This document shows, piece by piece, positions 1 to 64,000 of a DNA stretch of 64,000 nucleotides. This stretch comes from a virus, in the IMG/VR virus record IMGVR_UViG_3300008450_000018, positions 17,632 through 81,631 of that record; one strand, written 5' to 3'. The notes below the pieces were generated by a model, which was not told the DNA's origin, did no database searches, and saw only the letters and a program-made list of their open reading frames with translations. Every line of letters starts with the position of its first letter. Positions within the stretch are counted from its first letter, which is position 1. The position numbers and the translations under genes are program-made.

Positions 1-164
1 CCCAAGAAGCAAAAGTTTTTTTCCAGATATTTGTGTTGCTGTACAATTTCTTGTAATGCCGTAAACCATCGCTGAGCCATTTCATGCTCGTAGACATTGA
101 TAATATAGTCTAATGTTTTTGTTTTATCTAACGGATTTCGTAGTGTTATTATTACTTTATTCAA
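1..164 (-). CDS. Unknown protein, N-terminal part, runs off left edge (TTG start)
   Basis: An open frame on the minus strand begins with TTG at 164 and stays open to the window edge (54 codons). It reads NKVIITLRNPLDKTKTLDYI near the start and ends in KNFCFLG. The TTG lies in TTGAATAA, which overlaps the stop of the preceding radical SAM gene by 8 nt. The next junction upstream (1442-1449) has the matching ATGAATAA overlap, which supports the unusual start. The protein is the last visible member of the radical SAM operon. I do not recognise the family. The rest of the gene lies outside the window, so length and domains cannot be given. Confidence 0.7.
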   Translation of the reverse strand, partial: MNKVIITLRNPLDKTKTLDYIINVYEHEMAQRWFTALQEIVQQHKYLEKNFCFL

Positions 165-1449
165 TTGAATTCCACCATTTTAATACTTCAGGTTTTGTTG
201 AGAGTATATCACGCATAGTATAACTATCATTTCGAATTTGTTCAAGTCTTTCGATTCTTGCTTTTCCTTTACGCAAACCAATTTGATATTCGTTGGGCCA
301 TTGTTCCTTAAAGGTGGGTCTAGTTTTTAGTTGGACAAGTATATCCTTTAACGGATTATTACTAGTACCACTTATGATTTCGTCTGCCCAAGGATGTAAT
401 AATTCCCGGGGAAGAGATAAAGGTGACATAACTATGTCTGGACTAAAACTAAAAATTACTTTCGCGAGAATATCGACTTTTTCTTCTTCTGCAAGTCGCT
501 GGATATTAGCAATTTCGAACATGCCGGGCAAAGTGAGCGTAAAGTCAATTCGCATTTGACGTCTGTGACTAGCGATTTTAACTCCTTCACGGAAGTTTGC
601 AAGCCAAGAATTGTAGTCAAGGCCTGTTCTAATGTATTCTCCAATTTTTCCTGTGCCGTCGATACTTGCACAAATCTGCCAATCACGAAGCCCGCTGAGA
701 ATATCATTATAAAGATTGATACCTTTATAATTAATTCTTGATAAGTTTGTATTGTATCTAGCGTAAACATTTGGGCCGTCTCCTAATTCTATTATTCTCT
801 GCATGTATCTCCAATGTTGCTCATACATGAGAGGCTCGCCCCCTACCCAATATACTTCTTCGACTCGATGCTCTTCGACGGCTTGACTAAACTCTGCCTC
901 AATTTGTGTGTCTTGAAACTGTTCAATTTGTTTTTTGATTTCGGGCTGCATCCAATTATTTTTTGGATCCGCCCAATTGATCATGTTGTGTTGTCGTTGC
1001 TCACTTTCCCAAGCACTGCTTAACATGTCTCCACACATTCGACATTTAAAATTACAAAGATTACTAAATCTGTAATCCCAGCTCACAGGCTTCATATCTG
1101 TTGAGCCGTCGTGGCAAGTTTTTTCCATTGCTTCATTGTACTTATGACCAAACAATTGATTAAAATAGCTACGGTAAACATTGGTGTTTAGCAATTTGTC
1201 GTTGCATACTTCACACTCTGGCAGAGTTTCGCCGGCCATCATTCGACGCCGAACAGATTTCATATGTTCACTATTCCAATGTTCATCTAAATTAATTGGT
1301 ATATATTTTCCAGTACCAGACTTAGTATCTATGTACTGTTGAAAACTTTGTGCTGGTTCGCGACTTGCACAACACATTCTGCGTTCTGTTTGTGGACTCA
1401 GATATGTATGTGTCCACGGTGCAAGGCAAAGAGTAAGCGGTTTATTCAT
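157..1449 (-). CDS. Radical SAM protein with N-terminal twitch-like domain (paralogue 7)
   Basis: A 430-aa radical SAM enzyme of unknown substrate. The SAM-cluster motif CxxxCxxC is at C132, C136 and C139, followed by the SSxW signature shared by all paralogues here, then VGGEP (SAM-binding region) near residue 200, a YNTN strand and an SIDG strand. Ahead of the core is a cysteine-rich domain (C8 in a CxxPW motif, C26-C27, C79, C82) resembling a twitch/SPASM auxiliary Fe-S domain moved to the N-terminus. The C-terminus ends in a KPEVLKWW-type tail related to the FPE tail of its sisters. It overlaps genes on both sides by 8 nt, so translation is probably coupled. The family assignment is firm from motifs; the reaction is unknown. 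Confidence 0.93.
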   Translation of the reverse strand: MNKPLTLCLAPWTHTYLSPQTERRMCCASREPAQSFQQYIDTKSGTGKYIPINLDEHWNSEHMKSVRRRMMAGETLPECEVCNDKLLNTNVYRSYFNQLFGHKYNEAMEKTCHDGSTDMKPVSWDYRFSNLCNFKCRMCGDMLSSAWESEQRQHNMINWADPKNNWMQPEIKKQIEQFQDTQIEAEFSQAVEEHRVEEVYWVGGEPLMYEQHWRYMQRIIELGDGPNVYARYNTNLSRINYKGINLYNDILSGLRDWQICASIDGTGKIGEYIRTGLDYNSWLANFREGVKIASHRRQMRIDFTLTLPGMFEIANIQRLAEEEKVDILAKVIFSFSPDIVMSPLSLPRELLHPWADEIISGTSNNPLKDILVQLKTRPTFKEQWPNEYQIGLRKGKARIERLEQIRNDSYTMRDILSTKPEVLKWWNSIE

Positions 1450-2647
1450 AGCCCATGGCCTTTGCTATTTCGGGATGTGTATCCATAAAATTTTGTTTTC
1501 GATAAGCATCTGTGCGCTTCATATTGTTTAAAAATATTTGCCCGTCGCTGCCTGCACCGTTTTCGATAAATTTAATTACATTTTCAATTTCTTGGTGATG
1601 TTCCTCTGTGTTCCAAAAAGTTGTTTTAAGTTTATTCAAAACTAATTCTTTGGCTGCAGGAGTTAACTGTTGAATACTCATATGGTCTGGGCTGTGCAAC
1701 ATATTAAAATAAATGCTGTCAAAAGGTTTGGTGCTTGCCCAGGCCAGTAATTCATCTAAGTAATATACATTTTGAATATTAATAGTGAAACAAAGTTGAG
1801 TAGTAATGTTAGGCGTGTCAACGTCACGGGCAAAATGAACTCCGTCGATTATTTCGTTGGCCTTATCCCAATCTGCCCCGTATCGTTCATATTCAAATCT
1901 TTCACCGACATTGTCGATGCTAAATGCAATATCTACACGACCAAAATTATTCCATAAAGCTGATTTTTGTATGCCTAACCCGTCGATAGTTGCATTGGTA
2001 TTATAATGAATATCGATATGTTTACTATGGCCTGTTGCTACTGCATATCGTAGTAAATCCCAGTGTTCTTCGATTAACCAAGGCTCGCCCCCGGTAAATT
2101 CAAAATACTTAATATTGGGTAGTAACGATTTTAAATTCTCCCAAAAATTAGGACTCTCCTCTGGCCACTTACCTTGTTTAAGCCAAGTATATGCAACATG
2201 TTTTTTCTTATCATGTCCTTGCGGCAAATACTCTAATTCTTCTGCCGCCCACTTACTACTGCTCCAACTGCCGCATATCCTGCACTTTAAATTACAAATG
2301 TTGCCCAGCTTTAAATCAATGAACCATAATTGATCAGGAACATCGTTTTGCCAATCGACCAATGGGTATAACTCTTTGAGTCTAACTTGACTGTGAATAC
2401 GTTTACTAGTCCTGTTTGCGGCTTCCTCATCCCAGCATAATTTACAGGTATTTGGTTTTTCGCCGCGGCGGAATTGTCTACGTAAGTTTTGCATATACTC
2501 GCTAGTATATGCATCTTGTAATGTATGTCTTCTAAGATCAACACCAGTAATATCTTCTCTTGCAAGACAACAAGGTCTTGCAGTACCCATGGGGCTAGTC
2601 TCGATACTAATCCATGGCAACATACAAATACTATTAGGTAAAGTCAT
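1442..2647 (-). CDS. Radical SAM protein with N-terminal twitch-like domain (paralogue 6)
   Basis: A 401-aa paralogue of the neighbouring radical SAM genes. CxxxCxxC is at C118, C122 and C125, with SSxW following, TGGEPW as the GGEP motif, and YNTN and SIDN strands. The N-terminal auxiliary-cluster candidates are C8 (CMLPW), C26-C27, C68 and C71. The C-terminus carries a NFMDTHPE variant of the shared tail. The start ATG overlaps the upstream gene in ATGA, and the stop overlaps the downstream start in ATGAATAA. It belongs with the CC-type sisters (157-1449, 2644-3981, 8848-9906). The substrate is unknown. Confidence 0.93.
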   Translation of the reverse strand: MTLPNSICMLPWISIETSPMGTARPCCLAREDITGVDLRRHTLQDAYTSEYMQNLRRQFRRGEKPNTCKLCWDEEAANRTSKRIHSQVRLKELYPLVDWQNDVPDQLWFIDLKLGNICNLKCRICGSWSSSKWAAEELEYLPQGHDKKKHVAYTWLKQGKWPEESPNFWENLKSLLPNIKYFEFTGGEPWLIEEHWDLLRYAVATGHSKHIDIHYNTNATIDGLGIQKSALWNNFGRVDIAFSIDNVGERFEYERYGADWDKANEIIDGVHFARDVDTPNITTQLCFTINIQNVYYLDELLAWASTKPFDSIYFNMLHSPDHMSIQQLTPAAKELVLNKLKTTFWNTEEHHQEIENVIKFIENGAGSDGQIFLNNMKRTDAYRKQNFMDTHPEIAKAMGYE

Positions 2648-3981
2648 TTATTTTTTAACTCGCTTAATTCAGGAAATGTGTTCCAAAAGTTTTCTCCCCT
2701 GAGATTATCAATTAAATTAATTTCTTGTTTAAATTTACCCCAGTGCTGTGAGCCGTCGGTGGACATTAGGAAATTAATGGCACTCTTGAATCCAGTTGTT
2801 GCTCGTTTTAATGGATCTTGCGGTTCTAACCATTCAATATGTCTTTCGTATGCTGGTTTAATTACTCGCTCTTTAAATTCTTGCGGGAACAAATCAATCC
2901 TATACCATTCAGGACTTTGACAAATATTCACATTAAAATCTTTAGGCTTAATAAATCCCATATCAACCCATTCTTTATGAAAATCTAAAACGTGCAATAC
3001 ATTCATAGCACTAATAGTAGATGCAATATAAAAATCTACGTGCGGTACTTCTTCCAACATACGTTCACGATTGCGAACTGTTTGTTTCCAGTCTGTGCCT
3101 TTTCGCATTAGTTCTGCTCTGGCTCCGCTGGCATCTAAGCTGGCTCCTACTCCTACAGTTCTAAAATGTTTCCAGTATTCGAATACATGTTTATCTTTAA
3201 AAGCTAATTCACTAAAATTTGTATTGTATTGAATACAAACGTCTGTTCGTCCTGCTTCAATAAGTTTTTCTAATAGATAATAGTGTTCCTTCATAATCAA
3301 AGGTTCACCGCCTGCAAAATAAACTTGTTCCAAGTAGGGAATATGTTCTTCCATTTGTGCAATCATATAATCTTCGTCGCCAGCAGCATATTCAATTCTG
3401 GCCAAATCTTTGCCGTTTACGTCAGGCACTCTATTGAATAATTTGACATGATCATTATACCAATTACTGCTAAAAACCGGGCCGCACGTTCTGCAACGAA
3501 AATTACACAAATTGCTAAACCTAACGTCCCAGTATCTGATTTTAAATTCTGGGTGTGTTCCGTCTGGCAGTGTTTTATCTACGTCTGCAATATTATGTCC
3601 GTAACTACGATTAGCATCATAACGCATACTAAAGAATCCGTTTTCTTCTTGTTCATAACATTTGGTACATTGTTTAACTGGCTGATCTGCCATCATTAAA
3701 CGTCTGATCTCTTTGTACCCTTCTTGGTTCCAAACTTCTTGCATTGAATTCTTTTTTAAATTTCCAATTGGATGAAAGTATTCTGCAAAGCAACAAGGAT
3801 ACACTCTGCCGTCTGGGTAAGCATGTTGGTGAACCCATGGTAACATACAAAAAGATTTACTGTTCGTTAATCTGTTGATTTGAGTTTCTGTCAGCGTTGC
3901 AGGATCTGCAAATAATGGTTTCCTACTATTGTAATCGTAACCACGTTTATAAAATCTATCAGTTTTTTTATCTTCGCTCAT
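2644..3981 (-). CDS. Radical SAM protein with N-terminal twitch-like domain (paralogue 5)
   Basis: A 445-aa radical SAM protein. It has a roughly 40-residue N-terminal extension rich in charged residues before the CMLPW motif (C45). Other auxiliary cysteines are C63-C64 (in a G-x-V-Y-P-C-C context typical of twitch/SPASM strands), C105 and C108. The SAM motif is C159, C163 and C166, followed by SSxW, AGGEPLI, YNTN and an SLDASG strand. The tail is FWNTFPELSE. ATGA overlaps couple it to both neighbours. The clear order of twitch, core and FPE tail makes it a good reference member of the group. Its function beyond radical chemistry is not visible. Confidence 0.94.
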   Translation of the reverse strand: MSEDKKTDRFYKRGYDYNSRKPLFADPATLTETQINRLTNSKSFCMLPWVHQHAYPDGRVYPCCFAEYFHPIGNLKKNSMQEVWNQEGYKEIRRLMMADQPVKQCTKCYEQEENGFFSMRYDANRSYGHNIADVDKTLPDGTHPEFKIRYWDVRFSNLCNFRCRTCGPVFSSNWYNDHVKLFNRVPDVNGKDLARIEYAAGDEDYMIAQMEEHIPYLEQVYFAGGEPLIMKEHYYLLEKLIEAGRTDVCIQYNTNFSELAFKDKHVFEYWKHFRTVGVGASLDASGARAELMRKGTDWKQTVRNRERMLEEVPHVDFYIASTISAMNVLHVLDFHKEWVDMGFIKPKDFNVNICQSPEWYRIDLFPQEFKERVIKPAYERHIEWLEPQDPLKRATTGFKSAINFLMSTDGSQHWGKFKQEINLIDNLRGENFWNTFPELSELKNK

Positions 3982-5327
3982 AGTGTATTATACCAATCTG
4001 CCAGAGAAGGAAATGTTTTACAGAAGTCTTTACCTCTGCGCTGATCGTACTGTGTGTAAAATTGTTTGAAATCACTGCGTAATTTAGACAGCTCAAATGC
4101 ATCGCTGTGTGGAGTTTTTACAACATCCAAGTAATCTATTAATCTCTGTAAATGATTTATTTCATGCTCATGTAAATAGTTATGTCCTTTATGGCGAACA
4201 AGAAAATTAACCAATTGATCTTTGTATTTTGATTTAATATCATCAGGCAACACCAATGGACTCTGAAAACTAGGAAAACGTAAAATATTTAAAGTAAAAT
4301 TAGGATAGTCTCGGCCGAATTCTTTCTTTAAGTCTATTAGAGTATCTAAGAAATCAGGCAATGTATCCAGGCATAATGCATTAATTGTACACATAATATG
4401 AAGCCCGCGAAACTTTTTACTGTTAACAAGCTTCATAATATTTTCTAACCACAGAGTATAATTTAAACCATCTCGTATATATTCTGCTTGAATGTGATCA
4501 CTTTCGTTGCTAGTATATAAGTCTATTTCTAAACCATCCACGCTGTCAATTAATCTATCGATATCAACTTGATAACCTAAATTACTGTTAATAGCTAAAC
4601 GTGTTTGGCTTTTACCTTTATTAGTTTTAAACCAATCGATTAGTTTCCAAGTTTCTCCACTCATCAAAGGTTCTCCGCCCGTAATACGTAATTCCTTTAA
4701 TGTGCGATGTAAGTCTGATTCCCACCATTTATGAAATGCTTCAACATAGGGATTAACTTCGCCAAATTTATATAGTTGACTATGATCATGAGTATGAGTA
4801 AAATGATTCCTGCCGTCACTAACCAATCCTGTATAAGGCCCGTTACGTTTGATGTCATTGACCCATGTACTGCTAAAAGCAGGATTGCAATAACTACAAG
4901 CAAACTGACAAGTTCTGTCGAAAGCAATTTCAAGAGTTTGAAGATTGAAATCTTCTCTTGCTGGGGTTCTGTATGCATATGCCAAATCTTCATCATTGTA
5001 AATTACAGTTTTGTATACTCGATCGCTTATTGCATCTCGACCCATGTCTTCGATCTTCCAGCAGTACTCGCAACCTGACGGTCTTTCGCCCTTCTGCATC
5101 TGCTCTCGTTCCATTTTCTTTTTTTGAGTATTGTGCAATGCCCTAGGATTTCGTTCAACATCGTCAATGTCTACTTTGTGCGGCAAGGGATGGTGGCAAC
5201 TAGTAGTCATTCCGCTACCTAACCATATAGTAGCATTATACCATTTAGCTCCGCAAAAAGAATTTGATTTAATGTCGATTACTCTGCGTTTGTAATCTAA
5301 GTCTGTTTCATTGTTTATTCTTGGCAT
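3978..5327 (-). CDS. Radical SAM protein, CHH-type N-terminal domain (paralogue 4)
   Basis: A 449-aa radical SAM protein with C140, C144 and C147 in CxxxCxxC, then NPAFSSTW and TGGEPLM. It is the close sister of 7464-8855. Both have an N-terminal domain with FCGAKW/LCLAKW, then SCHHP or SCYHP instead of the CC pair of the other paralogues, then HNT...KK and CxYCW (C86, C89 here). The C-terminal tail is RRGKDFCKTFPSLADW. The ATG at 5327 lies 20 nt inside the preceding glycosyltransferase-like gene. The missing second cysteine suggests different ligation of the auxiliary cluster, possibly involving histidine; this is inference. Confidence 0.93.
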   Translation of the reverse strand: MPRINNETDLDYKRRVIDIKSNSFCGAKWYNATIWLGSGMTTSCHHPLPHKVDIDDVERNPRALHNTQKKKMEREQMQKGERPSGCEYCWKIEDMGRDAISDRVYKTVIYNDEDLAYAYRTPAREDFNLQTLEIAFDRTCQFACSYCNPAFSSTWVNDIKRNGPYTGLVSDGRNHFTHTHDHSQLYKFGEVNPYVEAFHKWWESDLHRTLKELRITGGEPLMSGETWKLIDWFKTNKGKSQTRLAINSNLGYQVDIDRLIDSVDGLEIDLYTSNESDHIQAEYIRDGLNYTLWLENIMKLVNSKKFRGLHIMCTINALCLDTLPDFLDTLIDLKKEFGRDYPNFTLNILRFPSFQSPLVLPDDIKSKYKDQLVNFLVRHKGHNYLHEHEINHLQRLIDYLDVVKTPHSDAFELSKLRSDFKQFYTQYDQRRGKDFCKTFPSLADWYNTL

Positions 5328-6348
5328 AGTTGTTAAATTTAGTTGTGAACTCGTCTATTAAATTTTTATCCTCACCCGGTGGTTGTGTGGATATCATTAC
5401 ATTCCTATTGTGTCTACAAATATCTTCGGCTTCATTTAAAAATTCTTCTAAATTAGAATTGCAAAGAAATTCTACCACATCCACTATTCGATCCAGTCGT
5501 TTATCGTTGTCGTCTATTAGATCAAACGATTCATCTATTAGATGACCAAACGTTTTAAATCCCTGATTGTGTAAATCTCTATAGAATCCATAGTTTGCCA
5601 CTGCTACAAATGGGTGCCCAATTTTAAGTGGCTTGTAAATTTTTTCTGTTCTAAAGCTATAAGGCAAATAAAAATTTGTTTCAGTGACAACACTGAAATA
5701 AGAATCTTCAAAAATATTTGCAAATATTTGTCCGTCGGGCCAGTCGTTTAATTTATATTTTCCGTTTATTACATTATCACTGTTGACTTGAAATTGGTAG
5801 TCTTTGGGCAAAAATTTATTGTCGTAGAGAGCAGACCATAAACTTCGGACTAACAAATCTTTTTTATTTAATTTTTCTATTAGTAATGAACGATGCGATC
5901 TTTCTATTCCATTTAAAAAATTAAACAAAAATGTCTTATTCCTTTTTAAAAAAATTCGATCAATTATCTTCGAATCTCTTTTTTCGAGCTCGGTTGTTGT
6001 ACGTCCTAAAATATACCTAAATATGTCTACGGTTACATGTGCTATACCCGGGGGCAAATCTCCCGACGACATTATAAACGGTAGACGCACAAAATCATTC
6101 CATCCTATTGCCTTTAATGTATCTAACACTGTATTGGTACCTTCGTGTAGCATACTTAGTATAAACAAATTTTTGCTGTCCAAGGAAATAATATTTTTTT
6201 TAATAATATCCCCCGTTAATAAAACAATACCATTGTTTGAAATTAAACTTTCTACGGTATCGTGCTCCATTATTTCAAAGTAATCGGGGTACCAATTAAA
6301 GAATTCTAAATCGTCGTTTTTTAACGAGTTAATTTTAATCTTTTGCAT
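5308..6348 (-). CDS. GT-B-like glycosyltransferase, probable
   Basis: A 346-aa protein without radical SAM cysteines, inserted between two radical SAM genes. The C-terminal third contains SVVTETNFY, then RTEKIYKPL, GHPFVAV, GFKTFG and IDESFD. This is the order of conserved blocks at the nucleotide-sugar-binding half of exostosin/GT10/GT47-type GT-B enzymes (V-x-E-T, T-E-K-x-x-K-P, H-P-F, G-F-x-T-F). The N-terminal half is divergent and I see no signal peptide. It overlaps the upstream gene by 14 nt and the downstream gene by 20 nt, so it belongs to the operon. Probable role: adding a sugar to a glycan or protein. The donor and acceptor are unknown. Confidence 0.75.
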   Translation of the reverse strand: MQKIKINSLKNDDLEFFNWYPDYFEIMEHDTVESLISNNGIVLLTGDIIKKNIISLDSKNLFILSMLHEGTNTVLDTLKAIGWNDFVRLPFIMSSGDLPPGIAHVTVDIFRYILGRTTTELEKRDSKIIDRIFLKRNKTFLFNFLNGIERSHRSLLIEKLNKKDLLVRSLWSALYDNKFLPKDYQFQVNSDNVINGKYKLNDWPDGQIFANIFEDSYFSVVTETNFYLPYSFRTEKIYKPLKIGHPFVAVANYGFYRDLHNQGFKTFGHLIDESFDLIDDNDKRLDRIVDVVEFLCNSNLEEFLNEAEDICRHNRNVMISTQPPGEDKNLIDEFTTKFNNYAKNKQ

Positions 6349-7480
6349 TTAAAAGATCCTTAACTTTGTCAGGAAGAGTAATGTTTTTTCTATCTTCCCA
6401 TTGTTTTAAAAAGTGTAAAAATTCTGAAAATAAAGTTTTATTAAATTTGGTTGAAGACAATATACTTAAAACAACATCAACATTCTTTATATTTTTATTA
6501 TCTAACAAAGTTAATAACACAGTTTCTGCTTGTTTTTTAATCTTATCCGGAGTTGCTTCAATGCTTTGAATTCTGGGATTTTGACCATATGACAATACCC
6601 AATGAAATTTATCTTTATATTTTTCTATTCTGGGCAGTATTACAGTAGATGAGAAGTTTTCAATATCGCAGAGAGTTAAATTAGTCATCAGACTTGATAT
6701 ATTAATTTTGATATTTTCTTCGCTGCGTTCTAATAGATAGTCCAAATTCTTCAAAAATAAATCATAATCAAGACCATATCTAACAAATTCTGATATTTCA
6801 TCACAAGAATCTAAACTGGCGTTTATTACAATGTATTTGAATTTATGTCTATTAGATAGTAGTTTATCTATTGCTTTTTTATCGACCATTAAATTTGAAG
6901 TTACATCTAAAATTCCTTTATGGTCTATCGTATCTAAGATATTAAAAAAATTTTTATTTATTAATGGTTCACCACCTATTATTCTCAAAGTTTCAAATTT
7001 CACAGTGTTTAACAATTCTAAATTTTCATCTATTAATTGCTTATTTTTAATATCTACACTGTAGACATGTCGATCTGTAAACAATTGATATTTTTGATTT
7101 TGTATATCTTTTTCCCATTGACTGCTAAACTTTGGATTACAATACATGCATTGCATATTGCAAGCATTGCCAACATTAATTTCAATTACCTTAGGCGATT
7201 TATTATTTTTATATTCATTAAATGTCGATATATCAAATTTTTTTAAGAATTGAATTCTGAGACTGGTGCCGTTTGTTTTTTCAGAATTCCAACAATAAGA
7301 ACAACTTGGATCTTTTACATTGTTTAATAAATTTTGTTTTTGATGATCAATGATTTCATTGTAATCGTTGACAAATTTTTCTGGCTTTGCTTTACAGCAA
7401 CCATATACATAGTTATAACTAGTATTGATGATTAGCTCATCCCATTTAGCCGGACAAAAAGTGTCAGGTAGTTGTTGCAT
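6335..7480 (-). CDS. Radical SAM protein with N-terminal twitch-like domain (paralogue 3)
   Basis: A 381-aa radical SAM protein, the most AT-rich and lysine/asparagine-rich of the set. The SAM motif is C107, C111 and C114, followed by NPKFSSQW. GGEP occurs as IGGEPLI, and the RYGLDY segment matches the R-x-G motif of the other copies. The N-terminal auxiliary cysteines are C9 (FCPAKW), C28-C29, C60 and C63. It combines the CPAKW feature of the CHH-type pair with a CC pair, so it looks intermediate. The C-terminal FPE tail is reduced to TLPDKVKDLL. It overlaps the upstream gene by 17 nt and the downstream gene by 14 nt. The substrate is unknown. Confidence 0.92.
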   Translation of the reverse strand: MQQLPDTFCPAKWDELIINTSYNYVYGCCKAKPEKFVNDYNEIIDHQKQNLLNNVKDPSCSYCWNSEKTNGTSLRIQFLKKFDISTFNEYKNNKSPKVIEINVGNACNMQCMYCNPKFSSQWEKDIQNQKYQLFTDRHVYSVDIKNKQLIDENLELLNTVKFETLRIIGGEPLINKNFFNILDTIDHKGILDVTSNLMVDKKAIDKLLSNRHKFKYIVINASLDSCDEISEFVRYGLDYDLFLKNLDYLLERSEENIKINISSLMTNLTLCDIENFSSTVILPRIEKYKDKFHWVLSYGQNPRIQSIEATPDKIKKQAETVLLTLLDNKNIKNVDVVLSILSSTKFNKTLFSEFLHFLKQWEDRKNITLPDKVKDLLNAKD

Positions 7481-8855
7481 AATATTTGCATTCCTTCCAA
7501 AAATCTACCATTTCTGGAAATGCCAAAATAAAGTTAGTTCCCCTGCGTCGATCATGTTCATTAAAAAACTTATAAAAATTTGCTTTTTGCATTTTAACAT
7601 AATCAGGATCCAACTTGCTACCTTCTCTCATCCAATCTATCACTCTTTGTAACCGCTGGACTTCATAGTCTTTGAATCCGTGAAATGGAGTTTCGGGCTG
7701 TTCCATTTTTGTAATCATAAAGCTCCACGATGTCTCTAGCTGATCGACATAGCTTTCAGGTAATAGTTGTAAACTTTGCCATTCTGGTTTACGTAGAATT
7801 GGAGTATCAAACCAGACACGCTGATATGTTTTGCTGTGTATTTGCCTAAGTCCCAGTATGCAACCTAATAGATTTTGAAGTCCCATTACATTTAAATTAT
7901 TCATAGTAATTATAAATGTTAGACTACTACGATTCGGAACTTCATATAAAAATCTGTTAACGTTATCCCAAAATCTTTCAAAATTTAATCCATGTCTGAT
8001 ATATTCAGCCTGCATAAAAGTAGCATCTATACTAACATACTGCATGAAATGCTCGATTTTTTTATTCTCATTGTCGCACAGTCTTTTTACATAATCCAGA
8101 TACTTGTCAAATAATGCAGGCTCAACACTGAAATTAGAAGTTACGTTTAAATGTAGCTTGGGACTAGGATTTTCTAATACGTAATCAAAAACACGATACG
8201 TATTTTTATCCATTAGTGGTTCTCCACCAGTCATCCTAAAATGTTCTAGTTCAGGATATAATTTTGGCCACCAAGACCAAAAGGCATCGACATAAGAATT
8301 ATCTTCTCTTGCAGGGATAACTTTTCTATCTCCCGTAAAATGACTGGGATCATTGTGCGGAGGATTAGTAGGAAAAGCTCCGCTACGTTCTACGTCACTG
8401 GCCCAACTGCTAGAGTATTGGGGACTACAATAACTACAAGCCAGATTGCAAGCATTATTAAAATTAACTTCTACATAGGAAGGAAGTACATCTTCATCCC
8501 CAGTAGAATTAGCTATTGTTTCAAAATCTTTTGCAGCCCATGGTTCCCCACTACGATAATGTCGATCGCTTAAATTGCCCAAATCTTCTTGTGTCCAACA
8601 ATAACTACATTCTTGTGGGCGCTCATTATGGAGCATAATCTTACGCTGCTCTTTTTTGTAAGGTGTATTATGTAATGCGCTGGGATTATTTTTTACTAGC
8701 GTTGAGTCAATTTTATGTAAAGGTGGATGATAACAACTGTTATTGAGACCCGTAGGCAAATGCAAGCTTACTTGTTTCCACTTTGCTAAACAAAGAGCAG
8801 GACCTAATTTAGATTTTGCTTCTTCAGCCGAGTTTAAAAAAACACTTTTAGACAT
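7464..8855 (-). CDS. Radical SAM protein, CYH-type N-terminal domain (paralogue 2)
   Basis: A 463-aa radical SAM protein, the longest of the series and sister to 3978-5327. C136, C140 and C143 form CxxxCxxC, followed by SPQYSSSW, then TGGEPLM. The N-terminal domain has C22 (LCLAKW), C41 in SCYHP, and C83/C86 in CSYCW. The tail is RRGTNFILAFPEMVDFW. The two sisters align over their whole length by eye, so this is a duplication within the phage lineage or its source. It overlaps the upstream gene by 8 nt and the downstream one by 17 nt. The reaction is not known. Confidence 0.93.
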   Translation of the reverse strand: MSKSVFLNSAEEAKSKLGPALCLAKWKQVSLHLPTGLNNSCYHPPLHKIDSTLVKNNPSALHNTPYKKEQRKIMLHNERPQECSYCWTQEDLGNLSDRHYRSGEPWAAKDFETIANSTGDEDVLPSYVEVNFNNACNLACSYCSPQYSSSWASDVERSGAFPTNPPHNDPSHFTGDRKVIPAREDNSYVDAFWSWWPKLYPELEHFRMTGGEPLMDKNTYRVFDYVLENPSPKLHLNVTSNFSVEPALFDKYLDYVKRLCDNENKKIEHFMQYVSIDATFMQAEYIRHGLNFERFWDNVNRFLYEVPNRSSLTFIITMNNLNVMGLQNLLGCILGLRQIHSKTYQRVWFDTPILRKPEWQSLQLLPESYVDQLETSWSFMITKMEQPETPFHGFKDYEVQRLQRVIDWMREGSKLDPDYVKMQKANFYKFFNEHDRRRGTNFILAFPEMVDFWKECKYYATTT

Positions 8856-9906
8856 TTAATAATAACTTCTTTGAAAATTTGTGAAAGGGTAAAGAATCAA
8901 ATAAATTTTCTTTTCTAATTTTATCTAGAAATAAAACATGTGAAATCGTATGGATTATCAATGTTTTATTGTAATTATTTTGTATTCTTGATTCTATTGC
9001 GTCGTACATTGATTGTGTAATATAAGGCCTAATACCAGCCAAACACTCAATAGCTAACGTTTGTAATTCATCTGGGATTGCATTTAAGTTTAAAAAGTCT
9101 GGACCATTTAATAAATTTAATTCAATTTGATAATCTTTAAAGTATGAAAGTAACTTTGGTAAATGCCAAAAATTCAATATACTAACAGTGGGAGAAATTT
9201 TTATACGTAAATTTGTAAGTTGTAACGATGCTAAAAGTTGTAGATTTTTGTTAACATCTTCCCAAGATGCACCAGATCTGATATATTCAAATTCTTTTTC
9301 TATTGCATCTATACTGCATGTTACATTGATTGATTTGAATTCTTTCCAAATATCAGTAATTGACGCATCTTTATATTTTAGGGTTGTCAAATTTGTATTA
9401 TACATTAATGCTATATTTTTTGCTTGACCAGATTCTATATATTTTTTTAAAATTGCCCAATGATCCCCATTTATAAATGGCTCTCCTCCAGTAAAATATG
9501 CATGTCGGACCGATGGAACCGTTATTATATCATAATAATCGTCCAAACTTTGATGTGTGATCGGTAATCCGAGCTCAGCAGCCCATTGGCTACTCGCATC
9601 TGCATTACAAGACCTGCATTTTAAATTACATAGGTTGGTATTTCTTATATCTAAGAACTGTAGTTCATTATTATCTATTGCATTTTTATTAAAAAAAGTT
9701 CTATAACTTGGTATCTTTTCCTGCTCTGCATCGATACATGTTTTGCATTCTTGAGGTGGTACACCAGTTTGTAGATCTTCAAACAAGTTACGATTACCAA
9801 TCTCTGTCATTGGTTTTCTATAGTTTGAATCTATTAGACAACACGGAGAAACTCCGTTTGAAAAAATTGTCAGACTATTTTTATATGCTGCACATTTCCA
9901 AGTCAT
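8848..9906 (-). CDS. Radical SAM protein with N-terminal twitch-like domain (paralogue 1)
   Basis: A 352-aa protein, the shortest radical SAM paralogue and the first in transcription order. The SAM motif is C93, C97 and C100, followed by NADASSQW; TGGEPFI and YNTN follow. The N-terminal cysteines are C5 (TWKC rather than C-x-x-x-W), C22-C23, C54 and C57. The C-terminus (LFDSLPFHKF) keeps only a trace of the FPE tail. It overlaps the SGNH hydrolase gene upstream by 4 nt and the next radical SAM gene by 8 nt. Loss of the CxxxW tryptophan at the N-terminus sets it apart, but all core motifs are intact, so it is probably active. Confidence 0.92.
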   Translation of the reverse strand: MTWKCAAYKNSLTIFSNGVSPCCLIDSNYRKPMTEIGNRNLFEDLQTGVPPQECKTCIDAEQEKIPSYRTFFNKNAIDNNELQFLDIRNTNLCNLKCRSCNADASSQWAAELGLPITHQSLDDYYDIITVPSVRHAYFTGGEPFINGDHWAILKKYIESGQAKNIALMYNTNLTTLKYKDASITDIWKEFKSINVTCSIDAIEKEFEYIRSGASWEDVNKNLQLLASLQLTNLRIKISPTVSILNFWHLPKLLSYFKDYQIELNLLNGPDFLNLNAIPDELQTLAIECLAGIRPYITQSMYDAIESRIQNNYNKTLIIHTISHVLFLDKIRKENLFDSLPFHKFSKKLLLNV

Positions 9907-10550
9907 AGTTGTTGTATCAAAATTAAAGCAAACTTTTGCTGTTCGTTAGCAGTGGGATGCCGAGTGGGTGTCATGATATCGTTAAATGAAACTGATAATT
10001 TTGTGTTGAACTCATGCCCAAACACAGAAAAATCGTAGTATTTTATGTGTTGCGAATCCATCCACAATCTAAACAAATTTATCAACATGCCTGCTGTATT
10101 AGTTTGATCAATGAAGTTGTTTTCTATCATGATCTTGTGTAACTTTGGCAGTGTTGATAGATGTTGTTGATTGTGTTTGTCTGTGATAAATTTTACATTG
10201 TTTTTGTGTTCTACAAATACATCTGGATCGCTGTGATCACCTAGCAAAACGTAACTGGGGAGGATTTGCAACATAGAATCTTGTGTGTAAAAGCCTGCTC
10301 GGGCTGGATTGGTCCACCTTACAATTACTGTGTCAATATCCTGTTGATGGTGGGAAAGATAATGATACCCGACCTCCACTGTTCTCTGTACAGAGCTTCC
10401 AGGTTCAGCCAAGTTTAAATAGTCTAGTTCTAGGTGATCAGCCACATAGTGACCAAATGCATGTTCTGTGTTTTTTGGGTCTTTAAACACGCTTGCAGTG
10501 CCTATGCCGTGACAAAAACTATCTCCAAGAACCAGTAACTTTTTTACCAC
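9903..10550 (-). CDS. SGNH/GDSL-type hydrolase
   Basis: A 215-aa protein with LVLGDSFCHG at residues 6-15, the block I GDS motif with probable nucleophile S11. A C-terminal D-x-x-x-P-T-R-H-P segment contains H198, fitting the block V catalytic Asp/His. GSSVQ near residue 57 could supply the oxyanion Gly. Enzymes of this family are esterases, lipases or carbohydrate O-acetyl esterases. Beside glycosyltransferases, an O-acyl transfer or removal role on a glycan is the natural guess. No signal peptide is seen, so it acts in the cytoplasm or in the virion. It overlaps the neighbouring genes by 4 and 7 nt. Confidence 0.8.
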   Translation of the reverse strand: MVKKLLVLGDSFCHGIGTASVFKDPKNTEHAFGHYVADHLELDYLNLAEPGSSVQRTVEVGYHYLSHHQQDIDTVIVRWTNPARAGFYTQDSMLQILPSYVLLGDHSDPDVFVEHKNNVKFITDKHNQQHLSTLPKLHKIMIENNFIDQTNTAGMLINLFRLWMDSQHIKYYDFSVFGHEFNTKLSVSFNDIMTPTRHPTANEQQKFALILIQQL

Positions 10551-11500
10551 CCTTCAACTCGTCGAATAACATCTAACTCAGTTATTGTTGTTCCTATATT
10601 ACGATGCACTGCTTTATAATGATGCTTGAAAAATGCGCTTTGATCTGCTGTCATATCAACAATAGGTAGCCCTAGTCGTGTACGTAACGTTTGACCGATA
10701 TTCTCACAAGCAGGCTCTGCATCTTTACTAAAGCTGTTCCATAAATATGCAAGATGATCAAAATCTTGTACTTGTTTATAATCCCACTCTCTTAACATAG
10801 TCATGTACGTACCTAGGCGAGCACCGTATATGGCCCACCATCCATTTTCCACGTCTCGGCCGACACTTTGCCAAATACATAAATGATCATAGTTTCGAGC
10901 ATGAACTTTTTGTTCAAACTCTTGCAGGCTGGGTTTCTTTCCTCGATCTAAACACATCTTAACACCTTCGCGGAATCCTGCTCGCCATGCTTGAAAAGGT
11001 GTTGCATTGGGAAATGTAGTACTATAGCAATCATGCATGGGAATATACTTAGGGTCAAAACAAAACTCTATCACGGTTTCGTCTCTGCCGTCAGTGGCTT
11101 CATGTGTTCGCATATTGTTAACGAACTCTTTGGTCCAGCAACTTATTCCGCCGTTGCCGTACATTAACCCATTGATATGATTGCGAGCCTTCCATCTAAA
11201 CACACAATCTTGATTATTGTCGTCTAATTTAAGTTGGAGATTAAAAAACTCAGCGTCAGGTATATTGTCTCCGTCTATTAGCACGAACCTATCAGTATCG
11301 CTGGCCGCGGCGGCTGCTTTATGTGCAGCATCACTGCCTTTAACTCCATCCACACGTTTAGCCCACGGAATTAAATTTTGAATCTTAATCCAAAATTCTT
11401 CTTTTTTTGGTTCGTCGTAGGTTAAAAATATACAATCGAGATCTGCAATATCAACGATTTTTGTAGTCATAGTGTTCTGTGTCTTTAAAAGTTTCGCCAT
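10544..11500 (-). CDS. GT-A-fold glycosyltransferase, probable
   Basis: A 318-aa protein with a Rossmann-like N-terminal half. FVLIDGDNIPD near residue 73 supplies the D-x-D metal/nucleotide-sugar motif of GT-A enzymes, and the adjacent R-W-K-A-R-N segment, GNGGISCW and HDCYS are consistent with an acceptor side. Similar proteins are carried by aquatic T4-like phages. Two starts are possible: ATG at 11500, with GGAAG directly abutting it, or ATG at 11470 (MTTKIVDIA), which overlaps the upstream gene by only 20 nt and begins at the first conserved strand. I list the longer form but consider the shorter one equally likely. Donor and acceptor are unknown. Confidence 0.8.
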   Translation of the reverse strand: MAKLLKTQNTMTTKIVDIADLDCIFLTYDEPKKEEFWIKIQNLIPWAKRVDGVKGSDAAHKAAAAASDTDRFVLIDGDNIPDAEFFNLQLKLDDNNQDCVFRWKARNHINGLMYGNGGISCWTKEFVNNMRTHEATDGRDETVIEFCFDPKYIPMHDCYSTTFPNATPFQAWRAGFREGVKMCLDRGKKPSLQEFEQKVHARNYDHLCIWQSVGRDVENGWWAIYGARLGTYMTMLREWDYKQVQDFDHLAYLWNSFSKDAEPACENIGQTLRTRLGLPIVDMTADQSAFFKHHYKAVHRNIGTTITELDVIRRVEGW

Positions 11501-11876
11501 CTTCCAAAATTATGCCAGATAAATTTTTTACTGTTTTAAAACCAGTCTGACTTTTTTCAAGTTGAGGAGTTTGATTTAAGTTATCTTTTTTGATCGAAAC
11601 TTTATCGTTTTGTATTCGATACTTGTAGCATTCCATATACACGGATTTATAAGTATTCTCATCTACTACAATATAATCACCAGAAAGGCCGTACATTTCT
11701 GCATCTTTTACTGTAGGGGATGTAGCCGTGATGTTTCCACTTTCATCGTAGTATATTCGATATTCGTATTCAATTAGTGCAGGTTTATCTATTAGCCCTA
11801 ACTCGTCTAATTGTCGAATTATTTCTTCTAAGGTAGTATCTTCATTGACTGTTATGGTAGGTTCGTTCGTACTCAT
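11451..11876 (-). CDS. Unknown 141-aa protein
   Basis: A small acidic protein, rich in Thr, Glu and Asp, with an N-terminal TTLEEIIRQLDELG helix followed by beta-strand-like segments (YEYRIYYDESGNI, YIVVDENTYKSVY). There are no cysteines in metal-binding spacing and no membrane segment. It sits between two glycosyltransferase-like genes, overlapping the upstream one by 35 nt and the downstream one by 20-50 nt depending on that start. The tight overlaps and the sustained open frame make it a real gene. I do not recognise a family. A small substrate or scaffold protein for the neighbouring enzymes is one possibility, without direct evidence. Confidence 0.75.
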   Translation of the reverse strand: MSTNEPTITVNEDTTLEEIIRQLDELGLIDKPALIEYEYRIYYDESGNITATSPTVKDAEMYGLSGDYIVVDENTYKSVYMECYKYRIQNDKVSIKKDNLNQTPQLEKSQTGFKTVKNLSGIILEDGETFKDTEHYDYKNR

Positions 11877-12693
11877 TTAATAATTCCTCTGTTACATATG
11901 ATTTATCATAATAATGCACTGGGTTGTATTGATTTAGATTGTGAATTTTAATCATGTGGTTATCTCGGTCATGCATTACTATGTCTTGCCAAGACTGATC
12001 GGTATTACCCCAACCATTGATACCAGGTTTCAAATGTATAAAATTAATGAAATCCATGGTAGGTATAGTGCATAGTTCTACTCCTATCGTCTTTGCTGTT
12101 ACTGCATACAGTGCATCGGTGCTGGGTATATCTTCTCGACAATTTTTTAATATATTCTCTTTGAGATAATCCCAATTTCTTAAAATTCTTTGTGCTGTTA
12201 AAAAGAAATCACTGGCTGTTTTACTATATCTAAAATACATCAAACCATTATATATGTCCGGAAGATCATTATCATCAAAAAATTTTCTATAAAGTCTTGA
12301 TGTAGATAATTCTTGTCTATAAGTTCTGCAGCCAGTGCTCAATACAACATCTCGCAGTCTAAAAGCATTCCACCAATGGTCAATATTCCGTGTAAATAAT
12401 AAGTCACTTTCTAATTTAATAGTTTCTTTAAAAGGACTCAGTGAAAAAACTTGATATTCATTGGATAGCTTCCATGTACTACCTGTGTCGTTTTCGTCAT
12501 AGGGAAGTTCGATAATGTGATCAAAAACTTTTGTGTGTTTATCTGTGATTTGATCGATAGTATTTTTATCACAGATCACTGCATACTTAGCACCCGGGTG
12601 TAGGCTTTTTACATTCATTGCTTGGCAATACGCAAGTCTAAGATAATCTATCTTATCTGTATTCTGTGCAAATGTAAGAAAACCTTTACTCAT
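11842..12693 (-). CDS. GT8-like glycosyltransferase family protein
   Basis: A 283-aa protein starting with MSKGFLTFAQNTDKIDYLRL, a first strand and helix typical of GT-A/GT8-like enzymes. TIKLESDLLF near residue 100 has E-S-D in the place of the D-x-D motif. An N-G-L-M-Y-F-R segment follows, as in the next gene upstream (12686-13507). The two are tandem paralogues: both start with a V/L-x-F-A-x-N strand and have Y-x-x-F-x-L-S-P-x-x-E-T-I before the acidic motif. The altered E-S-D may weaken metal binding, so activity is less certain than for its sister. The start overlaps the upstream gene by 8 nt. Confidence 0.75.
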   Translation of the reverse strand: MSKGFLTFAQNTDKIDYLRLAYCQAMNVKSLHPGAKYAVICDKNTIDQITDKHTKVFDHIIELPYDENDTGSTWKLSNEYQVFSLSPFKETIKLESDLLFTRNIDHWWNAFRLRDVVLSTGCRTYRQELSTSRLYRKFFDDNDLPDIYNGLMYFRYSKTASDFFLTAQRILRNWDYLKENILKNCREDIPSTDALYAVTAKTIGVELCTIPTMDFINFIHLKPGINGWGNTDQSWQDIVMHDRDNHMIKIHNLNQYNPVHYYDKSYVTEELLNEYERTYHNSQ

Positions 12694-13507
12694 TACAAAC
12701 AGCCTTTACAAAGCTATCAAATTGTTCTGACAATAGATAGTTCTTATCCATGATATGCAAATTTTGTCTGCTGATTACATCTGCCCGGTGTTTGTACTTA
12801 ACAGTTAAAAATTTATTTTTGAGATCGATAGACTCAATGTTGTCTTCTATGGTCAACATTAGCCAAGGTATACTTTGCTCAGGAGTCAGTGTATGGCCAT
12901 TTAAAATGATATTGGCCATACTGAATGCAAAATCGTTTCTATAATTTGTTTCTCTAACAGCAAACAAACTTCTATAATATCCATAGTTTCGTTGTATACG
13001 GCCCACTAAATCGAAAAACATTTTAGCTCTTGTAGTTTTTCGAAATAGTACTACAGTAGCCCAAACCATTGGCAAACTCGCAGGCCCCATTTCATCTGTG
13101 TTAAGTCCCAGTGGGGTCTGCATGTTATACATTAATCTATAGTCAAAGGGTTGGTCGAGTAACTTTATCAAGCTATTGTTGAGCATCAAATAATCAGTGT
13201 CTATTAAAATGGTTTCATCATATGGACTTAAATCGAATGCTCGATACCTATCAAAATTTTTCCATTCATATAATTGCTGATCTTTGGAAAATCTGACGTT
13301 GCCAGTTTTACTATCAACTCGAATTATTTGATCATAATCAAATTTTAATTCGGCATCTATGTCTGTGACTATCGTTACAGGAAGGTTTGTATTTTTTTTG
13401 ATTAATTTACTTGTTTGGTCTGCTATATCGGTATATTTGACTTTTCGACTGTTAAAAGCAAATACCAACACACCTTTAGATTTTTCTAATTCGCTTGAGT
13501 TCTTCAT
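12686..13507 (-). CDS. GT8-like glycosyltransferase family protein
   Basis: A 273-aa GT-A-like protein. VLVFAFNSRKVKYTD opens the fold, FDLSPYDETILIDTDYLM (residues about 90-107) carries an intact D-T-D metal motif, and an S-L-P-M-V-W-A-T-V-V-L-F-R segment probably forms the acceptor side. It is the tandem paralogue of 11842-12693. It overlaps its upstream neighbour by 32 nt. Enzymes of this fold transfer a sugar from a nucleotide donor; the target here could be a phage glycan or protein. The symmetric position of two related copies suggests sequential transfers. Confidence 0.78.
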   Translation of the reverse strand: MKNSSELEKSKGVLVFAFNSRKVKYTDIADQTSKLIKKNTNLPVTIVTDIDAELKFDYDQIIRVDSKTGNVRFSKDQQLYEWKNFDRYRAFDLSPYDETILIDTDYLMLNNSLIKLLDQPFDYRLMYNMQTPLGLNTDEMGPASLPMVWATVVLFRKTTRAKMFFDLVGRIQRNYGYYRSLFAVRETNYRNDFAFSMANIILNGHTLTPEQSIPWLMLTIEDNIESIDLKNKFLTVKYKHRADVISRQNLHIMDKNYLLSEQFDSFVKAVCNE

Positions 13508-13802
13508 GTTGTTGGTGCCACTCGTTCATTGCTGAATGATAGTGTTGTTGTGCTTTAATTAAAAATTCTTGTTTATCTATTTCTATAGGATTTTGATAAA
13601 CATCCTCAAGATAAAATCTGTCAATGGGCCAACTTGCAGCAAATGCCAATAGTTCTGGAGTTATTTTGAACAATCCGTTTTCATAAGGCATGTGTAAGTC
13701 TGTTAAAATACGTTCCCTTAGCAATCGTTTGTTAATTTGATAATCTGTAGCCAATTTTATCTGATTGACTATTTCTTCGACAGTGCTGTTCATATTGGAC
13801 AT
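13476..13802 (-). CDS. Unknown 108-aa protein, first gene of the accessory operon
   Basis: A mostly helical small protein: an N-terminal TVEEIVNQIKLATDYQ helix, a middle segment FLEDVYQNPIEIDKQEF-like, and a charged C-terminal helix ending ELKRIRKI. There are no cysteines and no membrane segment. It is the promoter-proximal gene of the radical SAM/glycosyltransferase operon, about 20 nt downstream of a consensus sigma70-like -10 box, so it would have a very short leader. ATG at 13802 (MSNMNST) or 13793 (MNST) are both possible starts; neither has a clear Shine-Dalgarno sequence. Similar short proteins occur in aquatic T4-like phages without known function. Confidence 0.75.
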   Translation of the reverse strand: MSNMNSTVEEIVNQIKLATDYQINKRLLRERILTDLHMPYENGLFKITPELLAFAASWPIDRFYLEDVYQNPIEIDKQEFLIKAQQHYHSAMNEWHQQHEELKRIRKI

Positions 13803-13807
13803 AAAAT

Positions 13808-13840
13808 GATAGGTATATACTATTATAATATATACCTATC
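13808..13840. promoter_or_regulatory. Palindromic operator-like element over the -10 box
   Basis: A perfect inverted repeat with 12-bp arms (13808-13819, GATAGGTATATA; 13829-13840, its complement) and a 9-nt centre that contains the -10 hexamer. One arm occupies the promoter spacer and the other the start-site region, the geometry of a repressor operator. It lacks the G+C-rich stem and U-run of a terminator, and initiation inside it would leave the RNA hairpin incomplete. The binding protein is unknown. Confidence 0.6.
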
Positions 13841-13851
13841 TCATATGTCAA
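13822..13851 (-). promoter_or_regulatory. Consensus sigma70-type promoter of the accessory operon
   Basis: On the minus strand TTGACA (13851-13846) is followed after 18 nt by TATAAT (13827-13822). Both hexamers match the bacterial housekeeping consensus perfectly. The -35 box begins 9 nt after the stop codon of the fibre gene at 13861, and initiation would fall about 10-15 nt before the ATG at 13802. It points only at the accessory operon. The structural genes upstream instead have T4 late-type boxes, so this operon is probably expressed early by host RNA polymerase. Confidence 0.8.
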
Positions 13852-13860
13852 TCTTAAAAT

Positions 13861-14799
13861 TTAAGATATGGTAACTGTTCCCCAAGTATTTGTTAAGTTA
13901 GTTGTTTCTGGAAATTGAACTGTACAAATCATACCTAAACTAACATTTATCGAATCTGCGGGCTGAGTTGACCCTGTAGTAGCAGAAAATGCGTTAACTG
14001 TGATAGTAATAGTGTTTCCGTTTGCACTATATGAACCGGTAGTTCCATTAGTGGAATAGTTAACACTTAAAAAATCGCCTGTATAGTAGCTTGTACTAGT
14101 AACTTTGAATTTTTCAGTTGGGGTAGTAGTCAAACCGGTATAATATCCGCCGGTAGTAGTATCTGTGTTTAAAGTTCCACCTGAGCCTGCTCGGGCGCCG
14201 TAGGTTATGGCATTCAAACGTTTAGAAGAAAAATTAGTTTGAGCCAAAGTTTGTATACTAGTACCACGGGAAGTTCCTCCAGTATTAGTGAAACTATTAT
14301 ACGCTAGGGTTATATATCCGCCAGAATTGAAAAAATATCGTGTTGCATCTACACCACTACTGAAAGTAATTGTAAAGGTAATAATTCCAGTAACAGACGT
14401 GCCGGCTGAAGTATTCATAGTTGTAGCTTTTGAACTCGACGTTGTAGTTCCAACCGTTGCCGCACTAAGTCTGTTAGTGGCCGCAGTCGAAACAGCTGAC
14501 GTTAGTGTGGATAAAAACGCTATCGATGTGCCAGCAGTGGGCGCACTTATACCAGATCCGCTACCACTTTGATGAACCCTTGCAGAATTTAATGTATTAA
14601 CTAAACTTGCCCAGTTGGTTGCCGCTACAGTTCCCCCCACAGACACATTGCCCACTGCGGTTTGACCATATCCATAACTTCCTAGCCCAGTAGACCAAAC
14701 TGGATTAAGTTGGGTTCCGCCTCCTTGTGTGCCGGCAGACCCGCCCACTATATTGTTAAAATCGCTTGCTTCAATTAATCCACCGGATGCGTATGTCAT
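13861..14799 (-). CDS. Virion structural/tail fibre-like protein
   Basis: A 312-aa, Ser/Thr/Gly-rich, cysteine-poor beta-protein. It contains RYFFNSGGYITLAYN near residue 155, a motif common in virion proteins of aquatic phages, and repeated short strands ending in a VSLGMICTVQFPET segment. It is the last gene of the minus-strand tail block. A late-type TTAAATA box lies 17 nt before its ATG, inside the end of the upstream fibre gene. It is probably a fibre or fibre-attached protein. No enzymatic motif is present, and no T4 gene number can be assigned. Confidence 0.75.
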   Translation of the reverse strand: MTYASGGLIEASDFNNIVGGSAGTQGGGTQLNPVWSTGLGSYGYGQTAVGNVSVGGTVAATNWASLVNTLNSARVHQSGSGSGISAPTAGTSIAFLSTLTSAVSTAATNRLSAATVGTTTSSSKATTMNTSAGTSVTGIITFTITFSSGVDATRYFFNSGGYITLAYNSFTNTGGTSRGTSIQTLAQTNFSSKRLNAITYGARAGSGGTLNTDTTTGGYYTGLTTTPTEKFKVTSTSYYTGDFLSVNYSTNGTTGSYSANGNTITITVNAFSATTGSTQPADSINVSLGMICTVQFPETTNLTNTWGTVTIS

Positions 14800-14811
14800 A
14801 TTTTGTTCCGT

Positions 14812-16464
14812 TTAACTATTTAATGTTACGATGGCGTATATAGTTCCTTCACCGTCGTCTAACTTATTTTCTAGTGCTCTACCAATTACATTGAACGGAG
14901 TAACTTCGGTTTTACTAGCAGCACGAGCCATTCCCCGACCAGCGCTGACTAATCTGTCCCCTTTACGTATCTCGCCAATTACTTTAACAGGAACTCGACC
15001 ACTGACTGCAATGGGAGGATGAGTCTCATTAGATCCAGCCTGACTGTTCATTAGATACGCTGCCCTTGTACTTACTACTCCGAATACTTCTTCACTGAGT
15101 TCTTCATTGGCTAATGTAACTTCTTTTTCGCCGCCCATGGTCAATACTGTACCAGGCTGATAATACGCATCTGCCTCAAATCGTTCTGCCAAGTCAGCGT
15201 ACAGTGCATTAATTGCAACACCGTTAAAGAATGCTCCATTCACATTACCTTGTGCAAATATTGCCCCAGTTAAACTCATTCCGCCTGATACACGAACAGC
15301 ACCTGTTACGTTACTTGTAGCATTTTCGCCGCCGGTCACCAACAGATATGCAGCCGTTGATACATTTCCAGTAGCTTGGACACGCCCGCTGGCAACCACA
15401 TTCCCAGAAGTTATAACACTGTTTGATGTAAACAGATTTCCGGTTAGACCAATGCCGCCTGTAACCCTAATAGCTCCAGTAACATTACTGGTGGCGTTAT
15501 CTCCTTGAGTTGTTTGTATATAACCTGAAGTGACAAATGCGCCGGTTGTGCTTAAGTTTGCAATATTGGTTACACCAGTTTGACCATTTACTGTTAATAC
15601 TGGGGAAAGGGTACCTAAAACATTAGCTACAACTTGTAAGTTTCCGCCATTTGTATTGTTTATAAGTTGAGTTGTGTTACCTGTTATAGAAACTGTAAAA
15701 TTATTGCCCGACCCAACAGTTAAACCGCTGTTATTGTTTATATTAATTGTATTAGCAAATGTAGTAGCAATATCTGTTCTAGCATAACTACTAGCAGGCT
15801 GACTACCTAAATTATTAGAATTAGTTGCATTTCCTACGAATGCAATGTTTCCAACTACGGTGGTAGATGCTAAATTAAATCCTGGTTTAATTGTGGTAAA
15901 TCCAGTGGGGCTATCTGCAGGAGTATATTCTTGATCTCTACTAATAATGCCAATTAACGTTGTTCCAACAAATACATTAACTGCTACGTGATCTGCTACT
16001 AACGGATTGCTGTCTGCGATTTGTCCTACACTGACACCAGACTGACCGACGTTACTGGTAAATGCAGGCCCAATTAAAACCCAGCTTGAACCATTATAAA
16101 TATTCAGCTGCTGGGCAGTTGTATCCCACCATGCATTTCCTGTTTTAGATCCAGTAGGTTGTGTATTACTGGAAGTCATCGTTCCCATTGTTCGCCAAGT
16201 AGACCCTGTATAAACTTTTAAGTTTCCAGCAAGATCCCACCATAACTGACCTGTCAACGGATTAGGAATAGCTGAACTATCACCTCCACTGGTAGACAAA
16301 CTGGCAAAATTTTCCAGCATGTGTACTAAGTCTGAGTTCAAAAATGTTCCGTAACCTGCATAGTTTTTACCTATCAAGGCTAAACTGGTACTGGTTTGAT
16401 TAACTGTACCATCTTGAATTGTAGTTAAAAGTGTACCGTTACTTAAAGTTATTGTATAGGCCAT
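14812..16464 (-). CDS. Tail fibre-like protein with duplicated N-V-T-G-A repeats
   Basis: A 550-aa fibre-like protein. The N-terminal 120 residues include NPLTGQLWWDLAGNLKVY and TGNAWWDTTAQQLNIYNGS, a tandem pair of W-W-D modules seen in phage fibres. The middle carries long T/N/G-rich beta repeats, including two copies of NATSNVTGA-R-V-x-G-G. The C-terminal domain starts YADLAERFEADA and contains PGTVLTMGG and GVVSTRAAYLMN, a conserved phage fibre tip/attachment domain. A perfect TATAAATA late box precedes it. It probably binds the host surface or caps a fibre. No T4 symbol is assigned. Confidence 0.8.
   Translation of the reverse strand: MAYTITLSNGTLLTTIQDGTVNQTSTSLALIGKNYAGYGTFLNSDLVHMLENFASLSTSGGDSSAIPNPLTGQLWWDLAGNLKVYTGSTWRTMGTMTSSNTQPTGSKTGNAWWDTTAQQLNIYNGSSWVLIGPAFTSNVGQSGVSVGQIADSNPLVADHVAVNVFVGTTLIGIISRDQEYTPADSPTGFTTIKPGFNLASTTVVGNIAFVGNATNSNNLGSQPASSYARTDIATTFANTININNNSGLTVGSGNNFTVSITGNTTQLINNTNGGNLQVVANVLGTLSPVLTVNGQTGVTNIANLSTTGAFVTSGYIQTTQGDNATSNVTGAIRVTGGIGLTGNLFTSNSVITSGNVVASGRVQATGNVSTAAYLLVTGGENATSNVTGAVRVSGGMSLTGAIFAQGNVNGAFFNGVAINALYADLAERFEADAYYQPGTVLTMGGEKEVTLANEELSEEVFGVVSTRAAYLMNSQAGSNETHPPIAVSGRVPVKVIGEIRKGDRLVSAGRGMARAASKTEVTPFNVIGRALENKLDDGEGTIYAIVTLNS
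14817..14824 (-). promoter_or_regulatory. Weak T4 late-type promoter box
   Basis: The minus strand reads ATTAAATA, ending 17 nt before the ATG at 14799. It deviates from TATAAATA at the second and third positions and lies across the stop codon of the upstream gene. The distance matches the other late boxes in this window. Confidence 0.35.
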
Positions 16465-16485
16465 CGTTCATGTATCCATTTAATA

Positions 16486-16493
16486 TATTTATA
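16486..16493 (-). promoter_or_regulatory. T4 late promoter box, perfect match
   Basis: The minus strand reads TATAAATA, identical to the T4 late -10 element recognised by gp55-RNA polymerase. It lies 21 nt before the ATG at 16464, in the 40-nt gap after the preceding gene. Confidence 0.7.
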
Positions 16494-16504
16494 TTTCTTT
16501 TTAA

Positions 16505-17098
16505 TTACAAATTCGTACTTAAATTAGTTAAAGTTTGAATTCGAATAGTATAATCGATTTGAATAAGTCTATTAAGTGCTTTTTGCACAGGGTGGAAAAT
16601 TACGTGAGTCAGCAATTTTCCACTTTCGCTGATTAACCCTAGCTCATCAAATACATAAGTTCCAGACATTGTTGCACTGTTGTCAAATGCTTGTTGCCCA
16701 GCTGGTTCTGTGTAATCTAATAGACAACTTACAAAAATATCAGTATAGATCAAACCTGGAGTATGTCTTACTTCGATATAATTTCTAGCTGGATCTGTGT
16801 TTAATGCACTGGTATTATCAACTATTTTGCTGTAAGTTTGATTATACAAACTAGCATTCTGCCCAAAAGTGTTAGTAGGCAAGTACGTAATAACACCTGT
16901 GCTATCTACTGCGGTAGCGCCGTTTCCGAAAGCCATGCTTTGTATGTAACCAATACCTTTATTTGCAATACTTTGTGCCAACGCTTCACTCATATTTTCG
17001 TAATGAATAGCATTGGGTTTATCAATGATTATTTCTCCGGACGCAGGATCCCAAATTTTAATATGGCCTTGTATCATTGTATTTGTTTTATCTAGCAT
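16505..17098 (-). CDS. Virion-associated protein
   Basis: A 197-aa protein beginning MLDKTNTMIQGHIKIWDPAS. It is beta-rich, with YIEVRHTPGLIYTDIFVSC in the middle and HVIFHPVQKALNRLIQIDY toward the end. The first 30 residues (G-H-I-K-I-x-D-P-A-S-G-E-I-I-I-D) match the C-terminal half of the 50-aa protein encoded just upstream. It lies between giant baseplate and fibre genes, so a structural role in the tail or fibre network is likely. ATG at 17077 (MIQGH) is an alternative start. I do not recognise a T4 homologue. Confidence 0.7.
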   Translation of the reverse strand: MLDKTNTMIQGHIKIWDPASGEIIIDKPNAIHYENMSEALAQSIANKGIGYIQSMAFGNGATAVDSTGVITYLPTNTFGQNASLYNQTYSKIVDNTSALNTDPARNYIEVRHTPGLIYTDIFVSCLLDYTEPAGQQAFDNSATMSGTYVFDELGLISESGKLLTHVIFHPVQKALNRLIQIDYTIRIQTLTNLSTNL

Positions 17099-17108
17099 AA
17101 GTGATCCA

Positions 17109-17261
17109 TTAATTTCCAGTTTCTACTATTACTTCACCAGACTCTGGATCTGTAATTTTTACAAAACCACGTACATAAATTCCCGTAGACTCGTTTGGTT
17201 TTTCTGGAACAGGTTTTTCAAGTTTTTGTTCCAAATCAGTGTTTGTATGGTTATTTATCAT
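17109..17261 (-). CDS. Small 50-aa protein, partial paralogue of the following gene
   Basis: An ATG at 17261 opens a 50-codon frame ending in TAA at 17109. The protein starts MINNHTNTDLEQKLEK and ends with GFVKITDPESGEVIVETGN. The last 20 residues resemble the N-terminus of the next protein (GHIKIWDPASGEIIIDKPN), so the two share a short beta-hairpin module. A late-type AATAAATA box lies 24 nt upstream, and the next gene begins 10 nt after the stop. Position, promoter and similarity make it a genuine gene. It may be a small virion subunit or connector. Confidence 0.65.
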   Translation of the reverse strand: MINNHTNTDLEQKLEKPVPEKPNESTGIYVRGFVKITDPESGEVIVETGN

Positions 17262-17285
17262 GGTATTCTATGTGCTTGTTGTTAA

Positions 17286-17293
17286 TATTTATT
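17286..17293 (-). promoter_or_regulatory. T4 late-type promoter box
   Basis: The minus strand reads AATAAATA, 24 nt before the ATG of the 50-aa protein at 17261 and directly after the giant gene's stop codon. Confidence 0.55.
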
Positions 17294-17300
17294 TGTATCT

Positions 17301-20300
17301 TTACCCTTGCAATCCTTGTTTTAAGAAACTTACCTGTAAAGTATTAGCATTAAATAGTCCCTGTCCGTTGGAAGCTGTGGTATTTCCCAGGACTCCATTG
17401 GCATTTGCTTGGGCAGAATTACCTAAATTGTACCAAATATTAGTTTGGGCAAAAGCAACATTGGATTCAAAAGTATAATACGTAGTAAACCGTTCATCTG
17501 TCAGATTCACCAAAGAATTATTACTAATATAAGCAGAAGTATTGCTAATTACGTTACTGATAGTTCCTACTATATTTCCGCCATTGTCGTATAAATCATT
17601 GCCAACATTCAATTCGGCCAAGAATATAGTACCATTTCCAGTAATAATATTGCTGCTGGTATTTGCTGTAATATTTCCTGTATATCGAACGGTAACATTA
17701 GATATATTTGCAGCTACAAAATACGGTGTATTATTCGCAGAAATATATGCCCATTCGACGGGATTTCCTTCTGGTACATCTGGATTTCTCTTTGTAACTG
17801 CTAATATCGCAACTGTATCACTTACCACATTGTCGATAGTGCCTATCAATTGTTGGCGAGTAAAAGTAGAACTTGTACTAGAATTTCCTAGAGTCGACTC
17901 TACTGCATTTTCGTCCTTTACACCTGCAAATATTTGTGTTCCCGGAGTTAATGTGGTAAATGTGGTGCCCACACCTTCTAATGTGCTGCTGTAAACATTT
18001 ACATTAATTGTTCCAGGACCTTGGGATCTGGCGTACCATACACTATCCCCCGAATTAGGTATAATTTGATTTTGACTTCCATCTAGTACTATGTTGCCAA
18101 CAAAATGATTTTTAGCGCCAGTTCCGCCAGTTCCTCTACGAATTCTTCCTAATATATTAGTTGTGTTATCCTTAGAGTAATAGGTAATTCTTTCACCATT
18201 AATATACACAACTCCAGGTTGGCCCCCGTTAGAAGACGGAGTAGCTAATTTACTGGCATCTACTACTTGAATTGTAGTGTCTGTCAAACTTAAATTTGCA
18301 GCCAATGTAGTGGTACTTGCGCCATCCTCTCTAAGATATGTAAAGTTATCATTCATATCTTTAAAGATTCTATAAGACATCATTGGCCAAGCATTTCCGC
18401 TGGGAGAAATGCTTAGTTTCATTATGGCCGTAGCAATAATTGGCGACGTGTTTGCGCCAGTGATAACCACCTGTGGCGTAGTATCATACCCCCCACCATT
18501 ATTGACAACTTGGAATGATGTTGCAGATCCGTTTGAATTTAATATTACTTGTGCTTGCCCTTGTGTAAAATATCCGCCGCCTACTATAGTTACACCAATG
18601 TCAGCAGGAGAATATCCACTGCCTGGGTCAATAATTTGTATATAATCAAGTTGAATTCCGCTACCTGTTGACCAGTTAGTATAATAGCTAACAGTGGGAT
18701 CTGTTGCTATGGTACTAATCGTCATATCCAGTGTGTCATATACTCTTCCGGGCACCATTTCTTCAGGAGCATGGCTTGCATATGGTCCTACATTATAAAT
18801 GGTCAAGTTGGCTGTAGAAAATACATTTCCTGTTGTGGTCGGGGTAACCACATACCATACTTTATCGTTGTAAGAAATTAAATCGCCTTTGTCATAATAT
18901 CTATTGGCTTTCCACTCAGTGAAGTAACTATAAACAAAAGGTCCCCCGTCAACAATGATGTCTTCGGGTTTTGTTCCTAAAGTAATATCATTGAAAGTAC
19001 TGGTTATTTTAGCATCTAAAATGGCATCACTTAAAATAGGAATTCCGTTTTCGTCAAATTCCAATGGATCAAATAGAGTGGCGTCGAATCCGTCGGCAGC
19101 ACTGATTCCCTCCAATGGGGGTTCAGGACCCGATCCGCCAAATCCTCCGTTGTCACTGAACGTTGGGCCTTGTACTTTTACCCCGGGATAGTCGATGCCC
19201 GATTGTAACAATGACAAATCTTTTCCAGGTTGTCCTAATTCAGGTTGATAATATGCTTGAATTCTGTCATTTGCATTATTAATATTATCAATAGGATAAA
19301 CTGTTAAGTTGACAAGAACATTCGAATTGAATGTTGTGGGTGAAGTAAACGTTTGATTTACAATGTAAGCAACCCCGTTGTAATCAATGATAGTTCCTTG
19401 AGTAAACGTAGTATCTGGTTTCCAATCTACAATTGTAGTAGAATATGTATATCTATCATAAACTAGAGTAGTTTTAATGTTTCTGACTAATCCGTTGACT
19501 AAATTAGCGCGAGCTATCGCGCCTGAACCATTGCCACCTGTTATAGTGATAACCGGGGTAGTAACATAATCACTTCCAGGATATAATAATACTATTTTTG
19601 TTAGAACTCCGTCAGTGATCAAAGCTCTTGCTACTGCATCATTGCCGTTTCTACTACCTGTAATAGTTATTATTGGGGGCAAGGTATAGCCAGAGCCGCC
19701 ATCTATAATATCTATAGAAGCAATACTATAAGCATAATTAGATAACCAGTTGGCATATTCAGGTTGCTGTAAAAATCTTGCATCTTGAATAAATTCGCCG
19801 CTAGGACTTCTTGTAGTTTTTAATACACTATCGTAAGTTGGTGGAACATCAAAATCAGACACATAACTGTTATAATTGTCGTACCCTAGATAATCTACTA
19901 CATATTCTCGGAGTGTAGTTTTATAAGGTTTAACTTCTTCTATGTATTGTTTATAGAATTCTTGATTTTCTTTGATGTAGATTGCAGGTTGGTTTAGTCC
20001 TTGTATCTTTTGTAATACATTAATGAAGCTGGTCTTAAATAACCAATCTACATACTTTTGTTCATCTAGTATATAGTTAATGAATACAAAAAACAGATTT
20101 AAGAATTTAGAATCAAGTTGATCAATAAAAATATCATCTCTAAGAGTTTGTAGAATTTGTCTAGTTTCTATTCCAGGATTTTGATCAAATCTTATAGTAT
20201 CAAAATTATCTGCATCAAACCCGAGACCGAATTCTTCTAGTGCGTAAAGATTTTTCTTAAGTTCAATGGTGCCATCTTGAATTCCGACAGTGATCACTGT

Positions 20301-23300
20301 ATTAGGGAATACTTGAATCATGAACCATTTGCCTTGACCATTGTTGTTAATTTTAACCAGATCCTGCGATCGCAAAGTTAAATCATTCAATTGAGCACTA
20401 GTTTCGATAGTATATGTCGGTTTTACTGTTCTATCAAACCCCCGAGCATACCAATCTTTATATTGCCAGTATTCACTGGTTGCATAACTCTGTACTCTAT
20501 TTAAATTCCATTCATTTTGTACTTGATAATAGGTATAGTCGTCAATATTAAATGTTGCACCGGTTGTAATAGTTTGATTTACAGTATATGTGATGCTGTT
20601 ATATCTGACGATTGTATTTGTTAAATACCGAGTATTTGGTTGCCACTCGTCGATCACTCCGTCTTTAATATAGATAGTCCATAAATTATCTACAGAACTG
20701 TCATTCTGTACTAATACCTTGTAGCCCATCGGAAGGATTGCGATATTTATGTAGCTTAATTCTTCAAGATTAGTTACGACTAAATCATACGCACCAGAAT
20801 TAGGCACAGGTTCAGGTTCGCCTTCACTTAGTCTGGTTAAATCATATCCTTGACTAATAACATTTAAATCGAATATAGAATTAACATAAAGAACCATTTC
20901 TCGAATAGCTTCGTTTCTATCGATAAACATGCTTTGTCGAGGTCTGATATCAATTCCGTATCTATTTTGCACTGCAAGAGTTGGGTCTGGCACAGGATTA
21001 CCAAATCTGTCAATTCCGCTGGCACTGTCTAATAGCTTATTGTATATGTTCTCTGGAATGTCAGCCGATTTATTATTGGTATCTGACAGCAGTGCATATT
21101 CATTATGGATAATGTTACTGTTTAATAGTGTTGCATAATCTAAATGAAATATAATATCTCTACCCACTGCTTCGTTGACCATATTATAAAAAGCAATCGA
21201 ATCGTCTCTTACTGCGGCAAAGTATTTCACTCCACTGTTCTTAGGAGATGCAATATAACTTGCAACAGTTGTGGTAGGAATAGTTCTTCCAAATTGATTG
21301 GCAGAAACGGTTGTTTTATTTTTTACCCAGAAATAGTATTTTACTGTGGCAAAATTTGTAGCAGGATCTATGTAGGTTAATGTTACATATGCACCATTTC
21401 CACTGTATTTGGGTTCTCCGTCACCGCCGTTTGCAACATACTGACTAGGAGGATATAAACTTTCTACCCATTCGTAGACGTCAATACTGCTGCTAGGGAA
21501 TACTCGCCCCCAGTTTGTGGTTCTATATTTAATACTACCTTGCTCATAATCAATATACCTGACAGTGCTTAAATCCCACCACAATTGTCCTACTTGTTGA
21601 TCAGTCCAATAAAGATTATTATTAACGCTTACATCGTCGGCACTAGCATTATTATAGATAGCAGGATCATAATCAATTTTATAAGTAAGTTCCTGTTCAG
21701 CCAGTCCAAGAATTTTACCTTTTGCTGGATCGATATAATCTAAGTTATATTGAACTGTTTGTGTTAATGCATTATAGGTATATGCTTTAATAATACCATT
21801 AATATCAACCTTAGGTTCTTGACTTCTGAGTACGTCCCATCCTAATAGATTTGTCGGATTAGCAAACTTATAAACTCTTCCACCATTGAATGCTAATTGT
21901 TTATTATTCTTAGATCCAACAATTAATTCGTATTTGCTAATAGATATGGCACTACCAAATCCATCATTTGTTTTTAATCCATCATTTGTAGTTGTAGGAG
22001 TTAGCTGTTGTATGAAAGTAAATATACCAGGAGTTTCTATGGTTGATAAGTTATTTGGCAAGTATGAATAAATCCAGACTGCGCCGCTATCGTCTACTGG
22101 TTCGCTGAAGATTGTCAATTCCCCGTCAAACGTTGTAGGATTTGGTGTATATATTTTAGAGTTATCAAAAACAGTAGATTGTAGTGTTGCTGCAATATCG
22201 CTGGCCACCACTAGTATATCACTGTTGTTGTTTATTTTAACAAGTTTTCCAAAGTAGTCGTATGATTTAGTTGAATTATTGTAGATAATATCCACTTCTG
22301 GAAAAATATCTAGTCCTAAATCTGTAATTGCTGTGCCTACGCCAGGTAACACATTTAATTTATTAAATGTAACTTCTGAGTCACTAACCAATTTCAATTT
22401 ATTATTTTCGATACTTGCAGTGACACCAGGAATCTTAGGACCAATGGGTTCACCGAGTGCATTTACATTATTGATAGCATTAACTACACTTGACAATGAG
22501 GTGTCAGTGAATTGTACGGCATAGTTATTAATTCTAATAGAATCTCCGCTATTTACAGTAGCGTTAGCTTTAGTTCCTACTATTTCACCGTATACTTTTC
22601 CTTGATTCAGGAATCGATATACGGCCCCGTTATATAAATTAACTTCGGACTGATAAGGAGCTCCTATATAAAGACTACAACTATTTGTGCATATATCCAA
22701 ACTATAACCAAATTGTTGATCCGTGAATGGTTGTGCTGGCACTGTCGTTTGTATCGGATGGAATACATTGGTTTCTATAGTTAATATTTTACTTTGCCCA
22801 GGTGGATTGTAAAATGTTATTAGATTTAGCGTACTATTACTGACATACCAATCTACTCCAACAAATTTTTCTATATTGTCGACGTACACTCTTGTGTATT
22901 GTGTGACTGTGGCTACTGCATTAAAAGTAACAGTAAGATTATCTTGTACAATAAAATTATTAATCGATCTATTCCACAAATGCACTGCGCCGGAATCTGT
23001 ATATGTTGTAATATTACCACCGATATTAGCAGTTACATCTTCCAATGGTGCACCAATCATAATCTGTGATCCGTCAACTGTTGCACTCAAACTATAACCA
23101 AATTGACTACCCGCATTACCTGCTATTGTTCCTACTAAATTATATCCTGGTCTTTGTGAAATAACTATAGTTCCTGCAGGTGGAGGCAATGTGAATGAAA
23201 TCGTTGAAGAGCTTAAAGTATAATCTCTATAAGGAACATATGTGGCCGAAGATCCCTGAACATAAATGGTTTCTGCACTCACTGGGACATACGGTAGAGT

Positions 23301-26300
23301 AAATGAACTAACTGATCCGTTCGGAGTTAATGTTACCACTTCTTGTTCAGGCACGGTATTATCGTACCCATATATGTAAACAATGTCATCATCTGGCGCG
23401 CCAATATATAACCAGTTATCATCTGCGCTAATAGCAATACTAGTTCCAAAACTTCCTACGTTAGCACTAATCGGCGATAATATTTGTGTGTCAGATAATG
23501 TTCCGACATTTTCTCTATTATATACAAAAACATAACCAATACCGTTACTACTCTCCGGAGCTCCAGTTATTACTTTGGTGTTTCCGCTTTCGATAACAGA
23601 ACCCATCTTAACTGTGGCATTTGCACTAGAAGTAAGAGTCACATCCTCTACTAATACTCCATTAAAATTAATAACGTAGTTAGTAATAGCACCAACATTG
23701 CCATTATATCCGGGTTGTCCAATCACTGCAAAATTATCATCAGTTGCAAGATTTACCGCGGCACCAAATTGGAAATTATTTTCCAAAGTTCCTTTTTGTA
23801 ATGCTGTGGTCAATCTCCACGGATCTGTCTTGTTGTAAACGGCCCAGTCTCCTGCAGAGTTATAGGAATTTACCCATACTTTATTGTTAACACTCCATCC
23901 AAGTCTAGGAGTCAAATTTGTGATCCCAAGAGGACTATCAACTTTCATGCTGATCAATTTATATAATTGACCAGTCTGATTAAACGTACTAAATCCACGA
24001 AGATCTCCGGTAAATTCAACTATAAAACTAGTTAATCCGGTAACATTTTGTACTTTATAAAATCCAGTAAATTTGTCTACTCCGGTTAATAAAATAGTAT
24101 CATTTTTTACCAACCCGTGAGATTTATTTGTGTTTATTTTAACCTTTGTATTCAGGTCATTACTTAAACTTATAACACTGCACTCAGAGTCTGACACTCT
24201 GTATACGTTCCAATTTTGTTGATAATCTTTTGCTATCCAAATTGTTGATCCGGCAGTTATATTAGATATGTCTGCATTTAATGTAGAAACGTTGGTTAAA
24301 TCAAATAACGTAAAGTCAATATCATCAATGCTAACATAACCCGCAGTTCGAATATCATCGCTATAATCGCTGTCAACGGTTCTGTTTATTAAAAAAGGCG
24401 ATGACCACGGAACTGAACTGGTTTTATACAATCCCTGATTGTCAGTGTACAGAGAACTAAACAACACAGAATTATTAGATCGAACTTCTAAGCTAGTTGG
24501 GTTACTCAATAAATATTTTTCCTCAAGCACCAGTTCTAAAAATTGGTTAGTTCCAGTGCTACCATAAGAACCAACTCTAAACGCCCAGTCTTCACTGACT
24601 GTTACATCGCTGGGACGTCCGCTAAAGCTAACTTTACCCAACGCATTAATTGCATTTAATGTTCCTTTTTCTTTAATGAACCCTTGATAAAATTTAACTT
24701 GACTGGTATCATCTAGTCCCAAATCATTTAAATAACTTCTATCTCTGTAACCAATTAATCCCAATGCGTATCGATCAAATTCGCTTTCTAAGTTAACTTT
24801 ATCAACATTATAAAATGTCTCGCCTATTCCTGCGTTACGTGCAAAATTATTCAAAAGACCTGTTTTAATTTTATTTCTATCGACTGGCAACCAATCACTG
24901 AATTTGAATTCAGTTGTGCCCGGTAAATTTTTACTGGCTGTGTAATAAAAGCTCTTATACTCGACCAAGTCTCCTTGTAAATAATCTTTATTCGGTCTCC
25001 AAGCAGCAACACCTGGTTGATTATAAACGAATCCCAGTGCAGATAATGTCCCGGTCCACTCACCCGTCTTAGAACCTATAAGTTTTAACCGATATTGACG
25101 TTGCCCCATTATGGGATCGTAAATAATATCATTAAACTGTGTTCTATTATCAAAAATTAAAACATGTTCATATTGTACTAAATTAAGATCTACATATCCT
25201 ATTAGGTCTGTGGTGCTAGTCAAAGATAAAACAAATGTATTGTTATCCCGGGCTACGGTATAGTTGTCTGTATTCAAAACTTTATAATTTTGATTTAATA
25301 CTTTTGTGCCATAAAATGAATTATTGATTCCGTCAACTACGGCAGTAGTATTAAATAATTTTAAATTATTAGAAGCAGGACTTAGAACAATAACACTGTT
25401 AATTGTCCACCCCTGTTGCGTCCAAAATAAAAATTCTTTAGTGCTTAATTGCCAATTTTTAATTTGAGCCAACGTTTCGTCATAGTAATCAAATTTAAAT
25501 CCTTGTAATTGAAGGTATCGTTCATATCCACTGATAAAGTTTGCAACTTGTTGTAGTGTAGTTAATTCGGTGCCGTAAGGGATATTAATTTTAAAATTTG
25601 TAAACTCAGTGTAGTAATTTACAGTTCGCTTTTCTGACTTAACTAATTGATACTCTCCAGTCTGGGCAGGTGGCACAATTGTAAAATACGGTCTCTCATT
25701 GTCGTAGCCTGAGATAGTAAAACCATTTCCAGTTTTTTCTATTATTACTGCACTATATCTAGAATTAAACACTGGAGTAGATTTATGTAGCGTTAGATTA
25801 TAGTTGTCATCGGGGACAATAATAGTTTCGTTGGTGCTATTTGGACTATTTTGTTCAGCTAATATCTTTAAATAATTTTTGCCGCTGAACCCTGCCATTC
25901 TATAAGACAATTGAATAGAATAGTCCCTAACAAAATTTAACAATGGAGTTTTGTCTGTTGCTCCACGAGTTACTTGATAATCACTGATCCAGTTCAAATA
26001 TCCTGAAGCTCTAGATATATCTCCTGACAAGTTTACATATCCATTGACATCAATGTCTTCTTGTGTAATTCTATTATTTGTGCCCGTTATTAAATATTGA
26101 TCTAAATCGACATTATATCTATATTTGCTTGTTGTAATACCGTAAGCAAAATATTTTCCAGGATTAATTATTGCAGAGGTGTATTGCACTGCAAAAGGAT
26201 ACTCACTACTATTTCTCCAAGCAGTTTCAACTGGGCTGAACTGACCCATATTCCAATTATCATTGAACTGTGTGGAATCATACTTATTGGTTAAAAGACC

Positions 26301-29300
26301 AATAGGCGGCAGTAATTGTCCGTTTTCATTTACTGGAATAAAGTTACTTAATCCAGGTCTTGCAAATTTAGTGTCAATGCCTACCCTGCTACCAGCTGCA
26401 ATGTAACCAGCTTCTAAATCGTCCCATAAAATTTTATTACCAGAAGTATACGGAGCAGGACCATATGTAGATCTCCACCAGTCTGGTTCTTCACTGAATC
26501 CCAGCATTTCCCATGGTGCAGTATTAGGTCTCTGAGTATCATAAAAATACTGAAAACATGCACGCCATGAACCAGGCAGTGCTTGACCATTGACTACATC
26601 TAATGCAGTGCTATAATTATAACTAAAAGCTGCATCATTTTGATATGTAGTATTCTCTACATAATTCAAATTATTAACGCTAGCCCATTGCAAATAAAAA
26701 CGAGATAATAAATTATTATACTGAGATATAGTATAGCCAGAGTCTCTGAATTTACCAGGAATCGAATCGTAAGGGGACACTAGTTTATCACTGTATTGAA
26801 CTTTAATGTTATTGTAAATTCGTTTTTCTAATTCTAAAACAATATTATCTCTGAAATCGCCAAAACTAGGTGTTAAGCTGCCGTCGTGCCCCCTTATCAT
26901 AACTTGGGGATTTGTATATGTTATGTCAGTATAAATTGCTGGTGTAAATTTTGGATATAATCCTAATTTCGAAGGCGTTTCGGGAACCCAATTACCATCC
27001 GTGTCTTGATACTCAACAATTGTAAGAATGTTGCCAACTGCTAATGTTATATTGTTTTTTATACTGACCCCAGGGCCTGTTACTAAAAATTCATAATCAC
27101 GTCCGTATAATAATTGACTACCGTTCAAATAAATTAAAATAGACCGATTACTTAATGTTTCATTTGAAAAAATGGTTGTAAGTTCATAATTACGTTGTTG
27201 CGGATTAAAGATATTGTAAGTTATTACATTTTTGTTATCTCCATATGGCACCATATCACTGTAGTACCACGGAAAAGTCTTATCCTTAACTGAATTTATT
27301 TGTTTAATAATATAGTCCACTGCGCCAACAGGATCACTTGGATTGATCTGACTGCTGTTGCTTGCAATGTTTATAAACTTATTTTTAAATCTTATATATT
27401 CTTGCTGAGCATTAATTAATCCAGATGCAAAATTATATTTTTCGTCGCTCAAGAACATAGAAGCAAAGCTAACAGGTGCGCTCTGCTGTAACATAGTACC
27501 AGACTGATTTTCGATATATAAATCTCTTAGATTGCTTACTCCTGGATAATTTCCAATAAAATATAAACTATTTTTACTCAATGAACCTATATGATTTCGT
27601 AATTCTCCTAACGTTGGAGTCCCTAAAATTCTATTTTGTGCATTTAAATTTAAATTATCAGGGATCTGATAAAATCCAAGACTGCTGATATTTTTACTAT
27701 AAACAAGAATATCTACTCTGTCATTGATTTGTAATTTAGCTTTCTTTATTACAATTAAAATTCCGTCTGGCACATTATACGCAAAATAATCATTGATTGA
27801 TATTTCTTTAAAATTAACGTATATTAATATATTAGGTTTAACTGTTGCTACTTCTGGAATAATATCAATTTTGAATGAATTGTCTACCCCATCATAGGTA
27901 AACGGTATATCTTGCATTTGCCTGGTAGTAGTATTAACATTGGTCCATACATTAAGTTTTGTAATACTACCATCTGTATTATTTTTATATAGTAATCCTG
28001 AATCTATTTTTTTAGTATAAACAACTTTGTCTATACCATAACTAAATGATTCAACATCAAAATTATTGTCAAACTGTATATCACCTATATTATTAAAATT
28101 TTTATAACTTAAAGGAAAACCTAAGATAGGATCAGCTGTTCCAGTGCCTGTCTTATAGCTAAAAATTTTAGTACCATTAAATTGTGTAGCAGAATTGATT
28201 ACTGGATATTTTACACTATCAGAAAAACTAACGCCTTCATTGTCGAAAACATCAAATAAGGGAGGCTGATTTATACCAGTCTTACTTTGTCCTTCGATCC
28301 AAATTTTATCCAAAAAGTAAAAACTTTTACCGTTGTTAACCACTCCATTAAAAACACTAACAGTATTAAAATCTGATATGTCGTCAACAGGTATTAAATG
28401 TATTACTTCATTGGCCAACGGATCTCCCGACACATTTTCAAATGTTACTTGCCAGATTTTATCTCTAACTCCAGCATCGTTGTCAGCAGAAAAAATTACA
28501 CGCATTCCTTGAACCAAACTGATACCGTCAACGAAAATAGAAGTTTTACCTTCAACTGACAAAAATGCATTTGTGTATACTGTGTCAAATATATCAACAG
28601 GTGACTTGGCTGTTTTTCCAAAATTAATTAATTGCAAGTCTGCATCAAATTCTATAATAGGGCGTTTTGCTCGTTGATTTGAGTCGAAAACTTGCGGAGT
28701 ATTGTTATATAAACTGGTTAATTCAATTATATCTTTATGAAACCAACGATTTCTTCGAGTCCATGGATTAAGGTCTCTACTGGCTCTGCTAATAATAATG
28801 TAATCAGGATCAGACAAACTAGTATTAGTGTCTATATTTGTACTTCCGTAATACGCTCTTCCGATTATGTAAGGATAAATCGGAGTTCCATCACTGGCTT
28901 GTGTTGTAAAATATGCATATGTGCCATTGGGAAATTCTGGTGTTACACAAAAACGTCCATTGTATTGATCTAGCGTACCGCTGTCTTGTACATAAGAGTA
29001 GTCTTCGATAAATGCTCCTGCCAGAAATTCGAATGTAATAGTTACCCCAGCTGATAGTGTAACACTGCTACTAAGTTGTATCTGACTTGCAGTACCTAAA
29101 AATGGTGGCAGTCCTACTGCTGTTTTTAATCCGTTATTAATTATCCACACACTGCCAGATTCTAACCCGGCAGAATTAACCGTTATTCTCATACCAGGAT
29201 TTAATCCATTGGTACTAGACACAGTAATTAAATTGCTATTAACAACATCAGCAGTAACGGTAACAGTTTGTGCTACCGGTCTAAACAGTCCATCGTTAGA

Positions 29301-31322
29301 TGATTCGTATGAACTTATCATACGAATAATAGAACTACTTGAATTTAACGGATTTGAATACCCAAACGGTCCGTAAATAGGATATCCGTCTGCTGCAAAT
29401 CCTATAAGTTTACTATGATTTGTTGCAGGATCTAAATATCCATTAGTAAATCCTGATACATTTCCCCATGCGTTTGCTGTAATAAATTTAGAATTTGTAT
29501 AAACATAACGACCGTTTTCTAATGGATACCCGCCGTAACTATCTTGGCCGTTGATTAATACTTGTGTAGTGTCGTAATTCCACTTGCTACCATCTAGCCC
29601 AGGAACCGAAGCTCCATTGCTTACACCGTTAATAAGAATTCCCGGCAAAGTTATACCAATTACATCTGCAGAATATGTTAAATTATCATGTTCTCCCGGA
29701 TCGTTTAATCCAGGTCTATAAGGATATTTTAATTTAAGATCTTGAGCGACGATATAATTTGTATTAATAGTATTAGGAAAAACTCCAATTTTTACATTTA
29801 CACCATCAGGAAAATCTGTGGTAGTTATAGTAAGTTGATCTTGTGCTAAATTAAGATTAGCTGTTGCATACAGCACAAAATTATTGTTTGGATTATAATC
29901 TGATTTTGCCTGTGCTTGATTAATTACTAAATCTGACACTGGAATTAATCGTATTCTAGTTCCTACCCCATCAATATAATATTCTTTATTTTGATAAGAT
30001 GCAGGTATAACGCTGGTGTCAAAATTAATTTTTAATCCGTTAGTAAAAACAACACCGTTGGGACTAACATAATTTGTTTTACCGATTATTTCTTCATCAA
30101 CATTGATAACATTACTGGTCGGATCTACTATTCGAATAATACCAACTTGATTTGCATCTGACCCATCTTGATAATATAGTGTGTTTAGTGGTGCAGTGAT
30201 TACAGGTATCTGTTCTAGATTATCCTCAGAATTTGTATACCATTCGGTGTTACCGTAACTAATACCTGACAGTATCAAAACTTTGTTATTAGTGGGTATT
30301 GGCAAATAGTAAACTAAATTAATGATATAATCTGCGCCGACTGGAGTCAAAACAATTGTCCAAATTCCGTATCTTTCATTTTCAGGCACTGTAACAGAAT
30401 TAGAAGTCCAATCAGGATCTACATTATAATTTGGAAAAATTATGTACTTTCCATTTAAATTTGCTACTTGGCCATCAATACCTTTGTAATTGTTTTTAAT
30501 ATCTGACAACAATTTACCTTGCAAATTAGCGTAACTTATTGTGCTTACTAAATCAACTGTTTGCACTATTGGCATAGTGATAAAGAAATCTTGGGCTATT
30601 GGAGGTGGAACAAAAAATGTCACAGTGCCCACATCTGTTCCATTATTTTCAACGCCCAGTACTTGTCTAGAACTTAGGTTAGTTTGCGGGCTAAGTCCGC
30701 TTAAGCCAGGATTTGTTTGAATCCAGAAAGGTTTACCAGGCTGATTAACATTGAATGTATAGTTTCCGCCGCGTGCTAATACAATGTCAGGATTTGATGC
30801 AGTATTGTACCCGCTTATATTATAAACTTGAAGACCGTTTTCAGCATATACATTAAATGTGCGTGTTAAGTCTGCTTCACCTGCAAATACATTAACTGAT
30901 TCTGGGCCGTTGGGTAGCCAATAGTATTGACTAAAATTAATAAATGCATCAGCATTAATTCTTGGATTATAACTATAAAAATCGCTTTCCCATAGATTGT
31001 CTTGATTGCTGATGTTGCCGCCATAAAAATCTATCTTTTGTAAAACTTCAGGATATGTAGTATGAAAATCCACTTCTCCAGTTGCTTTATTTTTTACAAC
31101 TATACTAGGCTCTAATTGGTAATCTGCACGAAGTGCATCAGACTCTTTAATATAGGTATTAATTCCACTGAATCCTGGCGCAAATTTTCTTCCAACATAA
31201 CCATTAATAGGAACCAAATTTGGCTCTGTCATTAGCTGATCCAATGTAGCGTTTAGAAATCGTTTATTAGAGTCAGACTGGAATACTGCTGGAAGAAAAT
31301 TTATTGTTTTAGTAATTGGCAT
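17301..31322 (-). CDS. Giant virion structural protein (4673 aa) with YHYH-like and FG-GAP-like regions
   Basis: A single uninterrupted frame of 4673 codons. N-terminal YYWLPNGPE and similar strands come first. A YHYH-like segment (HSKLIGFAADGYPIYGP, around residue 635) continues to about residue 860. A region around residues 2500-3150 has five spaced repeats of the type I-G-x-P/A-P (VIGQPGYNG, YIGAPDDD, MIGAPLED, YIGAPYQSE, IVGSKNNK), suggesting an FG-GAP-like propeller. Near the C-terminus are GSGYTLPPIITITG-type repeats (about residues 3880 and 4240). It lies directly after gp6, where related aquatic phages carry very large baseplate-associated structural proteins. It may do the job of T4 gp7/gp8 plus adhesion, but sequence alone does not prove that. 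A late box lies 25 nt upstream. Confidence 0.85.
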   Translation of the reverse strand: MPITKTINFLPAVFQSDSNKRFLNATLDQLMTEPNLVPINGYVGRKFAPGFSGINTYIKESDALRADYQLEPSIVVKNKATGEVDFHTTYPEVLQKIDFYGGNISNQDNLWESDFYSYNPRINADAFINFSQYYWLPNGPESVNVFAGEADLTRTFNVYAENGLQVYNISGYNTASNPDIVLARGGNYTFNVNQPGKPFWIQTNPGLSGLSPQTNLSSRQVLGVENNGTDVGTVTFFVPPPIAQDFFITMPIVQTVDLVSTISYANLQGKLLSDIKNNYKGIDGQVANLNGKYIIFPNYNVDPDWTSNSVTVPENERYGIWTIVLTPVGADYIINLVYYLPIPTNNKVLILSGISYGNTEWYTNSEDNLEQIPVITAPLNTLYYQDGSDANQVGIIRIVDPTSNVINVDEEIIGKTNYVSPNGVVFTNGLKINFDTSVIPASYQNKEYYIDGVGTRIRLIPVSDLVINQAQAKSDYNPNNNFVLYATANLNLAQDQLTITTTDFPDGVNVKIGVFPNTINTNYIVAQDLKLKYPYRPGLNDPGEHDNLTYSADVIGITLPGILINGVSNGASVPGLDGSKWNYDTTQVLINGQDSYGGYPLENGRYVYTNSKFITANAWGNVSGFTNGYLDPATNHSKLIGFAADGYPIYGPFGYSNPLNSSSSIIRMISSYESSNDGLFRPVAQTVTVTADVVNSNLITVSSTNGLNPGMRITVNSAGLESGSVWIINNGLKTAVGLPPFLGTASQIQLSSSVTLSAGVTITFEFLAGAFIEDYSYVQDSGTLDQYNGRFCVTPEFPNGTYAYFTTQASDGTPIYPYIIGRAYYGSTNIDTNTSLSDPDYIIISRASRDLNPWTRRNRWFHKDIIELTSLYNNTPQVFDSNQRAKRPIIEFDADLQLINFGKTAKSPVDIFDTVYTNAFLSVEGKTSIFVDGISLVQGMRVIFSADNDAGVRDKIWQVTFENVSGDPLANEVIHLIPVDDISDFNTVSVFNGVVNNGKSFYFLDKIWIEGQSKTGINQPPLFDVFDNEGVSFSDSVKYPVINSATQFNGTKIFSYKTGTGTADPILGFPLSYKNFNNIGDIQFDNNFDVESFSYGIDKVVYTKKIDSGLLYKNNTDGSITKLNVWTNVNTTTRQMQDIPFTYDGVDNSFKIDIIPEVATVKPNILIYVNFKEISINDYFAYNVPDGILIVIKKAKLQINDRVDILVYSKNISSLGFYQIPDNLNLNAQNRILGTPTLGELRNHIGSLSKNSLYFIGNYPGVSNLRDLYIENQSGTMLQQSAPVSFASMFLSDEKYNFASGLINAQQEYIRFKNKFINIASNSSQINPSDPVGAVDYIIKQINSVKDKTFPWYYSDMVPYGDNKNVITYNIFNPQQRNYELTTIFSNETLSNRSILIYLNGSQLLYGRDYEFLVTGPGVSIKNNITLAVGNILTIVEYQDTDGNWVPETPSKLGLYPKFTPAIYTDITYTNPQVMIRGHDGSLTPSFGDFRDNIVLELEKRIYNNIKVQYSDKLVSPYDSIPGKFRDSGYTISQYNNLLSRFYLQWASVNNLNYVENTTYQNDAAFSYNYSTALDVVNGQALPGSWRACFQYFYDTQRPNTAPWEMLGFSEEPDWWRSTYGPAPYTSGNKILWDDLEAGYIAAGSRVGIDTKFARPGLSNFIPVNENGQLLPPIGLLTNKYDSTQFNDNWNMGQFSPVETAWRNSSEYPFAVQYTSAIINPGKYFAYGITTSKYRYNVDLDQYLITGTNNRITQEDIDVNGYVNLSGDISRASGYLNWISDYQVTRGATDKTPLLNFVRDYSIQLSYRMAGFSGKNYLKILAEQNSPNSTNETIIVPDDNYNLTLHKSTPVFNSRYSAVIIEKTGNGFTISGYDNERPYFTIVPPAQTGEYQLVKSEKRTVNYYTEFTNFKINIPYGTELTTLQQVANFISGYERYLQLQGFKFDYYDETLAQIKNWQLSTKEFLFWTQQGWTINSVIVLSPASNNLKLFNTTAVVDGINNSFYGTKVLNQNYKVLNTDNYTVARDNNTFVLSLTSTTDLIGYVDLNLVQYEHVLIFDNRTQFNDIIYDPIMGQRQYRLKLIGSKTGEWTGTLSALGFVYNQPGVAAWRPNKDYLQGDLVEYKSFYYTASKNLPGTTEFKFSDWLPVDRNKIKTGLLNNFARNAGIGETFYNVDKVNLESEFDRYALGLIGYRDRSYLNDLGLDDTSQVKFYQGFIKEKGTLNAINALGKVSFSGRPSDVTVSEDWAFRVGSYGSTGTNQFLELVLEEKYLLSNPTSLEVRSNNSVLFSSLYTDNQGLYKTSSVPWSSPFLINRTVDSDYSDDIRTAGYVSIDDIDFTLFDLTNVSTLNADISNITAGSTIWIAKDYQQNWNVYRVSDSECSVISLSNDLNTKVKINTNKSHGLVKNDTILLTGVDKFTGFYKVQNVTGLTSFIVEFTGDLRGFSTFNQTGQLYKLISMKVDSPLGITNLTPRLGWSVNNKVWVNSYNSAGDWAVYNKTDPWRLTTALQKGTLENNFQFGAAVNLATDDNFAVIGQPGYNGNVGAITNYVINFNGVLVEDVTLTSSANATVKMGSVIESGNTKVITGAPESSNGIGYVFVYNRENVGTLSDTQILSPISANVGSFGTSIAISADDNWLYIGAPDDDIVYIYGYDNTVPEQEVVTLTPNGSVSSFTLPYVPVSAETIYVQGSSATYVPYRDYTLSSSTISFTLPPPAGTIVISQRPGYNLVGTIAGNAGSQFGYSLSATVDGSQIMIGAPLEDVTANIGGNITTYTDSGAVHLWNRSINNFIVQDNLTVTFNAVATVTQYTRVYVDNIEKFVGVDWYVSNSTLNLITFYNPPGQSKILTIETNVFHPIQTTVPAQPFTDQQFGYSLDICTNSCSLYIGAPYQSEVNLYNGAVYRFLNQGKVYGEIVGTKANATVNSGDSIRINNYAVQFTDTSLSSVVNAINNVNALGEPIGPKIPGVTASIENNKLKLVSDSEVTFNKLNVLPGVGTAITDLGLDIFPEVDIIYNNSTKSYDYFGKLVKINNNSDILVVASDIAATLQSTVFDNSKIYTPNPTTFDGELTIFSEPVDDSGAVWIYSYLPNNLSTIETPGIFTFIQQLTPTTTNDGLKTNDGFGSAISISKYELIVGSKNNKQLAFNGGRVYKFANPTNLLGWDVLRSQEPKVDINGIIKAYTYNALTQTVQYNLDYIDPAKGKILGLAEQELTYKIDYDPAIYNNASADDVSVNNNLYWTDQQVGQLWWDLSTVRYIDYEQGSIKYRTTNWGRVFPSSSIDVYEWVESLYPPSQYVANGGDGEPKYSGNGAYVTLTYIDPATNFATVKYYFWVKNKTTVSANQFGRTIPTTTVASYIASPKNSGVKYFAAVRDDSIAFYNMVNEAVGRDIIFHLDYATLLNSNIIHNEYALLSDTNNKSADIPENIYNKLLDSASGIDRFGNPVPDPTLAVQNRYGIDIRPRQSMFIDRNEAIREMVLYVNSIFDLNVISQGYDLTRLSEGEPEPVPNSGAYDLVVTNLEELSYINIAILPMGYKVLVQNDSSVDNLWTIYIKDGVIDEWQPNTRYLTNTIVRYNSITYTVNQTITTGATFNIDDYTYYQVQNEWNLNRVQSYATSEYWQYKDWYARGFDRTVKPTYTIETSAQLNDLTLRSQDLVKINNNGQGKWFMIQVFPNTVITVGIQDGTIELKKNLYALEEFGLGFDADNFDTIRFDQNPGIETRQILQTLRDDIFIDQLDSKFLNLFFVFINYILDEQKYVDWLFKTSFINVLQKIQGLNQPAIYIKENQEFYKQYIEEVKPYKTTLREYVVDYLGYDNYNSYVSDFDVPPTYDSVLKTTRSPSGEFIQDARFLQQPEYANWLSNYAYSIASIDIIDGGSGYTLPPIITITGSRNGNDAVARALITDGVLTKIVLLYPGSDYVTTPVITITGGNGSGAIARANLVNGLVRNIKTTLVYDRYTYSTTIVDWKPDTTFTQGTIIDYNGVAYIVNQTFTSPTTFNSNVLVNLTVYPIDNINNANDRIQAYYQPELGQPGKDLSLLQSGIDYPGVKVQGPTFSDNGGFGGSGPEPPLEGISAADGFDATLFDPLEFDENGIPILSDAILDAKITSTFNDITLGTKPEDIIVDGGPFVYSYFTEWKANRYYDKGDLISYNDKVWYVVTPTTTGNVFSTANLTIYNVGPYASHAPEEMVPGRVYDTLDMTISTIATDPTVSYYTNWSTGSGIQLDYIQIIDPGSGYSPADIGVTIVGGGYFTQGQAQVILNSNGSATSFQVVNNGGGYDTTPQVVITGANTSPIIATAIMKLSISPSGNAWPMMSYRIFKDMNDNFTYLREDGASTTTLAANLSLTDTTIQVVDASKLATPSSNGGQPGVVYINGERITYYSKDNTTNILGRIRRGTGGTGAKNHFVGNIVLDGSQNQIIPNSGDSVWYARSQGPGTINVNVYSSTLEGVGTTFTTLTPGTQIFAGVKDENAVESTLGNSSTSSTFTRQQLIGTIDNVVSDTVAILAVTKRNPDVPEGNPVEWAYISANNTPYFVAANISNVTVRYTGNITANTSSNIITGNGTIFLAELNVGNDLYDNGGNIVGTISNVISNTSAYISNNSLVNLTDERFTTYYTFESNVAFAQTNIWYNLGNSAQANANGVLGNTTASNGQGLFNANTLQVSFLKQGLQG

Positions 31323-31333
31323 CTTCTAATCTA

Positions 31334-34300
31334 TTAATTAATTATAGTATTTACCGTTAAATTTTGTATGTTTAATTGTGCTGCGGTAATGGCGCTGATA
31401 ATTTCAATATTTTCTACTGTTGCACAACTTATTAAAATTTCATTAGGTTCACTGTTAATCTGCTGCAATGATCCATACGTTTGACTAGTGCTATTAGGTA
31501 CAATAATAATGCTGCTAATATTAGGAGCCAGACCTTGCTGAATAAACGTCGATAGTTCAGTGAAATAAAATGTTTCACCAAAATCCCAATTTCCTACAGC
31601 AAAAAATGCATTAATATATGCAAGAACTTGACTTCGAATTTCGCTGTCAGATAAATTAATATTCGAATTTTTTATAATCTTGAATGTAGCTTGAAGCTCG
31701 GGTCTGGCTTTGCTGCCAAATAACGGCTTAAAAACTGCGGCATTATAAATGATAGCGTCACTGACTGATTTATAATTTTCTAGATTCCCAAATGCTAGTT
31801 TCAGACTTTCTCCTGTTTCTTTTTCAGGTTCTTGAACTTTTCCGGTAGTATCTAATATCCATGATCTGTATTCTGTTTCATATTCTTTGGTTAATACATA
31901 CATATCTATTAGATTACTTGGACTTGGATCTATTCTTCTACTTCCTGGAGCATTGTGTTTATATTGAAAATATAAAGGCAAGCGGCCAACTCTTGCAATA
32001 TAATCGTTGCTTTCAGTTAATGATCGTGCATTAAGATTGATAGTTAAAACATAAAAAATTTCTTCTTCATATGCATAAAAAATTTGCCCTTCGGTATAGT
32101 TATTAATATTTGGAATAATATCAAATTGATTTCCAACTATTACCACAGACGATGAAAGAATGGGAGTAAATGTTACAAAACTATTATATCCGTAAGTTTT
32201 TTTAAAGAAAACAAACTTAGTAGGGGGATCATTATTCACATCAGGTTGTACTATGGTGTTAAAAATGTCTGGATCGTCAGGCACACCGTCGTTATTAATA
32301 TCGCTATATGTAACTAATACTTTGCTAGCGTTTACATAACCATCAGATTCTGCAATTTGATCGTATATGTACCATAAAACGTTTTCGGTTAACGGCTGTC
32401 CTGTATCTGGATCTCCGTTAACTTTTAGAACATTTACGCTATCATTGACTGTAAAGCCAGTTATAGGATCAAAAATCTTTACTTTATTGTCAAAATAGAA
32501 TTTTGTTTCTTGTATGCTTTCAAAAATATAACTTAATCCTCTAATTTGCACAGTGTAAATAGAATTCGAAACAGTAAAGCTTAATAGCCAGCTTGCATCT
32601 AAATTCTGGCCGCTGGTAGAACCTTGATAAATTTGACTAAAGGGATCTGTCAGATTTAAATCTTGGGCACTAACAGTTTGCCAAGTTTGAGTATTTTGAT
32701 CATAGCGAATTCCAAATTCACTGTAGTTACTGATTAATCCTATCAGCTTAGATATAAATTCTGTTGTAAACGTATTACTAAATGTAGGTATCACGGTGAT
32801 AGCTTGGGCGTTCGACGGTAAATTTAAACTTAACTTAACAGGGCCTTCTCCGTTGCTTAAATTACCCTGATTGCCATTGCCTATTAAGCTAGTAATAGAA
32901 ACATATAGTAAAGGTTGTCCGTTTTGTGGCACTTGTCCATTAGCGGGCAAAGGCACTATTTCATTACCAGAATTAAAATAATTACCAGCACCCGGACTGA
33001 ATACTATAATACAACCTTCTGTTAAATATCTATTATTACCCACAACCCCTGATCCTATAGCAACTTTATTTCCAGAAATCGGAAAATCTAGAAAATAACC
33101 AGTGCTACTGCCAGACCCTGCAGTACTTCGATTCCAATACAAACTGGTCAGCGAAAATCTGTTAAAATATTCATAATAAAAATGTTGCAAGGTTTTACTA
33201 CGTATGTCTGGCAGGATTTGATTTTCAATGATTCTATTAATATCTGCAGTTGTACTGAAAGTGAAACTAAAACTAGAATCAGCATCTTCTTTATAAAGAA
33301 TTCCATCTTCTGAAAAAATATTGGTACTGCTATATCTACCGCTGGTGTCGAATATATCCAAATATCTACTAATTCCGCTACTAGTTCTATTAACTGATTT
33401 GACTTTACTGATTGTACTATAGTTTGCATAAGGAAAAGTATTATAATCTTCTCCGGTAATCATACGATTTTGTGTATAATACAGTTGCGGTGCTTTAGTT
33501 TTAATTTCAGTGATACTTTCCCTGGGGACAGCATTAGCAACTGTGTATTTTAAACTAGCCACAATTGTCAATGTTTCTAATCTACCAGCACGACTGACAT
33601 ATGGTATAGTTAAACGAATGTTAGTCATTTCGTCTGGGGTAATCTTATAACTTAGTCCAGTGCTAGTTCTAAAATATGTCACAAAACTTCCCACAGGGAT
33701 GGCAGAAAAAGTGCCGTCACCGAATACTAGATCAATTTGATCTCCTGCTCTTGTATTAACCTGATAGCTTTTTTGTGCTGCATTATTGTTATAGATAATG
33801 TTAACCCCGTTAACACTGGGAATTTGATTCCACAATTGTCCGACGTTGCCCAAGCTACCAATTTCATATAGCCAAACATCCGAATTATTAATATTATCAA
33901 AGTTAATACTAGCTAAATTATTAGGTAAACTTTCAGGAAATCTAAAAGTCTGCGTTTGTAAATTTCCTTGTTTAAAATAAAAGAAAAATCCTGTATTATT
34001 GCTAGCATTGCCTAAATTGTCATTTTTATAAATTACATTAAGAGGTCTGCCTGGTGCAGGTGCTGCTTCATATATATAACTTTCATCTACACTGGTGCCG
34101 CTGACAACTTCAAAATTTAAGGAAGCATTTTCAATTTGCGTGTTGTATCCAAAAACTGGCAGTGTGCCCGAGGGCAAATTTATATTATATTCTGCATTTA
34201 ATACCCCAGCAATAGTATTACTGTTGGCAGGTTTACCTACTTGCTGATTGGTCGGTAAAGCTGCATTAATTATTGTGATAAACTGTTCATACCAATTAAC

Positions 34301-34747
34301 ATTTCCGTTGTCGTTCCAGTTTACAATAAGATTAGTAAGATCAATCCCGTTGCTGTCTTGTAATCTTTCAGTGGTTTGTACACTGTCGAATTTTATAAAA
34401 CCATTGGCCGTTTGATTACGTTTAGGCACATAGCTAATTAGTTTAGCTAGTTTTAAAACACTGTCTCTACGTTCTGCTGTATCAATAAAATTTTCACGAG
34501 CGTTTAAATCTGTACGAAATGCAAGACTCTGTCCTAAAAATGCAATAAGGTCAATTAATGCAACATATTCGCTGGATTCGATAAAATCGTTAAAATTTTC
34601 TGGATAGTATATGCGTAGATAATCCAGCATTGTTTTACGCAAAGTTTGAAAATCATAACTTTGAAAATCTGCGTTTCTGAAAGTTTCGTAAAGAATAGTC
34701 CAGTCTTGATTGACTAAAAGACTACTTTGTCTAGTTGTAAGTGCCAT
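31334..34747 (-). CDS. 6: Baseplate wedge subunit gp6 (J-like)
   Basis: A 1137-aa protein recognisable from its N-terminus: LRKTMLDYLRIYYPENFNDF, then EYVALIDLIAFLGQSLAFR and the TAERRDSVLKLAKLISYVPK segment, all typical of gp6/baseplate J-like wedge proteins of T4-like phages. A central EIKTKAPQLYYTQNRMITGEDY segment matches the J-like core. It is much longer than T4 gp6 (about 660 aa), with added beta domains in the second half. gp6 links wedges into the baseplate ring. It is followed downstream by the giant protein and preceded by gp25, as expected for a wedge module. Confidence 0.9.
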   Translation of the reverse strand: MALTTRQSSLLVNQDWTILYETFRNADFQSYDFQTLRKTMLDYLRIYYPENFNDFIESSEYVALIDLIAFLGQSLAFRTDLNARENFIDTAERRDSVLKLAKLISYVPKRNQTANGFIKFDSVQTTERLQDSNGIDLTNLIVNWNDNGNVNWYEQFITIINAALPTNQQVGKPANSNTIAGVLNAEYNINLPSGTLPVFGYNTQIENASLNFEVVSGTSVDESYIYEAAPAPGRPLNVIYKNDNLGNASNNTGFFFYFKQGNLQTQTFRFPESLPNNLASINFDNINNSDVWLYEIGSLGNVGQLWNQIPSVNGVNIIYNNNAAQKSYQVNTRAGDQIDLVFGDGTFSAIPVGSFVTYFRTSTGLSYKITPDEMTNIRLTIPYVSRAGRLETLTIVASLKYTVANAVPRESITEIKTKAPQLYYTQNRMITGEDYNTFPYANYSTISKVKSVNRTSSGISRYLDIFDTSGRYSSTNIFSEDGILYKEDADSSFSFTFSTTADINRIIENQILPDIRSKTLQHFYYEYFNRFSLTSLYWNRSTAGSGSSTGYFLDFPISGNKVAIGSGVVGNNRYLTEGCIIVFSPGAGNYFNSGNEIVPLPANGQVPQNGQPLLYVSITSLIGNGNQGNLSNGEGPVKLSLNLPSNAQAITVIPTFSNTFTTEFISKLIGLISNYSEFGIRYDQNTQTWQTVSAQDLNLTDPFSQIYQGSTSGQNLDASWLLSFTVSNSIYTVQIRGLSYIFESIQETKFYFDNKVKIFDPITGFTVNDSVNVLKVNGDPDTGQPLTENVLWYIYDQIAESDGYVNASKVLVTYSDINNDGVPDDPDIFNTIVQPDVNNDPPTKFVFFKKTYGYNSFVTFTPILSSSVVIVGNQFDIIPNINNYTEGQIFYAYEEEIFYVLTINLNARSLTESNDYIARVGRLPLYFQYKHNAPGSRRIDPSPSNLIDMYVLTKEYETEYRSWILDTTGKVQEPEKETGESLKLAFGNLENYKSVSDAIIYNAAVFKPLFGSKARPELQATFKIIKNSNINLSDSEIRSQVLAYINAFFAVGNWDFGETFYFTELSTFIQQGLAPNISSIIIVPNSTSQTYGSLQQINSEPNEILISCATVENIEIISAITAAQLNIQNLTVNTIIN
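31348..31355 (-). promoter_or_regulatory. T4 late-type promoter box inside the end of gp6
   Basis: The minus strand reads GGTAAATA, 25 nt before the ATG of the giant structural gene at 31322 and within the last codons of the gp6-like gene. Confidence 0.5.
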
Positions 34748-34765
34748 GCCTGTCCTCGTTTTATG

Positions 34766-34773
34766 TATTTATT
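34766..34773 (-). promoter_or_regulatory. T4 late-type promoter box for gp6
   Basis: The minus strand reads AATAAATA, 18 nt before the gp6 ATG at 34747, in the 45-nt gap between gp25 and gp6. Confidence 0.55.
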
Positions 34774-34792
34774 GAGAACAAAATATGGTATT

Positions 34793-35170
34793 TTAAAGCA
34801 TTGAATTATTCTGAATCATTTGCTGATCAAATTGCACAGCCAATTTAGCAGTCTGATTTGTTTGGATATAAATCAGATCTAATTCTATTTGTAATCCTCT
34901 CTCATACTGAGTTACAATTACATTCTGGGCTGCAATCCTCGGATCGTTTGCAACAATACGTTTTATGTCCTGTATTATTGTAGTTTTGCTTTCTTCGTTC
35001 AACGGTTCGAATATCATATCCCATATGATAGTGCCGAACTCGGGATTCATTAACTTTTCGCCTTTGCGAATGTTAAAATGATTTTGTAGATCTCGTTTTA
35101 CTAATTCAAAATCGGTTAGTCGAAATCTTTTGTTACTTTCTAATGTGCTGAATCCGTTATATAGTGCCAT
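34793..35170 (-). CDS. 25: Baseplate wedge subunit gp25
   Basis: A 125-aa protein close to T4 gp25 in length (132 aa). The NPEFGTIIWDMIFEPLNEES segment (about residues 43-62) holds the conserved core with the E-P of the EPR-like motif, followed by the IKRIVANDPRI helix and the LDLIYIQTNQ strand. gp25 forms part of the wedge core that holds the sheath-baseplate junction and resembles T6SS TssE. It lies between the gp5-like hub and gp6. The family is clear. Confidence 0.92.
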   Translation of the reverse strand: MALYNGFSTLESNKRFRLTDFELVKRDLQNHFNIRKGEKLMNPEFGTIIWDMIFEPLNEESKTTIIQDIKRIVANDPRIAAQNVIVTQYERGLQIELDLIYIQTNQTAKLAVQFDQQMIQNNSML

Positions 35171-35175
35171 AGCTA

Positions 35176-35183
35176 TATTTACC
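35176..35183 (-). promoter_or_regulatory. Possible late-type box very close to the gp25 start
   Basis: The minus strand reads GGTAAATA, ending only 5 nt before the gp25 ATG (35170) and overlapping the gp5 stop codon. If functional it would give an almost leaderless transcript, so it may be chance. Confidence 0.25.
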
Positions 35184-37338
35184 CTATACTAGTTATATTA
35201 GAGCTTTCAACACTAGCTTTTATAATAGGAACCTGTGTTTGACTATACTTTCCGCGATTATAAAAGGTTGTAGCAGAAGTGCCATTGGCATCAGTGGTAG
35301 ACTGACCTGTTTTGTACCAATTAGTTGCAGCTTCTGGTCCGACTAAATGTGCAGCACTAACTATTCCTGCAATATCTTCTGCTGAACTATCTGCTGTAAT
35401 AATACCATTTTTTTGTAATCTTGCATAATTATTTTTGGTATAGTTATACATTGCTTTTTCTTGAATGGTTCCATTTTCTCTGAATGCGTCTGAACTCGAT
35501 ATACCATCTTTTCCAGTCCAATTATTAGGATTACTTAATGCTTCTGCGGTCTGCGGAGTCCCAGCTTTAACATAACCCAAATCTTGTAAATCTTTTGATC
35601 CCAACAGATACTTGCCTTGATATCCATTTGCATTTTGTGTTTGGTATGACCCTTCACTTTCACTGTACCCGATCTGTGCCATAAGAGCCCTGACTTGATT
35701 CTTATCCAAATTTCCCATGCTATCAATGGGTTCGGGCTGAGCAATAAAAATTCCAGCCGAAGCTGCTCCTGTTAAGTTTTCTCTATCTGCTTGAGCAGGA
35801 CCCACAACTGTGATATCAGCAGGAGGATTTATAGGATCTCCCAATACATCTTTTGGTAAAGTAGACACTGTTTGTGCTTGATTTTGAAAAATTGCTGTTG
35901 CGTCACCTCTGATATATGGTTCGTGAGTCGGTACTTTATAATTTGTAGAAATTAAAGAATTTTGTTGGGCGAACCAAATACCTGGACTAACAACTTTAGC
36001 GTCAGGCAATTGATATAAATTAATTCTACTAGGAGGATTTATTTCTGCTCCGCCACCACCACCGCCATTTAATGCTATAGCAGCACCGTTGACTGCAATA
36101 GAGCCACCTGCTCGTATACCCATAGATTGTTGAGCAACCAAAGACAGCCCCGATCCGCTTCTTAACTGTGCTTGTTTACCGTACAAATTTAATGCAGTTT
36201 CTGCACTGGCTTGAACTAATTGTCCTGCCATTTTAACACTGCCCACTGCTTGCATGTTAATATTACGACCTGCAAAGAAGCTAATATTGTTATCACTGTG
36301 CATCATAATATTGCCCTGAGTTCGCAATGCAAAATCTTTTGCACCATATACTAGAATGTCGCCTTCTTTAGTAAGTTCTATCCATGCAGTGCCGTTGGAA
36401 TTTGCAACATATATAAAGCCTTCTGTGTCATTTAACATTATTTGATGACCCATGGCTGTTTTTAGTCTGACTAAATTATCTTTACCGAATAAATCGCCGT
36501 CATCCATGACAAAACTATGGCCGCCCACTCTTGTTGTAACAACATACGTCGCAGGATTAAATTCTCCTGACACTAATTTTTGTGCGATATTAGGATCTGT
36601 AGCAGGATCTTGACTACCAAATGGGCGGCCTGGTGTACTGAATCCGAATACTGAACTGACTGGGTCTCTTTGACTGCTACTACTAATGGCTCCCCGAACA
36701 TTGTCGCTGTCTAATCCTTGCACAATTAATCTGATTGTTTGTGGAATGTGCAGTGGTTTTTTTAGATTAGGAAGAAAACCGGCTTTACCGTATACATCTG
36801 CGCTTTCCACTGTTTCTGCCACAGGATAAAACTTTCCTGGCAACAAGTAAGGCCCTACTCCTGATTCAGAAATACTTTCTGGTGAAATATAACTAAGTTC
36901 CACCGACCCAATTGCTGGAGTCATATTTCTTGTAATCGAAGAATTTACGCACGCAAACCAATACCCCTCTTGGCTTCCTGGAACAAAACAACACAAGACT
37001 TCCGTGCCGATATCCGGCGGGCTCATATAAAATCCATAACTCTGAGTCGAATCTGAAAACTTATTTTGATTTGCCTTAGGTTGTGTGTATTCCCCTAATC
37101 TACTAGACGTGCTGCCCATAAAAGGGCTGGCATATGATACTAGTTTCCACGATGACGGAAGATCAGGATTTGCGCCGCCGAACTGTGGTATAAAGACTTG
37201 CAGTCTTCCTGACCTAGTATTAGTGTCAATGGCTTTTACTTTTCCAATATATATTCCGCTGGGTTGCGGAATATCCATTTTTGTAGTGTCGATGAACGTG
37301 GGGTGTTTTGTACCCAAATATGGTTGATTGTATGACAT
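35179..37338 (-). CDS. 5: Baseplate central spike/hub protein gp5-like with C-terminal transglycosylase-like domain
   Basis: A 719-aa protein. Residues about 25-130 form the OB-fold (IYIGKVKAIDTNTRSGRLQV, then EVLCCFVPGSQEGYWFACV). Residues about 270-430 are spike-like beta-strand repeats (HSFVMDDGD, MGHQIMLNDTEGFIYV, NGTAWIELTKEGDI), the T4 gp5/VgrG beta-prism type. Residues about 545-700 resemble a transglycosylase/lysozyme domain (IGYSESEG with candidate catalytic Glu, GYQGKYLLGSKDLQDLGY, VSAAHLVGPEA). T4 gp5 instead carries its lysozyme between the OB-fold and the prism. The role is membrane and peptidoglycan penetration. It ends next to gp25 and follows a large hub-type protein by 3 nt. 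Confidence 0.85.
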   Translation of the reverse strand: MSYNQPYLGTKHPTFIDTTKMDIPQPSGIYIGKVKAIDTNTRSGRLQVFIPQFGGANPDLPSSWKLVSYASPFMGSTSSRLGEYTQPKANQNKFSDSTQSYGFYMSPPDIGTEVLCCFVPGSQEGYWFACVNSSITRNMTPAIGSVELSYISPESISESGVGPYLLPGKFYPVAETVESADVYGKAGFLPNLKKPLHIPQTIRLIVQGLDSDNVRGAISSSSQRDPVSSVFGFSTPGRPFGSQDPATDPNIAQKLVSGEFNPATYVVTTRVGGHSFVMDDGDLFGKDNLVRLKTAMGHQIMLNDTEGFIYVANSNGTAWIELTKEGDILVYGAKDFALRTQGNIMMHSDNNISFFAGRNINMQAVGSVKMAGQLVQASAETALNLYGKQAQLRSGSGLSLVAQQSMGIRAGGSIAVNGAAIALNGGGGGGAEINPPSRINLYQLPDAKVVSPGIWFAQQNSLISTNYKVPTHEPYIRGDATAIFQNQAQTVSTLPKDVLGDPINPPADITVVGPAQADRENLTGAASAGIFIAQPEPIDSMGNLDKNQVRALMAQIGYSESEGSYQTQNANGYQGKYLLGSKDLQDLGYVKAGTPQTAEALSNPNNWTGKDGISSSDAFRENGTIQEKAMYNYTKNNYARLQKNGIITADSSAEDIAGIVSAAHLVGPEAATNWYKTGQSTTDANGTSATTFYNRGKYSQTQVPIIKASVESSNITSIG

Positions 37339-37341
37339 AAT

Positions 37342-40116
37342 TTAAATGAAATTAGTAAAGTCGCCGAATTCTAAATCGCTCAAACTTGCAAATGCTTCGG
37401 TTACATCAATATCCGTCACTCCAACATCCAAATCAAAATTGCCAATTGAGTCGAAACCAGACGCATAGTCCAGTGCTCCCGCGTATTTAAAATCTCCAAT
37501 GGAATCAAAACTAGTATTGTAGTCTACTCCCAATGCACCTTGACTTTTAAATATATCAGTAATTCCAGTTGTTATTTTATCTACTGCAATATTTACACCT
37601 CGGCCAACAACGTTATTAATTAAAGATCCTGCTACCTGCGCCCCAATAGCTTGAAGGAAACTTCCACCTTGTCCATTTGCTAGTGCCGCGGCGCCTTGTA
37701 CTGCAAGATTTACCGCTGCTGAAGAATTAGTAGCTGGAAGCAAAGAAGAAATATTAGTTCTTGGACCTGCAAATCTGATTGCTGTATTCACTGTTGGAGT
37801 TAACGCATTTGACAATGCAGTTTCTGTTCTTTGTGTAACGGAAGAAGGTACCACTGGCTTTCCTTCTTGATCATATAATAGTTTTGCCAACGTCAATGAT
37901 TGTTCAAATTTTCCATTAGAAAAAGAATTGTCAACGGTAATTATTTTATAAACTCCGCTAAATTCGCTGTATCTATATCTACTAGATGCTACATCTGCTA
38001 TACCTGTGGTTTCGTCATAGTCCACTGGACTTTGAAAATTTACAAATACATATAGCTCTCCGCCGTCCATGTATAAACTACTGCCTGAACTGTTATTTAA
38101 AAATTGACCTGATGGAGTATCCAATCCTTGTCCCATGAATAAATCATCTTGTTTAATAAATTGCGGATCCCCTACAATTTTTAAATTTAATGTTATCATG
38201 TCACCTTTGGCCCCTAGCATCAAAGATCTCTGTAGATCTCCTGCGTCTGCAGATGCCTGTGGCAGTCCACCAGCTCTCATAGTCGTTGCGACATTGTCAC
38301 TGACTAGTCCTATAGAAATTGGCGCAACATTCTCTTGTGGTCTTTCTTCAGTGTTGGGATTAGGGTAAGCATTAGCATCGGGTCTAATAGGAGTTCCTGT
38401 TTGCGATTGTGTACTTTTTGTACGATTTGTGGTCATCTCTACTAGATATAAAGTGTTAAAATCTATTTGTAAATCGAGTACGTCTTTATTTTTTCCCGTA
38501 AAAATATAATCATATTTTTTTACAAATCCAGGCACACGGCCTTTGGGATAAAATGGATGTTTAGCAGATAAGTTATATGGCTTTACATAAAATATAATGT
38601 CCATGCTATATCTGTTTTGTGTTGGATCATAATCTCTAATAAGGATACTAGGAATGATTCTAAACCATTTTAGCCACGTGATGGTATTAGGGTTTCCGCC
38701 TGACTGAATACTTTCCCGTTGTTGTTTTGTTATTGATGGATCTTTCAATTGATCGCTGATATATTCACTGTTTCTAACTGCCCAATCGATCATTCTGTCA
38801 ATAGTGGTGCCCGCAGGAATATTTACGGTTGCTCCGTCGAATCGAAGCCCGCCTTTAGCAGCTCCTGATGCTGCTTGAATTTGTGATCTTTGTGCGGCAG
38901 TCGACGTTCCGCTGGCTGGAGCTCCAGCTGCATTAACAGGACCTGTATATAATTTACGGTTGCCTATTTTTTCATCAAACACAACCCTAACAGTGTTGAC
39001 TATAGATATTTGTTTTTGTACTTTTAATGAACTAAAATAACTATTGATAGCGGCGCAGAATCCAGTTATTCCAAAACTTGAATATTCATTGTTTAATTGA
39101 CTGGTCAAATCGCTTATTCGGGCCCGGGTGTCAGCCGCAATGCTGGCATCAATTGGATCGCCAGACGCTGCAAATTGTCTAGATTCTTCATTAAGGTTTG
39201 TAATTTGTCTTTCGATATCAGATCTTCGAAATAGATTTACATAAAATTTACCGTCTTCAGCTGATACTTCAGCCGGACCACCAAATATTTGACTGACTGT
39301 AGTGGCTGTAACTGTTGTGCTAACAGGTAAGCTTACATTTATTTGATTAAATGCCTGATGATTAAATGGCACTGCATCAATTTGATATTCTGTGCCTTTT
39401 GATGTTAATCTAGACTTGATATTAGTTATTCTAATAGGAATAAATTTTGAATGTTCTTTGAGTGGCCCGGGCGAGCCCCCGTCGACACTGCCAAAAAAAT
39501 CAATTTGTAACATGTAAGGCATATGGATGTAACTACCTGTCCCGGGATTAACCCTACTAGCAGCCTCTAACATTCTATTAATTAGTGTAAACCCCAATGG
39601 CTCGATAATTGTAAAACTACATTCAATTAAGTTACTGTTTCTATTTCTGGAAGTAGTATTAACTATGGTTTTTACTTTTAAGTTTTCGAAATAAAAATCT
39701 TCTTCAAATGCAGGGTCTCGTCTGAAAGTTTCCCCGTATCTTCCTGCACTACTGATTAAAACATTTTGCGGTACATACTTTTTTTGTAATGAACTATCTC
39801 TGCTGATCAAATTATTATAGTTTTGTATTCCCATTAAATGCAGGCTTAGACAATAAGTGTAAGAATCATATTCTAACAATGGGTTATCAACTACACCTTG
39901 TCTGGCATTAGAGCCTATAAAAGCAGTGGTGTCAAATATTGCACGACCTTCTGCGTCACGTATTTGTGCCAACTCAGCTTCATTAGCTGCATCTATTGCC
40001 TCATCACCCACAGCTGGAATTAGATCTATCGCAGGAGTGGCAATATTTTGTCTCTCAGCTAACGAAATAGCAACAGCTGATGCGTTGATAGTATTTGACT
40101 CTAAGGGATTACTCAT
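37342..40116 (-). CDS. Large baseplate/hub structural protein
   Basis: A 924-aa protein between gp53 and gp5. Recognisable blocks include YDSYTYCLSLHLMGIQNYN (about residue 85), FTIIEPLGFTLINRMLEAA (about 170) and a MLQIDFFGS strand. A central KWFRIIPSILIRDYD-type segment and a C-terminal Ala/Gly-rich half follow. Related aquatic T4-like phages have a similar virion protein here. Its place next to the spike suggests a hub role, like T4 gp27, but I cannot confirm homology by eye and its length is more than twice that of gp27. It has no catalytic motif. It starts 4 nt before the gp53 stop codon region, so the two are probably cotranscribed. Confidence 0.75.
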   Translation of the reverse strand: MSNPLESNTINASAVAISLAERQNIATPAIDLIPAVGDEAIDAANEAELAQIRDAEGRAIFDTTAFIGSNARQGVVDNPLLEYDSYTYCLSLHLMGIQNYNNLISRDSSLQKKYVPQNVLISSAGRYGETFRRDPAFEEDFYFENLKVKTIVNTTSRNRNSNLIECSFTIIEPLGFTLINRMLEAASRVNPGTGSYIHMPYMLQIDFFGSVDGGSPGPLKEHSKFIPIRITNIKSRLTSKGTEYQIDAVPFNHQAFNQINVSLPVSTTVTATTVSQIFGGPAEVSAEDGKFYVNLFRRSDIERQITNLNEESRQFAASGDPIDASIAADTRARISDLTSQLNNEYSSFGITGFCAAINSYFSSLKVQKQISIVNTVRVVFDEKIGNRKLYTGPVNAAGAPASGTSTAAQRSQIQAASGAAKGGLRFDGATVNIPAGTTIDRMIDWAVRNSEYISDQLKDPSITKQQRESIQSGGNPNTITWLKWFRIIPSILIRDYDPTQNRYSMDIIFYVKPYNLSAKHPFYPKGRVPGFVKKYDYIFTGKNKDVLDLQIDFNTLYLVEMTTNRTKSTQSQTGTPIRPDANAYPNPNTEERPQENVAPISIGLVSDNVATTMRAGGLPQASADAGDLQRSLMLGAKGDMITLNLKIVGDPQFIKQDDLFMGQGLDTPSGQFLNNSSGSSLYMDGGELYVFVNFQSPVDYDETTGIADVASSRYRYSEFSGVYKIITVDNSFSNGKFEQSLTLAKLLYDQEGKPVVPSSVTQRTETALSNALTPTVNTAIRFAGPRTNISSLLPATNSSAAVNLAVQGAAALANGQGGSFLQAIGAQVAGSLINNVVGRGVNIAVDKITTGITDIFKSQGALGVDYNTSFDSIGDFKYAGALDYASGFDSIGNFDLDVGVTDIDVTEAFASLSDLEFGDFTNFI

Positions 40117-40120
40117 CTTA

Positions 40121-40423
40121 TTATCCGATGGCTCCAGTTATTGCAGCTTTCTTAGGCAAAAAAATTCTATTGCCTATTTTCATATCAAAAATAGGATCTT
40201 TAATAGTGTTAGGATTACGCAGTGCAAACACCCACCAGAGACCAGTATCTTCGTACAAATCGTATGCCAATAAATCAGGTCTATATTGATAAGTTTTGTT
40301 TATAGCAAAAAGTACATCATCAGGATTCTTAGGTATTACTGGAAAATTGGCAAGATCTAAAAAGTCTCCATAAAAAGGTGTTTTAGAATATAAACTATTT
40401 TGAGCATATTGAATTTCGGCCAT
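40121..40423 (-). CDS. 53: Baseplate wedge subunit gp53
   Basis: A 100-aa protein containing YRPDLLAYDLYEDTGLWWVF (about residues 47-66), then LRNPNTIKDPIFDMKIGNRI and a closing I-F-L-P-K strand. This is the LysM-like core of gp53, which binds between wedges in the T4 baseplate. It is shorter than T4 gp53 (196 aa), as is usual in aquatic relatives. Its start touches the stop codon of the upstream tube-cap gene, which implies translational coupling. Confidence 0.9.
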   Translation of the reverse strand: MAEIQYAQNSLYSKTPFYGDFLDLANFPVIPKNPDDVLFAINKTYQYRPDLLAYDLYEDTGLWWVFALRNPNTIKDPIFDMKIGNRIFLPKKAAITGAIG

Positions 40424-41313
40424 TATAGGAAACCTCCGATAGGTGAATTGCCATTCTGTATCAGCGCACCTCGCGAGAATCTGTCTAGTGTAAAGTTTCT
40501 AGCAATATTTTGTCTGCTGTATAAAGGTTGTAAGGTAATGTTCACTGTGCTGCTTGTTGGCAGTCGGACTGGGCCACCAAAGTTGACATTTGTTGGCAAT
40601 TGCAATCCTGCACTACTCAATGAGGCACCCACTGGTATAGATACATAATCAACTTCTCCTGGCATAGTATGACTGAATGATGTTACAACGCAGGGAACAT
40701 GGGGAAGATATGCTGCTCCAAACCCATCTAAGAATACCAGTGGAGGAGGGCTGCCTGCATTTTGATCTGCTCCAAAAAACATTTTTGTCACAGTTCTAAA
40801 AAATTGTATTACTGCCATCAAATACTGACCTTCTTTAATATTTTGAACTGTAAATTCTCCATTTATATTAATGGAAGAAACTTCACTGCCTTCGTAGAAA
40901 TAACTAGAATAATTACTGTGAGTTAATGGAGTAGAACCATATTTTGCATTATGCGTTATAGTAATAGACGGCGTATACGGAAATATAACTCCACTGGTTT
41001 CTCGCAATGGTCCAAGAATACTATTATCTATTCTATTATAAAATAAGTCAGCAGTTGGCCTTGCCATACTAATTCGCACTCGCCAATCATATTGAGGGTC
41101 AATTGTTGATCCATCTGTACCATTAAAATTAACATTAAATACACTGCCGGCTATATCTGTCAGTAAACCATTAGCACCTGGGGCAAGTCCAGAATTTGCT
41201 AGCCTCGATCCGCTTGAAGACGCCGAGCCTGTAGAACCCGTTACGGAGGCTGGGCTGAAAAATGCGCTTTGGGCAGAACTATCCCCTGCAAAAGTAGAAG
41301 TATTATATGACAT
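40423..41313 (-). CDS. Baseplate tail-tube cap/initiator protein (gp48/gp54 type)
   Basis: A 296-aa protein with a low-complexity Ser/Gly N-terminus (about residues 1-45) followed by a tube-like domain: VIFPYTPSITITHNAKYG, THSNYSSYFYEGSEVSSINI, and the EGQYLMAVIQFFRTVTKMFF helix. In T4, gp48 and gp54 sit on the hub and nucleate tube polymerisation. The sequence is compatible with either, so no number is assigned. It is the first gene of the minus-strand structural block and has its own late-type GATAAATA box 17 nt upstream. It diverges from gp55. Confidence 0.82.
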   Translation of the reverse strand: MSYNTSTFAGDSSAQSAFFSPASVTGSTGSASSSGSRLANSGLAPGANGLLTDIAGSVFNVNFNGTDGSTIDPQYDWRVRISMARPTADLFYNRIDNSILGPLRETSGVIFPYTPSITITHNAKYGSTPLTHSNYSSYFYEGSEVSSININGEFTVQNIKEGQYLMAVIQFFRTVTKMFFGADQNAGSPPPLVFLDGFGAAYLPHVPCVVTSFSHTMPGEVDYVSIPVGASLSSAGLQLPTNVNFGGPVRLPTSSTVNITLQPLYSRQNIARNFTLDRFSRGALIQNGNSPIGGFL

Positions 41314-41330
41314 TTGATACCCGTTTTAGA

Positions 41331-41338
41331 TATTTATC
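41331..41338 (-). promoter_or_regulatory. T4 late-type promoter box of the minus-strand tail block
   Basis: The minus strand reads GATAAATA, 17 nt before the ATG at 41313, in the 111-nt divergent region between the tail block and gp55. Confidence 0.55.
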
Positions 41339-41367
41339 GAACCAAAAATAGTAGCTTATTATTGGCA

Positions 41368-41397
41368 TTGACATCACAACTTATAATATGTTAGTAT
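41368..41397 (+). promoter_or_regulatory. Sigma70-like promoter of the gp55-gp47-gp46 operon
   Basis: TTGACA at 41368-41373 is a perfect -35 match. After 18 nt, TAGTAT (41392-41397) is a 4/6 -10 box. A perfect TATAAT at 41382 is only 8 nt from the -35 box, too close to pair with it. The leader leads to AAAGGA ahead of the ATG at 41425. Early expression by host polymerase is expected for the regulator and recombination genes. Confidence 0.55.
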
Positions 41398-41424
41398 GTA
41401 CCAACCGCAGATTTAAAGGATAAA

Positions 41425-42315
41425 ATGAAATCAAATTACTTAAACAATAAAGATATTCTTAAAGAGATACACAAAAGCAAGAATTCGTATTGCACATTCA
41501 GTGACCCAGAAGTTGCAGACTATGACATGATTCTGCCAGATGTTAAAAAAATTAATAAAAAAAATATACTAGATGCTCGCAAATTAAGGGCAGAAAGATT
41601 AAGCAAATTAGCGCATGAAGCTGCCGTAGCGGCCACTGGGGAAAAGCAAAAAGCTGACCAATTTGAAATCAAATACACTAAAATTCCACAGACTGATGTA
41701 GTCTTTCGAATTATGACATGGGAGCATATACCATTAGACGATGTCAAGACTAAAAAAGCCAAAGACGCGGCCAAAGAACTGTTTGAAGACGAAGATGAAA
41801 CTGCTCATACCGAGTATGACGAAGATGATCCCAAACATAACAAATACGTTAAAGTCAATTTTCCGCCTTTCTTTCATTATAAAGTAGACGAAGAAGGCAA
41901 CCCTATTCTGGTAGGCAAAAGTCATTGGTCGGGCGGATTAGACACTGGATCTTTTAATAGAGAACATGGTGCAATGACTAATAAACTAGCTCATATGTTT
42001 ATGAAACTGTGTGAACGTTATGCAACCAGAAGTAATTGGAGAGGGTACACTTATAACGACGAAATGCGTAGTCAAGCCTTATTACAACTCAGTCAAATTG
42101 GATTGCAATTCGACGAATCGAAATCGCAGAATCCTTTTGCTTATTATACTGCTGCTATCACTAATAGCTTCACTCGAGTGCTGAACATCGAAAAACGCAA
42201 TCAAAACTTACGTGACGACATTTTAGAAATGAACAATCTTAATCCAAGCTACACTCGCCAAGGCCAGGGTGGGTCGTGGGGCGGTGCAGGGGGCGGCGTA
42301 GATGGTAACGACTAG
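41425..42315 (+). CDS. 55: Late transcription sigma factor gp55
   Basis: A 296-aa phage sigma factor for late genes. The C-terminal half carries the family core: NKLAHMFMKLCERYATRSN, WRGYTYNDEMRSQALLQLS, then QNPFAYYTAAITNSFTRVLN and the following basic KRNQNLRDDIL, equivalent to sigma region 2 of T4 gp55, which recognises TATAAATA. It is longer than T4 gp55 (185 aa), with an extended N-terminus and an acidic insert (EDEDETAHTEYDEDD). The C-terminus is Gly-rich (GQGGSWGGAGGG) and lacks an obvious hydrophobic clamp-binding tail like that of T4. It has a good Shine-Dalgarno sequence and overlaps the next gene by 14 nt. The many TAAATA boxes in this window are its likely targets. Confidence 0.88.
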   Translation: MKSNYLNNKDILKEIHKSKNSYCTFSDPEVADYDMILPDVKKINKKNILDARKLRAERLSKLAHEAAVAATGEKQKADQFEIKYTKIPQTDVVFRIMTWEHIPLDDVKTKKAKDAAKELFEDEDETAHTEYDEDDPKHNKYVKVNFPPFFHYKVDEEGNPILVGKSHWSGGLDTGSFNREHGAMTNKLAHMFMKLCERYATRSNWRGYTYNDEMRSQALLQLSQIGLQFDESKSQNPFAYYTAAITNSFTRVLNIEKRNQNLRDDILEMNNLNPSYTRQGQGGSWGGAGGGVDGND

Positions 42316-42970
42316 GATTAAATTTGATCCAACTAGTTCTGATATAATTCTCATAACCTACCCCCCGGGGGGTTTTGGGAATTTTGTATATCATCTATTA
42401 ACTGAATTTACGGATCAAACAGTTAAACCCAATAATAGCTCATTTGCGTTTAGCGGCACCGGGAACAGTCACGGTACTAAAAAATATACTGTAACGTATT
42501 CTCACAATCCCTCAAAATACCATCCGTACATAGACTCAGACGTAGCCACAGAGGGTAAAACAATTTTGGTACTGGTAGACAACAAATGGTACGATAACGA
42601 TTACTCTCGCTTACGTGAGGTTTTTCCAAATGCAAAAATTGTAAGGATGTGCTTTGAGCCACGCATGTATCCTATTGTGTTTGCTCTAGTTACTGCTAAA
42701 ACAAAAGGCATACAGGCTAATATATACGTGCCGCCAAATTACAAAGGCGAAGGCAAATTTACTCCGTTACATTTGCCCAATGTTGTGAATGCATCCATCG
42801 AAGACTTTATCTTGGATCCGTTTGAAACGTTTTATAAGATAGCCACAGAGTTGGGATTAACTGTTATTAATACTGATCAACTTCATGGCGTTGTTGCAGA
42901 ATGGCGCAAGGTCCACAAACCATACTTTGAAGATCTATACAAAGAATTCCAGAAGGAGCATTTGCTATAG
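42302..42970 (+). CDS. P-loop/sulfotransferase-like protein, unknown role
   Basis: A 222-aa protein with LITYPPGGFGNFVYHLL at residues about 17-33. This resembles the PAPS-binding loop of sulfotransferases (T-Y-P-x-S/G-G) but is not a classical Walker A, since the lysine is missing. A later FPNAKIVRMCFEPRMYP segment could be the second nucleotide-binding strand. It is paralogous to 44016-44915 (Y-P-x-G-x-F-G-x-F, then F-P-N-A). It sits between gp55 and gp47, overlapping gp55 by 14 nt. Sulfation or another nucleotide-dependent transfer is a guess from fold similarity only. Confidence 0.65.
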   Translation: MVTTRIKFDPTSSDIILITYPPGGFGNFVYHLLTEFTDQTVKPNNSSFAFSGTGNSHGTKKYTVTYSHNPSKYHPYIDSDVATEGKTILVLVDNKWYDNDYSRLREVFPNAKIVRMCFEPRMYPIVFALVTAKTKGIQANIYVPPNYKGEGKFTPLHLPNVVNASIEDFILDPFETFYKIATELGLTVINTDQLHGVVAEWRKVHKPYFEDLYKEFQKEHLL

Positions 42971-43002
42971 ACATGCCCTCTACAATAGTGTAAACTATAT
43001 CC

Positions 43003-44019
43003 ATGAGTAACCTATTTAAGAAAGCCGCAGTATTCACCGACATCCACTTTGGTCTAAAGTCAAATAGTCAATTGCACAACGAGGACTGTTTGAACTTTAT
43101 CAAGTGGGCTACCGCTAAAGCACGAGAAGAAGGTTGTGAAACCGCTATGTTTCTCGGAGACTGGCACAATAATCGAGCCAGTCTTAATATTGTCACGCTT
43201 AATTATAGCCTTAGAGCATTGGAACATTTAAATGATAATTTTGAACGTGTTTATTTTATTCCTGGTAATCATGATTTGTATTATCGGGATAAACGTGATA
43301 TTCAATCGGTTGAATGGGCTCGTCACCTCCCGAACGTTCAAATTGTTAACGATTGGTTTACTAGCGGCAATGTGGTTATTGCTCCTTGGCTTGTCGGAGA
43401 CGACCACAAACGAATTGCCCGACTTACGGGAAAATACATGTTTGGACACTTCGAACTGCCCCACTTCTATATGAACGCCATGGTGCAGATGCCCGATCAC
43501 GGCGAAATTAAAAATGAACATTTTGGAAATTTTGATCAAGTATTCACTGGGCACTTTCATAAAAGACAGCAACGTCAAAATATTACATATATCGGAAATT
43601 GTTTCCCTCACAACTATGCCGATGCTGGCGATGACGATCGTGGACTAACTATTTTAGAATGGGGGAAAGAACCCGAATATCATGCATGGCCCAATCAGCC
43701 TAGATATCGTGTGCTAGGATTAGGTGCTATTTTAAATAACGCAGACTCGGTGTTAGGACAAGGTATGCATGTTCGTGTTAATATTGACATCGATATTAGC
43801 TACGAAGAAGCAACCTTTATCAAAGAAACTTTTATGGAGTCTCATAAACTGCGAGAAATTACATTAATCCCACAAAAAAATGCAGACTTAAATGAATTTG
43901 CAATACAGGGCAATGTTAATTTCGAAAGTGTAGATCAAATTGTTACCAATCAACTTACTGCTATTGCCAGTGAGCATTATGACAATAAGATATTGCTGGA
44001 CATTTATAGAAATTTATGA
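43003..44019 (+). CDS. 47: Recombination nuclease subunit gp47 (Mre11/SbcD-like)
   Basis: A 338-aa calcineurin-like phosphoesterase. Metal-binding motifs are in order: FTDIHFG (D13, H15), GDWHNN (D53, H55), GNHD (88-91), GHFELP and TGHFHKRQ. It pairs with gp46 to form the phage Mre11-Rad50 complex that processes ends for recombination-dependent replication. The length matches T4 gp47 (339 aa). It lies between two sulfotransferase-like paralogues, overlapping the second by ATGA, rather than directly beside gp46. Confidence 0.95.
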   Translation: MSNLFKKAAVFTDIHFGLKSNSQLHNEDCLNFIKWATAKAREEGCETAMFLGDWHNNRASLNIVTLNYSLRALEHLNDNFERVYFIPGNHDLYYRDKRDIQSVEWARHLPNVQIVNDWFTSGNVVIAPWLVGDDHKRIARLTGKYMFGHFELPHFYMNAMVQMPDHGEIKNEHFGNFDQVFTGHFHKRQQRQNITYIGNCFPHNYADAGDDDRGLTILEWGKEPEYHAWPNQPRYRVLGLGAILNNADSVLGQGMHVRVNIDIDISYEEATFIKETFMESHKLREITLIPQKNADLNEFAIQGNVNFESVDQIVTNQLTAIASEHYDNKILLDIYRNL

Positions 44020-44915
44020 ACTTTGACAAATTATACACTATCCAATATCCTTCGGGAAGTTTTGGGCATTTTACTCATCTAATATTGTCTACTTACGGCG
44101 AAAATTTTACTAAACAAAAGGTCGAATTAAAATTTAAAAATAAAATGAATAGCGGCAGTAGTCATTTTATTTCTTCGCAAATTCAAAAATATTACGATGT
44201 GGATCGATATAAAGAGTATGCTGCAACAGCATTAACCGACGATTATATCGCATTGACTAAAAACGGAAACTACACAACTGTAATTATCGATTCTGGTATT
44301 GCTGATGACTCGGATACTTTTAAACAATTCTTTCCGAATGCAAACTGTATAAAAATATGTTATACTGATTATAGCTGGCCGTTCAGTGCTAAATCTTTCT
44401 ACACCAGATGTATGAGCGAAGTTCTATTAGAAGAAACTAAAATTGACGATTTCATTAACCCCGATAAGGATAAATGGATATCGGCCGAGCCGTGGGAAAA
44501 AAGAGAAAAATATTTTCTATTTCTCCGAGATCATGAATTTAGACAGATGTGGAATCTTTCTAGTTCTCCGTTAACTGTTGATGTAAATGCATACCTTAGC
44601 TACGAGACTTTATATAATTCATTATCTAATATTGTCAAATTAAGTAATTTTCACGAATTATATGATAAATTTTATAAAAATAATTCAATTCATATCGATT
44701 GGTATCTACGATGTCGAGAAATTTTATCAGCTATTCAAAATAATCAATGCATCGATCTAACTGATATTTCCGATGATTTGTTCAGTCAAGCAACCATCAA
44801 TTACTATATACAAATTTTGTATAACTTCGAAATTCCAGCATGGGATTACCGAGATTGGTTTTCTTCGACTGATCAAATATTTTCAATGCTCGACTTACAT
44901 AATATTTCACATTAA
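44016..44915 (+). CDS. P-loop/sulfotransferase-like protein, paralogue of 42302-42970
   Basis: A 299-aa protein with IQYPSGSFGHFTHLIL near residue 10, matching the Y-P-x-G-x-F-G-x-F loop of the earlier paralogue, and FFPNANCIKICY near residue 105 matching its FPNAKIVRMC strand. The C-terminal 130 residues are extra, helical and aromatic-rich (WDYRDWF). It is linked to gp47 by an ATGA overlap and to gp46 by a TAATG overlap, so its dosage is tied to the recombination nuclease. Codon use is AT-richer than that of gp46. No function is known. Confidence 0.65.
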   Translation: MNFDKLYTIQYPSGSFGHFTHLILSTYGENFTKQKVELKFKNKMNSGSSHFISSQIQKYYDVDRYKEYAATALTDDYIALTKNGNYTTVIIDSGIADDSDTFKQFFPNANCIKICYTDYSWPFSAKSFYTRCMSEVLLEETKIDDFINPDKDKWISAEPWEKREKYFLFLRDHEFRQMWNLSSSPLTVDVNAYLSYETLYNSLSNIVKLSNFHELYDKFYKNNSIHIDWYLRCREILSAIQNNQCIDLTDISDDLFSQATINYYIQILYNFEIPAWDYRDWFSSTDQIFSMLDLHNISH

Positions 44916-46687
44916 TGTTTAAAATAAAATCCTTATCCGTTAAAAACTTCATGAGCGTGGGCAATGCCACCCAAGGTATTGATTTTGATCGCAACGATTT
45001 AACTCTTGTGTTAGGCGAAAACTTAGACCTAGGCGGTGATGACAGCGGTGCTCGAAATGGCACTGGTAAAACCACTATCATTAACGCATTGAGCTACAGT
45101 CTATTTGGTCAAGCGTTAACTAATATTAAAAAAGACAATTTGATTAATAAAACTAACAGCAAACACATGTTAGTTACCATCGATTTCGAATCCGAAGGTC
45201 GCCGCTATAGAATTGAGCGGGGACGTAAGCCAAATGTATTAAAGTTCTACGTGGACGACGAAGAACTAGAAACCAAAGACGATAACAGTCAGGGCGACAG
45301 TCGAGAAACACAATTAGAAATCGAACGACTGTTAAACATGAGCCACGACATGTTTAAGCACATTGTTGCTCTAAATACATATACAGAACCATTTTTAAGT
45401 TTAAAAGCCAACGATCAACGAACTATCATTGAACAATTGCTGGGCATCACTGTGCTGTCAGAAAAAGCCGAAGCACTTAAAGAGCAAAACAAATCCACTA
45501 AAGAAGCAATTCAACAGGAAGAATTTCGAATTAAAGCTGTTGGTGATGCAAACAAACGAATTCAAGATCAGATTGATGCGCTGATTCGTCGACAAACATT
45601 GTGGACTAATAAGCACAAAGATGACATTGCATCATTGCAAGCAGCATATGATCAACTCGCAGAATTAGACATAGAGTCCGAGCTAGATGCTCATAAAAAG
45701 CTAGCCGAATATAATACAAAAAGTAAACAAATAGCCGATCTTACAACACTGGTTAAACGCTGCGAACAAGACGAAACCAGGGAAACCAAGGAAATAGAAA
45801 AGCTTAAAAAAGAAATTGTAGCTTTAAAAAATCACACTTGTCATAGCTGTGGTCAATCATTTCATGATGACAAACAAGTAATTGTTTTGGAAGAAAAACA
45901 AAAAACACTGCAAGAAACTGCGTTACAAGCATTGTCTACTAATACACAATTGCTAGAAAATCAAGAAGCTCTTGGACTACTAGGTGATCTGGGACAAAAA
46001 CCAGTGACATTTTACAAAGATGAAAGCGATGCTTTCGAACATCGTAGCAGCATGGCATCTGTTCTTACGCAATTAAATTCTAAGCAGTTAGAACAAGACC
46101 CGTACACAGATCAAATTAATGATATGAAGGAAACGGCTGTTGAAGAAATAAATTATGATTTTATGAATTCGTTGGTGAGAATTAAAGATCACCAGGATTT
46201 TTTACTTAAGTTATTAACCAATAAAGATAGTTTTATTCGTAAAAAGATCATAGATCAGAATCTAAGTTACTTAAATGCAAGATTGGGATTTTATTTAGAT
46301 AAAATTGGACTACCTCACACTGTCAAGTTCAATAACGACTTAAGTATTAGTATTGAAGAGCTGGGCAGAGAGTTGGACTTTGACAACTTGTCGCGGGGTG
46401 AACGTAACAGACTTATTTTATCACTGAGCTGGAGTTTCCGAGACGTATGGGAAAGTCTATATCAGCCTATTAACTTATTGTTTATCGATGAGCTAGTAGA
46501 CAGCGGCATGGATGCTAGTGGAGTCGAAAACAGTTTAGCGATTTTAAAGAAAATGAGTCGAGAAAGCAGCAAATCTGTGTGGCTAGTGTCACACAAAGAC
46601 GAACTTGCCGGTCGTGTAAACAACATTCTTACTGTGGTCAAAGAAAACGGCTTTACAAATTATAATACAGATGTTGAAGTAGTATAA
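44915..46687 (+). CDS. 46: Recombination ATPase subunit gp46 (Rad50/SbcC-like)
   Basis: A 590-aa ABC ATPase. Walker A GARNGTGKT is at residues 45-53. Long coiled-coil arms flank a zinc hook CHSC near residue 308, the signature LSRGERNRL is near 490, and Walker B LLFIDELVDSGMD is near 520, with a closing SHKDE switch. The length is close to T4 gp46 (560 aa). It acts with gp47 in DNA end resection. Its start overlaps the upstream stop in TAATG. Confidence 0.95.
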   Translation: MFKIKSLSVKNFMSVGNATQGIDFDRNDLTLVLGENLDLGGDDSGARNGTGKTTIINALSYSLFGQALTNIKKDNLINKTNSKHMLVTIDFESEGRRYRIERGRKPNVLKFYVDDEELETKDDNSQGDSRETQLEIERLLNMSHDMFKHIVALNTYTEPFLSLKANDQRTIIEQLLGITVLSEKAEALKEQNKSTKEAIQQEEFRIKAVGDANKRIQDQIDALIRRQTLWTNKHKDDIASLQAAYDQLAELDIESELDAHKKLAEYNTKSKQIADLTTLVKRCEQDETRETKEIEKLKKEIVALKNHTCHSCGQSFHDDKQVIVLEEKQKTLQETALQALSTNTQLLENQEALGLLGDLGQKPVTFYKDESDAFEHRSSMASVLTQLNSKQLEQDPYTDQINDMKETAVEEINYDFMNSLVRIKDHQDFLLKLLTNKDSFIRKKIIDQNLSYLNARLGFYLDKIGLPHTVKFNNDLSISIEELGRELDFDNLSRGERNRLILSLSWSFRDVWESLYQPINLLFIDELVDSGMDASGVENSLAILKKMSRESSKSVWLVSHKDELAGRVNNILTVVKENGFTNYNTDVEVV

Positions 46688-46689
46688 TA

Positions 46690-47694
46690 ATGTTAGCAAC
46701 ATGGCACTGGCACATTGAAATTAGCAGTAAATGCACTTTACGCTGTCCTCGGTGCGCACGACAAGAAGTTCCTGATACTTTAATAAACACTGAGTTAGAT
46801 TTAGAGTTTTTCAAAAGAAATTTTACCCCTGAGTTCATTCTTTCTAATGTGGAAAAAATAACATTCTGCGGCGACGACGGCGATCCTATATACGCACATG
46901 ATCTAATACCTGTGATCAAATATCTGAAATCAGTCAAAGATATAGAGATTGTTATTGTTACCAACGGCAGCTATAAAAAAGAAGACTGGTGGACCAGTCT
47001 GGGTAGTACCTTGACTGCTAAAGATAGTGTACATTTTAGTGTCGATGGATTCGACAATATCAGTAATAATTTGTATAGGATAAACAGCGACTATGATAGT
47101 ATAATACAAGGTATAAAAACATTGCGGGCGCACAGTCCTTGTCAGATTGTATGGGCCGCAATTGCGTTTCGATTTAACGAAGATCATTTAGAATCAATGA
47201 AAGACTATGCCGACCAGATTGGCGTGGATCGATTTCAAATTACACTGAGTACAAAATTTGGTGCGATCTATCCAAACTATGGAGAGAATGATCCTCTTCA
47301 ACCCAGTAAAAAATATATTAGTAGCTCACATAGATTTGAACGCCAAATAACTGATTTTACTATTAGGCAAACACCTGTTCACCCAATTAATATCAAACTC
47401 TATGAACACACAAAATTAAAAGATACAATCGTACCGTTATGTGAAATTGGCAACAAAGGCTTGTACATAGATGCACAGGGTAGATTATTTCCGTGCTGCT
47501 GGGTTGCGAATAGATATTCTCACAATCAAGAATGGCAAGATCTCGGATCAAAATTTAATTTAAACAATATAACAATAGAACAGGCATTGGCAGACCCTTT
47601 CTGGATCAATGAATTCCAATCGTTTAAGTGGCAAGAATGTCAGACAAAATGCAAGAAAAACATGGTAAACCAGGAATATGCAACATCATGGTAA
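46690..47694 (+). CDS. Radical SAM/SPASM protein
   Basis: A 334-aa radical SAM protein of a different build from the seven in the accessory operon. The SAM motif is at the very N-terminus (C15, C19, C22 in SKCTLRCPRCAR), GGEP is replaced by CGDDGDP, and a SPASM-like domain lies at the C-terminus (PLCEIGNKGLYID, RLFPCCW, then ECQTKCKK). Such proteins usually modify peptides or carry out other radical chemistry with auxiliary Fe-S clusters. It begins 2 nt after gp46, in the early-type operon. No precursor peptide is visible beside it. Confidence 0.88.
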   Translation: MLATWHWHIEISSKCTLRCPRCARQEVPDTLINTELDLEFFKRNFTPEFILSNVEKITFCGDDGDPIYAHDLIPVIKYLKSVKDIEIVIVTNGSYKKEDWWTSLGSTLTAKDSVHFSVDGFDNISNNLYRINSDYDSIIQGIKTLRAHSPCQIVWAAIAFRFNEDHLESMKDYADQIGVDRFQITLSTKFGAIYPNYGENDPLQPSKKYISSSHRFERQITDFTIRQTPVHPINIKLYEHTKLKDTIVPLCEIGNKGLYIDAQGRLFPCCWVANRYSHNQEWQDLGSKFNLNNITIEQALADPFWINEFQSFKWQECQTKCKKNMVNQEYATSW

Positions 47695-47734
47695 ACTAGA
47701 TAAATTATAGTACACATGGCACAACAAATCTAAC

Positions 47735-48169
47735 ATGACTTGGTTTTTTCAAGACACCCCAGTTGAGGAATTGCCCGAGGATTGCATAGGATTTGTATAT
47801 CTAATCACAAACAAAATATCAAACAAAAAATACATTGGCAAAAAACTGGCAAAATTCAGTAAAACTACTCAAAGAACAGTAAAATTAAAAAACGGCACCA
47901 AAAAGAAAAAGAAAATTCGCTCAAAAGTCGATTCAGACTGGAGAGATTATTATGGCTCAAGTCCTGAGTTACAAACAGATGTACAAACATTAGGCTCAGA
48001 CAATTTTACCAGAGAAATACTTTACTATTGTAATTCCAAAGCAATTTGTAGTTATATTGAAGCAAGAGAACAATTTACCAGGCGTGTATTAGAATCAGAC
48101 GAATATTACAACGGCATAATCAATTGTCGTATCCATGGCTCCCATATAAAAAATAAATTAAGCATTTAA
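47735..48169 (+). CDS. GIY-YIG family endonuclease
   Basis: A 144-aa protein. GFVYLITNKISNKKYIGKK (residues about 19-37) is the GIY-YIG signature (V-Y ... Y-I-G), followed by a basic stretch of Lys and Arg, then DWRDYYGSS, FTREIL and an EAREQFTRRV helix containing the likely catalytic Glu. The protein is small and without a separate DNA-binding domain, like seg/endonuclease-type proteins in many T4-like phages. It could be a homing or DNA-degrading nuclease. It is the last gene of the plus-strand recombination operon. Confidence 0.82.
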   Translation: MTWFFQDTPVEELPEDCIGFVYLITNKISNKKYIGKKLAKFSKTTQRTVKLKNGTKKKKKIRSKVDSDWRDYYGSSPELQTDVQTLGSDNFTREILYYCNSKAICSYIEAREQFTRRVLESDEYYNGIINCRIHGSHIKNKLSI

Positions 48170-48170
48170 G

Positions 48171-48596
48171 ACTCGCACAGGTCAATATCATGTGCCCTAG
48201 ACCTGGATCTCGGATCGCAGGGACGGAAGACTCACCGTGCTAGTGAGCACTCAACCACTACCCGACAGGATGAAGATTGCCAATGCCGCAATTTGGTTGT
48301 TTGAAAAGGATTAACAGGCTAAAAAGACGTAGCAGTGATGCTACAAGGTTTATATGTATGTTAGCGTATAGATATAAACTTGCCGTTGTGATAAGAACTG
48401 AGCTCGAGGTACCGGACAACCGCCTCTGTAATCGCTTTAACGCTAATGACTGTGCTACTCGGATGAAGCATTATCATTTTTGCCCTGTGCGGGCAAAGTG
48501 TGACTGATTAATCTGGATGAAACTTATATCGCTACGCTCTTTAATTAAAATATATCACTGAGCGACAGCGAAAGTGATAGATGTGCGTAGCACATC
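48171..48596. ncRNA. Hairpin-rich intergenic region, candidate structured RNA
   Basis: A 426-nt gap between convergent genes, visibly richer in G+C than its surroundings. Clear stems on the plus strand: 48178-48205 (CAGGTC/GACCTG), 48237-48250 (GTGCT/AGCAC), 48329-48344 (GTAGCA, GTGA tetraloop), 48349-48378 (TTTATAT/ATATAAA), 48406-48426 (GAGG and CGG with a 3-nt bulge), 48479-48497 (TTTGCCC/GGGCAAA), 48529-48571 (TCGCT-CGCTC pairing) and 48579-48597 (8-bp arms). A stem 48553-48559/48573-48579 would make a pseudoknot with the 48529 hairpin. The strand is not certain. I match it to no known RNA class. The short frame at 48277 is not convincing as protein. Confidence 0.5.
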
Positions 48597-48815
48597 TTAA
48601 AAGAATGGTAATCCTGTTTCCTTTGTGGTATTAAGGTTGTCTTCAATAATACCATTAATGATTTCTCTTTCTTGGAAACTTATTTCCAAGGCTTCACTAT
48701 AAGTTATTCCACCCCTCATATGCCAACAAATTTTTAATATATTCTTCTTAAGGGCTTTTGAATCTTTGTCGAAGTCTTTGATCATTTCAACAATTGATTC
48801 ATTGTCTAAACTCAA
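48597..48815 (-). CDS. Small tail-assembly chaperone-like protein beside gp26
   Basis: A 72-aa helical protein with ICWHMRGGITYSEALEISFQ in its middle, a pattern (M-R-G-G-x-x-x-x-E) seen in small tail-assembly chaperones, followed by an EREIINGIIEDN helix. It is 5 nt downstream of gp26. T4 has the chaperone gp51 next to gp26, but gp51 is much longer, so this is a positional counterpart at most. It ends in the last hairpin of the structured intergenic region. Confidence 0.7.
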   Translation of the reverse strand: MSLDNESIVEMIKDFDKDSKALKKNILKICWHMRGGITYSEALEISFQEREIINGIIEDNLNTTKETGLPFF

Positions 48816-48820
48816 AAGCC

Positions 48821-49663
48821 TTATACGAAAAAACTTGCTTGCTCAAAAACTAATGGGGTTTCATAGGGTTTGTTGCAGTCTTCGTGTTCGCAAGTTATGG
48901 GAATTTTTTTAAGTGGACTCTGTTCTCCAAAGCTTTCTAGTTTTGTTTTAACTGAGTCCCACACTGTTTTGTTGCAATTTTGAAAGAATTCATGAATTTG
49001 TTCCGGATCTTCTACTAGAACGCCTTCTTCTGTTTTAATCCCAGCTACACTCTTACTGATTTGTTCTACAGTAAGAGATAATAATCTTTGGAAAACCACA
49101 TTGAATTTTGATAATTTTTCTTCGTCGCTCAGTGAATCGTCACCTGCTACAGCTAATAACCGTTGATGTTCGTAGTTTTCTAAACTGGCTTTGTTAAATT
49201 GTTGGTAAGTCTGTGGCCTAATATAAATTTCGAGTCCTTCTACTTTTATAGTGGAATCAAAATCGGGACAAGTTATCTGTGACGATAATGCGCCAAGATC
49301 CGCAGTATTTTCATTTTTTCTTTGACAATGGGGACAAACACTGACGAACTCCATGCCCGGGCCATATGTTGCATGACGTATAGCTATCAACACTGCATCT
49401 AAATCAATGGCAGGCATTTTCCATGCGTCTTTGATGGCAGGTACACAACTTTGTATAACTTCCACAGTACTTTGTCCATTTAACAGTGCATCGGGAGTTT
49501 TTAAGATTAGTTCGTCTTTGGCAGTCATCGGATAAACTGGTAATTCTCCAGTAACCGGTAGATCTAAACTGCCAGGTGGATACCATCGTCCCATGCTGGG
49601 CAATTTAAGATATAATTGAGGCTGTCTAAAATGTTTAGCCAAAGGATTAGCAATATTAACCAT
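48821..49663 (-). CDS. 26: Baseplate hub assembly protein gp26
   Basis: A 280-aa protein of the T4 gp26 baseplate family: YLKLPSMGRWYPPG near the start, PMTAKDELILKTPDALLNG near residue 48, then a CxxC pair (VCPHCQRK) and a second Cys-rich segment near the end (CEHEDCNKPY). The two pairs may form a zinc site. In T4, gp26 helps assemble the hub. It is transcribed divergently from the tape-measure-like gene and followed by a small chaperone-like gene. Confidence 0.85.
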   Translation of the reverse strand: MVNIANPLAKHFRQPQLYLKLPSMGRWYPPGSLDLPVTGELPVYPMTAKDELILKTPDALLNGQSTVEVIQSCVPAIKDAWKMPAIDLDAVLIAIRHATYGPGMEFVSVCPHCQRKNENTADLGALSSQITCPDFDSTIKVEGLEIYIRPQTYQQFNKASLENYEHQRLLAVAGDDSLSDEEKLSKFNVVFQRLLSLTVEQISKSVAGIKTEEGVLVEDPEQIHEFFQNCNKTVWDSVKTKLESFGEQSPLKKIPITCEHEDCNKPYETPLVFEQASFFV

Positions 49664-49673
49664 ATTTTATTCC

Positions 49674-49710
49674 AATAAATATATTAATACTTATCTTGGT
49701 AAATTTACAA
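49674..49710 (+). promoter_or_regulatory. Late-type promoter region between gp26 and the tape-measure-like gene
   Basis: AATAAATA at 49674-49681 lies 40 nt before the ATG at 49722. A second element, GGTAAATTTACA at 49699-49710, is partly palindromic and gives GGTAAATT on the plus strand (15 nt before the ATG) and TGTAAATT on the minus strand toward gp26. It may be a divergent late promoter. Confidence 0.4.
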
Positions 49711-49721
49711 AAAAATAGATT

Positions 49722-51779
49722 ATGGATGAAAGAACACAACAACTGCTGGAAAAACTTGGTTTAACCGCCAACGCCACTTCGGGTGCAATGCAGCAGTTAA
49801 TCTCTGCATTGAGTAAAACTGCATCGGCCAGTAACAATCAAACCAATGCAGCAACATTGACTGCACAATCTTTGCAGCAAATGCAAAGCAGTGCTCAATC
49901 CACTGCTTCTTCTTTTAGAAATTTTTTAAGTATAGGCACTAGTTTTGCAGGGGGGTTAACAACTTTAACATCCAGCGTATACGGTGCAGACAAAGCTTTT
50001 GCCAGTGTTATTCCTACACTAGATTTCATTACCGGTACTTTTACTAAAACTGTTACCGCAGCTGGCACAGCATTAAGTGGAGTATCTATTGCAGGATTTA
50101 GCTTTGGTAAAGCCAGTGAAGCTGCCGCGCAAGGAGTAGCAAACACATTTGAAGTTTTGTCTGACGTTATTAAATTTCAAATTAACAGTGCTCAAAAAGT
50201 TTCTGACCAATTTCTTGCATTATCTAAAGTTGGAGCAACTTTTGGTGGCAGCATAGGAACAATGGGTGCTGATGCAAAAAAATTACAAATTCCTTTACTT
50301 GAATTTGGTAGGATTATAACAACAAATGTGGAAAATTTAACCAAGCTTGGCAAAAGTGTAAGAGATGCAGGTTTCGAAGTTGCAAATTATGCAGCAGGAC
50401 TATATGAATCCAGTGATGCTTTAGTTGCTCTATATGGAAACGTCGAAAATATAAGTGCAGGAGTAGCTGACTTTCTAGCATTACAGGCACAGTTGGGGCG
50501 TGTTGACCAGATGCGTGGGGAACAAGGTCGAGCTGATTCTAATAGACAAAGTGCTGCTATCAAAGAATATCTGATCAGACAAAAAGAACTAACAGCACTA
50601 ACTGGACAAAGTGCAGATGCGCTTAAAAAAGCAGAGGAAGAACGAAGAAGAGATTTAGCTTATCAATTAAAAGTTAGCAGAATGAGCACTACAGCTCAAG
50701 CAAATGTCAGTGAAGCATTCGGAATTGCTCAAACTAAATTTGGTGATGAAGCTGCTCAATACTTAAAAGAATATATCAGAACACAAGGAAAAGTAACAGA
50801 TCCTGCAATGATATCATTTGCTGCTGGTAACCAAGAAGTTGCCCAGACCATGCAAATGTTTGCTGAAAATATAAATTTAGGAAAAGATGAATTCCGACGA
50901 ACATACGCAGGATTCATAAAAGCAAATGCAGGTGCTTATCGAGGATTTGCTGAAGGCATTGAAGATTTAGCAGAATTGCCGCCTTCGTTAATGAATAACT
51001 TTGTTCAATCTCAAACAAAAATGGGTGCTTCATTGATCAGTAATATGAACTTTTTTGAAAATTTACCGACTACTATAGAAAGAATGATAGCTGAAGGCAC
51101 AGATCTACGAGGAGTGTTAACTGATTCTGCTAGTAAAGCATTCGTGGATGCAGAGAGGAGACGTAGCCAAGTTCAGCAAGAAATTGATGCATCGGTGTTA
51201 GGAAATATGCAAAAACTTGGAAGTACTATGGAATTGTTAAATCAAGCTACATTGTCCATGGTAAGAGCACAAGATAGTATTAACCAGTTAGTAAATAGAC
51301 TTAAAGATATACCAACGGGAAAAGAGTTTAACAAAGCTGTTGGGGATATTGTGGATCAGATCTTTAAAGGAATGGGAATACCATTGAAGAAAAACGAGCC
51401 TCCTGCACCTGCAAGAGTTCCAGAAGGAGGAGCTACTGAATTGCCCCCGGGAGCGTCATTGCCAGGACCAACTTTTGCACAAGCTTCTCCTATCACACCC
51501 AGTACTCCCTCAGAAATTGCTGATCAAGTACTACTTATGGAACTATTGGCTGACAGTAAATCACAAAAAGCAAATCAAGAATCATCAGCTGAATCTCGTA
51601 ATTTAGCAGCCGACATTACCAGATTACAAACACAAATTGCATCATTGGTTACTGCAAATAATAACAACGAACAAGTAGTAGCAGCACTAACTGATCAGAA
51701 TGGATTAATGTCAACATTAAATGACAAAATGAGTGAAATGATAGATTCTAATAGAAGCATATTCAATGCATTGGCTTAA
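49722..51779 (+). CDS. Tape-measure-like virion protein, probable
   Basis: A 685-aa Ala/Ser/Thr-rich, largely helical protein. The N-terminal 90 residues are Gln/Ser/Thr-rich. A hydrophobic Gly/Ala-rich stretch follows at about residues 75-130 (TSFAGGLTTL, TALSGVSIAGFSFG), then long amphipathic helices, a Pro-rich linker (about residues 560-600) and a C-terminal coiled coil. This layout suits a tape measure such as T4 gp29 (590 aa), and it starts beside gp26. No sequence motif proves it. A core or internal protein is the alternative. Confidence 0.6.
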   Translation: MDERTQQLLEKLGLTANATSGAMQQLISALSKTASASNNQTNAATLTAQSLQQMQSSAQSTASSFRNFLSIGTSFAGGLTTLTSSVYGADKAFASVIPTLDFITGTFTKTVTAAGTALSGVSIAGFSFGKASEAAAQGVANTFEVLSDVIKFQINSAQKVSDQFLALSKVGATFGGSIGTMGADAKKLQIPLLEFGRIITTNVENLTKLGKSVRDAGFEVANYAAGLYESSDALVALYGNVENISAGVADFLALQAQLGRVDQMRGEQGRADSNRQSAAIKEYLIRQKELTALTGQSADALKKAEEERRRDLAYQLKVSRMSTTAQANVSEAFGIAQTKFGDEAAQYLKEYIRTQGKVTDPAMISFAAGNQEVAQTMQMFAENINLGKDEFRRTYAGFIKANAGAYRGFAEGIEDLAELPPSLMNNFVQSQTKMGASLISNMNFFENLPTTIERMIAEGTDLRGVLTDSASKAFVDAERRRSQVQQEIDASVLGNMQKLGSTMELLNQATLSMVRAQDSINQLVNRLKDIPTGKEFNKAVGDIVDQIFKGMGIPLKKNEPPAPARVPEGGATELPPGASLPGPTFAQASPITPSTPSEIADQVLLMELLADSKSQKANQESSAESRNLAADITRLQTQIASLVTANNNNEQVVAALTDQNGLMSTLNDKMSEMIDSNRSIFNALA

Positions 51780-51785
51780 TTTTTA

Positions 51786-51793
51786 GGTAAATA
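51786..51793 (+). promoter_or_regulatory. T4 late-type promoter box of the portal gene
   Basis: GGTAAATA, 21 nt before the ATG at 51815. GGAG follows at 51801-51804 as a probable ribosome-binding site. Confidence 0.5.
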
Positions 51794-51814
51794 TCTGACT
51801 GGAGAAAAGTTTTA

Positions 51815-53524
51815 ATGTCTTGGAAAAAGTATTTTAGGGTAGCAAATGTAGCTGGAGCAGTAAGTCCTATTAATGGCTCTCAGGCTCAAAATATGACCTA
51901 TAGAAATTATCAAAGCAACTTGCCTGAAGTTTATATAGGTCATCCCAATAGAATTGAACGTTATAACCAGTACGAACAAATGGATATGGACAGTGAAGTC
52001 AATGCCGCACTGGACATTTTGGCTGAATTTAGTACTCAAAGCAATGAAGAAAACGGCACAGCTTTTAAATTTTATTGGAAAGAGCAGCCCACAGACAACG
52101 AAGTTAAGATTATTCGTGAGCAGTTAACACAATGGGTTAGCTTAAATGAGCTTAACAAAAGAATATTTAAAATGTTTCGAAATACTATCAAGTATGGTGA
52201 TCAAGTGTTTATTCGTGATCCAGAAACATTTAAACTATTTTGGGTAGAAGTCAGCAAAGTTGTCAAAGTCATTGTAAACGAAGCAGAAGGTAAAAAGCCT
52301 GAACAGTATATTCTCAAAGATATTGCTCCAAATTTTGAAAATTTAACAGCTACAACCATCAATACCAGTGACGTTAATGTTAATCATCCACAAGTAGGCG
52401 GCGGCAGTGGTGCATATATTCAACCAAAAAATCCAATTGGTGGCGGGTCAAGATTCAGTCATGCTCAAAACGAAGCAGCAGTAAATTCTGAACACATAGT
52501 ACATTTAACACTGACAGAAGGGCTGGATTTCAGCTGGCCTTTTGGTAACAGCGTGTTAGAAAATGTGTTCAAAGTATTCAAACAAAAAGAATTACTGGAA
52601 GATGCTATCATTATCTATCGCGTACAAAGAGCACCAGAACGTAGGATTTTTTACATTGACGTAGGTAACATGCCCAGTCACATGGCCATGGCCTTTGTTG
52701 AACGAGTTAAAAACGAAGTGCATCAACGCCGTATACCTACACAAACAGGTGGCGGTCAGAACATGATGGATGCCACATATAATCCATTAAGCACTAACGA
52801 AGATTATTTTTTCCCACAAACAGCAGAAGGCCGAGGCAGCAAAGTTGATACACTGCCAGGCGGTAGTAATTTAGGGGAAATTACAGACCTGCATTTCTTT
52901 ACCAATAAACTATTCCGCGGACTAAGAATCCCCAGCAGCTATTTGCCAACGGGGCTAGATGACGGAACCAGTAATCCAAACTCTTTTAGTGACGGTAGAG
53001 TAGGAACTGCACTAATTCAAGAATGGCGATTTAATCAATATTGTATGCGTTTACAGCGTATGATCTGTGAAAAATTAGATCAAGAGTTCAAATTATTTCT
53101 TCGTTGGAGGGGCATTAATATTGACAGTAATTTGTTTGAATTACAGTTCAATGAACCGCAAAACTTTGCCAGCTATCGTCAAGCTGAAGTAGATCAGGCT
53201 AGAATCGGATCGTTTACTCAATTAGAAGCTTTTCCATATTTGAGCAAACGCTTCTTATTAACACGATATCTTGGATTAACAGAAGAAGAAATAGCCGACA
53301 ACGAACGTATGTGGGCCGAAGAGCAAGGGGACGTAGACAAAGCACCGCCAGGCGAAGCAGGACTACGTAGTATTGGCATTAGTCCAGGCGGATTAGATGC
53401 TGATTTAGAAGCAGCAGCTCCACCAGCAGAAGGCGAAGCAGGTGCTGCACCACCTGCAGAAGTAGGAGCGCCAGCACCTGGAGCAGCAGCGGCAGCAGCA
53501 CCAGCACCCACTGGAACCCTATGA
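51815..53524 (+). CDS. 20: Portal vertex protein gp20
   Basis: A 569-aa portal protein. Typical gp20 blocks are MDMDSEVNAALDILAEFSTQ (about residues 52-71), HLTLTEGLDFSWPFGNSVLE (about 228-247), YRVQRAPERRIFYIDVGNMP (about 268-287), and TDLHFFTNKLFRGLRIPSSY (about 356-375). The portal forms the dodecamer that links head and tail and is the DNA channel. The length is near that of T4 gp20 (524 aa). The C-terminal 60 residues are an Ala/Pro/Gly-rich low-complexity extension. Confidence 0.96.
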   Translation: MSWKKYFRVANVAGAVSPINGSQAQNMTYRNYQSNLPEVYIGHPNRIERYNQYEQMDMDSEVNAALDILAEFSTQSNEENGTAFKFYWKEQPTDNEVKIIREQLTQWVSLNELNKRIFKMFRNTIKYGDQVFIRDPETFKLFWVEVSKVVKVIVNEAEGKKPEQYILKDIAPNFENLTATTINTSDVNVNHPQVGGGSGAYIQPKNPIGGGSRFSHAQNEAAVNSEHIVHLTLTEGLDFSWPFGNSVLENVFKVFKQKELLEDAIIIYRVQRAPERRIFYIDVGNMPSHMAMAFVERVKNEVHQRRIPTQTGGGQNMMDATYNPLSTNEDYFFPQTAEGRGSKVDTLPGGSNLGEITDLHFFTNKLFRGLRIPSSYLPTGLDDGTSNPNSFSDGRVGTALIQEWRFNQYCMRLQRMICEKLDQEFKLFLRWRGINIDSNLFELQFNEPQNFASYRQAEVDQARIGSFTQLEAFPYLSKRFLLTRYLGLTEEEIADNERMWAEEQGDVDKAPPGEAGLRSIGISPGGLDADLEAAAPPAEGEAGAAPPAEVGAPAPGAAAAAAPAPTGTL

Positions 53525-53536
53525 TTTTAATAAATT

Positions 53537-53544
53537 GGTAAATA
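53537..53544 (+). promoter_or_regulatory. Possible late-type box 4 nt before a start codon
   Basis: GGTAAATA ends 4 nt before the ATG at 53549, as at gp25. A transcript from here would be leaderless, so it may be chance or serve the genes further on. Confidence 0.25.
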
Positions 53545-53548
53545 CCTG

Positions 53549-53773
53549 ATGCAGCTCTTAGAACTTTATAATGAGATTCCGGACGGTTATCGTAGTGAAA
53601 AAGACGATAATAGTGTCATTAAAATTGATGACACTAGAAAAACACGATTAACTTTGGACCGATTGAATAAACTTCGCATTATGAACGACACTAGAAAATT
53701 AGAGCATGAAAAGAAACTGGAAAAAGTTTCCACTCAGTATAAATCAGCAGTTGAAGCCAGTGCTGGGCTTTAA
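53549..53773 (+). CDS. Small head core protein, gp67 positional counterpart
   Basis: A 74-aa, highly charged helical protein (RKTRLTLDRLNKLRIMND, then EHEKKLEKVSTQYKSAVEAS) between the portal and the acidic core protein. T4 has the 80-aa prohead core protein gp67 at this place. The size and charge agree, but sequence similarity is not evident by eye. It probably takes part in the prohead core. Confidence 0.65.
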   Translation: MQLLELYNEIPDGYRSEKDDNSVIKIDDTRKTRLTLDRLNKLRIMNDTRKLEHEKKLEKVSTQYKSAVEASAGL

Positions 53774-53825
53774 TTATTTTTTAAAAACATTCAAAAAACG
53801 CCCATTTAACCCATTAAATGCTCAT

Positions 53826-53849
53826 ATTCTGTAAATAACTATACAGAAT
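53826..53849 (+). promoter_or_regulatory. Late-type box inside an inverted repeat
   Basis: TGTAAATA (53830-53837) overlaps an 8-bp inverted repeat, ATTCTGTA (53826-53833) and TACAGAAT (53842-53849). The ATG at 53881 follows with AAAAGGAA as ribosome-binding site. A second small repeat, CATTTAA/TTAAATG, lies at 53803-53820. Either repeat could stabilise or regulate the core-protein message. Confidence 0.4.
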
Positions 53850-53880
53850 TCACAAACATATTTTTAAAAGGAACACAAAT

Positions 53881-54870
53881 ATGTCAAAATATGAGCAACT
53901 AATTGAATACATTATTAACGAGCAAGAAGATAAAGCTCGCGAACTTTTCCACCAAATTGTGGTTGAAAAATCGCGTGATATCTACGAGTCGTTAATCGAC
54001 GAGCAGGATCTTGAAGAAGTCGGTGGAAATGAAGTCGAATCTATGGTAGACGAAATCACTGGTGACGAAGAAGGAATGCAAGAAGCCGAAGACGACATGG
54101 GCGATGACGAAGAAGACATGGGCGGTGACGATGACATGGGAGATGACGAAGAAGACATGGACATGGACATGGACGCTGGCGATGACATGGACGCTGGCGA
54201 TGACATGGGTATGGACGGCGGTGACGACATGGAAAATCGTGTCATGGACCTTGAAGATGCGTTAGATGAACTTAAAGCAGAATTTGATGCTTTAATGGGT
54301 GGCGGTGACGACATGGGCATGGACGACGGTATGGGCATGGGTGACGATGAAGGCGACGAAGATATGGGTGAAAATCTTATTGTAGTCCCTACAGGTAAAC
54401 CAACTCCTGAAGGCATGGGAGAATATGAAGAATCAGTCTATGAAGCTAAAAAAGATAAAAAAGAAGAAATGCTTAAAGACAAAGATAAAAAAGCCAAAAA
54501 GATGACTGAAGCTGAATGGATCCGCGAATACGTGGAAAAAATCGGTGAGCCATTCCCAGGAAAAAATACAGAAACAGGTGAAGTTGGTGCAGGTGGCACA
54601 GCCAGTTTGAACACTAAATCTATTGTTGCTGGTAAAAACGATATGGGTGGCACTGCTTCTAATATCGCTAAAGGTGGCGCAGAGTCTGATCCAAGCGGAA
54701 CACCAAATAAAAAGCCCAGCGGTCTTTTAAAAGGCGGTTCTGACTTAATTGGTAAAGTACAAAACAGTCCAGGTGCTAATGCTGGTAAAACAGCTTATAA
54801 GAGTAAAGCTCCTGCTGCATCTAAGGCAGAAGCAGGTGGAACTAACGACAAAAGTCCGTTAGCTAAGTAA
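53881..54870 (+). CDS. Acidic prohead core protein (gp68 positional counterpart)
   Basis: A 329-aa protein in three parts. The N-terminus is a helix, IINEQEDKARELFHQIVVEK (about residues 11-30). A very acidic Asp/Glu/Met/Gly repeat region follows at about residues 60-165 (short units such as DDMGDDEEDM), produced by near-repeats in the DNA. The C-terminal half is lysine- and glycine-rich. Aquatic T4-like phages carry a similar protein between portal and protease. It is probably a prohead core component, with the acidic tract acting as DNA mimic or spacer (inference). Confidence 0.7.
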   Translation: MSKYEQLIEYIINEQEDKARELFHQIVVEKSRDIYESLIDEQDLEEVGGNEVESMVDEITGDEEGMQEAEDDMGDDEEDMGGDDDMGDDEEDMDMDMDAGDDMDAGDDMGMDGGDDMENRVMDLEDALDELKAEFDALMGGGDDMGMDDGMGMGDDEGDEDMGENLIVVPTGKPTPEGMGEYEESVYEAKKDKKEEMLKDKDKKAKKMTEAEWIREYVEKIGEPFPGKNTETGEVGAGGTASLNTKSIVAGKNDMGGTASNIAKGGAESDPSGTPNKKPSGLLKGGSDLIGKVQNSPGANAGKTAYKSKAPAASKAEAGGTNDKSPLAK

Positions 54871-54880
54871 GGCAAATATT

Positions 54881-55519
54881 GTGCGCGGATTAATAAGAGA
54901 ACACTTATCGTTTGACAATGCTAGAATGGAAGTTCTAGCAGAAGCTAGTGCTGATGGCCAAGGTAAGAATCTCTACATGAAAGGTATATTCGTTCAAGGC
55001 GGTGTTAAAAACGCTAATCAACGAGTATACCCTGTACAAGAAATATCGCAAGCAGTAGATTCTGTCAATAAACAACTTAAGGAAGGTTATAGCGTTTTAG
55101 GCGAACTAGACCATCCTGATGATTTAAAAATTAACTTAGACCGTGTGTGCCATATGATCACAGAAATGTGGATGGATGGTCCAAATGGTTTTGGTAAATT
55201 AAAGATTCTTCCAACTCCAATGGGTAAACTGGTGGAAGCCATGTTAACCTCAGGGGTGAAGTTAGGAGTGTCCAGCAGAGGTAGCGGCAACGTTAACGAA
55301 AGCTCGGGCCATGTTAGTGACTTTGAAATAGTCACAGTTGATATAGTTGCACAACCTAGTGCTCCAAATGCATATCCAAAAGCTGTTTACGAAGGGCTTA
55401 TGAACATGCGTCACGGACACAAAGTTTTCGAAATGGCAAAAGATGCCGGTGCAAATCAAAAAGTCCAGAAGTATTTTCAAGAGGAAGTAAAACGCCTCAT
55501 AAAAGACTTAAAAATATAA
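54881..55519 (+). CDS. 21: Prohead core protease gp21 (GTG start)
   Basis: A 212-aa protein identical in plan to T4 gp21 (212 aa). GELDHPDD carries H78, GVSSRGSGN carries S131/S132 as the nucleophile region, and DFEIVTVDIVAQPSAP holds the C-terminal core strand. This serine protease cleaves core proteins and gp23 after (I/L)-x-E during head maturation. The frame starts with GTG at 54881 after a weak ribosome site; no upstream ATG fits. It is followed by the scaffold gene after 14 nt. Confidence 0.93.
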   Translation: MRGLIREHLSFDNARMEVLAEASADGQGKNLYMKGIFVQGGVKNANQRVYPVQEISQAVDSVNKQLKEGYSVLGELDHPDDLKINLDRVCHMITEMWMDGPNGFGKLKILPTPMGKLVEAMLTSGVKLGVSSRGSGNVNESSGHVSDFEIVTVDIVAQPSAPNAYPKAVYEGLMNMRHGHKVFEMAKDAGANQKVQKYFQEEVKRLIKDLKI

Positions 55520-55533
55520 AAGGAAAATGATCC

Positions 55534-56634
55534 ATGTTTGATGCTATCAAGCCATTAATCGACAGTGGTATCATTAACGAAGACACCAAGCAAGCTATCA
55601 GCGAAGCTTGGGAAACTAAGTTAAATGAAGCACGTGAACAACTTCGCGCAGAAATTCGTGAAGAGTTTGCCAACCGCTATGAACACGACAAAGGTGTAAT
55701 GGTCGAAGCTCTAGACAAAATGGTCACAGAAAGTCTACAGTCAGAAATTCGAGAGTTTGCAGAAGAAAAAGAGCAACTAGCTGCTGATCGTGTACGTTTC
55801 AACAAACGTATGCAAGAAAGTGCTGGAAAATTTGATCAATTCCTAGTTGGAAAACTAGCAGAAGAAATCAAAGAATTGCGTAGTGATCGCAAAGTTCAAA
55901 AAGAAAGCGTAAGCCGTCTAGAGAAATTTGTTATCCGTGCTCTTGCTGAAGAAATTCAAGAATTTGCTAAAGATAAACAAGATGTAGTTGAAACAAAAGT
56001 TAAATTAGTTCGTGAAGCAAAAACCAAGCTTGACCAATTACAGAAATCTTTTGTTACAAAATCTGCTGCTCTTGTAAAAGAATCTGTGGCTAACAAGCTA
56101 GAGTCAGAATTGACTCAACTAAAAGAAGACATCCAAACTGCTCGCGAGAACAATTTTGGTCGTCGACTATTCGAAGCTTTTGCCAGCGAATTTGCGATTA
56201 CTCATTTAAATGAGAATCAACAAATCGCTAAACTATCAAAAGCATTAGAACAAAAAGAAGCAATGATTGCAGAAGCTAAAAAGTCTGCTGCTGAAAAATC
56301 TGCTTTAGTTGAATCAAAAGACCGTGAAATCCGTATCATTAAAGAATCTCAAGAACGTCAACAAGTAATGAGTGACTTAATGAAACCATTGAATAAAGAG
56401 AAGCAGGCTGTAATGAGCCAACTTCTTGAAACAGTGCAGACTAACAAATTGCAATCTGCATATGAAAAGTATCTACCCGCAGTTCTAAATAATTCTGTTG
56501 CACCAAAAGCTGAAAAAGCTCAAGTGTTAGCTGAATCCAGAGTAGAAGTGACAGGAGATAAATCTGCTAAGGTCGCCGTTGAGTTTGATCATAATAATGT
56601 GATCGAAATTAAACGTTTAGCAGGGCTTAAGTAA
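55534..56634 (+). CDS. 22: Prohead core scaffold gp22
   Basis: A 366-aa, almost wholly coiled-coil, Glu/Lys-rich protein between gp21 and gp23, where T4 gp22 lies (269 aa). Heptads run from about residue 30 to 300. L/I-x-E motifs recur (for example ALAEEIQEF, KLAEEIKEL), the expected sites for degradation by gp21. It has an AAAGGAAA ribosome-binding site. The scaffold fills the prohead and is cleaved to small peptides. Confidence 0.9.
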   Translation: MFDAIKPLIDSGIINEDTKQAISEAWETKLNEAREQLRAEIREEFANRYEHDKGVMVEALDKMVTESLQSEIREFAEEKEQLAADRVRFNKRMQESAGKFDQFLVGKLAEEIKELRSDRKVQKESVSRLEKFVIRALAEEIQEFAKDKQDVVETKVKLVREAKTKLDQLQKSFVTKSAALVKESVANKLESELTQLKEDIQTARENNFGRRLFEAFASEFAITHLNENQQIAKLSKALEQKEAMIAEAKKSAAEKSALVESKDREIRIIKESQERQQVMSDLMKPLNKEKQAVMSQLLETVQTNKLQSAYEKYLPAVLNNSVAPKAEKAQVLAESRVEVTGDKSAKVAVEFDHNNVIEIKRLAGLK

Positions 56635-56658
56635 ACCCTAATAAGGAAAGAAAAAAAA

Positions 56659-57843
56659 ATGACACAAGCACTATTAGAAGGCCGTTGGGGCGAAACAAAA
56701 GACGCCCTGCTAGAAGGTCTTAACGGTTCGCGTAGAACCACAATGGGTGTGATTCTTGAAAACACCCGTAAGCACTTAGCTGAAGCTGCAACAGCTGGAG
56801 CAACAAGCGCAGGTAACGTAGCTACACTTAACCGTGTTATTCTACCAGTTATTCGTCGTGTAATGCCTACAGTTATTGCTAACGAAATCGTTGGCGTTCA
56901 ACCAATGACTGGACCTGTTGCACAGATCCACACATTACGTGTTCGTTATGCTGAAACAACCAATGTAACTGCACCAAGTCCATTTGACACAGGTACAACA
57001 GCAGGTGATGAAGCACTAAGTCCATTCAAGATTGCTACAGCATATTCTGGTTCTTTGACAACCGGTCGTGCTACTAGCACATCTTCGTTAGAAGGTCAAC
57101 CAGGCCGTAAGATCAACGTACAGATCTTAAAACAAGTTGTTGAAGCCAAAACTCGTAAGTTAAGCGCTCGCTGGACATTCGAGGCTGCACAAGATGCACA
57201 ATCTATGCATGGCCTAGACATCGAAGCAGAAATCATGGCTGCTCTAGCACAAGAAATTACAGTTGAGATCGACCAAGAAGTTCTTGGTTCTCTACGTGCT
57301 CTTTCTGCTACAGACTTCGCTTATGACCAAGCTGCTGTTTCTGGTACTGCTACATTCGTTGGTGACGAACACGCTGCTTTGGCTGTTCTTATCAATCGTG
57401 CAGCTAACTTGATCGCTCAGCGTACACGTCGTGGTGCTGGTAATTGGGCTGTTGTAAGTCCAGCTGCATTGACTGTTCTACAGTCTGCAACAACCAGTGC
57501 TTTCGCTCGTACAACAGAAGGTACATTTGAAGCTCCAACAAATACAAAGTTTGTTGGTACACTAAACGGAGCAATGCGTATTTACGTAGACAGCTATGCT
57601 AGCGATAGCACAGCCGTTCTAGTTGGATACAAAGGTTCTTCAGAGGCTGATGCCGCAGCATTCTACTGCCCATACATTCCTCTAATGAGCTCTGGCGTTG
57701 TTCTAGATCCAACAACATTCGAACCAGTCGTAGGCTTTATGACTCGTTACGGATATGTTGAGTTAACAAACACAGCATCGTCTCTAGGCAATGCTGGTGA
57801 TTACCTAAGCGAAATTAGCGTAGCTAACCTATCGTTTCAGTAA
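56659..57843 (+). CDS. 23: Major capsid protein gp23
   Basis: A 394-aa HK97-fold major capsid protein. Typical blocks are RRVMPTVIANEIVGVQPMTG (about residues 70-89), KLSARWTFEAAQDAQSMHG, and a C-terminal VGFMTRYGYVELTN-like strand. It is shorter than T4 gp23 (521 aa), as in other small T4-type capsids. A prohead protease site fits after E42 in KHLAEAATAG, which would remove a 42-residue propeptide. It has a strong AAGGAAAG ribosome-binding site and codon use with many optimal codons, fitting high expression. A strong terminator follows. Confidence 0.95.
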   Translation: MTQALLEGRWGETKDALLEGLNGSRRTTMGVILENTRKHLAEAATAGATSAGNVATLNRVILPVIRRVMPTVIANEIVGVQPMTGPVAQIHTLRVRYAETTNVTAPSPFDTGTTAGDEALSPFKIATAYSGSLTTGRATSTSSLEGQPGRKINVQILKQVVEAKTRKLSARWTFEAAQDAQSMHGLDIEAEIMAALAQEITVEIDQEVLGSLRALSATDFAYDQAAVSGTATFVGDEHAALAVLINRAANLIAQRTRRGAGNWAVVSPAALTVLQSATTSAFARTTEGTFEAPTNTKFVGTLNGAMRIYVDSYASDSTAVLVGYKGSSEADAAAFYCPYIPLMSSGVVLDPTTFEPVVGFMTRYGYVELTNTASSLGNAGDYLSEISVANLSFQ

Positions 57844-57877
57844 TCAAGAGTTTACTTACCACTCGGGATGGGAAGTC

Positions 57878-57903
57878 AAAAAAGGGCCGCAAGGTCCTTT
57901 TTT
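57878..57903 (+). terminator. Intrinsic terminator after gp23
   Basis: An 11-bp stem, AAAAAAGGGCC (57878-57888) with GGTCCTTTTTT (57893-57903), with one G-U pair and a GCAA tetraloop, ends in T6. It lies 34 nt after the gp23 stop and closes the head operon. Confidence 0.9.
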
Positions 57904-57914
57904 GTTGAGTATAC

Positions 57915-57922
57915 GATAAATA
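57915..57922 (+). promoter_or_regulatory. Possible late-type box before the HNH gene
   Basis: GATAAATA just after the gp23 terminator, 75 nt before the ATG at 57998. A 6-bp GCTGAT/ATCAGC hairpin lies in the leader (near 57941-57971). Confidence 0.35.
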
Positions 57923-57997
57923 TAATTATAAAATAAAAATGCTGATCGCGATACTGGTAATATCCATCAGCTCTATAACTAGTAAGGAGTTACAGCA

Positions 57998-58645
57998 ATG
58001 TTATTTATTGATAACAAATACTATAACTGGTATTGTAAAATTATCTCTAATGCAAGACTTCGTAGTCTATCGACAGTAAAATACACTGAACGACATCACA
58101 TAATACCTAGAAGTTTTGGCGGTAATAATAAAAAAGAAAATATTGTTAAATTAACTGCCAGGGAGCATTTTATATGTCATTGGCTTTTAATCAAATGCAC
58201 CACTGGTGATCTTAGAAATAAAATGATACAAGCATTGCATATAATGCAATGCAAAAATTCCATTCAATCTCGGTATTCTTCTAAAATTACATCAAAAGTA
58301 TATTCTTTAATTAGGGAAGAATATGCTAACATAGTTAGTAAAAATATGAAAGGGAAGACAGGCAGATTACCATGGAATAAAGGCAAACAAATTGGTCCTC
58401 ACTCGGCTGAATCTAATAGATTAAAATCAGAAGCACTTAAAAATAAATTTACTGGAAGTAAGAATCCAGCAGCTAAAACATATATATTCGAAGATCCATA
58501 CGGAAAAGAGTATATTGTTACCGGAAGATTTAAATATTTTTGTTTAGAGCATCAGTTGAGTTTCGATACTATGCGTAGAGCATTGAATAACAAAAAGAAA
58601 ACATATCACGGCTGGTTAGTCAAATATTTCAATTCTGATAAATAA
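57998..58645 (+). CDS. HNH homing endonuclease, free-standing
   Basis: A 215-aa protein with ERHHIIPRSFGGNNKKENIV (about residues 29-48) and LTAREHFICHWLL, the first His pair, central Asn and last His of the HNH nuclease. A GRLPWNKGKQIGPHS segment near residue 125 is a NUMOD3-type DNA-binding motif, and the C-terminus has an SFDTMRRALNNKK helix. It is AT-richer than gp23 and sits between that gene's terminator and the next virion gene, typical of mobile intergenic homing genes. Confidence 0.92.
   Translation: MLFIDNKYYNWYCKIISNARLRSLSTVKYTERHHIIPRSFGGNNKKENIVKLTAREHFICHWLLIKCTTGDLRNKMIQALHIMQCKNSIQSRYSSKITSKVYSLIREEYANIVSKNMKGKTGRLPWNKGKQIGPHSAESNRLKSEALKNKFTGSKNPAAKTYIFEDPYGKEYIVTGRFKYFCLEHQLSFDTMRRALNNKKKTYHGWLVKYFNSDK
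58637..58644 (+). promoter_or_regulatory. Late-type box overlapping the HNH stop codon
   Basis: GATAAATA overlaps the TAA of the endonuclease gene, 76 nt before the virion gene at 58721. It would allow expression of the structural gene independent of the inserted nuclease. Confidence 0.4.
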
Positions 58646-58720
58646 ATGTAGTTTTTAAAAACTTCCTAGGAGTTGCCACTTCGAGGTAGCTTAGAACGCT
58701 AACATAAAGGAATAAATGAA

Positions 58721-59470
58721 ATGGCAAAATTAAAAATACAACACACAAGAACAGGAGCAGCAGGTTATGAAGCTGGTGCTAGCATCGTTACAGACAGTTA
58801 TGTAAGTCCAACTCAGATCAATGGAACCAATATTGGTGGTACCGGCGGTGACTTAGATCAAACAGTACCAACTATCCGTTGCAGTTTCTTAAGAGACACC
58901 GGCGGCGCAGTTGATACAGGTTATATTATCTTCCAAAAAGGAATGCGTAAGTTTGAAGTTAATAACTCTTCAGAAGCAAATACAACTGTTGCTTCGTTGG
59001 TAAATGCTATTGCAAGTGAATTGACCACTGCAAACACAATGACTATATTGGCAAATGTGGCAACTGTACTTGGTGCTAACACTGCTAATATTGGAACAGG
59101 TGGTGGTGGATATACTGATAATAGAGCATATGCTTATGTAACATGGACAGCAGCTAACGTATCTGGTTATACTACCCCGAGCACAGAACATCAACTTTCT
59201 GGTACAGGATTAACTGGAAATGTCACTATTGTTGCTGTAAACAGTGCAACTAACGTCACTGTTAGCTGTGCAACACAGACAGTAAGTGCAGCTCAAGGCA
59301 CAGTAACAGAACAATTCAACGTTTCAAGAATCAGCAATAAATTTGTTTGGGAATGGGACAATACAAAATGGCGTTACTACTTAGGTACTCCATATTCTGA
59401 TGGTGTAACAGTATTAGGTTCTCAACCTGCATGGCAAGCAGTGACGCTTGTTCGCGTAGACAATGCTTGA
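58721..59470 (+). CDS. Virion structural protein, unknown
   Basis: A 249-aa Thr/Ala/Asn-rich beta-protein. The N-terminal half has TDSYVSPTQINGTN and FQKGMRKFEVNNSS, the middle is a low-complexity stretch of alternating Thr and Asn, and the C-terminus holds a conserved-looking SNKFVWEWDNTKWRYYLG segment. It has an AAAGGAAT ribosome-binding site and is followed by a strong terminator, so it is a single-gene unit. It may be a head decoration or tail-attached protein; the position after gp23 favours a head role. I do not recognise a T4 counterpart. Confidence 0.65.
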   Translation: MAKLKIQHTRTGAAGYEAGASIVTDSYVSPTQINGTNIGGTGGDLDQTVPTIRCSFLRDTGGAVDTGYIIFQKGMRKFEVNNSSEANTTVASLVNAIASELTTANTMTILANVATVLGANTANIGTGGGGYTDNRAYAYVTWTAANVSGYTTPSTEHQLSGTGLTGNVTIVAVNSATNVTVSCATQTVSAAQGTVTEQFNVSRISNKFVWEWDNTKWRYYLGTPYSDGVTVLGSQPAWQAVTLVRVDNA

Positions 59471-59487
59471 TTAATTTAAGTTAATCC

Positions 59488-59520
59488 AAAAATAGGCTGT
59501 TTATCAGCCTATTTTTTTTT
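59488..59520 (+). terminator. Intrinsic terminator after the virion gene
   Basis: The 11-bp stem AAAAATAGGCT (59488-59498) and AGCCTATTTTT (59506-59516) with a 7-nt loop runs into nine T. Confidence 0.92.
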
Positions 59521-59548
59521 CTTTGAAAAAGAGTTAATTGTTATTTTG

Positions 59549-59556
59549 AATAAATA
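59549..59556 (+). promoter_or_regulatory. T4 late-type promoter box of the fibre operon
   Basis: AATAAATA lies 18 nt before the ATG at 59575 and 28 nt after the terminator, so it is the natural start of the plus-strand fibre operon. Confidence 0.6.
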
Positions 59557-59574
59557 CTCTAAACGAGAGTCTCT

Positions 59575-60102
59575 ATGGGCGCAAGCAAAAGAATTAATAC
59601 TGGTAATTATACTATAACAACATTTCCCAATGATGGTAATCCTTTGGGAAATGTTGATATTACTACCAACACATTGATGGTATATGGTAATCTCAGAGTT
59701 ACCGGAACTACTACCAATGTTCAAGCATACGATACTACACTTTCTATTTTTAGATTAAATGCAAATTTAACTGTAGCAAATGCACCAGCACCTGGATTTA
59801 GCGGAATTGAAAATAACAGAGGCAGTCAACCCAGCGTTGGTTTATATTGGGACGAAGATGGAACCTTTCAAGGACAATGGATAGCCAATAATGCTCTAGG
59901 AAATGCTGGCCCAATATTGACCAGTTATAATGTAAAAATTGATCAAACTACAAATAGTCCTACTGGAAATGTTGGGTACACAGTGGTCAGTGCTAATACA
60001 GCGGGCACTGGTGGTAGTGGATTATTTGTTAATGCTGGAACTAATTCGGCTGAATTAGTTACAACTTTGGGCGCAAAAAAATACGCAATAATTTTTGGAT
60101 AA
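59575..60102 (+). CDS. Tail fibre-like protein
   Basis: A 175-aa beta-rich protein. VDITTNTLMVYGNLRVTGTT (about residues 24-43) is the N-terminal strand repeat found in phage fibre and neck-fibre proteins. GFSGIENNRGSQPSVGLYWD (about residues 74-93) followed by FQGQWIANN is a conserved fibre head-binding module. The C-terminus ends in a compact KKYAIIFG strand. It is the first gene of the fibre operon, 3 nt before the next gene. It is probably a short fibre or adaptor. Confidence 0.72.
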   Translation: MGASKRINTGNYTITTFPNDGNPLGNVDITTNTLMVYGNLRVTGTTTNVQAYDTTLSIFRLNANLTVANAPAPGFSGIENNRGSQPSVGLYWDEDGTFQGQWIANNALGNAGPILTSYNVKIDQTTNSPTGNVGYTVVSANTAGTGGSGLFVNAGTNSAELVTTLGAKKYAIIFG

Positions 60103-60105
60103 ACT

Positions 60106-60417
60106 ATGTCTTTACAAAGTACTTTATTAACTACATCACCAGGAGCAGTGTTTACCAGTACTGGTAACACAGCCGCGATGACCATGTATTTTACAAACTA
60201 TTCTTCAAGTAATGTAGCTGCTTTTAGCCTATGGGCAGTAAAAAGCGGTGATGTGCCTGAAAATAAAAATATTTTATATGTTAATGTAACTGTTCAACCT
60301 GGGGATACATATTTGGCTAGTACAGAAAGGTTGTTATTAGATAATAATGATGAACTTTATGCTAATACCACAGCAAACAGTACCATGTCAACGACTTTAA
60401 CTTATACAAACATATAA
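60106..60417 (+). CDS. Small beta-sandwich-like virion protein
   Basis: A 103-aa protein: strands TMYFTNYSSSNVAAFSLWAV, ILYVNVTVQPGDTYLAS and a closing STTLTYTNI give an Ig-like or small beta-sandwich pattern. It resembles 61723-62055 in size and order (x-G-x-x-F/Y-L-A-S, then A-N-S-x-M/L). It lies between two fibre genes, so it may be a fibre cap, a trimerisation subunit, or a fibre-associated adhesin. It has no catalytic motif. Confidence 0.65.
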   Translation: MSLQSTLLTTSPGAVFTSTGNTAAMTMYFTNYSSSNVAAFSLWAVKSGDVPENKNILYVNVTVQPGDTYLASTERLLLDNNDELYANTTANSTMSTTLTYTNI

Positions 60418-60430
60418 AAGATTTAAGACC

Positions 60431-61717
60431 ATGGGACAATTAATTAAGAATACCGAGTTAGATGTTAACACAATAAATGCAGCGGTGTTGACTGCAAATA
60501 ATAGTCCCGTATTGACTGTGGCTAACAGTACTTTTGACAATGTAATTTATGTAGCAAAAAACGGAAATGATTCTAATGACGGTAGAAGTTTAGCCACACC
60601 AAAACTTACTATTGCTGGAGCTATGGCCATAGCTACATCAGGTACTGCGGTTAAAGTTGCTAGCGGATCTTATACTGAAGCTATGCCTTTTATAATTCCT
60701 GCTAATGTCGCATTATTGGGCGACGATCTTCGTAGTGTATTTGTTCAACCGGCTGGTGGAACAGGTGACATGTTCTATATGAAAGGCGGCAGTTACGTTT
60801 GGGGTATCACTGTTAGAAACTATACAGGAAAAGCATTTAGCTTCCCTCCTGATTTATCAGCAGGAGAAATTTTTGTAAGCCCCTACATTCAAAATGTAAC
60901 AAGTTTTACAACTACCGGTACTACAGTATATATCGACGGAGACTTAGTGCCTGGAACAAATTCTACTAGAGCATTTATTTTAGGATTTATTACCAATATT
61001 AACCGCGGTGGATACGGACTAGTAATGGTGAACAGATCCTACAGTCAAGCAGTTAACGTTTATACCATTGCCTGCGAAACTGGAATTTGGGTGCAATCGG
61101 GCAGTTTCTTAACATTGAACGGCAGCGATTGTGGAATCGGTAATGTTGGATTAAAGGCAGAAGGTTTTAGTTCTCAGTTTACTGGTAATGTATTAGGTAA
61201 TATTCAAGTAGGGGAAACTTCTTGCAACATTGCTTTTGTGTCAAATCCTCCAAGAACAAATAATGGGTTGTTATTCGATGGCGATCCCAATATGTATTTT
61301 ATTACCACATTTAGTAACATTACTGCTATAGTTGGAAATACTTATGGTAATGTATGGAATGTGAATATTTCGGCTAGATTTAGCACCAATACCGGAAATG
61401 TTATTTCAGATGGTACTGGAGTAGATGGATATCAAGTAAGCACTATCAGCGCCAGTGCTCATACGTTTGAGTATGTGGGGGCAGGTACTAATCCAGCAAA
61501 TGCATTACCTCAGTACGGGGGTATACCTATCCCAGAACGCGAAGTAGTAGAATTAAATTATGGTAGAGTTAATTGGACTAGCACAGATCAAAAAGGCGAT
61601 TTTAGAATAGGTCCCGGCCTTGCGGTAGTTAGGGCTACCGGAACAATCGAGGGAGATGATTTTAATCGAAGCTTATTCGCAGTCATGACCCCGTATATTC
61701 TATCAATTGAAGGATAA
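60431..61717 (+). CDS. Beta-helix tail fibre/tailspike-like protein
   Basis: A 428-aa protein. VIYVAKNGNDSNDGRSLATP (about residues 38-57) followed by KLTIAGAM, then VKVASGSYTEAMPFIIPANV, marks the start of a right-handed parallel beta-helix of the pectate-lyase type. VFVQPAGGTGDMFYMKGG, YGLVMVNRSYSQAVNVYT and SQFTGNVLGNIQ are further rungs. Without a catalytic signature it may bind rather than cut polysaccharide. It closes with a conserved FRIGPGLAVVRATGTIEGDD segment seen in aquatic phage fibres. Confidence 0.78.
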   Translation: MGQLIKNTELDVNTINAAVLTANNSPVLTVANSTFDNVIYVAKNGNDSNDGRSLATPKLTIAGAMAIATSGTAVKVASGSYTEAMPFIIPANVALLGDDLRSVFVQPAGGTGDMFYMKGGSYVWGITVRNYTGKAFSFPPDLSAGEIFVSPYIQNVTSFTTTGTTVYIDGDLVPGTNSTRAFILGFITNINRGGYGLVMVNRSYSQAVNVYTIACETGIWVQSGSFLTLNGSDCGIGNVGLKAEGFSSQFTGNVLGNIQVGETSCNIAFVSNPPRTNNGLLFDGDPNMYFITTFSNITAIVGNTYGNVWNVNISARFSTNTGNVISDGTGVDGYQVSTISASAHTFEYVGAGTNPANALPQYGGIPIPEREVVELNYGRVNWTSTDQKGDFRIGPGLAVVRATGTIEGDDFNRSLFAVMTPYILSIEG

Positions 61718-61722
61718 TAAAA

Positions 61723-62055
61723 ATGGCAACACCTATTAATACGTTTAAAACAGTAACAGCAAATCTTACAACATCAGGCAATAATATAATGTACACTGCA
61801 CCCCCTATTACGTCTACAATTGTATTAATGGCACAGGTAACAAATGTTGGAAATTCAACAGAGGAAGTTACTGCAAGTCATTATGATGGTACTAGTGTGA
61901 CCACTGAGTTAGTGAAGAATTTTTCTGTGCCGGTAGCAGATGCAGTTGGTGTTCTTGTGGGAAAATTAGTTTTAACGGCAGGTCAAAGTTTTCTAGCTTC
62001 AGCTAGTGCCAATTCTGCTCTTAAGTTAACTTTAAGTTTATTAGAAACAAAGTAA
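61723..62055 (+). CDS. Small beta-sandwich-like virion protein (paralogue-like)
   Basis: A 110-aa protein with IVLMAQVTNVGNSTEEVTAS and GKLVLTAGQSFLASASANSA, strand patterns that repeat those of 60106-60417. It lies 5 nt after the beta-helix fibre and 3 nt before the collagen-like fibre. The alternation of small beta proteins with long fibres suggests they form joints or caps. Function is unproven. Confidence 0.62.
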   Translation: MATPINTFKTVTANLTTSGNNIMYTAPPITSTIVLMAQVTNVGNSTEEVTASHYDGTSVTTELVKNFSVPVADAVGVLVGKLVLTAGQSFLASASANSALKLTLSLLETK

Positions 62056-62058
62056 AAT

Positions 62059-64000
62059 ATGTCTAAAAAGATAAGCGACAACATCATAAGCGGACGAGTT
62101 CCGAAAACACCGAGTGCTAATGCTGATCCTGGTAGATATACATACTTAAATCTGCAAAACGCAGAACCAGATTTGGGTTTACCAGCGGGCAATGCTTATG
62201 TATTAACAGGCAATGTTGATGGCGCACGTATTTGGGCTAACATAGCAGATCTTATCAGTGAAGGCGGGGGGTTGTCCGGTAACATTAATGTTAACGGTGG
62301 TGGATCATTTGGTGGCAATGTAGAAGCCAACGGCAGTGGTCTATTTGGTGGCAATGTAGAAGCTAACGGCAGTGGTCTATTTGGTGGTAATGTAGAAGCC
62401 AATGGTTCTGGATCATTTGGTGGCAATCTTAATGTTAACGGTTCCGGATCATTTGGCGGAAACGTCAGCGCCAACGGAGACGGAAACTTTGGCGGAAACA
62501 TTAATGCCAATGGAGATGCTAGGATTGGCGGAAACATCAGCGCCAACGGAGACGGAGTATTTGGCGGAAATGTTACAGCCAACGGAGACGGAAACTTTGG
62601 CGGAAATATTAATGCCAATGGTGATGGAAATTTTGGTGGTAATGTAAACGCCAATGGTGATGGAAATTTTGGTGGTAATGTAAACGCCAATGGTGATGGA
62701 AATTTCGGCGGCAATTTAAATGTAAACGGTAGTGCATTTTTTGGTAATGATGTTATTGTTACTGGTAACTTAACTGCCAACGGATTAACTGTAAATTACA
62801 GTGGTACTTTTGGTACTACCTTATGGGCTGGTGGCGGTATACAAAATACCGTTTTAGGTAACTTACAACCTATTCCTGGTGCAAATGTAAATGTAGCAAA
62901 TATAGGCGGGATTCAATACACTGGTAATACTATTTCGAGCTTGGACACTACTGCTAATATTGAGCTAGCTCCAGGAGTTGCAAAATTAGTCAATATTCAA
63001 ACAGTGGGAGCATTGGGTCTTCCTGCAGGTAGTACAGGTGATAGATCAAGTATCACAACACCAGGTGCAGTAAGGTACAACAGCGATACAACTGTAGTTG
63101 AATACTATAATGGCACTCAGTGGATTCCTGTATCTGGTTTAGTAACAGAACAAAATATACAAGGCAACGGTGCTGCATCGTATCCGTTAATTGCAGAAAC
63201 TGCTACCGCTGCAGGTATTTTAGCTATTCAGGGCGGAATACGATTCTTAGTGCCAAATGTCGATTATACTGTTACTACAAACGTAATTACTTTTGCATCT
63301 AACTTATATGTGTCAGATTCGAACGTCGATATTAGATTTTTGAGCGCAGGTCAGACTACTGTTATTGCCAGCGCAGCAGGTGCAAACACTCAAGTAATGT
63401 TTAACGATGCTGGTGTTTTGGGAGGATCTACTGGATTAACCTTTCAAAAACCTGCAAACTTATTAACAGTCAGCGGGAATGTTGACGCAAATTATTTCTT
63501 AGGAAACGGTGCTTTACTGTCTGGATTGCCAGGCGGAACCAGTTTAATTAACGGTAACAGTAATGTTGTTGTTTACAATAACGGTAATGTAACAACTAGT
63601 ATTCGAGGAACATCTAATGTTGTTGTAGTCAGTGCAAATGGAATTTTTGCCACTGATTATTTTTATTCCAATGGGGTTAGATCAGTTGGTCCACAAGGTC
63701 CCAGAGGACCACAAGGACCACAAGGACCTTCTGGAGTGTCTGGCCCACAAGGAGTTCAAGGAGCACAAGGACCGCAAGGACCTTCGGGTGTTCAAGGACC
63801 ACAAGGGCCAATCGGCCCACAGGGACCACAAGGACCTTCGGGTGTTCAAGGACCGCAAGGCGTTGAAGGTGTTCAAGGACCGCAAGGACCGCAAGGACCG
63901 ATTGGACCACAAGGACCTAGGGGCCCACAAGGAATAGGAACACAAGGACCACAAGGACCACAAGGTGTAGTAGGAACACAAGGACCACAAGGACCACAAG
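62059..64000 (+). CDS. Long tail fibre, partial, with 12-residue repeats and collagen-like tract
   Basis: The frame opens with ATG at 62059 and remains open to the window edge (647 codons). The N-terminal [18 protein letters not shown] segment is followed by 13 twelve-residue repeats (about residues 75-230), a connecting region with [20 protein letters not shown] (a fibre module, about residue 335) and further strands, then from about residue 544 a collagen-like G-x-y tract rich in GPQGPQ. Both repeat types usually build trimers. The C-terminal receptor-binding part lies outside the window. Confidence 0.85.
62281..62748 (+). repeat. Thirteen 36-bp repeats encoding N-x-x-A-N-G-D-G-x-F-G-G
   Basis: The coding sequence repeats every 36 bp for 468 bp. 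The repeat unit is N-(V/I)-x-A/V-N-G-x-G-x-F-G-G, with two adjacent copies nearly identical in DNA (62635-62706). Such regular units make a triple beta-helix or beta-roll and can change copy number by slippage. Confidence 0.85.
63688..64000 (+). repeat. Collagen-like G-x-y repeat tract (GPQGPQ), continues past the window
   Basis: From the GGT at 63688 nearly every third codon is glycine, with ccacaagga/ccgcaagga (P-Q-G) units. The reading frame is kept throughout the repeats. Collagen-like tracts in phage fibres form trimeric shafts. Few glycine breaks are seen. Confidence 0.88.

Follow-up and report, generated by a model that had tools for sequence, protein, structure and literature searches.

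The locus described here raises the question of what a phage would make with seven radical SAM (rSAM) enzymes encoded side by side. Such enzymes carry out chemistry open to few other catalysts, and we know of no substrate for any member of the family to which these seven belong. Because in large aquatic bacteriophages five distantly related members of the set always keep one order and lie with sugar-making and probable sugar-transferring genes beside tail fibres, we propose that these phages probably synthesise an unusual glycan and modify it chemically. The window analysed (64,000 nucleotides of an 81,631-base viral record) carries at 157-9906 on its minus strand eight adjoining, overlapping ORFs, seven of which encode intact rSAM proteins with an N-terminal twitch domain. 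The capsid protein of the phage has its nearest relatives in jumbo myoviruses.

Identity of the radical SAM proteins

All seven proteins score 199-406 bits against the NCBIfam profile NF033640 ('twitch domain-containing radical SAM protein'), above its curated cut-off of 170 bits, which no protein across 14 control genomes passed; the eighth ORF (5308-6348) gave no match in the same search. All are encoded on the minus strand, and five constitute a core, i.e. g1 (157-1449, 430 residues, 294.5 bits), which falls in an orthologous clade with conserved motifs, g2 (1442-2647, 401 residues, 333.6 bits), g3 (2644-3981, 445 residues, 405.6 bits), g4 (3978-5327, 449 residues, 288.4 bits) and g7 (7464-8855, 463 residues, 325.6 bits). 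An accessory enzyme, g6 (6335-7480, 381 residues, 199.3 bits), is present in 8 of 30 non-redundant loci, and g8 (8848-9906, 352 residues, 237.8 bits) has no orthologue in related loci.

The motifs CxxxCxxC, CxxxCxxC-x4-SSxW, GGEP and R-x-G-x-(D/N/S)-(Y/F/W) each occur in all seven, and of the 31 ORFs in the window that reach 250 residues only these combine CxxxCxxC with GGEP. The profile scores and motifs thus bear out the original prediction of seven full-length rSAM proteins of 352-463 residues among eight adjacent genes, including the SSxW following the SAM cysteines and the arginine-containing segment, and the proposed comparison with radical SAM subgroups places every one in NF033640. The predicted N-terminal Cys-rich, twitch-like domain is likewise real in all seven, taking the pattern C..CC..CxxC in g1, g2, g3, g6 and g8, with four cysteines joined by conserved histidines in the Cys/His-type auxiliary motif of g4 and g7. 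Both the SAM-cluster motif and the N-terminal auxiliary ligands are conserved across orthologues, g8 having none to compare. An eighth rSAM gene, at 46690-47694 on the plus strand, is of a different type, and its product matches SPASM weakly at the C-terminus.

Order and divergence of the core enzymes

The core set g7-g4-g3-g2-g1 represents five separate, deeply diverged orthologous lines. Identity between paralogues is 17-31%, compared with means of 57-76% between orthologues of different phages (70-76% for the five core lines), and in an rSAM tree the array paralogues interleave with cellular NF033640 lines, with weak support at the deep nodes; on these grounds recent tandem duplication is rejected, and the amplification envisaged by the original prediction is not supported as a local event. 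Wherever a related viral locus carries three or more of the core rSAM genes (127 loci), this order is kept without exception, and 96% of the gaps from g7 to FAM2, the gene that follows g1, are of 30 bases or fewer. The number of rSAM genes per locus is 4-6 in 52 of the 58 loci with enough sequence, so the generalisation that phages carry no or few such genes fails for this group.

At least 93% of orthologues keep the cluster residues, and the idea of degenerate copies is rejected on this ground. Neither copies without functional clusters nor genes scattered without a common neighbourhood, outcomes that the original prediction had allowed for, were encountered; rather, strict synteny and intact clusters support its idea of a series of related yet distinct enzymes serving one pathway. 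Its suggestion of one enzyme per sugar would agree with the gene context. We are confident that g7, g4, g3, g2 and g1 share a single pathway with their partners in the surrounding island. The limits first given, 157-9906, do enclose the seven rSAM genes, but the cluster extends past both ends.

Partner genes and transcription signals

The cluster runs on the minus strand from 13802, past the left edge of the window, to about position 7400 of the record. The larger island to which the array belongs comprises, in order, tail-fibre genes, f8, GT7, GT6, f5, GT4, the rSAM array, FAM2, SGNH genes, a carbamoyltransferase, a kinase/nucleotidyltransferase, GT13, a sugar aminotransferase and an NDP-sugar dehydratase. 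The sugar genes of the island match the curated families Carbam_trans_N/C, Epimerase and DegT. The carbamoyltransferase, which matches the O-carbamoyltransferases GdmN and TobZ, lies at most five genes away in 78 of 80 loci. The DegT protein matches sugar/cyclitol aminotransferases, and the aminotransferase and the dehydratase are each found beyond GT13 in 40 of 43 loci. One accessory protein matches amidinotransferases, among them inosamine-phosphate amidinotransferase.

The assignment of GT7, GT6, GT4 and GT13 as putative glycosyltransferases follows from DxD-type motifs, none of the four having a Pfam match. Alignments reveal an invariant DGDN in GT4 (10544-11500, minus strand, as for all genes in this section) and an invariant DxD (D103, D105) in GT7 (12686-13507), both putative GT-A enzymes without a homologue or solved relative among PDB sequences; GT6 (11842-12693), which matches phrog_1903, a family of unknown function, appears GT8-like on alignment. 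A GT7 profile gave no significant match to a Pfam-confirmed GT8 protein of the isolated Vibrio phage K566, the aligned part being the DxD stretch only. The eighth ORF of the array (346 residues) belongs to family 9, an accessory family recurrent within and around the array, and is a putative, weakly supported glycosyltransferase on the basis of a C-terminal motif seen by eye, with nothing significant in Pfam, NCBIfam or PHROGs. SGNH/GDSL-like genes also recur in the island; the one at 9903-10550 (215 residues) is a likely member from an N-terminal GDSF motif read in its sequence, and has no family match.

FAM2 (366 residues; whole gene G000:C1:16695-17795, with its 5' end at 1-164 of the window) directly follows g1 in 74 of 80 loci. 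Its AlphaFold model is confident and matches no PDB structure, and its matches are to uncharacterised phage proteins only. FAM2, GT4 and GT7 were not found in isolate phages. The small protein f5 (11451-11876, between GT6 and GT4) is conserved in position, f8 (13476-13802), also small, is the first gene in the enzyme operon, and neither these nor the fibre-side protein F10 gave anything significant in Pfam, PHROGs or NCBIfam. Every core family of this soluble island has at most one TM-like stretch, so no flippase or polymerase is encoded.

F10 (13861-14799) is a Gly/Ser/Thr-rich protein and candidate acceptor whose gene adjoins that of the tail-fibre-like F11 (14812-16464, 550 residues; PHROG tail fibre, 2.3e-5, with stronger matches to unknown phage families). 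Both are present in all 80 GT4-anchored loci, in which the putative GT genes are contiguous with tail-fibre genes. The only perfect sigma70-type promoter in the window, TTGACA-N18-TATAAT (13822-13851, minus strand), lies in the F10-f8 gap, and 34 of 75 such gaps score at least 10/12 for a promoter of this type, compared with 2.2% of control stretches. Over its -10 box lies an inverted repeat (13808-13840, minus strand), a possible operator or terminator hairpin, within a 70-base stretch that folds with z = -6.2. Upstream of F11 is a T4-type late promoter, TATAAATA (16486-16493, minus strand); such a promoter precedes 24 of 103 F11 genes, mostly by about 26-33 bases. Judged from these signals, the enzyme operon uses its own predicted sigma70-type promoter and is not transcribed together with the late fibre gene; this separate regulation weakens the case for a fibre-specific role.

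A proposed glycan-tailoring pathway and its alternatives

We propose, with a probability of roughly one half, that a soluble, aminoglycoside-like phage glycan pathway has the array as its tailoring core, and that the product of this pathway decorates the virion or the host surface. The NDP-sugar dehydratase/epimerase and the DegT-type aminotransferase, identified at family level, would supply an amino-deoxy NDP-sugar, from which GT7, GT6, GT4 and GT13 may assemble a short oligosaccharide in the cytoplasm. Each of g7, g4, g3, g2 and g1 would catalyse one distinct radical reaction on the NDP-sugar or nascent glycan, conceivably dehydrogenation, epimerisation, deoxygenation/deamination or C-C bond change; BtrN, NeoN, AprD4 and DesII catalyse such radical reactions on aminoglycoside or dTDP sugars. 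Accessory rSAM genes, g6 and g8 among them, could vary the product, and the NodU/TobZ-type carbamoyltransferase and the SGNH proteins may, from their families, attach carbamoyl and acyl groups or take them off. The product would end on a phage structure, likeliest F10/F11, with host lipopolysaccharide (LPS) almost as likely. Sugars are the probable substrates of the core rSAM enzymes; the fibre is a tentative choice of acceptor, and a host glycan one made slightly more tentatively still. An obligatory, ordered radical assembly line of the five, with FAM2 as a new partner or enzyme, that makes a heavily tailored glycan unlike any known from an organism and mounts it on virion fibres, seems unlikely.

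The glycan reading is supported by the fixed gene order, the overlapping genes, the sugar-gene families and the promoters described above, and by GT8 genes among the rSAM genes of phage K566. In its favour, too, links between carbamoyltransferases and rSAM enzymes recur elsewhere, in a natural carbamoyltransferase-SPASM-rSAM fusion of 934 residues from a Bacteriovoracaceae polysaccharide-export locus with an ABC exporter resembling Wzm/Wzt, and in the marine single-cell virus MH319727, where the two genes adjoin. Exporters of this kind in bacterial rSAM/carbamoyltransferase loci, and a sigma70-type promoter distinct from late genes, would suit remodelling of the host surface, in which the enzymes would modify the host's O-antigen or LPS core soon after infection begins and so block superinfection. 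In phage K566 GT8 genes lie among the rSAM genes and lipid A genes (LpxC and a protein annotated PagP) near them, which favours an LPS target, and similar pelagimyophage and jumbo cyanophage clusters were read as host-surface remodelling by earlier authors (PMC7029224; PMC7824862). We nevertheless consider host remodelling rather doubtful, since the conserved island has no flippase, polymerase, ligase or lipid-carrier transferase and its placement next to fibre genes is constant.

Many twitch/SPASM enzymes have peptide substrates, and the rSAM enzymes might instead act on a RiPP-like peptide or modify residues of a phage protein, for example F10, F11, f5 or f8. The best PDB matches to the predicted g3 model (pLDDT 83) are mostly radical SAM enzymes (CteB, anSME, viperin, DesII), including the peptide-acting CteB and anSME, but these matches score low, and sugar enzymes, e.g. 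DesII, lie in the same range. PqqD-like genes, a sign of peptide substrates, occur in two bacterial loci with related rSAM enzymes (one identified by Pfam, one by eye; one adjoining a short peptide ORF), whereas no RRE/PqqD gene was recognised in the phage island, where f5 and f8 were searched with Pfam, and the short gaps leave almost no room for a precursor. With carbamoyl and sugar genes also pointing elsewhere, peptide maturation is quite unlikely. Alternatively, the island could make, in the course of infection, a small molecule that stays free and resembles an antibiotic or toxin. This would accord with the resemblance of the gene set to aminoglycoside pathways, and a jumbo-cyanophage carbamoyltransferase cluster has been interpreted in this manner (PMC7824862). 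The several putative GTs, the constantly adjacent fibre genes and the lack of an exporter make it improbable. Hypermodification of phage DNA is very improbable, for although rSAM enzymes and GTs act on DNA bases in some phages and a thymidylate synthase and a dCMP deaminase are encoded nearby, the former keeps an ordinary FNIASY motif and so is not a hydroxymethylase, none of which was seen in 82 kb of an incomplete genome, and the carbamoyl and NDP-sugar genes fit poorly.

That many large aquatic phages keep five deeply diverged rSAM enzymes in one fixed order, with sugar, carbamoyl and fibre genes alongside, implies strong selection on a long pathway and a product that has not been seen. The glycan pathway proposed here would assign functions within the uncharacterised NF033640 family, identify FAM2 as a previously unrecognised partner and reveal by what means a phage shapes its own surface or that of its host; as an isolate with a smaller relative, K566 makes the question testable.

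Comparison with known systems

BtrN, DesII, AprD4 and NeoN are rSAM enzymes acting beside sugar aminotransferases and carbamoyl- or amidinotransferases; the array proteins differ in their N-terminal auxiliary domain and have no close sequence relation to them, BtrN being a non-significant match. RiPP rSAM/SPASM maturases have a C-terminal auxiliary domain and act with a precursor and RRE/PqqD, unlike the island, where the SPASM-like matches in g1-g3 are N-terminal and f5 and f8 contain no PqqD. O-antigen conversion (Gtr) cassettes rely on a multi-TM flippase/transferase, whereas no core protein here has two or more TM-like stretches. All seven array proteins belong to NF033640 (N_Twi_rSAM), a family name without known function that says nothing of ordered arrays.

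In the literature we found no report of rSAM enzymes in jumbo phages with tail fibres, and nothing published before on the five-enzyme array and its order, on FAM2 or on the regulation of the operon. Marine phages with many rSAM genes (2017) and rSAM cassettes beside glycosyltransferases (2020) were known, both in passing. Nishimura et al. 2017 (PMC5332604) described a T4-like marine virus, TARA_ERS488813_N000010, with 12 rSAM genes, given as Fe-S proteins, with gene order, partners and pathway absent; the common traits are an aquatic, T4-like virus and many rSAM genes. The pelagimyophage host recognition cluster (PMC7029224, 2020), where rSAM cassettes receive passing mention, likewise has glycosyltransferases (putative in our case) and rSAM genes at tail fibres; our locus differs in its jumbo-myovirus-like capsid protein, fixed five-rSAM core, FAM2 and dedicated promoter. 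The jumbo-phage polysaccharide modification/carbamoyltransferase clusters (PMC7824862, 2021), reported with glycosyltransferases and sugar enzymes and no mention of radical SAM enzymes, share NDP-sugar enzymes and a carbamoyltransferase with the island, but are polymorphic between related phages, whereas the core described here is constant.

Radical SAM genes of the array

The array runs from 9906 to 157 on the minus strand as eight ORFs, neighboring members of which overlap by 4-20 bases. In a profile search seven of the eight exceeded the curated cut-off (170 bits) of NF033640, the NCBIfam N-terminal twitch radical SAM family, a level reached in none of 14 control genomes. The motifs named in the original prediction, including CxxxCxxC, GGEP and SSxW, were all found in all seven proteins, and CxxxCxxC and GGEP occur together only in these seven among the 31 long ORFs of the window. 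The eighth gene (5308-6348), for which database searches gave no family match, is a member of a recurrent accessory family. A further radical SAM gene (46690-47694, plus strand; phrog_21308), with a weak C-terminal SPASM match, adjoins gp46/gp47-like (SbcCD) genes.

A scan with g3, one of the core radical SAM genes, as query gave 39 loci. Five orthologous lines (g7, g4, g3, g2 and g1) separate in the tree of their radical SAM proteins, and almost every one of 30 non-redundant loci has them; the accessory radical SAM gene g6 was found in 8 of these 30, and g8 only in the window. Within each core line, about half of the positions are at least 93% conserved, the cluster cysteines among them. Scans with the putative glycosyltransferase GT4 and with FAM2, a conserved 366-residue protein family encoded directly downstream of g1, yielded at least 599 and at least 541 relatives, respectively. 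Among the best 80 of each, the canonical order was kept in all 127 loci with at least three core genes, which were picked by similarity, labeled by best profile and include several contigs shared between scans, and hence are not 127 independent events; 91 of them have all five. Arrangement varies in more distant loci (e.g. L135, L137, L140 and L149). Two single ORFs with more than one radical SAM match (L052:3447-6767 and L068:6906-9113) are possible double radical SAM proteins.

The proposal of tandem amplification, taken as a recent event, is contradicted by identities of 17-31% among paralogues versus 57-76% on average among orthologues, and by the intermingling of core with cellular lines in a tree including 65 cellular and other domains, albeit with weak deep support.

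The surrounding island and its phage

The island reads F11 (tail-fiber-like), F10, f8, GT7, GT6, f5, GT4, the radical SAM array, FAM2, SGNH genes, carbamoyltransferase, kinase/nucleotidyltransferase and GT13, beyond which a DegT aminotransferase and then an NDP-sugar dehydratase/epimerase lie on the opposite strand. Between zero and five accessory genes are inserted into the array per locus; those inserted or close by include a B12-type radical SAM gene, an AMP-ligase, a second epimerase and an amidinotransferase. The carbamoyltransferase, DegT, epimerase and APS-kinase-like family assignments are firm and that of SGNH moderate; the putative glycosyltransferases, without a database match, are weakly assigned from invariant DxD or DGDN motifs. 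FAM2 has a confidently predicted fold, and its matches were to uncharacterized phage proteins only. No core family of the island has more than one TM-like stretch.

The window is part of an 81,631-base record, the upstream 17.6 kb of which was also analyzed. Among the record's genes are those for T4-type portal and head proteins and a late sigma factor, along with gp46/gp47-like genes. The closest relatives of its capsid protein (66-71% identity) are from jumbo myoviruses of 284-470 kb, e.g. Vibrio phage 2.275.O and Serratia phage BF, and contigs related to the record are up to 374 kb long; the full genome is therefore probably much larger than the record. A 4673-residue ORF (17301-31322, minus strand) adjoining the fiber genes is probably a giant fiber or tail protein. 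By eye, the leftmost part of the record (L008:1-2729) encodes a MoxR-type AAA ATPase paired with a VWA-like protein.

A perfect TTGACA-N18-TATAAT occurs just once in the window: in the F10-f8 gap, inside a strong inverted repeat. In related loci, promoter scores of at least 10 of 12 occur in 45% of F10-f8 gaps versus 2.2% of control stretches, and no other gene class has them upstream as often. Copies of the T4 late motif TATAAATA are fewer across the window than expected (2 found versus 10 expected), which looks like avoidance outside real promoters. One copy lies just upstream of F11; of the 103 F11 genes in related loci, 24 are preceded by the motif, and no copy was found upstream of core radical SAM or glycosyltransferase genes. 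Given this distribution and the sigma70-type sequence, transcription of the enzyme operon is probably separate from that of the fiber genes.

Related loci elsewhere

A Bacteriovoracaceae genome encodes a natural carbamoyltransferase-SPASM-radical SAM fusion, the locus of which also has DegT and GT2-like genes and an ABC exporter resembling Wzm/Wzt by eye. A second locus of this genome combines a g7-like radical SAM gene with genes for a carbamoyltransferase and an ABC exporter and with a PqqD-like gene; near the g7-like gene, the PqqD-like gene is accompanied by a short ORF with C-terminal SSNSSYGGY (L272:19215-19793), a possible RiPP precursor. About 17 NF033640 genes lie near dnaG- and rpoD-like genes on a Bdellovibrionia contig (L266-L268, G008:C192, about 22-55 kb), which also encodes a member of the Asp/Asn hydroxylase family and a protein that by eye resembles amidinotransferases. 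In Vibrio phage K566, an isolate, two GT8 genes are interspersed among four related radical SAM genes, and LpxC is close by; in marine virus MH319727 a radical SAM gene adjoins a carbamoyltransferase. A phage-like marine contig binned as Rickettsiales (L274-L275, G010:C6) carries the fiber-glycosyltransferase block and more than 10 radical SAM genes.

Discussion

The island is a conserved set of overlapping genes that encodes intact radical SAM enzymes and includes genuine sugar, amino and carbamoyl genes. DesII and BtrN are radical SAM enzymes acting on sugar-type substrates; by analogy, the island's radical SAM enzymes may act on NDP-sugars or nascent glycans, the product of which would be placed on fibers or host LPS. 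Peptide modification by the radical SAM enzymes is less likely than such a glycan role, as are a secondary metabolite as the island's product and DNA modification by the island.

Among the open-access papers searched, we found no description of the ordered five-gene core, FAM2, the carbamoyltransferase-radical SAM fusion or the split regulation. A virus with 12 radical SAM genes was reported earlier (PMC5332604), radical SAM cassettes are known from pelagimyophage host-recognition clusters (PMC7029224), and glycan and carbamoyltransferase clusters are known from jumbo phages (PMC7824862).
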